Below are positions 1-64,000 of a stretch of 64,000 bases of DNA, one piece after another. The translations under genes and the position numbers were made by a program. How positions within the stretch are numbered: the first letter of the stretch is position 1; each line of letters opens with the position of its first letter. Source of the DNA: Magnolia sinica (Eukaryota > Streptophyta > Magnoliopsida > Magnoliales > Magnoliaceae); contig NC_080582.1 in assembly GCF_029962835.1 (NCBI RefSeq), forward strand, positions 16,190,032-16,254,031, read 5' to 3'. The notes under the pieces were generated by a model. The model was given only the letters and a program-made list of their open reading frames with translations. It was not told the origin of the DNA and searched no databases.

Positions 1-117
1 AAAATGGATGAATGGCATGGATAAAACCCATACATCATGGCGGGCACACATAACACCAACCACTAGCCACATTAAATTCACTTTAGTCAAAAATTCTATG
101 ATTTTTCTCTTTTAAGG

Positions 118-226
<109 letters not shown>

Positions 227-254
227 GTTCAGGAACAACGACACCACCATTTTA

Positions 255-700
255 AAGGAAGCGGATTGTGTACTTCACGGCAAAATCAGTCCAAGCAAGG
301 ATCTGTGGGACCCACCGTTGTGAATGACTTTTATCCAAACTGTTCATCCATTTTTTTTATATCATTTTAGGGTATGAGTCCAACAAATGAAGCAGATCCA
401 AGGGTCAAGTGGTCCATACCATGGGGATTGAACACCCACAGTTAAAAACATGGTGGCCACAGAAGTTATTTATCAAGCTGGAAGTTGTTTTATACATTCA
501 TCCAAGTTTGTGTGACCTTACAAATACGTTGGATGGAAAGTAAACGTCACGATGGGCCTTATGAAGGTTTCAACGGTCAACATCATATCACCGCTGCATC
601 CTATGGTGTGGTCCACCTGATTCTTGCATTTGCCTCACTTTTTGGCTTGTATTATAAAATGATTTGAGAAATTGGATGAACGGTATAGATTGAGCCCTTT
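255..700. mobile_element. Palindromic (foldback) MITE copy
   Basis: The left arm (GGATCTGTGGGACCCACCGT, then a TTATCCA.. CTGTTCATCC stretch, ..AAGTGGTCCATACCATGGGG) is answered on the right by its imperfect reverse complement (CCTATGGTGTGGTCCACCTG.., ..GGATGAACGGTATAGAT). The centre contains the family's conserved core, with a short text near ATCAAGCTG and TGTGTGACCTTA. This family recurs dozens of times in the window. The 60-codon ORF inside it (485-667) is a by-product of the repeat, not a gene. The right terminus decays near 700. Confidence 0.8.
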
Positions 701-1020
701 TTAAATTCCTTACCCAACATTGTGGGCATTTTTGTCATTTAAAACAAATTTATAACCGAAGCTAAGAAAATCAAACAGAAGCTGCCCTTTTACATTAACT
801 TAATTAATGAGGTATTTTGATGATAACATAATTTAAAAAGATACTGGGATGTAAATATGGTATTAATGAGTTACTATTTTATAAAAATTCCTTTATTTTA
901 TTAATATTTAGAAGTGATTGGAGATTTATAAAAATTTAGGGATTTTATCATGTACTCTTCTTAATAAATAAGAAAGTATCACAATCTAATAGAATTACCG
1001 ACCTAATCCTCTAACAAACT
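700..1020. other. Gene-free A/T-rich spacer
   Basis: Low-complexity A/T-rich DNA with short scattered ORFs only. The stretch from about 860 (TTTTATAAAAATTCCTTTAT) resembles 48297-48330, so the duplicated block A may begin here. Confidence 0.6.
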
Positions 1021-2013
1021 TAATTTTTACCAATACTCAAAAGTTTTCACCCCCAGCTTATTCGGACTAGGAAACTGACCCAAATCCGACCTATACTCTG
1101 GAGGATTGGGCCCGGGTTTGAAACTCAGACCGCTTATCAAAGGGAACTGATCACCTTATACGAGCCTGCACCACACGTAATCATACAGTGCGTTTTCTGC
1201 CATCCAAACGGGGAAAAAAGAATATTTAATACATCCAATGGCTAAAAATGTCCTATACCACAAGGAGTGGTGCTGGTGCCTGCAGGTAATCAGTTCTGAT
1301 AATTAGTCGGGTCAGCTCAGGAACTCAACTCATCTCACTTGCACACCAACCATGATGGAAAATATCTTGCACACCAGCGATGATGGAAAATATCTTAATA
1401 TGAGAAAAGACAGAAATTTCAATAGATTTACATACCTGAAGTTTGGCTCCTCGGTGTCTTTCCAGTAGCAACTCAAATAAAACTAACAAGGCATCAAGTG
1501 GTGTAGTAAGCCGGAAAGCTTCATACTGGATGCGTTTATATATGCTTCCCGGAGGTAGATGTGAAGGATGGATAATTGGATGCTTGCTTGCATTAAACGG
1601 AAAGGAAAAAGAGAAAGGTTGATGCTTCCTTGAATAAAACGGAAAGGAAAAGGGATAGGTTGATGCTTCCTTCCATGGGAGAGAAAGGGGTTTCCTATGG
1701 AAGAGAGGAATCTCTTTCACAGTCAAAAAGCAATTTTGGTACTCTTTACTGTAGAAGAGGCCAGAGTTTGTGTCATACGAGGCGAGTTCCTGTTTGGAAT
1801 TAGTTTATAAATGATCGGGGACGTCAGATCAATGGCTTGGATAGACTAGCCATGGGACCCACACTTACCAACCAGGTTGGGAAACCAATAGAGAAGTTGG
1901 CATCTTTTCATTAATTCCAGCGATTCGGGTGGATGCATCCGGAAATTATAACTGTCGTGCATTCGGATTTGAGAAGAACAGTTCCTTTCTACGTACTGAG
2001 ATGACGTGGAACT
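1020..2013. repeat. Duplicated block A, left copy (partner of 48390-49610)
   Basis: Runs collinearly with 48.4-49.6 kb: shared stretches include GGTTTGAAACTCAGACC (about 1116), the CTGAAGTTTGGCTCCT region (about 1437), a pyrimidine/purine-rich AAAGAGAAAGG tract and ATCAATGGCTTGGATAGACTAGCCA (1829 on; fewer than 20 bases quoted apply to each half). Minus-strand ORFs occur at matching places in both copies (1325-1726 and 48774-49114) but differ in frame and end, with proline/phenylalanine/serine-rich low-complexity products, so I do not call a gene. A shorter part of the same text (CCACTTATCAAGGGGAACT) also appears at 34.8-35.0 kb. Confidence 0.8.
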
Positions 2014-2214
2014 TACTGCCACATGAAGCTAGGTGGGGCCCACCGTGATATTTATGGGAAATCCACCCAGTCCGTCCATTTTTCCTGATCATCTTAGACA
2101 TGGCCCAAAAATGACACAAATCCAAAACTTAAGTAGGCTGTACGACAAGAAAATATGGTCACATGGGTAGGTAAATGCACACCGTTGAAACCTCCCTGGG
2201 TCCACCGTGCTGAT
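2014..2214. mobile_element. Left half of a split palindromic element
   Basis: Starts at the CTAGGTGGGGCCCACCGTGA arm and runs through the usual left arm to ..CCTCCCTGGGTCCACCGTGCTGAT, where family text stops abruptly. The continuation (GATGAACTGAAAACACAAAAATT.., quoted in part) is found 15.1 kb away from 17363. The uninterrupted arrangement exists in the paralogous copy at 53520-53985, which identifies 2214/2215 as an insertion boundary. Confidence 0.85.
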
Positions 2215-2670
2215 GAGTCCGGATCCTCTGCCTCCGCCTCCCGCAATCTCATTGGTCCACCCCACCGCTCCTGCCACGTAGGACTAGCCCATCTGTTTCT
2301 GTTTCATATTTAAAAAAAAAAAAAGAAAAGAAAAAACGAAAGTCTCTCTGCCGTCTTCCCTAACGGCAATGGCACCACTAACGGCACTTTCCATTTCCGG
2401 TTCCGGAGATTTTTCAGAGATTTCTTCTTCTCTCGTTTCTAATTTCAAATTATTTCCTTTTACAGATGGATCTCATCAAAGCGGAAGAAAAAGAGGGGTT
2501 TTTCCTTTTGACGATCGGAGGCCCTCTTTCCCCAATCTCTCACAATTCGTCTCGCCCATTTTCCACCGAGCAGCCGATAGTCGATTTCTACTATTTCGTC
2601 TATTCATCCATCAAAGATCCACCCCACCTCACAGGTATTTTAATTTTTTTTTAATTTTTTACAGATTATT
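2215..2670 (+). repeat. Left long terminal inverted repeat of the 15-kb element
   Basis: Matches 16886-17362 on the opposite strand. Shared landmarks are GAGTCCGGATCCTCTG, CTCATTGGTCCACC, CACGTAGGACTAGCCC, a poly-A tract, AACGGCAATGGCACCACTAA and an intron-like segment ending TTTTACAG. Homology fades after CAGAT at about 2668. The repeat contains the start of a transcription-unit-like structure pointing inward. Confidence 0.88.
2466..2634 (+). CDS. Exon-like ORF inside left TIR, inward-facing
   Basis: A 56-codon open frame starts MDLIKAEEKEGFFLLTIGG directly after an intron-3'-like TTTTACAG and ends at ACAG/GTATTTT, a plausible donor. The right TIR holds the same exon on the other strand (16922-17090), also open, with about seven amino-acid differences and identical splice borders. 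Upstream in both TIRs is another open ATG frame (2369 on, MAPLTALSISGS..). I do not recognise the protein. It may be the 5' end of a host gene captured when the TIR formed, or the element's own leader exon; with an exon at each end it could drive inward transcription. Confidence 0.4.
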
Positions 2671-3150
2671 TATGATCTGCCTCCAATGGCTGTGGTATAT
2701 CTTCTTCTTCTTTTTTTCTTTCTAATGCAGACTATTAAATGGGGAACATTGGATGCTGTTTTTGAAATGCCTATGTGCATGTAGACTAATAGGAGATTTT
2801 CGGGATTCTTCCTATGGCGAATGCGAATTTTTTATGTTTTAATTTGTTTCCACTCATGCATTGTTTAATGTGATATAAAGATAGGTAACGTGGTTGGTGA
2901 TAGATTTCTTTGGTTTTTATTTTATATGGTTTTATATTGATGATGATAGATTGATTTCTATGGCACATGTACGTTCTAAGTATGTCTTGTTTGTTTACCC
3001 TCATTGTGGAAATCTTATTTTCAACTAGTGCATGTGAAAAGTTCTAAATGGTGGGTCATCAAAACCTGAATTCAGGATTCAGGCAATGCATGGATCTGAG
3101 GGAGAAGTATTACTTACACACATTGGAGAAGGTGACTAAAGAAAGTTATC

Positions 3151-3369
3151 ATGTGGGCCCAAGGAGCTTCCTCAAATCGTCAGAAAGTATCTAATGTGTT
3201 TGATGAAATCTGCCTTTTGGCCTACCTGCTATACATATGGTTTGCCCGTATTGGTCAAGAGGTGAATGATTTGGCTGATGATCAGCTAAAGGGGGCATGC
3301 ATTGCCCTTCATTGTGTATTGGGAGTTCTCTTCCTTTGCATTACTGCTCCTTTTTACTTACTGGTATAA
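3151..3369 (+). CDS. Unidentified 72-codon ORF, hydrophobic C-terminus
   Basis: Reads MWAQGASSNRQKVSNVFDEI.. and ends in a hydrophobic stretch (ALHCVLGVLFLCITAPFYLL) that would suit a membrane segment. The last codons TTACTGGTATAAG could equally be an exon end followed by a GT donor. It lies 0.5 kb inside the left TIR exon and on the same strand, so it may be a second exon of that inward-facing unit. I recognise no family, and chance cannot be excluded. Confidence 0.25.
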   Translation: MWAQGASSNRQKVSNVFDEICLLAYLLYIWFARIGQEVNDLADDQLKGACIALHCVLGVLFLCITAPFYLLV

Positions 3370-3443
3370 GCGACCATTAAAAAATCACACTGCTGCAAAA
3401 AAAAAAATAAAAAAAATAGAGAGTTTTTCAGAGTAAAAAGAGA

Positions 3444-3683
3444 GGAATAATACTCATAGCCTATTAAGCACCCTAGATTTGGGTGTTATTAGAGGCAATT
3501 GGAGGTAAATGCACCAAAATGGTGTTTTTACTGCCTTGGATTCAAAGGTAAATGAAAACATATGGAATAATACTCATAGCCTGTTAAGCACCCTAGAATT
3601 GGGTGTTATTAGAGGCAATTGGAGGTAAATGCACCAAAATGGTGTTTTTACTGCCTTGGATTCAAAGGTAAATGAAAACATAT
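3444..3683. repeat. 120-bp tandem duplication
   Basis: Two copies, 3444-3563 and 3564-3683, starting GGAATAATACTCATAGCC and differing at only a few positions (CTATT/CTGTT, TAGATTT/TAGAATT). Copy two loses the pattern at AAAACATAT. The rest of 3700-4420 shows no gene. Confidence 0.95.
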
Positions 3684-4427
3684 ATTTTAGAGTGTTTTGA
3701 GATCATTTTATTTTGTCGTGAATTCAAGCTAATTGGTGTGAAATGGCTTTCTTGCCCCTCTTTTAAAAGTAAGAGAGTTGCATGAGTAACAAAGGTGTTA
3801 TTAGGCTACTAATATACCATACACTTGGCATGCTAATTATACCCCGAAACAATTCATTCAGCAATTGCATCACTTAAATCACACCAATTGAATGATCGAA
3901 ACTGTCCAGACATAGGTAATTTAAATGCACAGTTAAAAAACATTGACAAGTCACTCGTTTGTGATCCCTAGGTTTTTGGCCTACTAAAGGCTCGGAATTT
4001 CCTCATTTTAGGTGAAAATATATATTTCAATAGGCTTACTACGATCATTCTGTCAAACATCATATATATACACTAATTTGCGATATTAAAGCAGATTTAA
4101 CTAATCAAATTAAGGTTCCTATGAATATACTAAAGAGTTCCAACACATTCATGACGGACATCTAAATACAATTTTTTTTTGGAATTAAAGCGCATTCCAA
4201 TTACAAGCTGCCAAATTCAACCAAGGATTCTGATTCACATGGATTCCATTGTAATCGTGAATTGGATCCCAATGCATTCCAATTAAAAAGGTGCCAAACG
4301 AGCCCCAACTTTTCTCAAACTCTCCTATTCTTTACACACACACACACCCTCTTCCTTGTTTTCTGTACGTCCTTCTGCAACAGCCAAAAGGCCTGAACAG
4401 TTTGTGTACAAATGAGAAAGAGAAATG

Positions 4428-4736
4428 TCATTTGCAGGTCTTCAATACTGAATTGATTGCACACATTATGAGGCGGATGCTGCTTCTTTCAGCTGTGGTG
4501 GTGGTCGGGAGCACCCGCTGGTGGTCTAATGTTTGATGAACCTGTTCAAATATTGGCCGCCCGTGCGCCGCAATTGTTGGGTCCACTGGATCTATAGCAA
4601 CAACAACGTCTACCATCCAATCTAGCTTCTGGGAGGTATTGTTTCCAATATCGCATGCTAGTTGTTGGAGAAGGGATAGCAGGACTCCTTGACTCAGAGG
4701 AAGAGGAAGAACTGATAGAATCGCTTGCAAATCAAT
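4428..4736 (-). pseudogene. VCS-like: Captured terminal exon of VARICOSE/EDC4-like decapping scaffold
   Basis: VARICOSE is the plant EDC4 scaffold that holds DCP1/DCP2 in P-bodies. Only its last coding exon is seen here. After a polypyrimidine run and TTCTTCAG acceptor, the minus strand reads [53 protein letters not shown] and [18 protein letters not shown], then TGA. Wording, exon border and the C-terminal ..CK-stop fit the VCS C-terminal alpha-helical domain as I know it. There is no frameshift in this exon. It is about 100 of the roughly 1,300 residues of a full protein, so it cannot make a functional scaffold. A short KEMQKQM-containing exon upstream on the same strand (6783-6878) may be another piece. 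Confidence 0.8.
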
Positions 4737-5966
4737 CTGAAGAATGAGTAGGATAGGCAGATAACATTAGAACATTGATTTTTCTCCCCGACAGGAATTT
4801 TGAGAGGCGCTAACAATATTTATATGATAAAACAAGACCTCATTATACACGAATTCTATGAGGTGGCTCCATCTAACATGGGCTATGCTTAGTTACTCAA
4901 GACCATATTTAGCAAACACAAGACGTCAAAAGAATAGTAGGGGGAAATGTTCAGGTTTAAATAGGTCTCTATCATTAAAATTTTAGTCAAAGTTTGGTAG
5001 AAGAAAGAAAGCAAAAACCCAGAAATACGGAGAATGAAAAGTTTGGGTTTAACATGGTTCCAATTCAATAAAATGGAAAAAAAACAAAAAAAAAAAAATT
5101 AAAAAAAAAAACACAAAAAGCCAGCTATATATGCATATGGGTTTGTTATATTTAAAATTAGGTTAAGGGTGAATATTTCAATTAAAACGGTTAAAATTTC
5201 TTAATGTATAAGCAATTATTATAAAGGTAATCGAATAGTGGGTTAATATTATCTTTTGCCTCTGTTAAATCCTTCCTTTGGAAGTATTCCCCATACAAAT
5301 TGATCTGTTTCTTCTGAAATCTTCACTATCTGCCCATCTTCTTTAAAATATGGAGTTTTAATTTGGTTTGTCCAAATATTTATTTATTAATGCCTATCTT
5401 GCTAAAAATACAGAGTTTTAAACATTTAGTCAATTTACGCTTAAAAAAATAAAAATAAATTAAAATAAGGATTTTAAACTTGAGTATTGCTAACAAGGAT
5501 CATGATTTATTCCGAAGAAAATGAAGGAGAATCTTAAATATGGAAGCTCATCATGGTTGGAGTGAATTTTGATTGTTTGCACATGGAGTCCTTGGAGGTG
5601 AATGATGATAAATGCTCAATTTTTTGATGTTATCCGGGCCAATGAGAATGGGGGATTTCTTGGAGGTGGGGGTAAATGCCCATTGAAAAGGAGTGATTCT
5701 AGAAATGAAACGTCTTCCCACAACCAATTGGAGCCTTGGCCGCCATCTATTATGTTTGAGAAGATTTACCATTTATAGGCTGAACATTTAGTTTACCCAA
5801 ATGAAAAGGAAAAGGTAATGTCATGGCCAATACCTCAGCCACAGCACATGTTGATGATCTGCTCTGTAATGGCAACTCTTTCCCTATTTTGTACTAGTTG
5901 TCTTACCATGAAAAACCCTTCACTAATTCTCAGAAAGAAAAAGAAAAAGTTCTTTCGTTAGAGATT

Positions 5967-6164
5967 AATGACAGGTACAGAATCTTTTTTTATTCTTCTT
6001 TTTTTTATTTTTTTGGAAGGATGATGATAATTCATTAAGCTAAAGGAGAGGAAGGTAATTCCCAATACAGAGGGGACACTGAGCCCTGGATCTCACAAGA
6101 TTGATAACCAGAGGATTAAGTTTTCCGGAAGAAGGGGTAAATGAAATGACAGGTACAGAATCTT
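5967..6164 (-). mobile_element. 5'-truncated LINE tail with 20-bp target duplication
   Basis: The 20-mer AATGACAGGTACAGAATCTT occurs at 5967-5986 and 6145-6164. Between them are 158 bp that on the minus strand read ..CTTTAGCTTAATGAATTATC.. followed by an A-rich end, typical of the last bases of plant L1-type LINEs. The insertion is therefore a severely truncated retrotransposed copy. Flanking 4740-5960 is gene-free apart from short uninformative ORFs. Confidence 0.82.
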
Positions 6165-6782
6165 ACCCACCAAAAGACCACAAGATCAATGGTGCTAGTG
6201 GTAATGTGAGTTGGCATTGGAGTCTTTGAAGTTGAATCTACAGCACAGACAAGAAACATGGATGGCTCTTCATTTTCTGAATCTACAACACATACAAGTC
6301 CAGCCAGCAACTTATAGGATGGTACACAATACACAATTTCGCATTTTTGGCATTCAGATGTGTAGAAGATCCTGAATTTTAGTAATTGAGTGTGATTGAA
6401 TCTTATTTGGTTTCCATTCTCTTTTTTCTGATATGAAAACCTTAATACGGTTATTTGAGTTGAATTAGTAAGGACCATATATTGGCCAATAGGAATTATG
6501 CCTTGGTTCCAATGTAATTTAAGGAGGATCGTAAACAAGGCTATATATATATATAGTTACTTACATGGAACTTTGGAAAATACAAAAGATTATCCATTTA
6601 AATAAAGTTCTTAGCAATTTAAAGCAATCAAAGGTGGATTGAGCTCTTTTAACTGGTACGCTTCCAACCCCTTTCAAGTGAATCCATTTTCCATCATAAG
6701 ATATCATCACAATGTCTTAGTTTTGCTCGATCTTAAACCTCCAGATGCTAAATCCTTCCTTCAAATTTCTATCTTATAATTC

Positions 6783-6878
6783 TTATTGTTCTATCACAGT
6801 CTTGGTTTTGCTAAATCTTGAACCTCCAGATGCTCGATCTGTCATTTGCTTCTGCATTTCCTTTAGAATGGTCATAAG
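6783..6878 (-). pseudogene. Possible second VARICOSE exon fragment
   Basis: On the minus strand a CTCTCATTGCAG acceptor is followed by LMTILKEMQKQMTDRASGGS and then a stop. The LM-x-KEMQKQM wording resembles the start of the coiled-coil region of VCS, and its place upstream of the terminal exon agrees with gene order. Beyond the first dozen residues the match disappears, so identity is tentative. The segment CTCCAGATGC with its flanks is locally duplicated (about 6713-6757 and 6800-6840). Confidence 0.4.
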
Positions 6879-7029
6879 CTGCAATGAGAGGATAACAATC
6901 CAAAGTAAGAAAAAAAAAAGAGTGAATTTCGTACATATTTCTTTGTAGTATATGTGAAGATTGCATACTAACAGAAAGATTCTAGTGTAAATTTCCTCCT
7001 GCTTCATAACAGAAAACTTGCTGTTAACC

Positions 7030-7620
7030 ATTTCAGAAACTAATTACTCCTTCAGACTAAGAGAAATGGATAAAATCTACAAATCCCTGCATGTCTACAT
7101 ACAATTTTTTGATCTTCCATAAATAGATTTTATGAGATAATGTTGTTTTTTTTCTTCGTATGAACATGATCTAATAGTAGTAACTGTTAGCTCATAAATA
7201 GTCTTCAAGGAGAAGAAATTGGCAGGTGTGAGTAACATGCTTGCCCTTAATTCTCTGAACTAGTTAGCTCATTATCCATATTAAATGCAGACAACAAAAT
7301 TGCATGGAAATGTTTTAAACACGGTAACATGATCTGGAAAGAATTGAGTTATGCCGATTTATCAAGGAAATGAAAAAGCAAGCATAAACAGACTAGAAAA
7401 TCTTATTCCTACTGGATAAAAGCATGCTAGCCTGCTTCCTTAAGAACGGACTGTTGAATTGGATGTTCATAACAATGGTTAGAACCATATCCTTAAGAAC
7501 GGACTATTGAATTGGATGTTCAATACGATGGTATGTATATTACTTTGTTCAATGGAAGAACATTCAACTTAAAAAATTGTGATTGTGAAAGTACTTAATA
7601 CTTCTTCATTATAAATGTAG
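7030..7620. other. Interval without a recognisable gene
   Basis: Only short ORFs. A 40-bp text (CCTTAAGAACGGACT..TTGAATTGGATGTTC) is repeated at about 7437 and 7490. Confidence 0.6.
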
Positions 7621-8016
7621 GTTTCACGTTTGAAGATCCATTTATTAAAAAATTGTGAAATAGAATGTGATGGATTTACTGTCTCTATAGACCAAGAATG
7701 CACCCAGCAACCAAATTCGTAAGTCATTTTCCATTTAAAATATGAATTTACTCTTATTTAATGATATTTATCTATCTTTGTATGGTATTAGCAGGGTTGA
7801 TTGTGGTGTCTACTTAATGAAATTTATGGAATGTCTTTCCCGTGGAGATATATTTGATTTCAACTCGGTAAATTTTCTTCTTTTTTTTTTCCTTTTTCTT
7901 ATACAAAATTTATGAAACATACTTACGATCCACTTTCATCATCAGGGGCCAATGAATTTTGAATGAAAAAAGTTGGTTGCACAACTGATGCTGGGCAAAA
8001 TGATTACACCACAGTA
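7621..8016 (+). pseudogene. Captured Ulp1/SENP-type cysteine protease C-terminus
   Basis: Three exons with visible splice sites: 7621-7718 (after ATGTAG, before GTAAGT), 7795-7867 (after TTAGCAG, before GTAAAT) and from 7946 (after CATCAG). Joined in phase they give ..DGFTVSIDQECTQQPNS, VDCGVYLMKFMECLSRGD, IFDFNS. The DCGVYLMK-MEC core carries the catalytic cysteine of C48 (Ulp1) peptidases, which cleave SUMO-like conjugates. Exon 3 has an in-frame TGA at 7964-7966 before a KKLVAQLMLGK tail. The N-terminal catalytic His and Asp region was not found. Plant MULEs carrying Ulp1-like domains are known (the Kaonashi group), so this could be an ancestral passenger and not a fresh capture. Confidence 0.78.
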
Positions 8017-8483
8017 ATGTGACATGTAAAGGTATGAAACATACTTACAATCATGTTGCTCTTTTTAATGGAAGGTATGTGCTTTGATTTTATTTTTTAT
8101 TATTATCATAGTTGTTGCGGGATGCAAATATGCTTTGCTTGTATTCATGATGGGTCTTGTTGTGGATGGAATTCAGGCCAAAATTCTCCTTTATCAGTGA
8201 AAGCATTGGGGCTGCCTGTCATATGATTGCTATCTTACAGGTACTGTAAGAGGGAGAATCTATGTTCATGGCTCCAAGCTGATATTGAAGGTTGTTAGTG
8301 AATCATTCACAAAGGCTAGATTGTAGTGCATAGAACATTTTTAAGATTAATTAGTTTTTTCCATGGTAGGTCCTGCTAGGTGGATGTTTGAAAACTATTG
8401 CTTTCATTGATTGGGTGCATTAGGATTAGATCATCTTAATCATCAATTTTGTATCTTGAATTATGGTTGATGATCATTTTTAA

Positions 8484-8562
8484 GCAGGAAGAAAATCATG
8501 TGCAATATAAATCATTTCATAAGCAGGAAGAAAATCATGCGCAAAATAAATCATTTCATAAG
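8484..8562 (+). repeat. 39-bp in-phase tandem duplication
   Basis: AAGCAGGAAGAAAATCATG.. occurs twice at 39-bp spacing, giving KQEENHVQYKSFH/KQEENHAQNKSFH in the local ORF, followed by a partial third start. Length divisible by three may be coincidence. No gene is otherwise evident in 8020-9630. An 18-bp text AACTGATGCTGGGCAAAA occurs at about 7983 and 9207. Confidence 0.85.
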
Positions 8563-9635
8563 CAGGTTTCTAAGTTCTTTCATTTCTTTCATTTTTTTTT
8601 TCTTTTGACAGGCTTGTCGGTTGATAACAATTCGCAAGGAGTATAACAGCTATATGGAGCTCTTTCTGCTCAAATGTGGTTGGGGATGATCTTCTCAGGA
8701 GTTTTTTTTTTTTTTTTAGGTCCAATGAATGCAATTGTTGCATGGTAGCCTGTTAACAGTTTAGATTGTTCAATTAGAGTATCCAAGTTATGGATTGGAT
8801 CATCCTATCAATACAATAAAACCAAATCAGGCAACAGGTGCAATAGGGCCAAATCAAGGATTGATAAAGGCTTCTGTTTTTTTCTTTTTTCTTTTTTGTG
8901 TGGTGGCCTGTTAAATGTGTTTTGGATTTAATGGACAATTCAAATTGTTCAATTGGAGTCTACAAGTTTTGATTTGAATTGTATGAATTGAAGTATCAAG
9001 TTTCATTCTTGCTTTAAAGTAGGAAGCCCTGTGGGATTAAAATCAACAAATTTGGTTTGTAGGGTCAGACCCACATTAATATTAATTAGTTATCTACCAG
9101 GCAGGCTTGAAATGTCAACTTTGGATACTTCAGGCCCATATTATAACTGCAGAACTGTGCACAGGATTCATACATCAGCGATAGCAGTGATTATCCTAGT
9201 TACGTAACTGATGCTGGGCAAAAATTTCAGTGCATCCGCATGTATTGTAGCAAACATATAAAGTTGTAAATAGAAGAGAATAGATACTCTGACCGTGTGT
9301 GATGGGTGATATGCATGCGCTTAGAAATTATTAAAAAATGCACACATGGCTTAAAATTAATTCAAATTAAACTGTCGGGACCCGGTTTAGATGCATCAGG
9401 AAACAAAAATAAGCTTCCATCAATCGGCGGTTAGGATTTCTCAACAAATCTGATCTTTGAGATCGTGACTGAGAAACATGACTTTCACCATTAAAATGTT
9501 TTGACTTTGAACATATGACCTGAGTAAATTTCCTGAGTGCCTGTGTATCAAGCTTCCAACTCTGCCAGAGTATAAAATATGAATGTCTAAGGCCATTTCA
9601 TTATTTATAGAAATCTTCAGGGCATAAGAAGGGTA

Positions 9636-9998
9636 CGGGGACTCGACGGCAGGGTGATGTAAGTGTTTTATCCACGCCGTCCATCGCTTATCTTAGATCA
9701 TTTTAAAGTATGAACCAAAAAAATGAGACGGGCAAAGGGCTTAAGTGGACCACAAAGTGGGGATTTAACGTACACTATTACAAACTTCTTGGGAGCTGGA
9801 TAAGTTTCAGATCAAATATCACATATTTTTTTTCCACTTCATCCATGTCTACATGACCTTATGAATAGGTTGGATGGTAAAAAAAAAAAATCACGATAGC
9901 CCTTAGAAAGGTTTCAACGGTGGGTGTCATTATCACTACAGCTTCCTTCGGTGTGGTCCACTGGATCTTCGGATCTACTTCATTTTTACCCATTAGAT
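9636..9998. mobile_element. Palindromic element truncated by the minisatellite
   Basis: Contains the complete left arm (..TTATCCACGCCGTCCATCGC..), centre, and right arm as far as GGATCTACTTCATTTTTAC. Family text then stops and array text CCATTAGATTGTTGAAAAAA starts. The tandem array thus grew out of, or was inserted at, the distal right arm. Confidence 0.85.
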
Positions 9999-12900
9999 TG
10001 TTGAAAAAAGTGACAGGTTGCCGGACAAAGTGACCTGGTTCCACTTAATGAATTGACGAGGTTATATTACAAAGTGATGAGATTCACTAGACAAAGTGAC
10101 GAGGTTCACTAAACAAAGTGACGAGGTTGCAGTGCAAAGTGACGGGGTTCAATAGACAAAGTGACGGGGTTCACTAGAAATAGTGACGATGTTGCAATCC
10201 AACCCAACCATTAGATTGTTAAAAAAAGTGACGGGTTGCCGAACAAAGTGACGAAATTGCAGTGCAAAATGACGGGGTTCAATCGACAAAGTAACGGGGT
10301 TGTAGTGCAAAGTGACGGGGTTCAATTATACAAAGTGATGGGGTTCACTAGAAACAATGACGATGTTGCAATCCAACCCAACCATTAATTTATTGAAAAA
10401 AGTGACGGGTTGCTGAACAAAGTAACGGGGTTCAATAGACAAAGTGACGAAGTTGCAGTGCAAAGTGACAAGGTTCAATAGACCAAATGACGAAGTGGCA
10501 GTGCAAAGTGACAGGGTTCAATAGATAAAGTGACGAAGTTGCAGTGCAAAGTAACGGGGTTCACTAGAAACAGTGATGATGTTGCAATCCAACCCAACCA
10601 TTAGATTGTTGAAAAAAGTGACGGGTTGCCGAACAAAGTGATGGGGTTCAATAGACAAAGTGACGAAGTTGACGGGGTTCAATAGACAAAGTGACGTGGT
10701 TGTAGTGCAAAATGACGGGGTTCAATAGACAAAGTGACGAAGTTGCAGTGCAAAGTAACGGGGTTCAATAGACAAAGTGACGGGGTTGTAGTGCAAAGTG
10801 ACGGGGTTCACTTATACAAAGTGACGGGGTTCACTAGAAATAGTGACGATGTTGCAATCCAACTCAACTATTAGATTGTTGAAAAAAGTGACGGGTTGCC
10901 GGACAAAATGATGGGGTTCAATAGACAAAGTGACGAAATTGCAGTGCAAAGTGACGAGGTTCAATAGACAAAGTGACGAAGTTGCAGTGCAAAGTGACGG
11001 GGTTCAATAGACAAAGTGACGGGGTTGTAGTGCAAAGTGATGGGGTTCACTTCTACAAAGTGACGGGGTTCACTAGAAATAGTGACGATGTTGCAATCCG
11101 ACTCAACCATTAGATTGTTGAAAAAAGTGACGGGTTGCCGGACAAAGTGATGGGGTTCAATAGACAAAGTGACGAAATTGCAGTGCAAAGTGACGGGATT
11201 CAATAGACAAAGTGACGAAGTTGCAGTGCAAAGTGACGGGGTTCACTTATACAAAGTGACGGGGTTCACTAGAAATAGTGACGATGTTGCAATCCAACCC
11301 AACCATTAGATTGTTGAAAAAAGTGACGGGTTGTCGGACAAAGTGACGGGGTTCAATAGACAAAGTGACGGGTTGCCGAACAAAGTGATGGGGTTCAATA
11401 GACAAGGTGACGAAATTGCCGTGCAAAGTGATGGGGTTCAATAGACAAAGTAACGGGGTTGTAGTGCAAAGTGACGGGGTTCACTTATACAAAGTGACGG
11501 GGTTCACTAGAAACAGTGACGATGTTGCAATCCAACCCAACCATTAATTTGTTGAAAAAAGTGACAGGTTGCCGAATAAAGTGATGGGGTTCAATAGACA
11601 AAGTGACGAAATTGCAGTGCAAAGTGACGGGGTTCAATAGACAAAGTGACGAAGTTGTAGTGCAAAGTGACGAGGTTCAATAGACAAAGTGTCGGGGTTG
11701 TAGTGCAAAGTGACGGGGTTCACTTATACAAAGTGATGGGGTTCACTAGAAATAGTGACGATATTGCAATCCAACCCAACCATTAGATTGTTGAAAAAAG
11801 TGACGGGTTGTCGAACAAAGTGACAAAATTGCAGTGCAAAGTGACGGAGTTCAATAGACAAAGTAACGGGGTTGTAGTGCAAAGTGACGGGGTTCACTTA
11901 TACAAAGTGACGGGGTTCACTAGAAACAGTGACGATGTTGCAATCCAACCCAACCATTAATTTGTTGAAAAAAATTGACGGGTTGCTGAACAAAGTGATG
12001 GGGTTCAATAAACAAAGTGACGAAGTTGCAGTGCAAAGTGACGGGGTTCAATAGACAAAGTGACGAAGTTGCAGTGCAAAATGACGGTGTTCAATAGACA
12101 AAGTGACGGGGTTGTAGTGCAAAGTGACGGGGTTCAATAGACAAAGTGACGGGGTTGTAGTGCAAAGTGATGGGGTTCACTTATACAAAGTGACGGGGTT
12201 CACTAGAAATAGTGACGATGTTGCAATCCGACTCAACCATTAGATTGTTGAAAAAAGTGACGGGTTGCCGGACAAAGTGATGGGGTTCAATAGACAAAGT
12301 GGCGAAATTGCAGTGCAAAGTGACGGGGTTCAATAGACAAAGTGACGAAGTTGCAGTGCAAAGTGACGGGGTTCAATAGACAAAGTGACGGGGTTGTAGT
12401 GCAAAGTGACGGGGTTCACTTATACAAAGTGATGGGGTTCACTAGAAATAGTGACGATATTGCAATCCAACCCAACCATTAATTTGTTGAAAAAAGTGAC
12501 GGGTTGCCGAATAAAGTGATGGGGTTCAATAGACAAAGTGACGAAATTACAGTGCAAAGTGACGGGGTTCAATAGACAAAGTGACGAAGTTGCAGTGCAA
12601 AGTGACGGGGTTCAATAGACAAAGTGTCGGGGTTGTAGTGCAAAGTGACGAGGTTCACTTATACAAAGTGACGGGGTTCACTAGAAATAATGACGATATT
12701 GCAATCCAACCCAACCATTAGATTGTTGAAAAAAGTGACGGGTTGCCAAACAAAGTGACAAAATTGCAGTGCAAAGTGACGGAGTTCAATAGACAAAGTA
12801 ACGGGGTTGTAGTGCAAAGTGACGGGGTTCACTTATACAAAGTGACGGGGTTCACTAGAAACAGTGACGATGTTGCAATCCAACCCAACCATTAATTTGT

Positions 12901-14229
12901 TGAAAAAAGTGACGGGTTGCCGAACAAAGTGATGGGGTTCAATAAACAAAGTGACGAAGTTGCAGTGCAAAGTGACGGGGTTCAATAGACAAAGTGACGA
13001 AGTTGCAGTGCAAAATGACGGGGTTCAATAGACAAAGTGACGGGGTTGTAGTGCAAAGTGACGGGGTTCACTTATACAAAGTGACGGGGTTCACTAGAAA
13101 TAGTGACGATGTTGCAATCCAACCCAACCATTAGATTGTTGAAAAAAGTGACGGGTTGCCGAACAAAGTGATGGGGTTCAATAGACAAAGTGACGAAATT
13201 GCAGTGCAAAGTGACGGGGTTCAATAGACAAAGTGACGAAGTTGACGGGGTTCAATAGACAAAGTGACGGGGTTGTAGTGCAAAATGACGGGGTTCACAT
13301 ATACAAAGTGACGGGGTTCACTAGAAACAGTGACGATGTTGCAATCCAACCCAACCATTAATTTGTTGAAAAAAGTGACGGGTTGCCGAACAAAGTGATG
13401 GGGTTCAATAAACAAAGTGACGAAGTTGCAGTGCAAAGTGACGGGGTTCAATAGACAAAGTGACGAAGTTGCAGTGCAAAATGACGGGGTTCAATAGACA
13501 AAGTGACGAGGTTGTAGTGCAAAGTGACGGGGTTCACTAGAAATAGTGACGATGTTGCAATCCAACCCAACCATTAGATTGTTGAAAAAAGTGACGGGTT
13601 GCCGAACAAAGTGATGGGGTTCAATAGACAAAGTGACGAAGTTGACGGGGTTCAATAGACAAAGTGACGGGGTTGTAGTGCAAAATGACGGGGTTCACAT
13701 ATACAAAGTGACGGGGTTCACTAGAAATAGTGACGATGTTGCAATCCAACCCAACCATTAGATTGTTGAAAAAAGTGACGGGTTGCCGAACAAAGTGATG
13801 GGGTTCAATAGACAAAGTGACAAAATTGCAGTGCAAAGTAACGGGGTTCAATAGACAAAGTAACGGGGTTGTAGTGCAAAGTGACGGGGTTCACTTATAC
13901 AAAGTGACGGGGTTCACTAGAAACAGTGACGATGTTGCAATCCAACCCAACCATTAGTTTGTTGAAAAAAGTGACGGGTTGCCGAACAAAGTGACGGGGT
14001 TCAATAGACAAAGTGACGAAGTTGCAGTGCAAAGTGACAGGGTTCAATAGACCAAATGACGAAGTTGTAGTGCAAAGTGACGGGGTTCAATAGATAAAGT
14101 GACGAAGTTGCAGTGCAAAGTGACAGGGTTCACTAGAAACAGTGACGATGTTGCAATCCAACCCAACCATTAGATTGTTGAAAAAAGTGACGGGTTGTCG
14201 GACAAAGTGACGGGGTTCAATAGACAAAG
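9999..14229. repeat. 4.2-kb higher-order minisatellite, ~21.7-bp basic unit
   Basis: Basic unit approximates CAAAGTGACGGGGTTCAATAG and variants. A marker segment (GTTGCAATCCAACCCAACCA then TTAGATTGTTGAAAAAAG) recurs 19 times, first bases near 10191, 10365, 10581, 10851, 11090, 11286, 11524, 11763, 11937, 12220, 12459, 12698, 12872, 13111, 13338, 13554, 13738, 13934 and 14150. Spacings of 174, 196, 216, 239 and 283 bp equal 8, 9, 10, 11 and 13 basic units. Private variants (GAATAAAG, GTGTCGGGG) recur about 935 bp apart, and another set (GTTGACGGGG, CACATATAC) about 400 bp apart, showing larger duplications. ORFs in the array (MNPVTLHCNF..) are repeat artefacts. Confidence 0.96.
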
Positions 14230-14368
14230 TACACTCCAACAAATTCCTCGGTTGGAAAGATGAGAGTGTGATTCTTGTCTCGATAGGGTAGAAATGGCTT
14301 ATTGATAGTCTTCGGACAGACCACATATGCCTCAATAAAGCCAAACATGCTATCTAAGTCCTTGTTAT
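14230..14368 (-). pseudogene. Fragment of mitochondrial-plasmid-type family B DNA polymerase
   Basis: The minus strand has an open stretch reading NKDLDSMFGFIEAYVVCPKT, INKPFLPYRDKNHTLIFPTE, EFVGVY. The IEAYVVCP, PFLPYRD and LIFPT-x-x-FVGVY wording is what I know from protein-primed DNA polymerases of plant mitochondrial linear plasmids and their relics in organelle and nuclear genomes. Array text lies directly on both sides (CAAAGT at 14230; GATTGTTGAAAAAAG after 14368). Only about 46 residues of a roughly 1,000-residue protein remain. It likely reached the nucleus as mitochondrial DNA. The ORF called in another frame here (MALLRHMWSV..) is not real. Confidence 0.75.
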
Positions 14369-14530
14369 AAGATTGTTGAAAAAAGTGATGGGTTGCCGGA
14401 CATGTATTTGCATGCTAGCTAGTTATTATTTGGATATGGGTTAAATAAACACAACAATGCTAGACAGTGACTGGATTACTGGATAAAGTGACGGGGTTCA
14501 TTAGATAAAGTTAAGGGGTTGCCAATTAAA
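14369..14530. repeat. Decayed array remnants beyond the polymerase fragment
   Basis: GATTGTTGAAAAAAGTGATG at about 14370 and GATAAAGTGACGGGGTTCAT at about 14484 show array units continuing past the insertion, separated by non-array A/T-rich DNA. Confidence 0.8.
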
Positions 14531-14659
14531 TTGAAAAGAAAATCCAATCATTCAGGCGTTAACATGAGCAATCTTGGAGATGAGGCCTCTTTAGTTGAAA
14601 TTTGATAAAATAAATATGTGAAGAAATTCGAAATATACAGTACCAGAAAGAGGATAAAA

Positions 14660-14715
14660 AGCTACGGATAAAATTCGTAGCAATATATATTTAGCTACAG
14701 ATTAGATCCGTAGCT
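14660..14715. repeat. Short nested inverted repeats (AGCTACGGAT)
   Basis: AGCTACGGAT at 14660-14669 pairs with ATCCGTAGCT at 14706-14715, and inner TTCGTAGC / AGCTACAGA pair as well. Such GCTACGGA arms resemble subterminal repeats of CACTA (En/Spm) transposons, but no CACTA terminus was seen. Confidence 0.5.
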
Positions 14716-15035
14716 GATTACTCCTTGAGGTTGCACTAAACCTGATTAATCCTTATGACATTAGAGGGCTTAAGGTCATGATTACATATTGATTTTGAGT
14801 TCAAGGATATCCAATTTCTATAGACATTTCACACACCCACAATCCCATTGTAAGGGAATCTTGCACATGATCTGTAGTTGGACAACATTTCGTAAAATAT
14901 TCAGATACTACACATTGACACCAAATGAGTAAATAGTGCAATGGAAACCAACTGTGGACATGCCAACATCTATCAAATAACAACAGGATCCTTTTCATTG
15001 GGGCCCCATACAAATAATTAATAGTACCCCATACA

Positions 15036-15447
15036 AAGCCTTTCTTCACTAAGCCTCTGTGTTTCTTCACACTTTCTTTCACTTTCATCTAACTTCTTTT
15101 CCAGTGAGCTCAGCATGGCCTACGATAAATTAATGGTGAGTGACATAAATATCGCAAGTAGCTAGAAATGCAAATGCATGTTCACCCATGGAATTTAGGC
15201 AAACTAATTTGAAATGTTATGTTAATCATCACAAAACTCCTTGAGATGGCAATCCCGCCTTCAGTATGTCATTTTCAAAGGTCATGAGTTTATCCAACGG
15301 CACACTTTCAATCACTGGGACCTCATGTATGACAGGAATTAGGTTTGTTGCTTCCTTCATAGCCTCTTGTTCCTTCACTATAATCTTTTCAGTTTCTTTG
15401 AATTGAAGCTGCATCTCGTCCAATTGCATTTCTAGCATGGCGAGCTT
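15036..15447 (-). pseudogene. Captured class XI myosin coiled-coil exons
   Basis: Class XI myosins are the plant organelle-transport motors. Here only neck-proximal coiled-coil text is present. Exon 1 (about 15259-15447) reads MLEMQLDEMQLQFKETEKII, VKEQEAMKEATNLIPVIHEV, PVIESVPLDKLMTFENDILK. Exon 2 (15036-15119), after a TATCGTAG acceptor, reads AMLSSLEKKLDESERK, CEETQRLSEERL. The joined ..LK/A-LSSLEKK phase matches known myosin XI genes. The donor at exon 1 is AAG/GC and not GT, so splicing may be impaired. Downstream of EERL the homology breaks into unrelated text. Motor, IQ and cargo-binding domains are absent. Confidence 0.85.
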
Positions 15448-15449
15448 CC

Positions 15450-16080
15450 CATCCCAATCATTGGGTGTCGTGTGAACCGCCTGTGTTTTGGAATGGTCTG
15501 ATTTTCTGGATATGGGTGAACTTATGAATGGAATGTATGGCAAACACACCACAAACTGCAATGAAAAACAGAACTGAATCAATCAAAACAATATCTTCAA
15601 AATACCTGTTGCAATCATACAAATGAATGAATAGTAAACAACTCATCTTGATGCCCATTCTCCCTCCTCCTTTACCCGGGCTTGGGACCGGCAATGCAAG
15701 GAATTGCATTGGCAGAGTTAAAAAGGGGTTTAGGCTCCATTTGGCTTGTGACGACCAAATGAATCTAATATGTTTAAAAAGGGACTTAGGCTCCATTTGG
15801 TCCTAAACTTTCAAGCAGTGGGCCCACAGAGATGGTTGGGAAAAGAATTATGGCAATGGTCCACATTCAATGGGGCCAAAGATCTAAGAGCAGGATCTTC
15901 AAATCTGAAAAACCTTTTGGATCCCTCATCCATGCTTTGGCCCATCAGATCAATGGTCTGGAATCTGATCACCAAACCATGGGCCCCACATTCACAATTG
16001 TGAGCCAGAGCAAACAGTACAATCGCTGAGGCCTAGGACCATATAGTTCCAGGACAAATAACGGTCAGCAGAGTGCTTAC
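15450..16080. other. Interval without a recognisable gene
   Basis: Contains a short tandem-like text (TTAGGCTCCATTTGG at about 15730 and 15786) and overlapping short ORFs with no family resemblance. Confidence 0.5.
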
Positions 16081-16276
16081 AGTCAACAAGATGTGCTAGG
16101 TGCCATATATTTCTGATCCGAGTCCCATTAAACTTCAGAACCTGTAGATTGTAAGTAATGATATATCATATACTGCCCTGGATGGAGACATCAAAATTCA
16201 GTAGGGAGCAGGAGAGATCACTTGCCTGCTGATTGCCCATATCCTCATACCCGATGTTTACTTCATTTGCTAAGAC
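16081..16276 (-). pseudogene. Captured Deg/HtrA-type protease exons (PDZ region)
   Basis: Two minus-strand exons. 16226-16276, after a TATATAG acceptor, reads VLANEVNIGYEDMGNQQ and meets GCAAGT, a good GC-AG donor. 16081-16141, after TCTACAG and before GTAAGC, reads VLKFNGTRIRNIWHLAHLVD. These match consecutive exons of the second PDZ region of plant DegP2-like chloroplast proteases as I remember them (..NEVNIGYED.., ..LKFNGTRI-NIHHLAHLID..). The intron is retained, so DNA and not cDNA was captured. The serine protease domain is absent, so no activity is expected. Confidence 0.78.
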
Positions 16277-16566
16277 CTATATGAAAGCAAGGAGTACAAG
16301 CTTAGGCATTCAAAAGAAAACAGGAGAAAAAAAAAAAAACGCTTAATTTGATAGTTCCAGAACTACTTCTAATAAGCAAATCCCATTGCACCGAAGCATA
16401 ACATAAATAAAGAGATGTCTCCTTTGTTTAGAGGAAAACAAAGCTCAAGACATGTGGCAGTTATGTTCCATACGATTCTCCATGGAAGTGTCTGGGAAGA
16501 TTATTAAGCTCATGCCTTCGAAGCTGGAAGTAGGCCATGACCGGGAACAGTCAGTTTTCAGAATCT

Positions 16567-16815
16567 ACTAAGACATTCTGCTGTTTTGCACCATGGGAGA
16601 CATCTGGGAAGTGCACCTGATGCTCCAGCCACAAAGATGACCTGGTTGGGAAAAATCAGGCTGTCAATTCATTAGATGGGCCACTAAGACATTCTGCTGT
16701 TTTGCACCATGGGAGACATCAGGGAAGTGCACCTGATGCTCCAGCCACAAAGATGACCTGGTTGGGAAAAATCAGGCTGTCAATTCATTAGATGCTCCAG
16801 CCACAAAGATGGATA
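16567..16815. repeat. 116-bp tandem duplication plus partial third copy
   Basis: ACTAAGACATTCTGCTGTTT begins copies at 16567 and 16683; they are nearly identical. A third partial start (GATGCTCCAGCCACAAAGAT) follows at about 16791, just before the right TIR. Interval 16280-16560 shows no gene. Confidence 0.95.
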
Positions 16816-16885
16816 AGGGATAAATTTTTAAACCAAATGGTCCTAAAAAAAGGGATTAAAACAATCAAATATATATATAAAAAAA

Positions 16886-17362
16886 AAATCTGTAAAAAAT
16901 AAAAATTAAAAATTAAAATACCTGTGAAGTGGGGTGGATCTTCGATGGATGAATAGACGAAATAGTGGAAATCGACTATCGGCTGCTCGGTGGAAAATGG
17001 GCGAGAGGGATTGTAAGAGACTGGGGAAAGAGGGCCTCCGATCGTCAAAAGGAAAAACCCCTCTTTTTCTTCCGATTTGATGAGATCCATCTGTAAAAGG
17101 AAAGAATTTGAAATTAGAAACGAGAGAAGAAGAAATCTCTGAAAAATCTTCGGAACCGGAAATGGAAAGTGCCGTTAGTGGTGCCATTGCCGTTAGGGAA
17201 GACGGCAGAGAGATTTTCGTTTTTTCTTTTTTTCTTTTTTTTTTTTTTAATATGAAACGGAAACAGATGGGCTAGTCCTACGTGGCAGGAGCGGTGAGGT
17301 GGACCAATGAGATTGCGGGAGGCAGAGACTCTCTGCCTCCCGGAGGCAGAGGATCCGGACTC
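16886..17362 (-). repeat. Right long terminal inverted repeat of the 15-kb element
   Basis: Reverse complement of 2215-2670 at high identity. It contains the matching inward-facing exon on the minus strand (MDLIKSEEKEGFFLLTIGG.., 17090 to 16922) with the same TTTTACAG acceptor and ACAG/GTATTTT donor. The outer tip carries an extra small palindrome (GGCAGAGACTCTCTGCC) absent from the left tip, explaining the length difference. Confidence 0.88.
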
Positions 17363-17510
17363 TATATATATATATATATATATTTCACATATCGCATATC
17401 TCTTACATTCTATGATGCTTGATGAACTGAAAACACAAAAATTAGCCCGATCCAAAACTTCTGTGGCCCCACCAATGTTTCAACAGTGGATGTTCATTAT
17501 TCTGTACTGC
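17363..17510. mobile_element. Right part of the split palindromic element
   Basis: After a (TA)n tract at the insertion boundary, family text resumes with TTGATGAACTGAAAACACAA, then ATTAGCCCGATCCAAAACTT and TTTCAACAGTGGATGTTCAT. It aligns with 53740-53830 of the uninterrupted paralogue. The distal right arm is deleted, and block B starts at about 17520. Confidence 0.8.
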
Positions 17511-17519
17511 AGGTTTTTG

Positions 17520-19260
17520 AATTTTAAGTATTAAAATATCTGTTATAAACTAATAAATAATTTTAAATTTCAAATACAAACTAGTTATAATTTGGGATTT
17601 TTACGAGAAAGTTTGGAAATTACCCAAATACTCGTGTATTATTTTTCTTTAAAGTTAGAAAATTTTGTGGCACAAGTATTATGCGTATGACATCCAAGTT
17701 TATCAAACATCTACAACTAACCATAACGATCACACAGAACTAATGATAATAATAACATGACTAAAAACCTTTCTGATTGAATCACTGGATGGGTCCCATG
17801 TGCATTTTGATGTTTTTAAAGTGGTATATGTTATTTTTTATGGTGCGGCTCATCTTCCATTTACATTGATCAAATTTTTGTTCTTCTCAATTTCGTACCA
17901 AATTACAGCTTTCAACTGGTTGGATATCATAAAAATATCACATGGGCCCAAAATTCTTCACTTTACCACTTTCTAAAGAAAAAGTGCATGCTGAGTTTTA
18001 TGATAATTTCACCACCCAAAAGCACTTCTTGTTCATTTCATTCACGGGTACATTAGTTGGTAAAATACCAAAGTAGCAAAATTCCTAATATCAGATAATT
18101 TTTACATTATCATGCCGAGTAATTTAAAACTGCTGATATTTGGAAAATCTCACTATAATATTGTTTATCTTATTTCCCACGATAATATCTTGAGATTTTC
18201 AACATAATAGATCTTTATCACACTGCTAATCCTCTGTTGAGCAAAACCAATACCAATTCTACACCTAGGAATCTCATTGACAAACTCACTGCGATTGCCA
18301 ACCTTTTCCTATGATTTTGTTCTGCAAGACTGCAGCAACTCTGTAAAAACCAGTGCTTTGTACACCTTCAGAATCTCACCCTTTTTGAATTCCTGGCCCT
18401 TCCAACAATGGATTTATCTAATCATATAATGTTGAAATTGCAGTCAATAAGGAAAAAATCACATCCCTGTGGATGCATGTTCATGCATATTATCCAATAT
18501 CTACAAATTAGAGAGACCATTCAACTGGCTCATCCATCATACTTCTTTGGGTTGTCCTTCACTGTATGAGTCATAACCAGTGTGACAAACATCACCTATA
18601 ACATCACAAAAGTATACACTGAACTATTTGTTATGTGAATAGATATTTAATTAAAAAAATTAAATGGATGAGATTTTCGAAAATATCTTCCAAGAAAAAC
18701 CTCAAATTTTGAACATCTCCCGAAAATTTGCAGAGAGCAGGGTTTGTCACTATGGTGTCAATCGAGCATTGACGGGCCTTGATCTTTGGCCTGTAGATGG
18801 CAGCAAATGGTATCAAAGACAAGTTTTTAGCTTAAAATGGAACTGGTCCCCACTGGTGATCTGGCCTTGGGGATATGGCCCATCCGCATGGTGAATCAAA
18901 TGGTCCCAAGCATGGGTGCAATAGATGTTCTGTAACACTCATCTACATTATACTAGCATCTCTTACTGATGAATTTAGGCTCGGATATTTTAGTCCATGT
19001 TGCAATCAGATCCAACAAGAAAATGTCAAAACTAGCTAGAAGCTGCCTGTGAAACATCATCTTGAAGATTTTAACAGAAAGATCTAACAAGATAAATGGT
19101 TCAGATGTTCTGCTACAAGTATTGAACATTGCGGTATCAGATGTTCTGCTACAAGTATTGAACATTGCGGTATCGCTCAAAGACAAATATTCTAAACATT
19201 TTCATCATTATCACTTTCTAAAGATTATTTTTCATTCCTTCGGGTCGCTCTATAAATTAC
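17520..19260. repeat. Duplicated block B, left copy (partner of 54160-56160)
   Basis: Aligns along its length with 54.16-56.16 kb: CATTTTGATGTTTTTAA.., TCTCACTATAATATTGTTTA.., GGATATGGCCCATCC.., and CACTTTCTAAAGATTA at the end. Partial copies lie at 25130-25880 and 27262-27665. No protein family is visible. The ORF at 18664-18894 is interrupted in the other copies. Confidence 0.85.
19101..19172. repeat. 36-bp exact tandem duplication
   Basis: TCAGATGTTCTGCTACAAGT.. repeats at 19101-19136 and 19137-19172. Only one copy is present at the matching place in the right-hand block (about 56063), so the duplication arose after the blocks separated. Confidence 0.95.
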
Positions 19261-19531
19261 ATTAGGGAAAAAAAAATAAAATCCAGATAACATACAAATT
19301 ATGCTGGGCGTTCAGCTGCTCTTTCAAGACCATCAGAGGTTCTTCCGTTATGGTCCACTTGAATCGAGACCGCAAACTAATTTGGAGAAAGCTCACTTCA
19401 GATAGAACCAGCTTCCTCGATTAACAAGGAGTGGTTTATAGATTATATCATTCTTCATCTGTTGACTTTCAAAAACTATCTAATCAAAATCTGCTCTTTA
19501 CTTCATGGTTAGCCAGTCAGCCTCAAGCAAG

Positions 19532-19592
<61 letters not shown>
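19532..19592. repeat. (CT)n microsatellite
   Basis: About 60 bp of CT repeats. ORFs reading poly-SL or poly-RE across it are artefacts. Confidence 0.98.
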
Positions 19593-19594
<2 letters not shown>

Positions 19595-19638
19595 GCATGC
19601 GTATCTTTGTAGCAAGCTTCTCCATGATTTTACCTAAA

Positions 19639-20066
19639 TCACACGTGGCCCATACAACATGGAAAAATAGGGCCAGCCTGAGTAGAGGTACTGTGCAATA
19701 CATGGATATCTTCTCTTCCAAGCTTGAAAACATCTTGTTCTGATATATTTACATCAACAGCATGGCTGGTCCAATGGGGTTGTAAGAGCAGAACTTGCTC
19801 GGCAGAACCCTCTCTCAGCTTTGCCACGCTAACAAATGAAAGAATACAGTACCGCCATTCCCCAATTGAGTGCCAGACATGGAATGGAACCACTGATTCA
19901 GAGCCACTGCACAGCAGTTGAATGTGACAAAGAACAGTGGAGAGAGCACTGAAGATTAGTTGAAGAAATATGTGGCATCGAGTACGTCTTTCAAGTCGAA
20001 ATCCCCTCGCTCTGGCAAGGGAGGGAAACTTAATGATGGGAACGATTGCTCGAAGCTCTCCAACAG
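19639..20066 (-). pseudogene. Unidentified exon-like fragments, minus strand
   Basis: Fragment 1 (19956-20066) follows a TATTTATGCAG acceptor and reads [36 protein letters not shown] then TAA, which looks like a genuine terminal exon. Fragment 2 (19639-19893) is an 84-codon frame (MVPFHVWHSIGEWRYCIL.., ..VLLLQPHWTSHAVDVNI) with non-repetitive, protein-like composition. I cannot name either. They may belong to one broken gene or to two. The surrounding DNA up to 20680 gives no further exons. Confidence 0.4.
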
Positions 20067-20679
20067 CTGCATAAATAGAGAACCAGATAAACTTTAGATA
20101 TAGCCGTTGTGATCAATACCTGGCTGGTAAGAGGACTGACGAAATTATTGTGCGGCCCTCTTGATTGGACCGGCACATGCAGACAACACATTGGGAATCA
20201 CAGGCACACATGCCAAAGTGGCACGTGCATGAGATTTGGGCTATTCATGAATAGGGACCCAACATCAACATGGGCTACCTCAAAAATCATGCAGTCCACT
20301 CATGGTGGATCTGACATGTACTTTGAATGTGGGCTATGTATGGCCCACTGGATGGTAGACCAGCCTGGAGTTTGGACAAGCACCATGGTTGGGCACACCC
20401 GATGAGCTCTAGACGAGTGCCATGTGGGCATGTCTGACTGTGTCTCCCGAAGTGCAAGACAGGTTCGCGTTCCTCTTTTGTAAGAATGGCTTTGATTTTT
20501 TTAGAAGATGAAAACCCACTCAGTTATAGAAGAAGATTTTTGAGTATGAAATTTCTCTCAAAGAAAAACACTTTTGTAGCAACAGAAAAATGGGATGCCC
20601 TCACAAACCCATGACTATCTGCACTAGGATACTTTGTTTAGTTTTTTTGTTTTTCGAAGGCAGTCTCCAGTGGTACAAG

Positions 20680-21125
20680 GAAGATGTGGGGCCCACATAT
20701 GCTTCATGAAATCCAACTCATCTATCAGATGTGTCACCTCAGAAAACCCCTGGGACCCAAAACTTGGCCTTATTCGAAACTAAGTTGAGCCACATAAAAG
20801 AAATCAAGGATGGACCGCCCACCCTCGAAATTCACAAGGGCCCACCTGAGTCGAAAACAGCCTGAATTTTTGCATTATCAATATTCCTGGATAAAGGGTC
20901 AGAACTGCCTTGATATACACAACACAGTGGGCCACCATCCTAATCAATGGTGGGCATTCCCCGGTATGTTCCATGTGCTACCTGTGGCCCATCTGAGTTT
21001 TGGATCAGGCTGCTTTATGGGTATGGGATCTGCTAAGGCAACGCATCTTATGGACGGGGTGGATTTCGTGAACATATCACTGGGCCTTGCATCTGCCCGC
21101 TACCACTGGAGCACGCCCCTTAAAA
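20680..21125. mobile_element. Degenerate palindromic element
   Basis: GGGGCCCACATATGC on the left and TTATGGACGGGGTGGATTTC with ATCACTGGGCC on the right are family arms, with the core between (GGTGGGCATTCCCC). The ORF 20810-21142 runs through it and is not considered real. Confidence 0.6.
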
Positions 21126-21479
21126 CAAAGGACAAAAATTAGAAGCATCTCAATAGCTATAATGAAATAAACAAAACCACTCACATAAATGAAAATAATC
21201 TTTAAATGTGAAAAAAGCTTCACTTCATGGATAAAGTAGCTTTAAAAAGAGTGAACTGATTCCTTAAAATGTTGAGAAATTTCAGGGACAATACACAAAA
21301 AATAATAATAATAAGTATTGGCTTACAAGTGGTTTCCATCTTAACATGGGTAATAGCTTTAGGGTGCGTTTGGATGCAATATTGAACTGTAATTATTAGT
21401 CTAATGACATGCAAATACCAAATTGTGATTTCCTTGGCATCCATATTCAGAGTCTAGGTTACTTTCAAGTTAGCCTTGA

Positions 21480-22550
21480 AAGAGGGTCCTTATACTCTAG
21501 CTCTGGTGGTAGACTCTCACGGTTTTCAACACCTGGTCAAGGGTAGTGAAATTCCACTATGATACATCACTAATCTCCTTTTAAAAAATAAAAATAAAAT
21601 TATTAAATCTCTTAATTAAATTGAATGTCCCAATTCAATTGACTTGAGCATCCAAACACAACCTTACTCTCCACTGTGTTGGCTGTCCTAACATCCTATT
21701 TCTTAATGAGGCCTGAAGCAAAGGTACTTTACAATCTCCAATGTCAGTATTTCATAGATCTCGAGGAACTTGATCCTTACTCTTGCTCGGGTGGTAGACT
21801 CTTAGGGCTTGTTTGGCCGGGTGGGTCATTAGTGATTGAATGGTATTGGGGTGGATGGCATGGATTTCAAGGTAATGATGGTGTTGTCGGTGGATTGTCT
21901 TAAGATCCATGGGATTGGTATATCCGGGGATCATATCAGCCATGGCACGCCGGCCAATCTTGGGATTAAACCTTCCCCATCCCTTCCAATCCCCATCCCT
22001 TCCAATCCCTCAACCAAGCATCCAAACACAACCTTACTCTCCACTGTGTTGGCTGTCCTAACATCCTATTTCTTAATGAGGCGTGAAGCAAAGGTACTTT
22101 ACAATCTCCAATGTCCGTGTTTCATGGATCTCGAGGAACTTGATCCTTAATTACTCTTGCTCGGGTGGTAGACTCTTAGGAGTTTCAATACCTGGTCAAG
22201 GGTTTGAGTATCCATGGGTGGTGAAATTCCACTACAGCATGAGTGTGTGCGTGTGGAGAAAAAAAGAAGCAGATCCAACATGAAGGCTGGAGGGTATTGT
22301 CACAATACAAATACTCGGATACATCACTAATTTCCTCTTTTTGATAAAAAAAAAATTTGTTAAATCTCTTAATTAAATTGAATGTGCCAATTCAATCGAC
22401 TTGTGCATCCAAACACAACCTTACCCTCCGCCGTGTTGGCTGTCCTAACATCCATTAAGAGGCCTGAAGTAAAGGTACTTTACATTCTCCAATGACAGTG
22501 TTTCATAGATTTCGAGGAACTTTTCTTTTAAGTATCCTGTTCAATTCATC
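21480..22550. repeat. Three direct copies of a ~390-bp repeat with embedded MITE
   Basis: The text CATCCAAACACAACCTTACT, then TGTGTTGGCTGTCCTAACAT and AGGTACTTTACA occurs at about 21651, 22018 and 22407, each preceded by a TCTTAATTAAATTGAATGT or equivalent segment in copies one and three. Between copies one and two (about 21810-22015) is a G/T-rich to C/A-rich palindromic insert of the TTGTTTGGCCGG type also seen at 43.3-43.7 kb. Confidence 0.85.
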
Positions 22551-22939
22551 AACATGATACCACATGCATGCGTGCAGTACGCAGTACGAATCATGAACAT
22601 CATGCAATCACCGATGATGAAAAAGAAAAAGAAAAATAAAAAAGGCTTAACACAGTCAAGAATTATATCCAACAAGAACAAAGCAGGAAACCGTGGTCAT
22701 CATCATGTGGGACCCATCAAGTGATTGGACAAAATTTGGAGGAAAAGTCGTCCTCTGCCACTTACCAAGACCTGCAGTAGCAAAATTTGTTGAGTTCAAT
22801 GCTTACCTTTCCGCAAAGGTCCAAAAACCTCCTACTCTTAAACGCTGGACATTAGTTACCTGTAAGAATGGAACACTGTATTTCGATATTGACAAAACTA
22901 CCTTCCCTTTACCGCACTTGCAATCTCTCTCACTGCGAA

Positions 22940-25130
22940 TTCACAGGCACGCCATCCTAACCCCCGACCATATGTGGGGCCTATCTTATTATTTCTGAGA
23001 AATCCACGCCGTTCATATGTTTTTCCAGCTTATTTTAGGTTCGGACTAAAAAAAGAAGCAGATTCAAATCACAAAGTGAGCCCCCACTACCCCTAGGAAT
23101 TTTCAACGGTGGTTCTCATTTCCCAGTGTTTCCTATCAATTGGTTCATTTTTGTCCCACGCCCTAAAATAAATTGGCAAAACAGAAGGACCGAGTGGATT
23201 CGTCACAAAAAAAAAAAAGAAAACCCATGTACCTAATGTCCGCCAAACCTCTGGTTATCACTTATTGGCATTAACAGCGGGGCAAGCCTGACCGTACGTG
23301 GGGCCCATTTTTATGTTGTTAGAAATCCATGCCGTCCATCTGTTTTCTCAACTCATTTTAGGATACCGGTCTAAAACTAATTAAGGCATATCAAAAGCTA
23401 AACGTGGAATGAGGATAGCCAGAAGACGTTTCAAGGGTGGCCCTTCCATCTCACTCCTACCTCTCATGTAGCACACTGGAGCTTTTCTTTTTTTTCATAC
23501 GCACACACACCCTCACACACTCACGCCGTCGTGGGATTTCATGACCTAAGGATATTCAAACCCTTGACCGGTATTGAAACTCCCAAGAGTCTGCCATCAG
23601 AGCAAGAGTAACGGTGATCCGGAGCTTGGTATTGATCACGTGGTGGGATTTCATCACCTATGTAGCCCACTGGTGCTTGGTATTAATTTCGTTTTTGGGT
23701 TCATGGCATAAAATGATCTGGAAAATATATATGTATGGTTAGATTTGTAAAAAGAATCACGTGGCTTCATGAATGTTTCAAGGGCAGCATTTAATTACCA
23801 TTTTTTCAAGTTCGTTTGGCTCACTTGAGATTTAGATCAGCAGAATTTTTGGGCTCCACCAAAGGTTTTTTTTTTTTTTTTTCCACACGCACACACACCC
23901 CACACACTCACGCTAGTGGAATTTCACTCACCTATGGATACTCGGACCTGGGTGTTGACACTCATGTGAGTCTACCACCGGAGCAAGAGTAAGGATCCAC
24001 CTAAGTTTAGCAACCGTTACCCTCCGGACTTCAAGTATCCATCAAGCCTCTGAGTCTGACATTGATGAGACATTGATTGCTGTGCCAACCTTACTGTGAC
24101 TGTCCGTGAGGGCAGGATGGATGGCTTTTGAAAATCCACCCGTCAATTTATTTTTTCAGCTCATTTCAGGGGCATGAACTCAAAATATAGAAAGATTAGA
24201 AGCTGAAAATGAGCCTTGCGATGGCCCCAGGATATCTCAACAGTAGTAGTTCAATCTCACTTTTCTACGATTGTGCTGCTTGAGATTACGTAAAAACAAA
24301 TGAATGGAGTGGATTTCTCCTAAACTTACAAGGGTCCCATGTACCATTGTACCTGCATTCTCATACATTTTTCACGTCACCAAGTTCTGCAGGCCCCACC
24401 ATGATGTATGTGTTGTATTCACACGGTCCATCCCTTTTCAGATATCATTTTAGGGCATGATCCAAACAATGAGCCAGATAAAAAGCTGTAGTGGACCCCA
24501 CCACAGAAAACAGTGGGGAGAGTGATTCCCACCGTTGAAACTATCCTAAGGCCACCATAATGTTTACTTAAAATCCAACCTGTTCAAAAGTTAAAAAATA
24601 CTTTGGTGGCCTTTAGAAATAAGGGAAAACACAAATATCAGCTTGTTCTAAAACTTCCGTGGCCCTTTAGAAGTTTTTAATGGTAGGCATTACTGTCCCC
24701 ACTGTTTTCTGTGCTGGGTCCACTGGAGTTGTGAATTTAACTCATTCTTGGGATATTGCCCTAAAATGATCTCTCCAAATGGATGGAAGGTGTGGATACA
24801 AAATATACATCATGGTGGGGCCCACGGAACCTGGTGACGTCACTTCGGTAGCGAGTCTCGCTGCTCAACCTGTAAGTAGCTGGGCGCGGATTAGGAACTA
24901 CCCGTCTACCCCCGACTGTTCCGAGCTCGGGACAGGCAAAGGCTCCGAGGGCCACTGAGGGGCCACAGTGATTTATGGGTTTTACCCACACCGTCCATCC
25001 ATATTTCCATATCATTTTAGATGACTAAACCCAAAATAAGGTAAATCTAAGGCTCAAGTTGACCACACCACAGGAAGCAGCAGTACTAAGGACTCCCACC
25101 GTTGAAACCTTCTTAGGTAAAATCTCAATT
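22940..25130. mobile_element. Cluster of nested or degenerate palindromic elements
   Basis: Repeated left arms with GTGGGGCCCA / CCATGCCGTCCATCTG / AACTCATTTTAGG text start near 22965, 23290, 23700, 24100 and 24390. One well-preserved copy spans about 24380-24830 (CCCCACCATGATGTATGTGT.. to ..ATACATCATGGTGGGGCCCA). Two short CA-rich segments (23505-23530, 23885-23910) sit between. No gene is seen; the ORF 24761-25015 is a repeat artefact. Confidence 0.75.
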
Positions 25131-25882
25131 TGTCAAATTTCTTAATATCAAATTTGCCAATATTTTGAAAATTTTACAATAATATTGTTTATCTTATTTC
25201 CCACAATAGTATCCTGAGATTTTCAACTTAACAGACCTTTCTCGCACTGCTAATCCTCTGTTTGTTGTGAAAATCCAAATCTTTGCCTTTTTGGAATCTC
25301 ATTGACAAACTCACTACAATTGCAAACTTTTTTCCTATGATTTTTTTCTGAAGGGTGCAGCTATACTATCAGAATCAACAGTTTGTACATGCTTCAAAAT
25401 CCCACCGTATATGAATTTCTGGCCCTTCCAACAATGGATTTGTCTAAACATATAATGCTGAAATTGCAGTCAATAAGGAAAAAATCACATCCTTGTGGAT
25501 GCTTGTTTATGGATATTATCTAATATCTACAAATTAGAGAAACCATTCTACTATCTCATGCTCATACTTCTTTTGGCTTGTCCTTCACTGTATGAGTCAC
25601 AACCAGTGTGACAAGCAATGCTGATAACATCACGAAATATATACTGAACTATTTGTTACGTGAACATATAATTAAATTTAAAGATATTTATTTACAAAAA
25701 TATTTTTATATTTGATGAGATTTTCCAAATTATCCCGAGAAAAACCTCAAATTTTGAATCTCCCAAGAAATTTCTGGGCCGATCGAGAAATAGAGACAAC
25801 AGGGTTTGTGACTATGGTGTCAACTGAGCGCTGATGGGCGTTGATCTTTGACCTGTAGATGGCAGAAAATGGTATCAGATAC
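25130..25882. repeat. Partial copy of block B (distal part)
   Basis: Corresponds to about 18090-18850: CATATAATGCTGAAATTGCA.., TGGATGCTTGTTTATGG.., GTTGATCTTTGACCTGTAGA. The match stops at GGTATCAGATAC, after which unrelated text begins. Confidence 0.8.
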
Positions 25883-26230
25883 TTCATCATCTAGCTCCTG
25901 GATTTGAAGAGAAAATGCTTCAGCTAAAAACCCAAATCCAGATTTATCCAAATCCAACCGAAAGAGCTGCATCCATATGCAGCTGATCACACTCCAAACT
26001 TCAGCAGGAACAGCTTTCCCATTCCAACCAACATCAGCTAAAACCGTCCAAACAGAGGCGTCTGCAACCACTACCGGAATCAACTAGCAACAGCAATCCA
26101 AATGGAGCAGCTGCATTGATTTACATTTAGACACAAAACACTCAATTACACACACCTCGATTTCACACATACCCTTCCCCTGCCCACTAACACACTATAC
26201 AACACACACCCAAATCACCTCTTCAACTTC

Positions 26231-26235
<5 letters not shown>

Positions 26236-26268
<33 letters not shown>

Positions 26269-26325
26269 ACACCCACACACACACACACACGCTCACTTAC
26301 ACTCACATGCGCGCGCGTACACACA
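26236..26325. repeat. CT and CA microsatellites
   Basis: A (CT)n run followed by (CA)n and CGCG-rich dinucleotides inside the probable LINE 3' region. Otherwise 25883-26870 holds no open frame of note. Confidence 0.95.
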
Positions 26326-26799
26326 GACTTCTATTAACAGCATAAGCAGCACAATATACATTTGGAAAGAGAGAAGTAAGCATGAGGGCCACTAGCTCTA
26401 AGCTTGCAAAGCAGGCCAGACACATCCACCACCTCACAAAGGGCTACAATAACTTATCTCTAAACCTCCATTTATACGTCATACAGCCTAGCCTGCGGTG
26501 AGCTCGACTACAGGCCGCATCCAACAGAAAACTTGTAACGGCGGCAACTACTAGAGCCATTCATCCATATTTATATTTTACATAACTAACCTGCAGCCCT
26601 GGCAGGCACATACAATACCCTGCAGATATCCTCTAAGCCTGCATCAGAAGGTCTTACACAAGGGGAGCTCAGATGCGTCTGCAAGGTAGGAGAGATAATC
26701 AGAATCTGAGGGCATTGCACACTTCCCAGCCCTTACAGACATGCTTCCTGCCAATTCGATCAGCCTTTGCTTCAAATGCAGCCCAGCCCCGCGGCATCC

Positions 26800-27262
26800 A
26801 TTTCTAAGAGACCCCTAACTTCCATAGGGAGATCACTTCATGACCACACCACGGGTTCATAGACAAGCTAGTCTATCATCCGCTGCATTTTCTCTCTCTA
26901 TAAACATGTGAGATGGAGAAGTCTAAGCATTCAAGCTCCTTCTTGATATCACCCACAATATACCAGATCTTACAGGGGATGCTATGATGGTTGAGAATGG
27001 CCTCTGTTGCCACTAGGGAATCTAATTCAATGTTTACATTTGATAGGTTAAACTGTTTACATATCTTAATACTGTCCAAAATGGCCCTTGACTCTGCTTC
27101 TATGTTGGATGAGATACCATAAGATTGGTGAAAAGCAAAGATCAGGCATCCTAAGTGGTCTCTGCAGACTCCTCTGCTTCCACTCCTGCCTGGGTTCCTG
27201 CGAAAGGAACCATCAACATCTAATTTGACCCAGTAAAAAATATTTGTGTATGACATTAGCAA
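26800..27262 (-). pseudogene. Degenerate LINE RNase H domain
   Basis: Minus-strand frame reads WVKLDVDGSFRRNPGRSGSR, GVCRDHLGCLIFAFHQSYG, NIEAESRAILDSIKIC, VNIELDSLVATEAI and ISHVYRERKCSG-stop. LDVDGS, EAESRAI and ELDS are the D-E-D residues of the plant RVT_3-type RNase H found at the C-terminus of L1-like retrotransposons. The last conserved segment is lost by a frameshift: one frame over, downstream codons read DRLACL then a stop, close to the usual AD-LA motif. It is inserted within block B text. No reverse transcriptase was found nearby, so only the 3' end survives. Confidence 0.75.
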
Positions 27263-27665
27263 CCAAACATAATAATCATAGGACCAAAAATCTTTCTTGT
27301 AGAATCACTAAATGGTCTGTACTTATAATTTGATGTTTTTTATGGTGTTTCTCGTCATCCTAAGATTGATCAAATTTTTTGTTCTTCTCCACATCATACG
27401 GAATTATATCTGTTGGACGGCTTGAATATTATAAAAATATGTAATGGGCCCCATGAATGTCTACTTTCTCACTTTCAAAATAAACAAGTGCACCTTGGGC
27501 ATTATGGTAATTTCAGTGCTAAAAAAAAGGACTGTCATTTTGGTTGGTAAGGGCATTATTTGGTAAATCCTAATTTGTGAGGAAATTTGTGATAAAAATC
27601 CTTAATTAAAATGTGAGATTTCTATAGCAAACGATTACCAAAAGTAGAAAATACCAAGGGTATTT
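27262..27665. repeat. Partial copy of block B (proximal part)
   Basis: Aligns with about 17740-18110 (TTGATGTTTTT.., TTGTTCTTCTCCACATCATA..). It follows the LINE fragment while the distal part precedes it, so the two halves of block B are in reversed order here, implying rearrangement and not simple insertion. Confidence 0.7.
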
Positions 27666-27669
27666 CAAT

Positions 27670-28264
27670 GATTCCCTGTTTAAGACTACAAATCGGCCAT
27701 GTGATGGGACCCGATTTCCAGACCTACCTCAACTCAGCCAACACATTTTCCCATAACCCAGCCCAAACTATTATCCAACCGTGCCTGTTTCTCTGGAATG
27801 GATAAACATGATTAAGAGCATTGATATTATAAAGAATTAAACATACCCAACATGGAACAATTGAGTTGGATCAATCGGGATTGGGATGAGCCTGGCCCAA
27901 GTTTCAGACTTATCCATTGGTTGGGCTGAGGTGATTAGCTTATACCTTGGTTTTTTGTTTTTTTTTTTTTAAATTTGAATTGTTGGGGCACTACCGGATA
28001 CAATTTTATTGATATAACAGAAAAATAGAAAAAAAATGAGTTTTGCTTACTGCTGAAGTATGATTTGCCATGTAATGCATCCAATTTCTTACTGAAATTT
28101 ATAATTTGAAGGCACTAAGATTAAATCATTTAAGTCCAATGGAACACCCTCTTCTTTCTACCACATCATAACAGAAATAATTGAAGAGAATTAGAATAGT
28201 TAAAGAAGAGAAGAATAACATAGTAAAAAATTAATGGGTGTTTAAGCAGAGAAGAATCACTTGG
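27670..28264. other. Intergenic spacer 3' of the first NB-LRR
   Basis: No gene or recognisable repeat apart from A/T tracts. It would hold the 3' UTR of the minus-strand NB-LRR. Confidence 0.5.
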
Positions 28265-30997
28265 TTATGGACGCCTTTCTTTGAAATGGATGTTGCGTGG
28301 CTTGATGCTGCCCTCCCATTTTATGCTTTCCCACCATTTCAGCTCACCTTGGATCTCGACTTCTGCTGTAGAATCATTTGTGTTATTGAAAGGAAGCTTC
28401 TCCAGCATCGGGCATCCTCGAATTTTCAACTTCTTCAGCATCGGCAAGTGGCCACCACTAATGCTTTTTAGCTTGCGTAGCTCCCAAAGACGTAAATCAA
28501 CCAGCTGTGGAAATGCATTTTGCCCTGCTACATTGTCTTCTTCAAAAACCTTCTCCAGTCTACAACAGAACTTTATTTCAAGTAATTTGAGATTTTGTAA
28601 CCGAATGCTTGAAGAGAAGAAGTAGATGAGCTTCGGGCAACATTCCAAATATATATTCTTTAGACATGCGAAGCTCCCTCTTCCCAACTCCCCCCGACAC
28701 ACTGTTCTTAATTTGGCAAGATCGGACACCCTTAGATTCTCTAAACAGACCACTGCATCAACGTCTGCCGTTCTTCCGACAACCAGATACTCCAATTGAT
28801 GGCATTTCTCAATCCAACATTCTTTAAGGTTGTCCATCTTCATGCCGAGATCGGACAGTGCCTTAACGAATGCATTGCCGTACAAATGAAAGAATTCTGT
28901 CACCGAGAGAACCCCTATAACACCGTCCAGGGAATTCTTACCCCCGCAAACCTCCAGAATTCTTTCATAACTCAAAGATGGCTCAAATCTTGAATAAATA
29001 TGCCGGTAGAGAAATCGGTTTCGTTTTAAACGAGCATATATATCCTTGCGACCTCCTTTACAGGGACAGACCAAGAAATGGAATTTTAGAAAGTAGGATT
29101 TCCAGAGTCTCGATTTTTTGCCCAAAGACTTGAAAACACCAGCATCACTGACCGAGATGCGACGTCTGCTGCTGTCTTGGTGCGGTTCATGCATCAAGTC
29201 CAAGCCACAACGATCCCAATTTAATTTTTCTGGAAGCCGATGTATATTTCTCCAGTCAATCGTCTTCAGATGCTCCATTCCCAACAGATCCAGGCACTGC
29301 ATGCTAGTCAGATTGAAAATTTCATCCGGGAGCTCTTCCATTTTCGTGCCTGAAAGATCAAGTGCCTCAAGTTTTGAAAGTTTCTCCAGACTAACCACTG
29401 TTAGTAGAGAATGACAACCCTTGAGTGAGAGCCTTTTGAGGGTGCAGGCACCCGATATGTCGAGACGTCGGAGGCTTTGCATGTTGTGGAAGGATACCTC
29501 CATCGTCTTCATCAAGGGAGTTTGATGGAGATCAAGGATCTCAAGCTTCTGCATATCCTTTAAGAATGCAGGAACAACCTCTAGCTTGCACCAGCTTCGA
29601 AGCTTCAACAACCGTAATTCGTGAAGGCAGGACATGGATGATGGCAGGGAAGAGATGCTCGTAGAAGAAAGGTCAAGGACTCGGAGTCTGGTCATGTTCT
29701 TGAAAAAACTGTCTGGGATTTCTTGCAAGCGATCGTTATCATTGAGCAACAACGTCGAGAGAAGAGAGTAGTTTGGAGAGCTGAATTGAAATGTTTCTAC
29801 CTGATTGTGGGATAATGAGATCCATTGGCATGCTTCTTCCCCGTCTTAAGTTGTATTTCACTAGGAACGTCTGAGAATCAATCACTTGCCTCACATGAGA
29901 ATTCATATCCACATGATAGCGTCCTCCCGATGATTCATCCATTGTAAATTGCTCTTGTAGCCAATCCATAAATCCGTCTTCAGTAGTTTGAAATTTTGAC
30001 GTGCTATCTAAATATTTTCCATACTTGTTTAGATAAAAGTGTAGGTAATCTGGGTTTGATGACATCAGAGACAGTAGCACCATGCATCTCTCTGCTAACT
30101 CTTTGAGCAGTACATTCCCAAGTCTCTTGAAAGCCGCTTCTTTATTCTCCTCCTCATTGAAGGATCCATTTAAAAAGCCCTCCGACCTCCAATATTCATC
30201 TATCAAGGAATCCCCATCAATGGAGCATCCGTTTCGACAGAACAAGGAGACGTAAGAGAAGCATTTCAAGACCATGTCTCCGGTTGTTGAGAAACCAATG
30301 CTGGTGGCCACATCGGCTGCCTCTTCCTTCAAAAAATCCCAGGCGTCTTCTTTAGACCACTCCCCCATCATGATGTTTACTTGGGCTCCCATTTCCTTAC
30401 AAACTTCATGGGATCGAGTCGTGATGACGACTTTGCTGCTGCTGGTGATAGCAGATGCCATGACTGGGGGAACTCCCATCTCTTCCAAGTTATGCTTTCC
30501 CAAACATCTTCCAAGATGAGGAGGAAACGCTGGCCGCTTAGCTTAGCCGAGATTAGTTTAGCAGCTGCAGAGAAGTGCATGGACTTTGGGATCTCCAACG
30601 CCTCCTTGATTCCCATCTGTACCTCCATCAACCGATTCCTTCTTCCCTTTGCATCCAACGCCATTAAAAGCCTTCTCCTTAAACTCGACAAACTGTCCAA
30701 TTCTCCTCTGATTCTCGCCTGCATCTTCTCCGCAAGACACTCGACCCCCGGTGCTCTTACTCGGATGATTACATCAAACAGACGGCTAGATTCTCTAGAT
30801 TCCTCCATCACTGCTGCAACCACCTGTCTCATGATCCTTGTCTTCCCCACTCCCTGCCATCCCCATACTGAGAACACTGAAATCTTTTCATCTCTCAAGC
30901 AATCCCAAATCTGTTGCCTCATGCATCGTGACCAATCGCTCACAATCTCTCCTTCTCCTCTGAGCCGTCGATCGTCAGTAGCCCTGGAGTCTGCCAT
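28265..30997 (-). pseudogene. NB-LRR disease-resistance gene 1, two frameshifts
   Basis: RPS2/RPS5-like intracellular immune receptor without a coiled-coil. Start MADSRATDDRRLRGEG at 30997 chosen by match to the paralogue. Order: IWDCLRDEKI, P-loop GWQGVGKTR, kinase-2 LLILEDVWE, RNBS-B SKVVITTRSHEVC, RNBS-D-like CFSYVSLFCRNGC, MHD-like YHVDMNSHVRQ, then leucine-rich repeats (LRVLDLSSTSISSLPSS..) and a C-terminal LRR block ending FKERRP. The frame changes at about 30489-30492 (one base missing relative to the paralogue) and is restored at about 29845-29850 (one extra A). The 210 codons between are thus read only if both shifts are corrected. The GLPLA/ARC1 segment is absent. Sequencing error cannot be excluded, but two compensating indels suggest decay. 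Confidence 0.9.
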
Positions 30998-31166
30998 CGC
31001 CTCCGCGCGATTCCTTTCTGCAAAATTTGAATTCCATGTTTCATGAGGGTGGAAATGGGGAGGGATCAATTCTCGAGCTGGCTTGGGCTAAAGTCATTTT
31101 AGACTGATCCATCCCGACCTGACTTCATGAGTATCCCTTATATCACCTATATTTTTTTTTAACACA

Positions 31167-31395
31167 AGCTTGGGCATCCTGTTTTAGTCACATCACATGA
31201 TATGCCAAGCCTTGGGAGCTGAAAGGCCACAACTAACTTTTTTTAACTTACGGAAATTGAATTAAAAATAAAAAATAAAAAATCTTTTCATGTCCGCTTG
31301 CTTTTCAGCTATGAACCGAACACCTGCCACAATGTATTTCCAAAAACCGGCAATATTTTCAACGGTTAGACATTAAACCGCCTGCTATTAATTAT
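31167..31395. repeat. Direct repeat, partner of 33984-34228
   Basis: GGGCATCCTGTTTTAGTCAC through TTTCAACGGTTAGACATTAA is shared with 33984-34228 in the same orientation at about 90% identity or better by eye. The 2.6 kb between is filled by palindromic elements. The region just upstream of NB-LRR 1 is therefore partly duplicated. Confidence 0.88.
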
Positions 31396-31504
31396 ACGTA
31401 TGAATCAGTTTCTGTATTTTCGTATCGACAAAACTGCCCTTAATTTACCGCACTTGCCATCTCCTCTCCTCAATGCGTTGGATTCACTGTGGTGGCAGGA
31501 AGCG

Positions 31505-32014
31505 GGACGCGGATTGCGTCCTAATCCGTCCAGGCAGGGATCTGTGGGGCCCAACGTGATGTAAATGTTTTATCCACGCTGTTCATCGTTTTTCTCAGAT
31601 CATTTTAAGGGTAATTCAAAGAATGAAGTAGGTTCACAGCTCCAGTGGACCACACCAAAGGAATCTGCAGTGATAATGACACCCACCGTTGAAACCTTTC
31701 TAATGGCCACCGTTATGTTTTTTTTACCATCCAAACTTTAAATAAGGTCATGTAGACGTGGATGAAGCAAAAAAAATATATATCAGCTTGATCCCAAAAT
31801 TCTCCAGTTCCCAAGAAGTTTTTAATGGTGGATGTTCAATCTCCACTTTGTGGTCCACTTAAGCCTGTACCTGCCTCATTTTTTGGATTTTATTTTAAAA
31901 TGATATGATAAAAATGATGAACGGCTTAGATAAAATACTTACATCACGATGGGCCCCACAGAGCCCTGCCTGGACGGATTACCGTCCGGAGGGGTAGGAC
32001 GCAATCCACGTCCG
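31505..32014. mobile_element. Complete palindromic MITE with 9-bp target duplication
   Basis: Starts GGACGCGGATTGCGTCCTAA and ends with its near reverse complement (..GGACGCAATCCACGTCCG). Flanks are CAGGAAGCG (31496-31504) and CATGAAGCG (32015-32023), matching at 8 of 9 positions. Nearly the whole element is one imperfect hairpin. The 9-bp duplication indicates a Mutator-type mechanism. Confidence 0.85.
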
Positions 32015-32017
32015 CAT

Positions 32018-32603
32018 GAAGCGGATTAGCTGGTGTACCACACACCACTGAACTTTCTGGTGTGTTGACGTCACCGAGTTTCGTGGGTCCCACCATCAGG
32101 TATATGTCATATCCAAACCATACATCCATTTGGCGAGTTCGTTTTAGTCTGAGCCAGAAAGAAAGACTAATCCAAAGATCAAGTGAACCACAATGCAAAA
32201 AGTAGCAGGGATTGAACGTCCACCATTGAAAGCCTTTTGGGGTCACAAAAGTTTTGAATTAATATGATATTTATTTCTCCTCTTCATCCATGTCCGTGGG
32301 ACCTTATGAATTGATTGGATGGAAAATAAACATCCTGGTGGTCCCGGTGAGAATCACTCCCACTGCTATTTGTGGTGTGGTCCACTTAAGCTTTCGCTAT
32401 AACTCATTTTTTGGGATCATGTTCTAAAATGATCTCGCCAAATGGATTAACGGTGTGGATATAATAAATACATCATCATGGGCCCAATATAACTTTGATC
32501 TCAACCGTTAGTAGAGCTCGAGGAGTGTCGGTTGTCGTCTTCGCACGACACTTATAGACACCAGCTGGGTCGGTGGTGTGTGGTACACCAGTCAATCTGC
32601 TTC
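32018..32603. mobile_element. Complete palindromic MITE, second subfamily
   Basis: Left end GAAGCGGATTAGCTGGTGTA pairs with right end ..GTACACCAGTCAATCTGCTTC. Both inner arms carry the common GGGTCCCACC / GGGCCCAATA text. It abuts the preceding element. Related termini (GGTGTGTGGTACACC and similar) are seen at about 37095, 38090, 43830 and 44330. Confidence 0.82.
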
Positions 32604-32609
32604 CGTGGT

Positions 32610-33983
32610 GCCAACCATCACCCTGACCATATGTGGAGCGAACTTTCATGTTGGTGTGAAATCTACTTCGTTCATCCGTCTTTCCAGCTTATTTAAGGTT
32701 ATGATAGAAAAAATGAGGCAGATCTAAACCTCAAACTAGGTTGCAAAATGACCCATGATATTTCAATAGTAGGCATTCTTTCTCACTGTTTCCTGTTGTG
32801 AGGCCCACTTGAACTTCAAAGCTGTCTCATTTTTCGTCCATGCTCTAAAATGGGTTGGTTTAACAGATGGAGAAGATAGATTTGTCACAAATAATCTGTG
32901 GCACCAGAAACGGTTCAATGGCCATTATTTAATCTCCAGTATTTCTAGTTTCGTGTGGCCCACTTGAGCTTTATATATATCTACCACATTTTTTATACTC
33001 ATGTGTGCTAAAATAAGATGAAAAATCTGACAGACGGAATGGATTTGTCACAAATATCATACCGGGCTCCACCTAGGGTCCAGCCCTTGACTTAAATGTC
33101 CAACAATCCCATTGATAAGTTTTTTAATTGACTGATTTCCTTGCAACCCTCGCTCGGACAGTACGTTGGGCCCACTTTTGTGTCTATGAGAAATCCACTC
33201 GGTCCATCTATTTTTTCAGCTCATATAGGGCATGGCCTCCAAAAATGAGACAAATCCAAGGCTCAAAATTGCCCACACAATGGGCTGAAGATATTTTAAT
33301 ATTGGTCATTCTTTCCCACTATTTTCATGTCATGTGATTCATTTAAGCTTCAAAATGCCTCATTTTTTGGCCAAGAAGCAGCTATTTTTTAACCTTTGCC
33401 CTAAAATGAGCTCCAAAAACAGATGTACCAGTGGATTTGTCACAAATAATCTGTGGCCCTACCAATGTTTCAATGATGGCCATTCAATCCTCAATCTTTC
33501 ATGGTCATGTGGCCGACTTGAGATTTGTATCTGCTTCATTTTTGGGGCCATGTCCTAAAATGAGCTGGGAAATAGATAGACGGGGTAGATTTATCTCAAA
33601 CATTATGGTGGGCTGCACCTACGGTCAAGCAACCCTCTCCCCTACATTTAAATGTTCAACCTCTCTTGTGAACATTGTTTTCGTTCAATCCTTACCTCTG
33701 CTCGCATCAGTTTACCTTGATGTTCATTAGAAATCCTCCCCATTCATCTGTTTTGTGAGCTCATTTAAAAGCATGGGTTCTAAAACGAGGCAGATCACAG
33801 GCTTCAAGTGCGCACATGATCGCCCAACATATTTCAATGGTGAGCATACATATCTACCATTTCTTTTTTTTCTTTTTTTGTCGAGCTTCAGATTTGCCCA
33901 AAATTGAAGCAGAGAAATATATAAATGAGATAGATTTCTCACAAATAAGCTGTGGCCCCATCAATATTTCAATGAATGGCATT
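32610..33983. mobile_element. Three degenerate palindromic elements in series
   Basis: Left-arm text (CCATATGTGGAGCGAACTTT; TTGGGCCCACTTTTGTG; GAAATCCTCCCCATTCATCT) restarts at about 32625, 33160 and 33725, each followed by AGCTCATTTTAGG-like and GTTTCAATG-GGCATTC text. Short ORFs here are repeat artefacts. Confidence 0.65.
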
Positions 33984-34228
33984 CAATCTTGGGCATCCTG
34001 TTTTAGTCACATGATATGCTAAACCTTGGGATCGGTTGAAAGGCCACAAGTAACTATTTTTTTTACTTACGGAAATTAAATTAAAAATAAAAATAAAAAT
34101 AAAAAATAAAAAAATCTTTTCATGTCCGCTTGCTTTTCAGCTATGAACCGAACACCTCCCACTTTTATTGTATTTCCAAAAACCGGCTATATTTTCAACG
34201 GTTAGACATTAAACCACCTGCTATTAAA
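33984..34228. repeat. Direct repeat, partner of 31167-31395
   Basis: Second copy of the segment described at 31167, with an expanded A/T tract. The following 34230-34740 has no recognisable gene. Confidence 0.88.
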
Positions 34229-34744
34229 CGGACAACCGAAGGGGGGTGCGCACAACCAGTGGCCTCCATAAGCAATCCGCACAACACTCATTGCGCGCAC
34301 AATGAGTTTGTTATGTGCACACAATGAGTCTACTACGTGGACATTTGGATGACTGTACAATCATGAAGGGATTAATCCAAAGAGACCTTTGTCTGGGTTG
34401 ACAGAACAAAGAATCTTCCCATAGGCATGGAATCAATAGGAATGGATGTCATCTCAGTATATCAATGTTTTCTATGCTGAAGATTTACAATGGGATTTGA
34501 AATACGACGGAAATTAATATTAAATATTTGATATTAATTTTGAATTATATAAATATTTTACTTTAGAATCAAATGACATAAAGGATGTAAACGAATTTAG
34601 AATAAATGAATAGTGTGATTATTCTCCCTATTATTCTCTTGTTGACCATTGAGTAAATGAATTTCAACCAATTCATTGCATTTGTTTCTTGTCAAAACAG
34701 TACTTGAAAGCCCTGTTTGTTTGAACTGCCTACAAAGAGAACCA

Positions 34745-35095
34745 ACTCAGATCATTCAATCTATGACCCAGGTCGTCCAATCTACAGGTCAGTGGATTGG
34801 TTCCAGGCTGAAACTTATACCCACTTATCAAGGGGAACTAATCACCTACAATGGGCCCAACTCAGATCATTCCCAGGTCTTCCAATCGACAGGTCAGTGG
34901 ATTGGTTCCGGGCTTAAACTTATACCCACTTATCAAGGGGAACTAATCACCTACAATGGGCCCGCTCCACACCATGTCGTACAGATCATTTTCAGCCATT
35001 GGATACCTGCAGACCCACTTATCAAGGAGAACTAATCACTTACAGTGGGCCCGCACCACACCGTATTGTACAGATCATTTTCAGCCATTGGATGG
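34745..35095. repeat. Tandemly duplicated ~115-bp segment related to block A
   Basis: CTCAGATCATTC..CAGGTCAGTGGATTGGTTCC.. and CCACTTATCAAGGGGAACTA occur twice (about 34745 and 34860), and a shorter overlapping repeat (GTACAGATCATTTTCAGCCA) occurs at 34980 and 35060. Similar wording is found at about 1116 and 48500 in block A. Confidence 0.85.
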
Positions 35096-35111
35096 GTTAA
35101 ATAGGTATGAT

Positions 35112-37084
35112 AGAAGGAAGCGGATTGCGTACTAAGTCAAGTAAGCTAAGCGTACTGATTAAACTCATTGGGACCACCATGATTTATGTATTTTATCCAC
35201 TCCGTTTTTATCAGAAAAATTTAGGGCTTGAAACCAAAAATAAAGCATATACAAAGCTCAAGTGGACCACGCCATAAGAAACAGAGTGAATTTAACATCT
35301 ACCTTTGAAATATTCTTGGGGCCACAAAAGTTTTGGATCAAGCTGATATCTTTGTTTTCTCTTCAGCCATGTCCCTGTGATCTTATGACCAAGTTGGATG
35401 ACAAATAAACATCACTGTTAGGATGGTTTTAACCATGTAAATCATTAATCCTACTGTTTCTTGTGGTGTGGTTCACTTGAGCTTTGGATAAGTTTCAATT
35501 TTGGGCTCAACCCTTAAAATGATCTGGAAAAACAGATGAACAGAATGGATAAACTACATACATTCACGATGGCCCAATAGAGTTTGCTCTCGATTTTATT
35601 TTATTATTATTATTATTATTATTTTAAAGGGTAGAGTTACTCCGTACATAATCCAAGTTCGCTATAGAAAAGCAAACAACTAAAATAAATGAATATTTAA
35701 TGCATCAAACGGTTTGAAATGTCATATACCACAAGGAGAGAGTGGTGCAGGCACCTGCCTGTAGGTAATCATATTTGGCTAATGGCAGCGTAGGTAAATC
35801 ATATTTGGCTAGTGACGCTGCCACTAGCCCTGGATTATGGCAGGTGCTATGTGGGCCCCACCATGATCTATGTATTTTATTTGAACCATTCATTTTTATT
35901 CATTATTTTAATCATTTATCCCATAAATTAGACAAATCAAAATCTCAGGTGGACCACACCATGGGAAAGTAATAATTGAATGTCTACCGTTAAAAACCTC
36001 CTAAAGCACACTAACAATTATTTGACATCCAACGTGTAGATTAGGTCACGCAGACTCCAATGAAGGTGAAAAACAAATATCAGCTTGGGCCAAAACTTTT
36101 GCAACCCCTAGAAGTTTTTAATGGTGAGAGTTTAATCAACACTGCGTGGTTCACTTAGATTTTTATCTACCTCAGTTTTGATTTCATTCTTTAAAATTAT
36201 CTTGAAAAATGGATGGACCGTGTGGATGAGACACATGCACCGAACACTGATCAGTTTTATGTGCTCATTTTAAGACTTAGAGACCAAAAGTTAAAAGGAT
36301 CCAAGACTCAAGTGGGCCTCACTAAAGGGAAAGGTGGTAGGGGAAATTCCTACAGGTGAAACCTCCTTGGGTCGGTAGTGATGTTTAAATGTCATCTATA
36401 CCATTCATTACGCCATTCTTACCGGGATGAACCGACAACACAAATATTACCATGATTCGAAACTTCCATGGCCCCAAGAATATTTTAACTGTGGACGTAT
36501 AATCCTTACATAATGCTAACTTAAGTCAACTTAAGTACTGTAAGCTCATTTTTTGTCACATTTATTAAAATAAGTTCACAAAACGGATGATAAGGATGGA
36601 TTTCTCACAAACATCACGATGAACCTGACTTTCCTGCGAAAGTCTTTAGCAGGAAATCCGTCGTCCCACTTTTGCAGACGCAGTTTGATCAGTGACGCTG
36701 CCACCGTCACGGTGCGTAGTGGTCGGTGCTCTGTACGTGCTGTGTACGCCAATCATAATCTACCTGTTTTATCCATATCGTCCATCTAATTTTCCACCTC
36801 ATTTTAATACTTTAGCCATAAATGAGGCAAATCAAAGTCTCAGGTGGACGTTACTATGGAAAATAGTAGTGATTGAATGTCTACCATTAAAAACCTCCTG
36901 GGGCCCACTATTATGTTTATTTGACATCCAGCCTGTGGATTAAGTCACATAGACTTGGAAAAAAAACAAAGTTTTAGGTTCATGTCATAAAATTATATGA
37001 AAAAATGGATAAAAGTAATAGACAGACACATACATTATTTTGGAGCCCACGTATCACCAAGGTGAATCTGTTTCCCACACCGTT
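35112..37084. mobile_element. Series of palindromic elements
   Basis: Copies at about 35112-35592 (arms GAAGCGGATTGCGTAC.. and ..CAATAGAGTTTGCTC), 35835-36240 (GTGGGCCCCACCATGATCTA..), 36250-36675 (ends GCAGGAAATCCGTCGTCCC) and 36700-37000. Two near-identical 25-bp texts CGTAGGTAAATCATATTTGG / TGTAGGTAATCATATTTGGC lie just before the second copy. No gene is seen. Confidence 0.7.
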
Positions 37085-38115
37085 TGAAAGGAAGCAAGCG
37101 GATTGGTTGGTACCACACACCATCCATCTCGCTGTTGTGTTGACATCACCAAGCTGGTGTGTTGACGTCACCAAGTTCTGTGGGTCCCATCATGAGGTAT
37201 GTGCTATATTCCCACTGTCCCGGGACGCGGATTTCCTGCGAAAGCCTCTCGCAGGAAGTTCCTGCGCAAAGTTGCTGGGTGGGGCCCACCACTATGTTTC
37301 TGAGAAATATACTCCGTTTATCCGTTTTGTGAGCTTATTTTAGTATTTTTTTTAAAAATGAGGTGGATACAAGACTCAAGTGGGCCACACGAGAGTAAAC
37401 ATTAGAGATTCGGTGAGAACCGTTGAAACATCCTTATGACCATAAAACCTTTGTTTCAGGCTATTTTATTTTGTATTTTCACTTCATCCTTGTGGTAATG
37501 ACCTTATAAACGGTTTGGATGGCATATAAACATCAAGGTGGACCCCAAGAAGGTTTCAACGGTAGGCATTTCTTTTTCTAATTTTCCCTCTGGTGTGGTC
37601 CACTTTAATTTTGGATCCAACTCATTTTTGGTCACTGGTACTAAAATTAGCTCTCCAAATGGATGAACGGAATATATTTCCCAGAAACATGGTAGTGGGC
37701 CCCACCCAGTATCCTTGCGCAGGAACTTCCTGCAAAAGGCTTTCGCAGGAAATCCGCGTCCTTTATCCGGCAAGCTCGTCTGCCGAAACCTTCGAGGATT
37801 ATTATAAAAAATTTTAAAAATTAAAAAAAAAAGGTCTATCATTAAAGCCTTCCAGGGGCCACCTTTCTTATCCAAGTCTGTGTAACCTTTTAAGCAGATT
37901 GAATGGAAAATAAACACTATAACGGGCGGTCAGTATTAATGGTGAGAATTATTGTGGTATGAATACAATAAATATATCATTTTAGAGCCCATTTAACTTT
38001 GATCTACTCAGAACCGTTCGTATTACTTGGAGCAGCTCATGGAGCAGCAGCACTCGTCTTCGCACGAAATGTACCCACACCAGCCAGATGGCTGGTGTGC
38101 CGTACACCATCCAAT
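37085..38115. mobile_element. Palindromic element interrupted by another
   Basis: Left part (GCGGATTGGTTGGTACCACA.., 37090) and right part (..CCAGATGGCTGGTGTGCCGT, to 38115) belong to the GGTGTACCACACACC subfamily. Between them sits the complete element at 37223-37761, giving a relative age. Confidence 0.65.
37223..37761. mobile_element. Complete palindromic MITE with hairpin-within-TIR ends
   Basis: Starts GGACGCGGATTTCCTGCGAA and ends ..TTCGCAGGAAATCCGCGTCC. Each ~48-bp terminus itself folds (TTCCTGCGA..TCGCAGGAA at 37232-37256), giving a small hairpin at the tip of the large one. The ORFs in it are artefacts. Confidence 0.85.
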
Positions 38116-38120
38116 ATTCA

Positions 38121-38709
38121 GGGGCGGATTTCCTGCAAAAGCCTTTCAAAGTGACTCTGGTGGAAACCTAAGTGGGGGCACTGTGATATTTACGTGAAAT
38201 CTATCCTTCCATCCGTCTTGTGAGGTTTTTTTATTTTTTTATTTTATTTTTTTATTTTATTACACACGCACACACACTCCCCCACACACTCACGCTAATG
38301 GAATTTAAACTTGAAACAAAATTAAGTCGGATTCAAGCCTGAATTGGACGTCACCATAGGAGAAGGTGGGTACGGAAATTACCATAGTTAAACCTCCTGT
38401 GTCGACAGTGATGTTTACATGACATCCATACTGTTCATACCTTCATTCCTAATGTTATAATTGAAAACATAAATATTAGCCTGATTCAAAACTTACGTGG
38501 CCCCACCAATATTTCAATTGTAGGCATTCAATTCTCACCTTTTGGGCCCACTTGAGTATTGGATCCTGCTCATTTCTTGCCTAATATTCTAAAATGATCT
38601 CACAAAATTGATGAACGGTGTAGATGTCTTACAAACATCACAGTGGGCCCCACCTACGTTCCCTGCGTAGGAACTTGGTGGGAAAGGCTTTAGCAGGAAA
38701 TCCGCGTCC
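38121..38709. mobile_element. Palindromic MITE of the TTTCCTGC subfamily
   Basis: Left end GGGGCGGATTTCCTGCAAAA and right end ..TTTAGCAGGAAATCCGCGTC. A low-complexity TTTTATTTTATT segment and a CACACGCACACACA run interrupt the left arm at about 38226-38295. Confidence 0.8.
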
Positions 38710-38807
38710 CAGCGGATTCGCCATGCTGTATACAAATTAACGCGGACCAGATAGAAAATCTTTAAATTCGTGAAAAGATAGAAAATTTAATTGCCGTAGA
38801 TACCTGA

Positions 38808-38893
38808 TATTTGTCTCTTCGTGTGTCCTGACGAAGCGCTCACAATCACTCCTCTAATCCGTGGATCGTCTTTGGAGGCTGACTCCGCACCAT
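38808..38893 (-). pseudogene. 5' remnant of a third NB-LRR paralogue
   Basis: Minus strand reads A-E-S-A-S-K-DDPRIRGVIVS then ..RQI, aligning with the first 30 residues of paralogue 1 (MADSRATDDRRLRGEGEIVS..MRQQI). The 5' flank TCTGCAAAATTC.. also matches the flanks upstream of both other genes. The ATG present is out of frame with this homology, and coding text ends just before IWDCLRD. It is the stub of a gene whose body has been lost. Confidence 0.75.
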
Positions 38894-39035
38894 CTCTTTC
38901 TGCAAAATTCAAATTTCTTGTTTTGTAAGGGAGCGCATGGGGTAGGCATGGCCTTGAAACTTGGCCCTATCAATTTTCAAGCCGGCTTAGGCTAGGTTGT
39001 CCTAAATTCATATGTACCCACTATGTTACCTATAT

Positions 39036-39037
39036 AT

Positions 39038-39080
<43 letters not shown>
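39036..39080. repeat. (CT)n microsatellite
   Basis: About 43 bp of CT followed by T-rich tracts to 39210. No gene in 38900-39230. Confidence 0.97.
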
Positions 39081-39091
<11 letters not shown>

Positions 39092-39419
39092 TTTTTTTTT
39101 AGTTTTTCCTCTTTTTTAACTTGCAGCAATAAAAAAGTTATTTTTGAAGTTACTTTAATCATCATCATCAGAATTTTAATTTTAAATTTTTTTTTTTTTT
39201 TGAACTTTTTACTTTTCTACTCCCCCTTCCAGCATGGATTGGGTGGATCCCTGACTGTGGAACCCACATTAATGCATGTGCCTTACATCTACTGTGTCCA
39301 TCTATTTTGACACATCATTTCATGGCACATTCCAAAAAACAAAGCAAATCCAAATCTCCGGTAAACCACACCACAGGAAACTATGGTTTTTGACCATTAA
39401 AAACTTATTATAGCCTTAA

Positions 39420-40012
39420 AGGTGGGCCACACAGTGTGGGATTGAGGGACCTACTCCTCAGAATTGGACACTCCATATAAAAGGTGCCCCGCATGATGGT
39501 GACCCAGATCCATAGTGAGGCCCACATGATGGATGATCCATATTAAATATGAAGTCCACATGATAGACATATAATATTAATGGTGGGCCACATGATAGGT
39601 GACCCAAATCAAAGCGGGCCCACATAAGGGGCATACCACATCAAAGGTCAGCCTCTAATGATGAATGGTTCATATCCAATGTAGGCACCACATGATGGAT
39701 GATCCACATCAAAGGTAGGGTCCACACTTGGATGGTCCACATCAAAGGTGGGATCCACATGATGGATGGTGGAGATTGAAGGTGAGCCCTACATGATGGA
39801 TAATAATATTGATGGTGAACCCCACATGATGTAACTTGACATCGAAGATCAGCCCCTAATGATGAATGACCCACATATAATGCAAGCACCGAATAATGTA
39901 GGACCACTTTGAAATTGGGCCCGCATGATGAGCATTCCACATTAAGATGGCCACACATGATAGACGAACCACTTCCAAGGTGGGCGTCGTATGATTGGTA
40001 ACCGACATCAAA
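39420..40012. repeat. Degenerate ~35-40-bp tandem repeat
   Basis: About 15 diverged units with the consensus CACATGATGGATGATCCACA followed by TCAAAGGTGGGCCC. Units are recognisable by CACATGATG near 39531, 39567, 39597, 39690, 39748, 39790 and 39831. The 153-codon minus ORF across it is an artefact of the repeat. Confidence 0.85.
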
Positions 40013-40182
40013 GGGGGAGCTGCTTGCGTGAGAACCCGGATTGGTGAGACCCCGGAGTGTGGTGCCGACTGTTATGTAGGTGACTGTATACACGTCGTCC
40101 ATTCATATTGAAAGCGCATATTAGTGCATGATACAAAAAATGAAGTTCGAAATAAAAGAGAGATAGTTTAAGCAGAGAAGAA

Positions 40183-42966
40183 TCACTCACTTGATGGACA
40201 CCATTCTTTGAAATGAATGTTGCTTGGCTTGATGTTGCCCTCCCATTTAATGCTTTCCCACCATGTCAGCTCACCTTGGATCTCGACTTCTGATGTAGAA
40301 GCATTTGTGTTATGAAGAGGAAGCTTCTCTAGCAAGGGGCATTCTCGAATCTTCAACTTCTTCAGCATCGGCAAGTGCCCACCGCAAATGCTTTTGAGTT
40401 TGCATAGATCCCAAAGACGTAAATCGACTAGTTGTGGAAATGCATTTTGCCCCTCCACGCTGTCTTCTTCAAAAACCTTCTCCAGTCTACAACAGAATTT
40501 TATTTCTAGTAATTCAAGATTCTGTAACCGAATACTCGAAGAGAAGAAGTTGATGAGCTTCAGGCAACATTCCAAATATATATTCTTTAAACATGCGAAG
40601 CTCCCTCTTCCTAACTCCCCTCTGCACACTTTTCTTAATTTGGCAAGATCCAACACCCTTAGATTTTCTAAACAAATTGCCGCATCATCGTATGTCCCTC
40701 CTACGAACAGATACTCCAACTGATGGCATTTCTCAATCCAACATTCTTTAAGGTGGTCCATCTTCATGCCCAGATTAGACAATGCCTTAATGAACACATT
40801 GCCATACAAACGAAGGAATTCTATCACCGAAAGCAATCCTCTAATACCGTCTAGGGAATTCTTACCACCGCAAACCTCCAGCCGTCTTTCATAACTCAAA
40901 GACTGCTCAAATCGAATATAAATATGCTGGTAGAGAAATCAGTTTCTTTTAAAACAAGCAAATATATCCTTGGGCCCTCCCTCGCAGGGACAGACCAAGA
41001 AATAAAATTTTAGAAAGCAGGATTTCCATAGTTTTGAGCTTTGGTCCAAAGTCTCAAAAACACTAGCATCACTGACCGAGATGCGATATATGCTGCTGTC
41101 TTGGAGCTGTTCACGCAGCAAGTCCAAGCCCCATCGATCCCAATTTAATTTTTTTGGAAGCCTATCTACCTTTCTCCAGTCAACCCTCTTGAGATGCTCC
41201 ATTCCCAACAGGTCCAAGCACCGCATGTTAGTAATACTGAAAATTCCGTGTGGAAGCTCTTCAATTCTCGTGCCTGAAAGATCTAGCGACTCAAGTTTTG
41301 AAAGTTTATCTGGGCTGACCAGTCTCAACAGAGAGCGACAACCCTTGAGCAAGAGCCGACTGAGGTTGCAGGCACTAGAGATATCGAGACTTCGGAGGCT
41401 ATGCATGTTGTGGAAGGATACTTCCACCATCTTTGTCAAGGGAGTTTGATGGAGATCGAGGATCTCGAGCTTCTGCATATCCTTTAAGAATGCGGCTGGA
41501 AGAGACTCTAGCTTGCAGCAGCTTCGAAGCTTCAATAACCATAATTCATGAAGACAGGACATGGACGATGGCAGTGAAGTGATGCTTGTAGAAGAAAGGT
41601 CGAGAACTCGGAGTTTGGTCATATTCTTGAAAAAACTGTCTGGGATTTCTTGCAAACGATCGTTATCGTTGAGCAACAACGTTGACATAAAAGGGCAATT
41701 GGGAGAGCTGAATTGGAGTGTTTCTACCTGATTGTGGGATAATGAGATCCATTGGCATGATTCTTCCCCGTCCAAGTTGTATTTCACTAGTAACTTTTGA
41801 GAATCAATCACTTGCCTCACATGAGAATTCATATCCACATGATATGGTCCTCCTGAAGATTCCTCCAATGTAAACTGCTTGTGTAGCGAGACGTTAAATT
41901 CCGCTTCCTTAGGATGAGAGTCCCAAGGCGCTAAATTTTCTGAAGACTGCTCTAGAAAGAGAGTTAGGTAATTTGGGTTTGATGACGCCAGGGACAATAA
42001 CACCATGCATCTCTCTGCCAGCTCTTTGAGCAGTAGATTCCCCATTTTCTTGAAAGCTGCTTCTTTATTCTCCTCTTCATTGAAGGACCCATCTAAAAAA
42101 CCCTCTGACCTCCAATACTCTTCTATCAAGGAATCTTGATCGATTGAGCATCCATTTCGACAGAACAAGGAGACGTAAGAAAAGGAATTCAAGAACATGT
42201 CTCCAGTTGAGAAACCAATGCGGGCAGCTACGTCAGCTGTCTCTTCCTGTAAAAAATCCCAGGCATCTTCTTTAGACCACTCCTCCAACATGATTTTTAA
42301 TTGGGCTCCCATTTTGGAACAAACTTCATGGGATTGAGTGGTGATGACGACTTTGCTGCCACTGGTGGTGGTAGGGGCTGTGATTGGAACTCTCATCTCT
42401 TGTAAGTCAAAGCTTTCCCAAACATCTTCAAAGATGAGGAGGAACCTTTGGCCGCTTAACTTATCCTTGATACGCTTAGCAGCTGTAGAGAATTGTATGG
42501 ACTCTGGGATATCCAATGCCTCCTTGATTTCCATCTGCACCTCCATTAATCGATTCCTTCTTCCCTTTGCATCCAACATCTTTAAAACCCGTATCTTCTT
42601 ATAAAGCTCAATTTCAAGCTTAAATATTAATCTGCCGTATCTTGTAATCTGGTCCTGCAAATGGTCGAATTCTTGTCTGAATTTCTCCAGCATCTTTTCT
42701 CCAAGACTCTCGATCCCTGGTGCTTTTACTTGTATGATCACATCAAACAGTCGGCTAGATTCTCCAGATTCCTCCATTTCCGCGACCACCTGTCTCACAA
42801 TCCGTGACTTCCCTACTCCCTGCCACCCCCATACTGAGAATATAGAAATCTTGTCATCTCTCAAGCAATCCCATATTTGTTGCCTCATGCGTTGTGACGA
42901 AGGGATCACAATCTCTCCTCTTCCTCCTTTGCGCCGTCGATCATCATCATCCCAAGAAGCTGCCAT
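40183..42966 (-). pseudogene. NB-LRR disease-resistance gene 2, one in-frame TGA
   Basis: Single frame of 927 codons from MAASWDDDDRRRKGGRG at 42966 to ..FKEWCPSSE-stop at 40183, broken only by TGA at 40941-40939 after ..CFKRN. Paralogue 1 has CGA (Arg) there, so one CpG C-to-T change explains it. The truncated product would be 675 residues. Positions: IWDCLRDD 31-38, P-loop GWQGVGKSR 47-55, kinase-2 LLIFEDVW 176-183, RNBS-B GSKVVITTQS 203-212 (Arg lost compared with ITTR), RNBS-D-like SFSYVSLF 261-268, MHD-like VDMNSHV 377-383, LRRs from about 420. RNBS-B to RNBS-D is about 50 residues against roughly 110-120 usually, so the GLPLA/ARC1 helices are missing. There is no coiled-coil or TIR domain. 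Stop loss by read-through or sequencing error remains possible. Confidence 0.92.
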
Positions 42967-43274
42967 TGCCTACACTGGTTCTCTCCTGCAAAATTCGAAT
43001 TCCTTGTCTCATAAGTAACGGTGGCAATGAACCAGGCAACGCACCCTCATCAATTTTCCAAGGAAAAAATTAGCATTGTAGACGAGTCCGTACAATGCTC
43101 TTTTTTGTTTCCTTCACCTGGGAACTTATCTGACCAAAAGCGATTTTTAAGTCACAGACGTTAGTTTTTTTGATGAAAATACCCTTGCCAATTAAAGTAA
43201 AGCAGCTAAAAAAGTAGGGGTATTTTTGTCTTTCTGGATTCGTCCGTGTGACTAATAGTCTAGTTCGGTAATTA

Positions 43275-43682
43275 AGGGCCTGTTTGGTCGGGCAGACGGG
43301 ATGAGATTAGATTGTATTGGAAGGGATTGGAAGGAGCAATCTCAAGATTGGCCAGGCATGCCAAACAGGTACGTTGAACTTCTGCTTGAATTGGAGTAAT
43401 TCCATGGGATTGCCAGCACTCCACTGGCATCACCATCATTACCTTGAAATCCACCCAATCCCTCCTAATCCCATCTATTTTGCCTGGAACATGTTTGGGT
43501 GGATGGATTGGAAGGGATTGGCCAGGCATAATCCCAGGATTGGTCAGGCGGGCCAAACATACTCAGTGATAGATTCCCTGGATATAGCAATCCCCAGCAA
43601 TCCACTGACGCAGCCATCCTTACCTGCCATCCACCCTAATACAAGCTAATCCCATGGGATGGGCCCGTCCAAACATGCCATA
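43275..43682. mobile_element. TGTTTGG-type MITE(s)
   Basis: Begins GGGCCTGTTTGGTCGGGC and ends ..GGGCCCGTCCAAACATGCC. Inside, GGAAGGGATTGGAAGGAGCA, AATCTCAAGATTGGCCAGGC and GGGCCAAACA text occurs twice, suggesting a tandem or nested pair. A related insert is at 21.8-22.0 kb. The target duplication is not certain. Confidence 0.7.
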
Positions 43683-43825
43683 AGGTTTTTTTCGGGTCGC
43701 GTAAAATAACCTGGGTAGTCCATCCGGTCTATAATGGAAACGTACCCTTTTCCAAGCTGTGTTTGTGCTCAAGTCATATTAACTTGACGCACAACCAACC
43801 TAGCATATACCATTGATTTGTGGAA

Positions 43826-44352
43826 GTGGATTGGCTGGTGTGGGTATATGTCGTGACAAGATGAGCACCGACGATCTTCAAACTCAGGTTATACGAACGG
43901 TTAAAAGGATATTAAAAGTTTCGTGGGCCTGATGTATTTGTTATATCCACACTGTTCATCTATTTTGCTAGATAATTTTAGATTATGAGCTCAAAAATGA
44001 TTTTTACCCCAAAATATTCGTAGGGCCCATCGTAACATTTATTTTCTATCAAATCTTTTCATAAGGTCACACTGACCTGATGATGAGGAAAAGCAAATAT
44101 CATATTCATCCAAAACTTATGCGACCCAGAAAGGTTTCAATGGTAGACGTTCAATCCCCCATGGCATTTTGTTTGCAATGTGGTTCACTTAATCTTTGGA
44201 TATGTTTTATATTTTTGACTCAAGACTTCCTACCAGCTCAATAAATAGATGGATAATTTGGATATAACACATGCCTCATGATGGGACCCCACACAAAGTT
44301 TGCTGATGTCAACACACCAGGCCAGGTCGGTGGGGTGTATTACACCAGCCAC
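43826..44352. mobile_element. Palindromic element, GGTGT subfamily
   Basis: Left end GTGGATTGGCTGGTGTGGGT and right end ..GTGGGGTGTATTACACCAGC, with the usual arms and core between. Confidence 0.7.
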
Positions 44353-44855
44353 GGACGCGGATTTCCTGCGAAATCCTTTTGCAGGAAGTTCCTGCGCTCG
44401 AAACTTAGGTGGGGCCCACCGTGATGTTTTTGAGAAATCAACCCCGCCCATCCGCTTTTTGAGCTCATTTCAGGGCATGAAACCAAAAATGAACTGGATC
44501 TAAGACTCAAATGTGCTGAAAACGTGAGGATTGAACGCCTGCAGTTGAAATATTTATGAGGCCACAGAATTGTTGAATCAGGATAATATTTGTGTTTTCA
44601 GTTCATCCCAGTAGGAATGACGTTACGAACGGTATGGATGGCATGTAAACATAATTGTCAGCCCCAGGGAAGTTTCAACGGTTGAAATTTTCCTACCCAC
44701 CTTTTCCTTCAATGCGGTCCACTTGAGTCATGGATCCTGATCAATTTTTTGTCTCAAGCCTTAAATTAATCTCACAAAACGGATGAACGGGATAGATTTA
44801 TCACAAACATCAGGGTGGGCTCCACTTTGGTTTCGAGCGCAGGAAATCCGCGTCC
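44353..44855. mobile_element. Complete palindromic MITE with 9-bp target duplication
   Basis: Starts GGACGCGGATTTCCTGCGAA and ends ..GCGCAGGAAATCCGCGTCC. Flanks ACCAGCCAC (44344-44352) and ACTAGCCAC (44856-44864) agree at 8 of 9 positions. It is inserted in or beside the right end of the element at 43826-44352. Confidence 0.85.
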
Positions 44856-44924
44856 ACTAGCCACTACTTTATTACGGATCGTGGCGTAGAACGCGGGCTC
44901 CGCCTCGGTGGATCCGGGGATCAG

Positions 44925-45890
44925 TTGGGATCCCTGATTGTGGGCCCACCTTGATTTTAGCAACTTACATCCACGCCGTCAATTCTTTTTGAAAGCTTAT
45001 TTTAGTGGATTATTCCAAAATTGAAACAGATTCAAATATTAGTTGTATCACATTACAGAAACAATGTTGATTGAATCTCCGCCATTAAAAACATCTTGGT
45101 GGCTTCCGAAATGTTTATTTGAGTCTGGTCGGACATTTAAGCGTCTGACCAGATCTACGTGGGGCCACCATGAATTTATGCTTATCTACGCCATCCATTT
45201 CTTTTCTAAGATCATGTTTAAACTTAGGTTGCATTAAATGCACAAAAGCCGCTAATCGAAAAGTTGCATTAAATGTAAGAGTCATCTCTGGTGCGATCCA
45301 CTAGAGCGTTGGATCTACCTTATTTTTAAGCCAATGCCTCAAGATATGATCTTAGAAAAGTGATTGACGGTGTGGATAAATGGATACATCACGGTGGGCC
45401 CACACAGATCTGGTCGAAAGCTTAAAAGTTTGACTAGGGTCGGACGAAATCTGTGTCCAGCTTACCATTTGGTGTGGTCCAGTAGAACATTAGATCTACC
45501 TCATACCTTGATATGATCTTAAAAAATGGATGGACAGCATCGATAAATAGATAATTAATCAGGATGGACTCTCACATAGATTTGATTGGACGCTTAAAGA
45601 TACGACCTGGACTTAATCCATGTCGATTTATTTGCCATCCAACCTTTATATAAAGTTATCAGGACCTAGATGAAGGGCATACAAATATCAACTTCATCAA
45701 AGACTTTAAAGACTTTTGTGCCCACTAATAGTTTTTAACAGCCAATCACCACTGTTTCCTATGGTATGGTCCAACTGATTGATTTGGATATGCTTCAATT
45801 TTTGGATTGTGCTGTCAAATTGATTGGACGGCCGGGGATTTAAGGAACATGCATCAAGGTGGCCCCCCATAGTCAGGGATCCCACCCACC
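44925..45890. mobile_element. Nested palindromic elements
   Basis: The outer pair is GGGATCCCTGATTGTGGGCC (44929) against ..CCATAGTCAGGGATCCC (45888). An inner pair with TGGTCGGACATTTAAGCGTC (45126) against ..AAGTTTGACTAGGGTCGGAC (45443) lies in the left half. Confidence 0.75.
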
Positions 45891-45929
45891 ACGAAGCTTC
45901 TCATTGGTACACACAAGTGCCGATGACAA

Positions 45930-47860
45930 TAGGGGAGTGGATTACTTGAGACCTTAGGCTCACCCAAGACAATGGGGCCCACCTTAATATATATGTATTC
46001 TACATCAACTTTATCCATCATTTAACGGATCATTTTAGAGGATTATTCTCCCAAAAAATGAAGCAGCTCTACCAATTATCAAGTGAACCATATCATAGGA
46101 AACAGTGGTGATTGACCATTAATGGTTACAAAAGTTTTGGATCAAGATGAAATTTATTAGTTTCCTTTGTCCAGACTTATGTGACCTTGTCAACATAATA
46201 GATGTCAAATAAATAGTACATGAAGCATTAAGTTGCGCCCAAATTAGTTTTTTAAGGTAGTGCATTCAATCGACACTGTTTCTACTGATAATTGAATCTG
46301 CTCCCCATTCCCTAAAATGATCTAAAAAAATGGATGGTCAACATGGATGCAAAATACAAATATCAACTGAGCCCCACGATGATCCATTCCTGGTTCTAGC
46401 TCACAAAAGACGGCGATTTTCCCCATTAGTGTAGATTGTGTCCTATACAACTTTTAACATATCAAATTCTTTATAGCCACACCATGATTTATGTTTTAGA
46501 TTCACACTGTCCATCAATTTTTCAGATCATTATAGAACATGAGCCCAAAAATGAGACGCATCCAAAGTTCAATCGGACTGCATCCAAAGTTCAATTGGAC
46601 TGCACTAGAAGCAGTGGAGGTTGAACTAAGTTGAAACCTTCCTAGGGCTAAATGAGATTTTTATTTGCCATCTAACTTATTTATAAGGTCACACCGACCG
46701 GATGAATTTAAAAAACAAATATCAGCTTGATCAGAGCCTTTCGTGGCCTCAGGAAGTTTTCAATAGTAAACATCCAATTCATATTGCTTCTTATGGTGTG
46801 GGCCCTTTGAGCTATGGATTTGCCTTGTTTTTAGGCTCATATATCAGAATAATTTGAAAAAAAAATGCTGTATCAGTGTGGATCTAAGAAATACATAATA
46901 GTGGAGTACACATAAGAAATTCTGATGTACATTCCAAGGAGAGAAGCAAACCGAGTTGATATATAGAACTTCCGTTGGCCCATTATGATGTATGTGTCAG
47001 ATCTAAAAACAGGGTTGAAAACTTTTTGGTGCCACAAAAGGCTTTAGGATCAAGTTTATATTTGTGTTTTCCCTTTATTAGGTAACCCCACCCACAAGTT
47101 AGATGGCAAGTAAACCTTACTAAGGACCATAAGAATGTTTCAACGGTACCTGTTCAATCCCCGCTGCTTTCTGTCTTGTGGCCTACTAAGAGCTTTGAAT
47201 ATGCCTAATTTTGGGATCAGTCTAGTAAAATTGTTGGATGTTGCAGACCTAACACATAAATCATGGTGGGGTTAGAGAAATTTCAAATGTTATAAGTTTT
47301 GTTCAGGAGCAGGCAATCTAGCAAGGAAAGAGGAAATTGGGGAAATGGATATTGTGGTGTGCTAGAGACCAATTATCTCCTAGGTGTGTTGACCTCAATA
47401 AGCTTTGTGAGACCCACCGTGATGTATATGTTTAGTCCACACCGTTCATCTATTTTGCTAGATTATTTTAGGGCAGAAGCCCTAAACTATTGCAGATCCA
47501 CATCTTAAGTGCACCATACCGTTAGAAAGAGTGGTTATGAACACCCACCAATAAAAACTTTTTGTGTGCTACAAAAGTTTTGGATCAAGCTGATATTTGT
47601 TTCTTCCCTCCATCCAGGTCTGTGTGACTGAATCAACAGGTTGAATGGAAAATAAACATTATAGCGGGCATTACAATGGGCCCTAGAAAGTTGTTAATGG
47701 TGGGGTTTAATCATCCTTGTTTCCTATGGCGTGCTCCAACTGAGATTTGGATCTACCTGATTTTTGGGACGAAGATCTAATATGGAATGGAGAATTGGAT
47801 GGACGGTGTGGATAAAACAAATACATCATAGTGGGTCCACCAGCAGCCACATTCTTACAA
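45930..47860. mobile_element. Run of degenerate palindromic elements
   Basis: Copies start near 45950, 46420, 46960 and 47385 (GACCCACCGTGATGTATATG) and show the full left arm, core and right arm to different degrees. The best is 47385-47860. No gene is seen; small ORFs are artefacts. Confidence 0.7.
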
Positions 47861-48100
47861 CCATTGAATGGGGTCAAGAGAAAGCTCTGTTTTTTTTATT
47901 TTTCCGTCTCTTAGGAATTTTCTTTTATAATAAAACCCAATTAATTATATTCACATGCATTTTCGTTACTTTAGAAAAAATCATACTTGAAAGTGAAGTT
48001 AGAGAAAACTAAGGGAAGGTACCTGTTTCACAAATAACTCAAACAATGAAATGGCTCTATGAAAACTTAATTTCAAAAGGTATAGGGATGTAAAAATATT

Positions 48101-48272
48101 GAGTCGGGATCCTCTGTAATCTGTTCAACAGGGAATTCCTGTTACCCTAATGGTTTGGCGTCCAAAGCTTTTTTTTTTATTTTTTTTATTTTTTAGTAAG
48201 TAGTGACGTGGACCAATGAGGATTAGGGTATCAGGAAATCTCTGTTGACCAGATAACAGAGGATCCGGACTC
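48101..48272. mobile_element. 172-bp MITE with perfect 9-bp target duplication
   Basis: Starts GAGTCGGGATCCTCTGTAAT and ends ..ATAACAGAGGATCCGGACTC; terminal inverted repeats of about 50 bp (..AGGGAATTCCTGTTACCCTA against TAGGGTATCAGGAAATCTCT). Flanked by AAAAATATT at 48092-48100 and 48273-48281. The first 16 bp match the 15-kb element's ends at all but one position, and GTGGACCAATGAG is shared further in. This is the size-reduced relative that classifies the big element. Confidence 0.93.
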
Positions 48273-48389
48273 AAAAATATTATATTAACAAGGTTTTATT
48301 TTATAAAAATCTCTTTATTTTATTAACACATAAAAGATAGGAGATACGTAGGGATTGGTAAAGATCTTAACGGATTCACTTCTTATCTC

Positions 48390-49610
48390 AATTTAATAAA
48401 ATTATCTAAATTCTAACCCTACTCAAAACTGTACACACCCACCTTATTTGGACTTGGAACCGATCCAGATCCAACCCATACGCTGGTGGATTGGGTCCGA
48501 GGTTGAAACTCAGACCCACTTATCCAAGGGAACTGTTTATCTGCAGGCAGGGGGCTGCACCACACCTCGTCCTACAGGGCGTTTTTAGTCATTGGATGCT
48601 TTGAATGGCTGTGATGGAAAAATAAAATAAATTTAATGCATTCAATGGCTGAAAATATAATATACCATAAGGAGTGGTGCGGGTGTCTGTAAATAATCAT
48701 TTCTGATAATTAACTGGTTGGGCTCCGGAGCTCACCTCAACCCTACACAACTAGATCGTCTCACTCGCACACCTTATGAGAATGCATGGTGAAAAAAATC
48801 TCTTACTAGGAGAAAAGAGGAATTTTTCAATAGATGTAAATACCTGAAATTTGGCTCCTTGGTGACTTTCCAGTGTAGCAACTCAATTAAAATTAACAAG
48901 GCATTAAGTGCTGCATTAAGCCCGAAAGCTTCATACTGCATGTGTATATATATGCTACCCAGAGATAGATGTGAAGGCAATGAAGAAGTGGATGCTTCCT
49001 TCTTGCATGAAAGGGAAAGGAAAAGAGAAAGGTAGATGCTTCCTTCCATGAGAGAGAAAGGGATGTCCTATGGAAGAGAGGAATCTCTTTCACAACCAAA
49101 AGCAATTTTGGCACTCTTAACCGTAGAAGAAGCCAGAGTGTGTTTCATTTGAGGCCTGAGTTCCGGGTTAGGAATTAGTTTATAGACGTGGGATTCATGG
49201 TTGATCTATCCAAGCCATTGATCTGTTGGCCCTTATCATGGAAGGAAAATTCCCTCAAAAACTCTCAAAGTAGTAGATCCTTGCAATCAAATCTTTCGCG
49301 CTTCCTCCAGTGAATGTGGTTTGTTTGTTCATTTCTTTTAACCATGCATTTGCATGCTAACAGAGAGAAGATTAGAGTTGACCAATTGAGAAGATATACT
49401 GGGAATGGTCCATACGTGATTGGGAACGTCATATCAATGGCTTAGATAGACTAGCCACGGCCCCACACCTACCAATCAAGCTTGGAAACCAATAGTGAAC
49501 TTGGCCTCTTTTCATTCTATTGTGGGTGTAAACAACAATAAGATTAAAGCTCTATCGACTCCGGTGGATGCATCCGAGAATTATAATTGTCTTGTGCATG
49601 CTGGGGGAAT
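48390..49610. repeat. Duplicated block A, right copy
   Basis: Partner of 1020-2013, ending at GGTGGATGCATCCGAGAATT.. where the copia element begins. The two copies differ by many substitutions and small indels, so the duplication is not recent. Confidence 0.8.
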
Positions 49611-49612
49611 GC

Positions 49613-50176
49613 ATGGAAGCAACCCTGAGTTAGAATCAAATAATAAGAGGTTAAATCAACCAAGCACACCGATAATACAAAGTTTTGCGTGAAAAAATTG
49701 TCATGAGAAAAAACAACGGCACAGAGTGATAAAGAATCCACCATGATAATCAATGTTACAAAGGATGAAAGAGCCTACCAATGTGAGAATAAACCTCGAA
49801 AACCTTAAAAAAAAAAATCCTAGCATAGATTTCTCTTTGCTCACAAAAGCTTTAAACAGGTTTTTCAAAACCCTAATCCTCGATTACAAATCCTTAAATA
49901 GGATTAAAATCGAATTAGGAAACAAAACATGCAATTCCACAAAATTGTGCAAGTCGGTTAATGGGAGCTTCGATCAAATCGAGTGTCATCGATGACTCAT
50001 TGATGGGATTGAAGCCATTTTCGATCAGATCGATTTGGACCCAAAAACTGTCTAGCGAGCAAAGGTCAAAAAATGAAATTTTCTTAAAGGGATCGACAAA
50101 TTCTCGATGAGATCTAGTGGTCTGTCGATGTCATCGACAAACCCAGTTACAGATAGATTGAAGACATCTAATAACA
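49613..50176 (-). repeat. 3' LTR of the copia element
   Basis: Bounded by TG (TGGAAGC..) and ..AATAACA in plus-strand reading. The inner part is about 75-80% like the other LTR by eye, so the insertion is old. Confidence 0.75.
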
Positions 50177-50389
50177 ATCTCCATCATGTCTTCAATAATG
50201 ACAAACTACAGCTTCAAGCTGTATCTCTAGTTGCCTCCGTCATAATTCCAATATTGTCGTTGCTTCCCATGTACACTCTGTGTTCGTCAAGTCTTCGCGA
50301 AACCGAGAGAAGTCGCATAGAACTTGAACTTCTTTGTGGGAACCACCTTTGTATGCATGTCCGATAGATTCACGCTTGTGTGGATCTTC

Positions 50390-51720
50390 TTAAGAGTTAC
50401 TTCACCTTCCTCAAACACATGTCGTATAAAATGATGATAAACATCAATATATTTAGTACGAGGATGCTAAACCGAGTTCTTCACGAAATTGATCGTGCTT
50501 TCGTGGTCACAATTTATTGGCACAGATTTCTTCTGAAGCCCACACTGATTTATCATCCCTTTCTAGCAAATACCTTCTTAGAAAGCTTCCATCACCGTCA
50601 TATACTATGCTTCAGTTGTGAAAAGAGTCACCACAGACTGAAGTTTCAACATTCAATTGATCGCTCCACCCCTGCTAGTACAAACGAGTAGATGGAAGTC
50701 GATCTCTTGTTATCAACATTACTTGTGTAATCGGCATCCTTGTATATAGCCTACCAACTTATCCTTAGACTTTTCAAATGTCAAGACGTAGTCTACTGTA
50801 ATACTTAAGTAACCATTTAACTACCTCCTAGTATTGTTTACTGGGGTTAGACATGTATCTGCTCACAACACCTACTACATATGAAATATTAGGTCTCGTA
50901 GAGCCCATGGCATATATCAGACTACCAACAATACTCGAATAGGGCACAAGAGATATCACTGAATTTTTTTCATCTGTAGTAGGACATTGTTCATAAGAAA
51001 GCTTAAAGTGAGCAGCATATGGTGTGCTAAACAGTTTTGCCATGTCCATACCGAACTTAATAAATACATTCTTAAGGTATTATACCTGTGATAACCATAG
51101 CCTGCTCCTTTATCTGTCTATATAAATATATGTACCAAGAATCTTCTTTACAGTCCCCAAATCTTTCATATCAAATGTCTTTGACAACTAAGTCTTCAAT
51201 ATTTCAATATCAGATATGTTATGGCTGGCAATGAGCATGTCATCTACGTACAATACTCATACAATGAACTTTCTATCATTTAATGTCTTGTAATAGATAC
51301 AATGATCATATTCACTTTTGGTAAATCAATAACCTATCATGAAAGTAACAAATCTTTTATACCACTGCCTAAGTGACTATTTCAGACCATAAAAAAACAT
51401 TCTCAACCTATAAAATTTATTCTTATCCCCTTCACTTTGAACCCTTTTAGTTGCTTCATGTAAATGTATTTCTCCAACTCCCCATGTAGGAAAGTAGTTC
51501 TCACATCCATCTGTTCTTATTCCAGGTTGTATTGGACAACTATCTCCAATACAAATATGATAGACACCTGCTTGACTATAGGTGTGAAAATCTCACTAAA
51601 GTCGACATTCTCCTTTTGCGTATACCCTTTCGCAACCAAAATTGCCTTGTATCTATCCCACTTCTTGTTGTAAATCTGCTTATAACCGATCGCTTTACGC
51701 TTCACTGGAAGCTCAAGAAT
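50390..51720 (-). pseudogene. copia RT and RNase H remnants
   Basis: Minus strand, with several stops: PVKRKAIGYKQIYNKK, AILVAKGYTQKENVDFSEIF, TPIVKQVSI (start of RT), then VLYVDDMLIASHN (catalytic YVDD, about 51232-51250), VPYSSIVGSLIYAMGSTRPN, ISYVVGVVSRYMSNPSKQYW, then RNase H text DADYTSNVDNKRSTS, TKARSIS and RKVK-LL. At least six in-frame stops make it non-functional. Confidence 0.88.
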
Positions 51721-51900
51721 GTGTCTAACATCTTTTAGAATATGGTCCACCCCATCGAACATTCTGATGCGCATTGAACCGATTCCAATAACTTTACAAA
51801 CATTATCATTTCCCATAAAAATATGTCCACAATTGTACTCGTTGTATGTGGTGAACCAATCCGTGTGAGAAGTCGTGTGGTATAAGGCCATCGAATCCAA
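51715..51900 (-). pseudogene. copia protease/pre-integrase segment fused to RT
   Basis: Reads HTDWFTTYNEYNCGHIFMGN, DNVCKVIGIGSMRIRMFDGV, DHILKDVRHIL and then directly ELPVKRKAIG. DVRH normally precedes the zinc finger and integrase; here roughly 400 residues including DDE integrase are missing, and the RT starts in the same open frame. Confidence 0.82.
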
Positions 51901-51999
51901 AATCCAGTCATTACTAAGCTAACTAAATTTTAATGCAATCAAGATATCACCTCCATCCACCTCCTCGCATGATTGCATTGTGTTAGCCTCTTTTGGCAC

Positions 52000-52410
52000 A
52001 TTCTCTGATTTTTTTTTTCCTTTTGAGCTTTAGGGTTCCCATAGTCCTTCTTCATATGTCATGTCATTACACAATTCCAGTACTTCTTCTTATCCTTCCC
52101 TTTTAATTTGGATCGCGATTGAGAATTACACTTCTCCCTTTTAGTTTTCATTCTCCTAATAACCAATGCATCCATAGAGGTACTTCTATTGTTGTCCTTC
52201 TATCTTAACTGCTTCTCATGAAAGGTTAAGATGATAGTCCCTACATCGATGGTATCCATATTGTGGATCAGCGTGTCTCCCATATTCTCGCGCGAAATAT
52301 AGTGGAAGTAAATTCAAAATATTCCAGGCAAGATCTTTCTCTTCGATCTTAACATCCACATTTGTTAGTTTATATAAAAATTTGCTAAAAGTGTTCGTGT
52401 TCATTAATGT
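52000..52410 (-). pseudogene. copia gag fragment
   Basis: NTFSKFLYKLTNVDVKIEEK, DLAWNILNLLPLYF is the UBN2/gag wording; after a frameshift, MKTKREKCNSQSRSKLKGKD and a degraded YWNCVMT-stop-HMKKDYGN zinc knuckle follow. A (TA)n(GA)n microsatellite lies upstream at 52604-52701. Confidence 0.75.
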
Positions 52411-52600
52411 CAGGCCCCTCTGTCATCTTAAGATTATAGAATTTCTTTTTAATTTTCTTAGTTCCATCCTCAAGCTATAAGGCCCAAAATATAGCTTGTG
52501 GCTTATGATAAGTGTGGTCTGGAGCCTTTTTGTTGGATCCCACCCGAATGTTTGTAAATGTTCATGTTTAATGAAACTTCCGTGGCAAGAGTCCACTTTC

Positions 52601-52703
<103 letters not shown>

Positions 52704-53073
52704 CTACCTAGGAATTTCTTCATACACAAACTATCTAGTTTTGTCCATACCCCTACGATGGTCTTTTAATCCAAGACACTGTCTACTAGGTACAATTATA
52801 TTGAGGTTGTAAGCCCCTCATTTAGTTAATCCCACTCTTCATCAGTCATAAATGCAGGATGTTTTGCCTTGTCAAGGAGAGCGTGTTGCAATTCTTGCTG
52901 AATTACGATGCCTCTCATCTTAACCTTCAATAATTCAAACTTATTTCTTCCAGTGAACTTCTCCATTTTATACTTAATATTAAATCCCTCAAAAGTCATA
53001 TTTTCATATTGAAAAAAAAAAAAAAAAACCCTTAAAACCCCAACGTTATCTATGATACCACTTTTTCAGGAGA

Positions 53074-53490
53074 TCCATGGAAGCAACCCCGAGTTTGAAT
53101 CAAACAATAAGAGATAAAATAAATAAAGCACACAAAGAACACAAGGTTTCATATGGAAAAACCCTCACGGGAATAACCCACAACACAAAGCGACAATGAA
53201 TCTACTGTGATAATCAATGTTATAAGAGATGAAAGAAATTATCGATCTGTGAATAAACCTCAAAAACTATACAAAAAACCCTACCTTTGATTTTTCTTTA
53301 CTCACAAAAGCCTTAAACATGTTTTTCAAAACCCTAATCCTCGATTACCAACCTTAATCCTTGATCAGATCGATTCCATTGACAACCCATCAATGGGATC
53401 GAAGCCATCTTTGATCGGATTGATTTGGACCAAAAAATTGTCTAGTGATCAAAGGCCAAAAAAACGGATTTATCTCGATGAGATCAAGTG
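53074..53490 (-). repeat. 5' LTR of the copia element, partial
   Basis: Matches 49613-50120 and stops at CTCGATGAGATCAAGTGA, before AGCTTTCGTAGAACTTCC, which belongs to the neighbouring palindromic element; about 60 bp of the LTR start are missing. Confidence 0.75.
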
Positions 53491-53494
53491 AGCT

Positions 53495-53985
53495 TTCGTA
53501 GAACTTCCTTCCAAGGGAAGCTGGTGGGGCCCGCCGTGATATTTGTGGGAAATTCACTTCGCCCATCCATTTTGCTAGACCATGTTAGGACATGACCCAA
53601 AAAATGATGCAAATCCAAAACTCAAGTGGGCCATATGATAAGAAAATGTGAGTAGGTAAATGCTCGCTGTTGAAACCTCCCTAGGGTCCAACATGATTTT
53701 ATATGCAATCCATAACATCCGTAAGATCATTCCTACTTGAATGAACTGAAAACACAAAAAATTAGCCTGATCTAGAACTTTTGTGACCCCACGAATGTTT
53801 CAACAATGGACATTCAATATTGTGGTGCAGTCCGATTGAGTTTTGGATTTGCATCAATTTTGGGCCCATGTCTTAACATGTTCTGCAAAAAATGGTTGGA
53901 TGGGGTGGATTTCTCACAAACATCATGGTGGCCCCACCTAGCTTCCCATCAGCTTTCACAGGGAATCCCCGTCCTTGCCATTTGC
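53495..53985. mobile_element. Uninterrupted palindromic element (empty site for the 15-kb unit)
   Basis: Arms AAGCTGGTGGGGCCCGCCGT and ..CATGGTGGCCCCACCTAGCT. The sequence CCTCCCTAGGGTCCAACATG, ATTTTATATGCAATCC spans the site that in the 2014-2214/17363-17510 paralogue is occupied by 15.1 kb. The ends repeat AACTTCC / GGGAA text. Confidence 0.85.
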
Positions 53986-54159
53986 AATCCTCATTTTGGA
54001 TGGCAGATGGTCACCATCTCTCCCATGCATCTAAGATTGGCCCTTGTCCATTTATAGTTCTTCATAGTGACAAATCTCATTCTTGGGAACTTCTTGGCTC
54101 TAGAATTTCTAAAGAGGTTTTTGAACTTCGAGGTTTTCTCTGATATTGTTAGGAAAATT

Positions 54160-56160
54160 TTGCTAAAACTAAAACTATTATTATAAATTAACTATTATTA
54201 TAAATTTAAAAATAGTTTAAAATTTTAAACATAAACCAGTTCTAATTTGGTATTTTTATGGGAAAGTTCATGCTTTTGGAGAATGGAAATTAACCAAGTA
54301 CTCTGGTATATTGTTTTTCTTTAAAAGTAATGAAGCTAGAAAATTTTGTGGCCCATCTGGTATGTATATATGACACCTAAGTCTGTCAAACATCTACAAC
54401 CAACTATAATGATTACTCAGCATAATAATTACAGGGATGAAATTTTTTTTTGATTGAATCACAAGATAAGCTGCAAGTGCATTTTGATGTTTTTAAGTGG
54501 TGCATACTACTTATTATGGCCTGGCTCATCTTCCATTTAGATTTACCAAACTTTTTGTTCTCAACATCATAGCTGATTACACCAATTTGACAGATTGAAT
54601 ATCATAGAAAATATCATGTGGGCCCCACAATTATTCGCTTTACTACTTTATAAAGAAAAGAGTGCACGGTGAGCATTATAATAATTTCACCACTTAAAAA
54701 GCACTTCTCCATCGTTTAATTCACAGGGATATTATCCGGTAAAATCCCAAACCGTGAGGAATTTTGCTATAAAAATTCCTAATATCAGATAATATTTACA
54801 TTATTAAGCTGAAAAAGCCGAGCAATTCAAAACAATTGATATTTTAAAAATCTCACGGTAATATTGTTTATCTTATTTCCCACAATATTATAGTAAGATA
54901 TTCAACATAATAGATTTTTGTCACAGTGCTAATCCTCTGTTTGTTAGCATGAAACCAATTCTACACTTAGGTCTGCGATTGCCAGACTTTTCCTATGATT
55001 TTGTAATGCAAGGCTGCGGCTTCTCTATAAAAAGCAGTGCTTTGTACATCATTCCAAATCTCACCCTTGTGGCTGCTTGTTCATCATATTATCTGATACC
55101 TACAAATTAGAGAAACCATTCTTTTGGGTTCTGTCCTTAACTGTATGAGCCACAACAAGTGTAACAGAAGCGAGCTTTGTGAGCCCCATCAATTAGACGT
55201 ACATTTCCATGGTGGTCCACGGCCTAAATATCAGGCCAATCTATGAAATAGGTGGGCCACACCATAGACAACAATTGAGAGTAGATGCTCACGCATTGAA
55301 ATCCTCCTGATTGTTTATAGAGCCCACGGAGATGTAGTCTAGACATCCAACCTGTCCATTGTGTGTCCTACTTGGATGAGGAGTTGCACCAAATTTCAGG
55401 CCATTTCAAAACTCAAGTGGGCCCTGCCAAGTGCTTTTAAATGTTTTGGGCATGATTTTACATGGTTTTAAATTGTGTGACCCACCTAAGCTTCAAATAT
55501 GGTTGATAGAAATCTCATAACATAGAGGGGACCCACCAAATGTACGTTGTGGATGTCCAAACACACATAACGATGGGTCCTTTAGAGTTCGACATCATGG
55601 GAACTTCCAATGAGGCCAACCATTTCCACTTGATTTTCCAGATAATACCCTCAAATTTTGGAAATCTCGTGAGAAATTTCTGGAGTGAGAAATTGCTGAG
55701 AACAGGTTATGTCACTATGGTGTCAACCGAGCACTGATGGACCTTGATATTTGACCTGTAGATGGTAGAAAATGGTATCAAATACAAGTTTTTAACTCAA
55801 AATGTCACTTATCCCCACTGGTGATCTGTCCTTGGGGATATGGCCCATCCACACTGGATCAAATGGTCCCAATCATAGATACAATAGATGTTCTGTCACG
55901 CTCATCTATGTTATAGTTGCATCTCTTACTGATAAATTTAGGCTTGGATATTTTAGTCCATGTCGCAATCAGATCCAACATGAAAATATCAAAGCTAGTT
56001 AGAAGCTGCCTGCGAACATAGTCTTGAAGATTTTAACAGAAAGATCGAACAAGATCAATTGTTTAGATGTTCTGCTACAAGTAATGAACATTTCTATATC
56101 CTACAAAAACGAATATTCTAAACCTTTTTGTCATTAACACTTTCTAAAGATTAATTTTGA
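54160..56160. repeat. Duplicated block B, right copy, with 0.45-kb insertion
   Basis: Partner of 17520-19260. An extra segment at about 55160-55625 (GCGAGCTTTGTGAGCCCCAT.. to ..CATGGGAACTTCCAATGAGG) is absent from the left copy. It has palindromic-family wording (AAGTGGGCCCTGCC, GTGGGCCACACCATAG) and is probably another family member. The block is cut at 56160 by the gypsy LTR. Confidence 0.8.
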
Positions 56161-56163
56161 GTC

Positions 56164-56863
56164 TGATGTAGAGCAGGTCGCGTACAGTTACATGACCAAG
56201 ATGGATCAGAAAAGGCCCGGTCGACGACGGAAGTGATCCGGACCATCGAACCTTAAATCGAGCGTATCTTGCAATCCGGAATGAGTTATCTGACGTAAAA
56301 TATATGATTTTGGGGTAGAACGAGCTACTGAAGCCAACCAACCCCGCTACGCCGGGTTACACAGCCCGGAATTGCGAAAAACCCCTGGATCGATGGTCGT
56401 TTCCCTGTTTTAATTTCGCTTTTACTATAAATAGTAAGTTTTAGTTTGATTATAACTCTTCATCCGTCGGGCTTTAGGAGTTGCGCCCAACGTGAAAAGA
56501 GCTTAGAATAATTAGGAGAACGGTTTGGTGAAGCCAAATAGGACACTTACTATTTTTGGCCGAAAACCTTGCTCACTAGTAGACATCACGACCGTCTATA
56601 AATAGTAAGTTTACTATTTATAGTAAGTCGCGGATTCTAAGAGTTTGAGTTGTAGTTTGATTCTGATTTCTTTCCCATTGCTTGGTACCCCTATTTAAAG
56701 GGTTGTGAACTCGTTTTTATTCATCAATTAATCAATTTCAAATTTATTAGAATTTATTTCTATTTTCTGCTTTCTTTCCTCCTGCTTTCTTTCCTCTGTG
56801 AGGAGTCCAGAGAAGCTCCGTGGATTCGGAGTAGTTATCCTCATCACGTTCATCCCTGCGTCA
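56164..56863 (+). repeat. 5' LTR of the gypsy element
   Basis: Starts TGATGTAGAGCAGGTCGCGT where block B text stops, ends ..CCCTGCGTCA, about 700 bp. TATTTAAA at 56692-56699 is the likely TATA box. No partner LTR in the window, so boundaries rest on TG/CA ends, the primer site and the block B junction. Confidence 0.78.
56596..56623. promoter_or_regulatory. Perfect 13-bp palindrome containing a TATA motif, inside LTR
   Basis: CTATAAATAGTAA, two bases GT, then TTACTATTTATAG: a perfect inverted repeat with CTATAAATAG on both strands. The same CTATAAATAGTAAG also occurs singly at about 56434. This could be a bidirectional TATA or a protein-binding site; function is inference. Confidence 0.7.
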
Positions 56864-56865
56864 AT

Positions 56866-56877
56866 TGGTATCAGAGC
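56866..56877 (+). promoter_or_regulatory. Primer binding site (tRNA-iMet)
   Basis: TGGTATCAGAGC, two bases after the LTR end, complementary to the 3' end of plant initiator methionine tRNA. Confidence 0.95.
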
Positions 56878-56896
56878 GAGGATTCCCCTCGGGCCG

Positions 56897-57810
56897 ATGG
56901 CAAACAACGAAGGTATGAATCAAAATCCTGTGGACGGTGATCCAGGGATTCGTTATCTTTCGGAAAGAATGAAAGCTTTCCACCGGGAGGGCTGCAGGCA
57001 ACTCTCGACCGTCTTGCGGATGCGCTACTTCCGCCCCGAGCCCTAGGCGGTGCTCCACCACCCGTGGTGGCTCCACCACCCATGGTTGCTGTACGACACC
57101 ACCCCGATTTTCGTAGAGCACTACCAGTGGCCAACCGCAGGGCTACACCAGATGATTCAAGTTCTAGCGACGAGGACCTTAATGAGGGTTTTGCGCGACG
57201 ACCAATCCATGGAGGTGATCATCTAGATCGTGCTGAAAAAGATTATCGAGGTAAGGCTGAACTTCCTAGTTTTAACGGTTTATTATGTATAGAAGATTTT
57301 CTCGATTGGCTAGCCGAAGTAGAGAGATATTTTGATTATATGGATGTGCCAGATCATAAAAGGGTAAAATTGGTAGCGTTTAAATTAAAATCTGGTGCTT
57401 CTGCATGGTGGGAACAATTACAACTCTCACGAGCTCGCCAGAACAAGGCGCCTATCTCATCATGGCCACGGATGAGACGTCTTCTTCGATCTCGATTTCT
57501 CCCCAGTGATTATGAGCAGCTATTATTCCAGCAATATCAAAATTGCAGGCAAGGAAATCGAACAGTCACAGATTACACTCAAGAATTTCAACGGCTGGCT
57601 ACACGAAACGATCTGTCAGAATCTGAGTCACAGAAGGTGGCACGATTTATAGGTGGGTTACGACCAACAATTCAAGACCGAGTTCAGATGTACCCAGTCG
57701 GGACTGTGGATGAAGCAGTTCAATTGGCGGGTAGGGCAAAAACACAACTTGCAACAGCTCCTACTCGTCCATATCCTTCAACTCGACCTCCTATAACAAG
57801 TCCCACGTAG
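56897..57810 (+). pseudogene. gypsy gag capsid
   Basis: Starts MANNEGMNQNPVDGDPGIRY; a frameshift near 56990 moves translation to the frame LQATLDRLADALLPP. The capsid core then reads ELPSFNGLLCIEDFLDWLAE, VERYFDYMDVPDHKRVKLVA, FKLKSGASAWWEQL, FIGGLRPTIQDRVQM and ends at TAG 57808, probably a former CAG. Nucleic-acid-binding knuckle follows separately at 57970-58020 as CYCCG-stop-PGHLSNTY, with a TAA at 57985 and the last Cys changed to Tyr. Confidence 0.88.
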
Positions 57811-58150
57811 GATCTAGTGCTGCCACGAGGAAAAGACCCAGTACCTCAACTTCCTATAACCGCAAACCGTGATAAGGGGAGCGACTCATCCAGACCTCAA
57901 CGTGCAACACCCACAACAGCGGGTCCGAGTAGGATTCCAAATCCTTATACTCAGCAAAGGTCGAACAATTGTTACTGCTGTGGCTAACCAGGCCACTTGT
58001 CAAACACTTATCCTCAATGTCCCGCAGTACGCTTGACTATAAACGAATGAGACACTGAATATGAGGCTATAGAAGAAGACCATCGCTTTGATAAACATGA
58101 ACAAACTACTTAAGAAATAGCAAGTGGCGATGAAATGACGGGCGAGGATC

Positions 58151-58490
58151 GTGGCGAATTTCTTGCTGTATGCTCCACGAAAGGAATTACATCCACAACG
58201 ACACAATATATTTTGTACTCAGTACACCGTCAATGGAAAGGTCTGTGATGTGATCATAGACAGTGGTAGTAGCGAGAACATCGTCTCAAGAGTGATGGTG
58301 GATAAGTTGCAGCTACCAACGACGAAATATCTTTCCCCATACTCAATTGGCTGGATAAAAAAGGTGAATGAGACCAAGGTAACTGAATAATGCACTATCT
58401 CATTTTCAATTGGTAAATATTATAAGGATCGGATACTTTGTGACGTGGTCGACATGGAAGCTTACCATATGCTACTCGGTCGACCCTGAT
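58151..58490 (+). pseudogene. gypsy aspartic protease
   Basis: YTVNGKVCDVIIDSGSSENI, VSRVMVDKLQL: DSG is the active site triad. TAA at 58388 interrupts it before CTISFSIGKYYKDRILCDVV, DMEAYHMLLGRP, the usual C-terminal half. Confidence 0.85.
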
Positions 58491-58573
58491 AGTCGGACCG
58501 TGATGCGACCCATCGGGGACAAGGCAATGTATACATATTCGTTAAGGATAGTCGAAAAATAATCCTTGCCCCT

Positions 58574-59600
58574 ATGGCACCAGAGAACCACCATGAAGCC
58601 TCTAAAGTGGAGGAGAGTTCCCTCTTGACCATTCAAAATTTTATGGAGGAATCTAAGGAAACCGGCGACGTATACGCCGTAGTGGTGAAGGGCAAGGAAG
58701 AGGAACCCTCAAACATCCCTCCAAGCTTAAGACTATTGCTAAACGAATTCAAAGAAGTCTGGCCTGAAGATTTACCTGATGAATCGCCACCTATGAGGGA
58801 CATCCAACATCACATAGATCTCGTCCCTAAGGCTAGCCTGCTCAACCGGCCTCATTATCGGATGAGTCCTAAGGAGTGTGAGATACTTCAGGGGCAAGTG
58901 GAGGAATTGATCCGTAAGGGTTTCTTGAGAGAAAGCATAAGCCCATGTGCCGTACCAGCATTATTAACACTAAAAAAAGATGGAAGCTAGCGCATGTATG
59001 TCGACAGTCGGGCAATCAACAAAATTACTATCAAATATTAGTTCCCAATACCACGGTTGGACGACATGCTCGATATGCTAGAAGGGGCCAAGGTGTTTTC
59101 TAAACTAGATCTAAGGAGCGGGTACCATCAGATTCGTATTCGACCCGGTGATGAGTGGAAAACGGCATTCAAGACCAAGAAAGGGTTGTATGAGTGGCTA
59201 GTCATACCCTTTGGCCTATCGAACGCACCAAGTACTTTTATGCGTTTGATGAATCAAGTTCTAAAACCGTTCACTGGCCGATTTGTGGTAGTATATTTTG
59301 ATGACATATTGATATATAGCCAAGATGAGGCGGAGCACAAGAAACATCTCAGGCAGGTATTACGGGTCCTACAACTTAACAAGTTGTACCTCAACTTGAA
59401 GAAGTGTAGTTTTTTAACTGACAGCCTATTATTTCTAGGATTTGTTGTAACGTCCACAGGCATTCGTGTGGACGATGAAAAGGTGCGAGCTATTAGGGAA
59501 TGGCCGATCCCGATAAACATTCATGAGGTGAGGAGTTTTCACGGGTTGGCGACTTTCTATCGTCGATTTGTGCGAGATTTTAACACCATAGTCGCGCCTA
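58574..59600 (+). pseudogene. gypsy reverse transcriptase
   Basis: [35 protein letters not shown], then TAG at 58988 where Trp is expected, RMYVDSRAINKIT (usual Cys is Tyr), TAG at 59039, [60 protein letters not shown] and catalytic [12 protein letters not shown] (YFDD form of YxDD). Apart from the two stops the domain is well kept. Confidence 0.9.
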
Positions 59601-60152
59601 TAACAGATTGCATAAAAAAGGACCGTTCCAGTGGACCGATAAAGCTGATAAGAGCTTTCATGAGATCAAGCATCGTTTGTCTACAACACCGGTCTTGGTG
59701 CTTCCTAATTTCGACAAATTGTTTGAGGTTGAGTGTGACGCTTCATATGTCGGAATTGGAGGAGTATTATCACAGGAAGGCAGGCCAGTAGCCTTCTACG
59801 ACAAGAACGTGTCCGAAAGAAGTGGTCGACTTATGAGCTTGAGTTGTACGCATTTGTTCAAGCGCTACGACATTGGCGACATTATCTCGATTCAAAGAGA
59901 GTTTGTTTTGTACACGACCATCAAGCATTAAAGTTTATTAATAGTCGGACTAACGTGAATCGTGTGCATGCTAGATGGGTTGCGTTTTTACAGAATTCAC
60001 GTTCGTTACGAAGCACAAGTCGAGCGGAGAACAAGGTGGCTGATGCACTTAGCCGTCGTGCATCACTACTAGTAACAATGAGCAACGAGGTAGTCGGCTT
60101 TGACTGTTTCAAGGAGCTGTATGCCGAAGATGAGGACTTCAAAGATTCTTGA
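59600..60152 (+). pseudogene. gypsy RNase H
   Basis: [51 protein letters not shown] in one frame; after a frameshift near 59830, [53 protein letters not shown]. The catalytic D-E-D-D set is split between frames. A further frame change joins it to RT near 59610. Confidence 0.88.
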
Positions 60153-61044
60153 ATGAAGTGTCAAGAAGGTCACCCCAGTGACCTTCATATACAGGACGAT
60201 TTTCTCTTCAAAGGGAATCGATTGTGCATCCCCCAAAGTTCTCTGAGGGAGCAGATTATTCAGGAGCTACATGGAGGTGGCCTTGGTGGACACCTGGGGC
60301 GAGACAAGACGCGAGCTCTTGTGGAAGAGCGGTATTACTGGCCGCAGTTAGTACGCGATGTGGGAAAAGCCGTACAACGTTGTCATGTTTGTCAGACCTC
60401 CAAGGGGCAATCTCAGAATACGGGCCTCTACACCCCGTTACCTGTGCCTAACGGCCCTTGGGAGGATTTATCAATGGACTTCGTACTTGGTCTCCCACGA
60501 ACACAACGCGGCATGGATTCGGTGTTCGTGGTGGTAGATCGTTTCTCAAAGATGGCGCACTTTATCCCATGCAAGAAGACCCTCGATGCAACACACGTGG
60601 CGAATTTATTTTTCAGGGAGGTCGTTCGGCTACACGAGGTCCCAAAGACCATTACTTCTGATCGTGACACGAAGTTCATTAGCCACTTTTGGCGGACTTT
60701 ATGGAATCGATTCGATACACGACTTCAATTTAGTAGTGCTTACCACCCACAGACTGATGGGCAGACCGAAGTTGTGAATCGCACGTTGGGAAACCTCCTT
60801 CGCTGTATTTCAGGAGAAAAACCGAAGCAGTGGGATTTGGCCTTGTCTCAAGCAGAGTTTGCATTCAACAATATGGTGAACCGCTCGACAGGGAGATCAC
60901 CGTTCCAGATTATTTACGGACGAGTGCCTCGCCACACACTTGACTTGGTTCCTCTGCCCAAGCACCCAGGCACGAGCATTGCAGCAGAACATATGGCAGA
61001 CAAGATCATGGGCATCCATGCAGAAGTGCAGACCAAGCTACATG
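60153..61044 (+). pseudogene. gypsy integrase, C-terminally truncated
   Basis: HHCC zinc finger [12 protein letters not shown] and DDE core: [56 protein letters not shown] with Asp, Asp, Glu all present. Open for 298 codons, the best-preserved part. It ends QTKLHV at the junction with TGTAAGACCC; the GPY/F region and any chromodomain would lie beyond the nested element. Confidence 0.92.
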
Positions 61045-61966
61045 TGTAAGACCCGTGTCCTAATCCGTACTGTTCCGTTGGCTTCCGCGGTCCTTCCGGT
61101 CAAATTCCGGCAACCTTCGCACCATATCCGGTGTTTGTGCACGATCCTAAGCTGAGTCCCGCACACCGACGTCGGCTCAATTCGAAACTTATGTCTTGGC
61201 GATCGCGTCATCGCCGCGGTTTCAACGCCGTGACTTGCGCACCGAACCGATACCCAGGCAAGAAGATGCCGATCAGCGTTTATTCCGAAGAAACACCGCG
61301 CATTGCGAATTTCGAGGGAATCTCTACGCAATACGTCCCATCAATCAACCATTAAATACAACCTTATCTCAAGTACAACAACCCATCCCTCTTTCTCCAA
61401 AGTCAACTCTCTCTCTCTTCACCCATCCCTCTTTTACACACTTTTCAAACAAACCCATGCTTCATTAATTACACCCATCACTCCATCACCTCATATCACT
61501 CCCATCCTCTCATTTTCTCTCTCATTTTCTCAAATCTCTCCAAGCAACCAAGCCTCTCACGTCCAACACTCCTCTCCCAAACCACAAGTGTGGTCCACCT
61601 TCCATCATCCATCTACACCCTCCCATCTCTCATCCACACCATTAATCCCCCATCATCCACCATCCAAGGTATAAGAAAGGTGCATTTGAAGACAAGGGAG
61701 CAAGGAGGAGGCTTAAAGGTGGGTGATCCACCGTCATTTCTCCTATATTTTTGGGCCACATGTGGTGGGACCCGTTTGATGTATGCATGTATGAAATGGA
61801 GGGCCCATAGTGGCGGGGTCCCTCCTCTATCTCACCGTGTAGCTCTCTCTATTTCTCTCTCTTTCCCTCTCTTTCTCTCTTCCTTAGAATGAAGTGGGCC
61901 CCTCCAATATATTAAATCTACTCTATCCATCAAATAGGGTGGCCCACCTCATTTTAGGAAAGATCC

Positions 61967-61981
61967 ACCCCCCCCCCCCCC
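61967..61981. repeat. Poly-C tract
   Basis: A run of about 14-15 C residues interrupting ATCCACC..TAATTTAG; prone to length errors. Confidence 0.95.
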
Positions 61982-62884
61982 TAATTTAGAGTAAATGATA
62001 TATTATAATATTTTATTAATATTTATATATATGGTAGGCCATGATCATGTGGGACCTACCTTGATGAACATGGGCCACTCACGCGTGGGACCCACCATGA
62101 GGCAGTGTATACCCAAACCGTCCAGCGTCCAGAGACGCTGGACGTAGGCGTATGGCATGGCTAGCAAAAAAAAAACAAAAAAAAAAAACAAAAAAAAAGC
62201 AAAGGAAGAAAAGGTTACTTTTTAGTGGACTGCTCATGCAGGCCCCACCTTGATGTATGTATGTGATCCACACCGTCCAATCTATTCTCCAGTCTTCTTT
62301 AGGCGTTGAACCAAAATTTTAATGCGATCTGATCATCAGGTGGGCCATAGCATCTAAAACTATGTAAAGACATGCCAGATCATAAAAAAGTACTCGGTGG
62401 GACTCACTTGAAGTTCGGATGCAGGTGAAACTAGTTCTGGACGGGTAGAACAGTGGGATACACATGATGGGTGGGCTGGATTGTGAATCACATCTCGGTG
62501 GGCCTCAAAAAAAAAATAAAATATAGTAATAAAATTTTTTTTCAAAGCAGCAGCGACGAGCGGGCGGACGCTGGGGCCTCACGGCTCCAGTTGTGGGCCC
62601 CACGTGATGTGTTTCGAACATCAAGGCCATGCATTCGGTGGGTCCCCACGTACCACCCATCCATCTCAAAAATCAGCCGTAAAGAACTCGGGCGGGCCAT
62701 ACCATCTAGAATCATGTGAAGACATGTCTAAACATATAAAATCGCTTGGTGGGGCCTACCTGAGTTTTGGATGTCGCTGAAACTTGGCATGGACCGTCAG
62801 TTAGGTGGGACTCACATAATGGATGGGCTGGATTTGTGAACCACATTTCGGTGGGCCCCACATCTGCCCCAAGGTCCAATGACC

Positions 62885-63295
62885 TCTTCAACAGGTTGGA
62901 CGTGAAATAATTATTGCAGTGGGCTTGCTGCCCACGTGAACCCCTCAACAGGTTGTATGGAAAATAAGTATTTCAGTGGGCCCTTGGCCCACACAACCCC
63001 TCAACAGGTTGTATGGAAAATAAATATTTCAGTGGGCCCTATCCAGGCCCATATCACCTCATGAATAGTTTGGATGTCAAATGATCCGGGCCCACGTGAC
63101 CTTATGAATAGATTGGGTGATAAATAAAAATTGTAGTGGGCCCTACCCGGGTCCACATGACCATATGAACAGTTGGTTGGAAAATAAACATTACGTTGGG
63201 CCCTAGGTTGCTTGGAAAAATAAACATTTCTGTGGGCCCCGGTCTGAATGACCTTAACAATGGGTTGGATGGGAAATAAACATTATGGTAGGCCC
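62885..63295. repeat. Degenerate ~60-bp tandem repeat derived from the palindromic-element core
   Basis: About seven units of CAACAGGTTGTATGGAAAAT followed by AAATATTTCAGTGGGCCC and variants. The same words occur once in the centre of most palindromic elements (for example 47640-47700), so the core was amplified here. After 63295, shorter repeats of GGCCCA-GTGATGTATG continue to about 63640. Confidence 0.82.
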
Positions 63296-64000
63296 CTCAT
63301 GGGACCCACTGATGTATGTGTTGTAAACCATACCCTCCATTAGAGGGACCCACTTATGTATGTAAACCATACCCTCCATTAGACTGGGCTCCATCATGAT
63401 GCATGTGTTTCATCCAACTGTCCATCCATTTTTGGAGATAATTTAAGGCCCATTTTATGAGGCCCATTGTGATGTATGCAGGCCCATGTGACTAGGCCCA
63501 CGTGGATGCATTTGTGGCCCGTCATTGAGGCCTACCTTGATATATGCATACGAGACCCATGCATGGGGCCCATTCGATGTATTAGAGGCCCAATGGGATG
63601 TACATGAGGCCCATTTCTTGATTTATGTGTTGACCCCTATAGCGATAGTGCCTTGGGAGCAATGTTGGTTTGATGTCCACATTGAACGGATAATGTTGGT
63701 TAAATGTCCGCATTATAACTCTCCCTAAGGCCCACTGATAGGCCCAAACTTGTGGTAAGTAGGCCGTCTAGGCCCATCTCCACTATATCTAGAGCCCATC
63801 TCTTTATACATGTTTAGTATAGATCCATGATTCATGATCATTCGCACCATATGTATGCCTGATGTGAGGGTGACTGATCATAGCATATATCTTTGGATAG
63901 ACTATTTATGGGCTCCCTGATAGGCGGAGTTGCCTCGTATAAGTGCATGGTATATACAGGACTGTTGCATGAATGATAGTGTGACTCATGCATTTGCATT

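Follow-up and report, generated by a model that had tools for sequence, protein, structure and literature searches.

The window analyzed here is a 64,000-nt stretch of the Magnolia sinica genome (GCF_029962835.1, NC_080582.1:16,190,032-16,254,031, forward strand; locus C10:16.19 Mb), in which positions 2215 to 17362 form one element of ~15 kb with terminal inverted repeats (TIRs) of ~450 bp and boundaries that are exact to the base. The sequence GAGTCCGGATCCTCTGCCTCC, or its complement, is found at both ends, beginning at 2215 and finishing at 17362. It is a Mutator-like (MULE) mobile element with host gene fragments in its interior, and the family to which it belongs consists of unusually large elements. 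The following features lie in and around it.

2210-2214, plus strand: five bases (CTGAT) that are not in the empty target site and equal the bases adjoining the left end of copy C6
2215-2670, plus strand: left TIR (inverted-repeat alignment and genome search)
3417-7498, minus strand: captured genomic VARICOSE/EDC4 DNA (3417-6830 and 6836-7498)
3444-3683: 120-bp tandem duplication
4428-4766, minus strand: open frame with the EDC4 C-terminal domain (Pfam)
7520-9984, plus strand: resident family region, including a remnant Ulp1 (C48) gene
7739-7915, plus strand: Ulp1 Cys-motif exon (Peptidase_C48, Pfam)
9985-14235: minisatellite with a unit of ~22 bp
15036-15621, minus strand: putative myosin-XI-like segment (match to a dispersed multicopy repeat)
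15621-15800: segment common to the window copy and older subfamily copies
15802-16684, minus strand: captured DEG2 fragment (match to C14:26,814,754-26,815,634)
16567-16794: 116-bp tandem duplication at the DEG2 edge
16886-17362, minus strand: right TIR, with a hairpin-like insert of ~35 bp near the terminus (inverted-repeat alignment)
17363-17417, plus strand: 55 bases of foreign flank, (TA)n and unique DNA (match to the flank of copy C14)

Among the 20 interior reading frames scanned with Pfam, only EDC4_C and Peptidase_C48 scored above the curated cut-off. The original prediction, made from the sequence of the window, was of inverted repeats with the same terminus facing each other, and alignment of the arms gave 95% identity over 349 nt (2312-2660 with 16896-17244) and 94% over 105 nt (2232-2336 with 17223-17327). 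A genome search with the left repeat returned at least 42 matches, a lower bound because the best 40 of 74 candidates were scored; manual pairing gave 19 loci with both ends and 2 with one end, counting the window copy. Target duplications of 9 bp are exact in 13 of the 19 two-ended copies and match at 8 of 9 positions in 2 others, whereas they are absent from the window copy, C10:75.99M, and C17 and ambiguous in C18:19.99M. These duplications, the long TIRs (~450 bp, 94 to 95%), and the transposase in same-ended relatives are those of the MULE superfamily. The expectation of one long-TIR element in this superfamily, unusually large and with multiple captures, was borne out, and the search also recovered other copies, an empty site, and transposase-bearing relatives.

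The window copy and copy C6 are sisters, separated by a distance of 0.68% over 3.3 kb, and among the copies compared only these two carry the 120-bp duplication at 3444-3683. The window TIR is likewise C6-like; positions 4189-5184 are closer to copy C2 than to C6, and positions 16235-16729 are no nearer C6 than other copies. It had been predicted that the two repeats bound a single element rather than each having a partner of its own. At the junctions this expectation failed: the window copy lacks a target duplication, and each of its ends is bordered by bases from the flank of a different copy. For the body, which is colinear with C6, it held. The junctions are what would be seen if the repeats belonged to two different elements that face each other by chance across ordinary genomic DNA. 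That explanation is nevertheless refuted to the point of being vanishingly improbable, given that C6 has the same interior from end to end at 98 to 99%, with both ends and a perfect target duplication, and that six of the other fetched copies have nearly the whole layout in common and three have parts of it.

Same-ended relatives encode a transposase with FAR1, MULE, and SWIM domains (PF03101, PF10551, and PF04434), a PMD gene, and Ulp1 exons. Copy C5:91M contains FAR1 (2.7e-26), MULE (9.7e-17), SWIM (5.1e-6), and PMD (1.5e-13) domains, and copy C4 contains C48 (7.6e-10). The presence of a FAR1 DNA-binding domain with MULE and SWIM domains identifies the transposase as FAR1-type, its likeness to Jittery being one of domain architecture. 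Of the 21 TIR loci, 9 have transposase matches inside them or adjoining. The frame is open over 848 aa in C7 and over 746 aa in C18:19.99M, whereas an in-frame stop splits the transposase of C5:91M and that of C1:26.8M contains a stop; simple pairwise estimates of dN/dS, calculated without a significance test, are 0.34 to 0.43 for the transposase and 0.27 for PMD. Transposase, VARICOSE, and DEG2 occur together in C1:26.8M and C18:19.99M, the latter also with the myosin-like piece, and these two copies measure 21 kb and, minus a presumed nested insert, ~23 kb. The window copy, like a Pack-MULE and unlike these two, has no transposase inside and matches transposase copy L029 in the TIRs and short stretches only. 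The window-type copies of 12 to 16 kb look like internal-deletion derivatives.

The Ulp1 piece was correctly recognized as a protease (Peptidase_C48, 1.7e-4), but its assignment as a host capture did not survive comparison with same-ended relatives, which have the region in common. Older same-ended copies, several with transposase, share it without a VARICOSE match among the best 40 candidates scored, and the His-motif exon is missing from the window copy, with a deletion at 7498/7520. The encoding of transposase, PMD, and Ulp1 exons by same-ended relatives argues, at the level of sequence comparison, that Ulp1 is a decayed resident gene of the element family and was not captured.

The VARICOSE/EDC4 and Deg protease fragments, both of them predicted, are captures with a clear genomic parent, as in Pack-MULEs. 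The former is identified by Pfam EDC4_C (1.8e-14) and by a parent at C10:6.33 Mb with 97% identity, which is colinear with the window over 3.3 kb of genomic DNA, the introns being kept as proposed. Related loci lie in a series around this parent, and one of them is 99% identical over 814 bp, so a neighbor could instead be the exact source. The capture was originally ~8.8 kb, as parent positions 619-9431 are present in C1 and 619-7427 in C3; 4.46 kb of the parent is missing between window positions 3417-6830 and 6836-7498. Of four C1/C3 deletion junctions examined in VARICOSE, three have matching bases (7, 4, and 3) and one has none, and the junction common to the window copy and C4 likewise has none. 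The captured exon differs from the parent by 2 to 6 synonymous and 3 to 6 other changes per copy, with a stop inside the C6 copy. The DEG2 fragment is 98.4% identical to its parent at C14:26.81 Mb; one window exon and the exon that follows it in the parent match PDB 4fln (Protease Do-like 2, chloroplastic), at 7.5e-6 and 6.3e-36, respectively, and the second exon in the window fragment was identified by eye.

The segment at 15036-15621, putatively myosin XI, gave no myosin match in Pfam and PDB searches. It is 90 to 91% identical to a multicopy repeat dispersed in the genome and lacks ~840 bp of this repeat at 15433/15436, and a 70-aa stretch has 36 genome matches, 10 in element copies and 26 elsewhere. 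By this likeness to a dispersed repeat, direct uptake of the piece from a single host gene, as had been proposed, is improbable. Instead of pieces of at least four unrelated host genes, the element thus contains two captures with a clear parent (VARICOSE and DEG2) and one second-hand piece. The minisatellite has enlarged the element as predicted, its length being 4.25 kb here and about 1.1 to 4.3 kb in other window-type copies. Four gene-like sequences are represented by pieces, as they would be in a strictly defined Pack-MULE that had captured Ulp1 and taken all four from host genes; this classification is improbable in view of the Ulp1 region in older same-ended copies without a VARICOSE match among the best 40 candidates and of the myosin-like piece lying within a dispersed repeat.

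An empty site at C10:15.71M is 98.9 to 100% identical to both window flanks adjoining the insertion and contains 46 bp more, which the window copy has replaced. The 204 bp of left flank adjoining the junction are 100% identical to this site, whereas of the last 5 left bases, 2 depart from it and all 5 agree with C6, in which CTGAT is part of the target duplication. On the right, window positions 17367-17420 are identical (54/54) to the flank of C14, in which the TA run is 4 bases shorter, and the last 3 bases (CTT) of this stretch also equal the target sequence. The flank is native to C14, as an element-free paralogous site on C19 continues in the same sequence. Anchored flank matches span 0 to 4 bases in 645 of 649 pairs, and the four outliers span 22, 17 (54 if TA-run length may vary), 7 (TA-rich), and 6 (window left with C6 left) bases. 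The contribution of C6 at the left join amounts to 5 bases beyond the target. Two other sources were considered for the right flank: segmental duplication of the C14 locus was rejected because only 54 bases are in common and the window TIR is C6-like, and a dispersed repeat was rejected, the sequence having been found only at the window, C14, and the C19 paralogue among the best 40 of 71 candidates. Noncanonical marks also occur in C10:75.99M, which carries 22 bp of the C1:26.8M flank, and in C17, which has truncated ends inside 60-bp direct repeats, so that 3 of the 19 two-ended copies, including the window copy, show them.

The longer empty site, with C6-matching bases on the left and C14-matching bases on the right, suggests template-switching repair, and the window copy bears its marks: no target duplication, a target deletion, a foreign flank, and short matches at the joins. 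Ordinary insertion by transposition, as seen in 15 of the 19 two-ended copies (13 exact, 2 at 8/9), could have been followed by rearrangement of both ends, with mutation on the left, deletion of target, and repair of the right end off C14, whose homologous terminus as a template would account for the C14 flank. This sequence of events is unlikely, although well short of negligible; it requires two separate events, and it leaves a left flank that is identical to the empty site over 204 bp and yet differs in 2 of its last 5 bases, all of which fit C6. With good confidence, we consider the window copy to be a nonautonomous member of a family of very large TIR-MULEs that arose by break-repair copying from C6 and C14. 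Most likely, a break at C10:16.19 Mb was repaired in this way, rather than the element having inserted there by ordinary transposition.

The full form of the family has a FAR1-type (Jittery-like) transposase alongside Ulp1-type (C48) exons and a PMD gene. We infer that an ancestor with transposase acquired the VARICOSE genomic stretch of ~8.8 kb, the DEG2 piece, and a piece of another repeat; later internal deletions that removed the transposase, the PMD portion, and the Ulp1 His exon would have produced elements of 12 to 16 kb, which may have spread with 9-bp target duplications using transposase supplied in trans. After the break at C10:16.19 Mb, copying would have started just outside the left end of C6 and run through the whole element, switched at the common terminus to C14, continued into 55 to 58 bases of C14 flank, and ended where 3 matching bases allowed joining to the remaining broken end, 46 target bases being lost. 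The window-C6 distance of 0.68% would mean either that the event is old or that gene conversion followed it. Since C14 now has a tandem terminus that is absent from the window copy, C14 either would have been different at the time of the switch or was used for the last ~21 bases only.

The Magnolia family resembles the Pack-MULEs of rice, maize, and Arabidopsis in its MULE ends, 9-bp duplications, intron-retaining gene fragments, and several sources per element but differs in that copies are 12 to 16 kb, one original capture was ~8.8 kb, and two copies also carry transposase. According to PMC6431247, the 2004 rice set had no full-length element of >7 kb and most were 1 to 2 kb, and a benchmark on earlier-found elements is described in PMC8903248 with widths of 300 to 15,000 bp. 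FAR1-type transposase architecture and an ULP sequence also occur in Jittery-like/MuDR-like MULEs of grapevine and melon, in which ULP is present in both orientations (PMC2528002); the Magnolia family adds the PMD gene and large host captures. Kaonashi/Vandal elements of Arabidopsis also contain an ULP domain but are non-TIR MULEs (PMC13317346), whereas the Magnolia family, including the window element, has TIRs of ~450 bp. The second terminus in C14, 98 bp inside the first, recalls the tandem-TIR MULEs of tomato and other plants (PMC3310237), although C14 has it at one end only and as a partial TIR repeat. Searches of the literature found nothing combining plant mobile domain, Ulp1, and transposon, and for Magnolia with MULEs or gene capture, there was nothing on this family among the matches listed.

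Template switching and short breakpoint matches are also features of the gap-filling and FoSTeST models for animal Pack-TIR elements, which in PMC8277862 explain capture into an element, whereas here a whole element and donor flank have apparently moved; according to the same paper, the application of either model to plant Pack-MULEs is worth exploring. Tentatively, and with slightly less than even confidence, we propose that very large MULEs use two routes, transposition and a transposase-independent template-switch copying of whole 13- to 18-kb elements with donor flank, and that the same process may underlie captures, internal deletions, and palindromic copies. The route by which plant MULEs take up host DNA is not settled, and this one genome keeps the stages side by side: transposase copies in which no VARICOSE match was found, copies with transposase and captures, derivatives produced by deletion, parent loci, empty sites, and one copy with ends pointing to two different donors. 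The family also indicates that TIR-MULEs of 12 to 21 kb, above the usually quoted size range, can insert with clean duplications.

The facing inverted repeats with a common terminus that had been predicted at the ends of the element are real. In a within-window comparison, the arms of the terminal inverted repeat (TIR) align over 349 nt and 105 nt at 94 to 95% identity; the outermost bases (GAGTCCGGATCC...) begin at window position 2215, and their complement has its last base at 17362. When the genome was searched with the left repeat, at least 42 matches came back (best 40 of 74 candidates scored); pairing them according to where they lie and on which strand gives 19 two-ended loci plus 2 single ends, the window included. 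Besides the window, 12 loci were fetched in full, along with one or both ends of the other 8. Copies are named by contig and approximate position. An exact 9-bp target duplication is present in 13 of the 19 copies with both ends read; that of C14 sits within a TA repeat and would alone be weak evidence.

Target duplications of the 19 two-ended copies
Exact, 9 bp (13 copies): C6, C14, C69, C42, C4, C1:26.8M, C2:13.8M, C8, C3, C1:120M, C5:91M, C11, C18:35.9M
8 of 9 bases (2 copies): C5:32.7M, C1:104M
Ambiguous (1 copy): C18:19.99M
Absent (3 copies): window, C10:75.99M, C17

The sister of the window copy is C6 (0.68% over 3.3 kb, support 0.991), to which it is nearest in most, not all, 500-column blocks. 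An empty site was found about 480 kb away, in a duplicate of the insertion region, where element-free C10:15,712,988-15,718,056 matches window flanks 253-2209 and 17418-20403 at 93 to 100%. Left of the junction the two agree over 398 bp at 100%, then at 93% and, farther still, at 98.5%; to the right, identity is 98.9% over 1,722 bp and 97.7% beyond. A (TA)52 repeat lies at window 119-222. Forty-six bases of the empty site are missing from the window. The underlying repeat keeps about 40 bases at the same position in two further copies, so these are target bases that the window lost. The left target/element join carries an extra CTGAT, found likewise at C6, and the right join carries 55 extra bases belonging to the C14 flank. 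Window 17367-17420 is identical to that flank at 54 of 54 positions, of which the final three (CTT) are also target sequence, and the four bases preceding 17367 are part of a TA run. The flank is native to C14, since the same sequence runs on at an element-free paralogous site on C19.

A comparison of 37 flanks, each anchored where the element ends, covered 649 combinations; it excluded C17, unfetched ends, and the left end of C10:75.99M, which is truncated. Exact runs were 0 to 4 bases long in 645 comparisons and longer in the following:

22 bases: C1:26.8M right with C10:75.99M right
17 bases: window right with C14 (more when differences in TA-run length are permitted)
7 bases: C14 with C8 (TA-rich)
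6 bases: window left with C6 left

By the longest run, C10:75.99M carries 22 bases of flank from C1:26.8M, with the target duplication of C1:26.8M among them. Ordinary transposition accounts for most copies. For the window copy, break repair with a template switch from C6 to C14 is the better explanation; the left-hand evidence is short, and that step is rated as probable.

Two of the predicted host gene pieces could be traced to parent loci. Window 3417-7498, in which the EDC4 C-terminal domain is found (1.8e-14), matches the VARICOSE/EDC4 parent at C10:6,326,881-6,335,284 at 96.6 to 97% and is colinear with it apart from 4.46 kb absent from the element. This parent is on the window's own contig among related VARICOSE-like loci (C10:6,230,000-6,483,413; 75 to 99% identity with the captured stretch) that look like a tandem cluster. 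Parent positions 619-9431 are kept in C1:26.8M and 619-7427 in C3, both with gaps; the first capture therefore spanned about 8.8 kb. At the four internal junctions examined within these two copies, 7, 4, 3, and 0 bases match, and at the VARICOSE junction common to the window and C4, none do. The Deg protease piece, window 15802-16684, matches C14:26,814,754-26,815,634 at 98.4%. One of its exons matches PDB 4fln (Protease Do-like 2, chloroplastic) at 7.5e-6, a second was recognized by eye in translation, and the next exon at the DEG2 parent locus matches the same entry at 6.3e-36.

The other two pieces were upheld only in part. The putative myosin-XI-like segment at 15036-15621 matches a multicopy repeat at 90 to 91%. 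At least seven copies of this repeat, the query locus among them, are about 3 kb or longer at 94 to 96%, and an eighth is split in two parts (best 40 of 4492 candidates scored). At fetched locus L034 and at C3:110,008,041-110,011,029 lie this dispersed repeat and a place where the same stretch is tandemly repeated. The predicted Ulp1 exon, with the Cys motif, is present inside window 7520-9984, but not as a host capture: the region is partly common to the older same-ended copies C5:32.7M, C7, C11, C1:104M, and C18:35.9M, in which a genome search (best 40 of 6574 candidates scored) found no VARICOSE match, and it is a resident part of the element family. The exon with what is presumably the His motif is present in C4 and C1:26.8M and absent from the window, where 7498 joins 7520. 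The minisatellite proposed to have enlarged the element is common to the window-type copies (12 to 16 kb, without transposase), with lengths of about 1.1 to 4.3 kb measured as the gap between flanking matches; enlargement is therefore through copy number.

Other copies take several structural forms:

C1:26.8M: 21.3 kb, transposase (with a stop) and captures together
C18:19.99M: 57 kb, transposase (frame open) and captures together; a gap of about 33.5 kb is read as a nested insertion
C10:75.99M: captures and a broken transposase
C3:122,129,235-122,141,364: near-palindrome of 12.1 kb, 5.8-kb arms at 98.3%, terminus and VARICOSE capture on each arm
C17:12,780,375-12,793,874: 5.1-kb arms at 98.6%, flanked by a 60-bp direct repeat (not 9-bp) inside which both termini are truncated
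C14:65,899,174-65,911,453: terminus repeated in tandem (98 bp) outside the inner end

No transposase was found in the window copy when it was compared with C5:91M, because matches were limited to the TIRs and short stretches. C5:91M encodes FAR1 (2.7e-26), MULE (9.7e-17), and SWIM (5.1e-6) domains, spread over two frames that one stop separates, and a plant mobile domain (PMD; 1.5e-13) on the opposite strand; a C48 exon is found in C4 (7.6e-10). The FAR1 and MULE part gave 115 genome matches at 1e-40. The sought transposase-bearing relatives were found at 9 of the 21 TIR loci (C5:91M, C7, C11, C1:26.8M, C18:19.99M, C1:104M, C5:32.7M, C18:35.9M, and C10:75.99M), with the match inside the element except at single-ended C7, where it lies beside it. 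Open frames encode 848 aa in C7 and 746 aa in C18:19.99M. Pairwise dN/dS values, as point estimates without a significance test, are 0.34 to 0.43 across 3 transposase pairs and 0.27 in a single PMD pair. Among the literature hits listed, none described the family, with most subscription papers outside the search. The element family belongs to the Pack-type MULEs, as an enlarged lineage whose transposase is of the FAR1 type.
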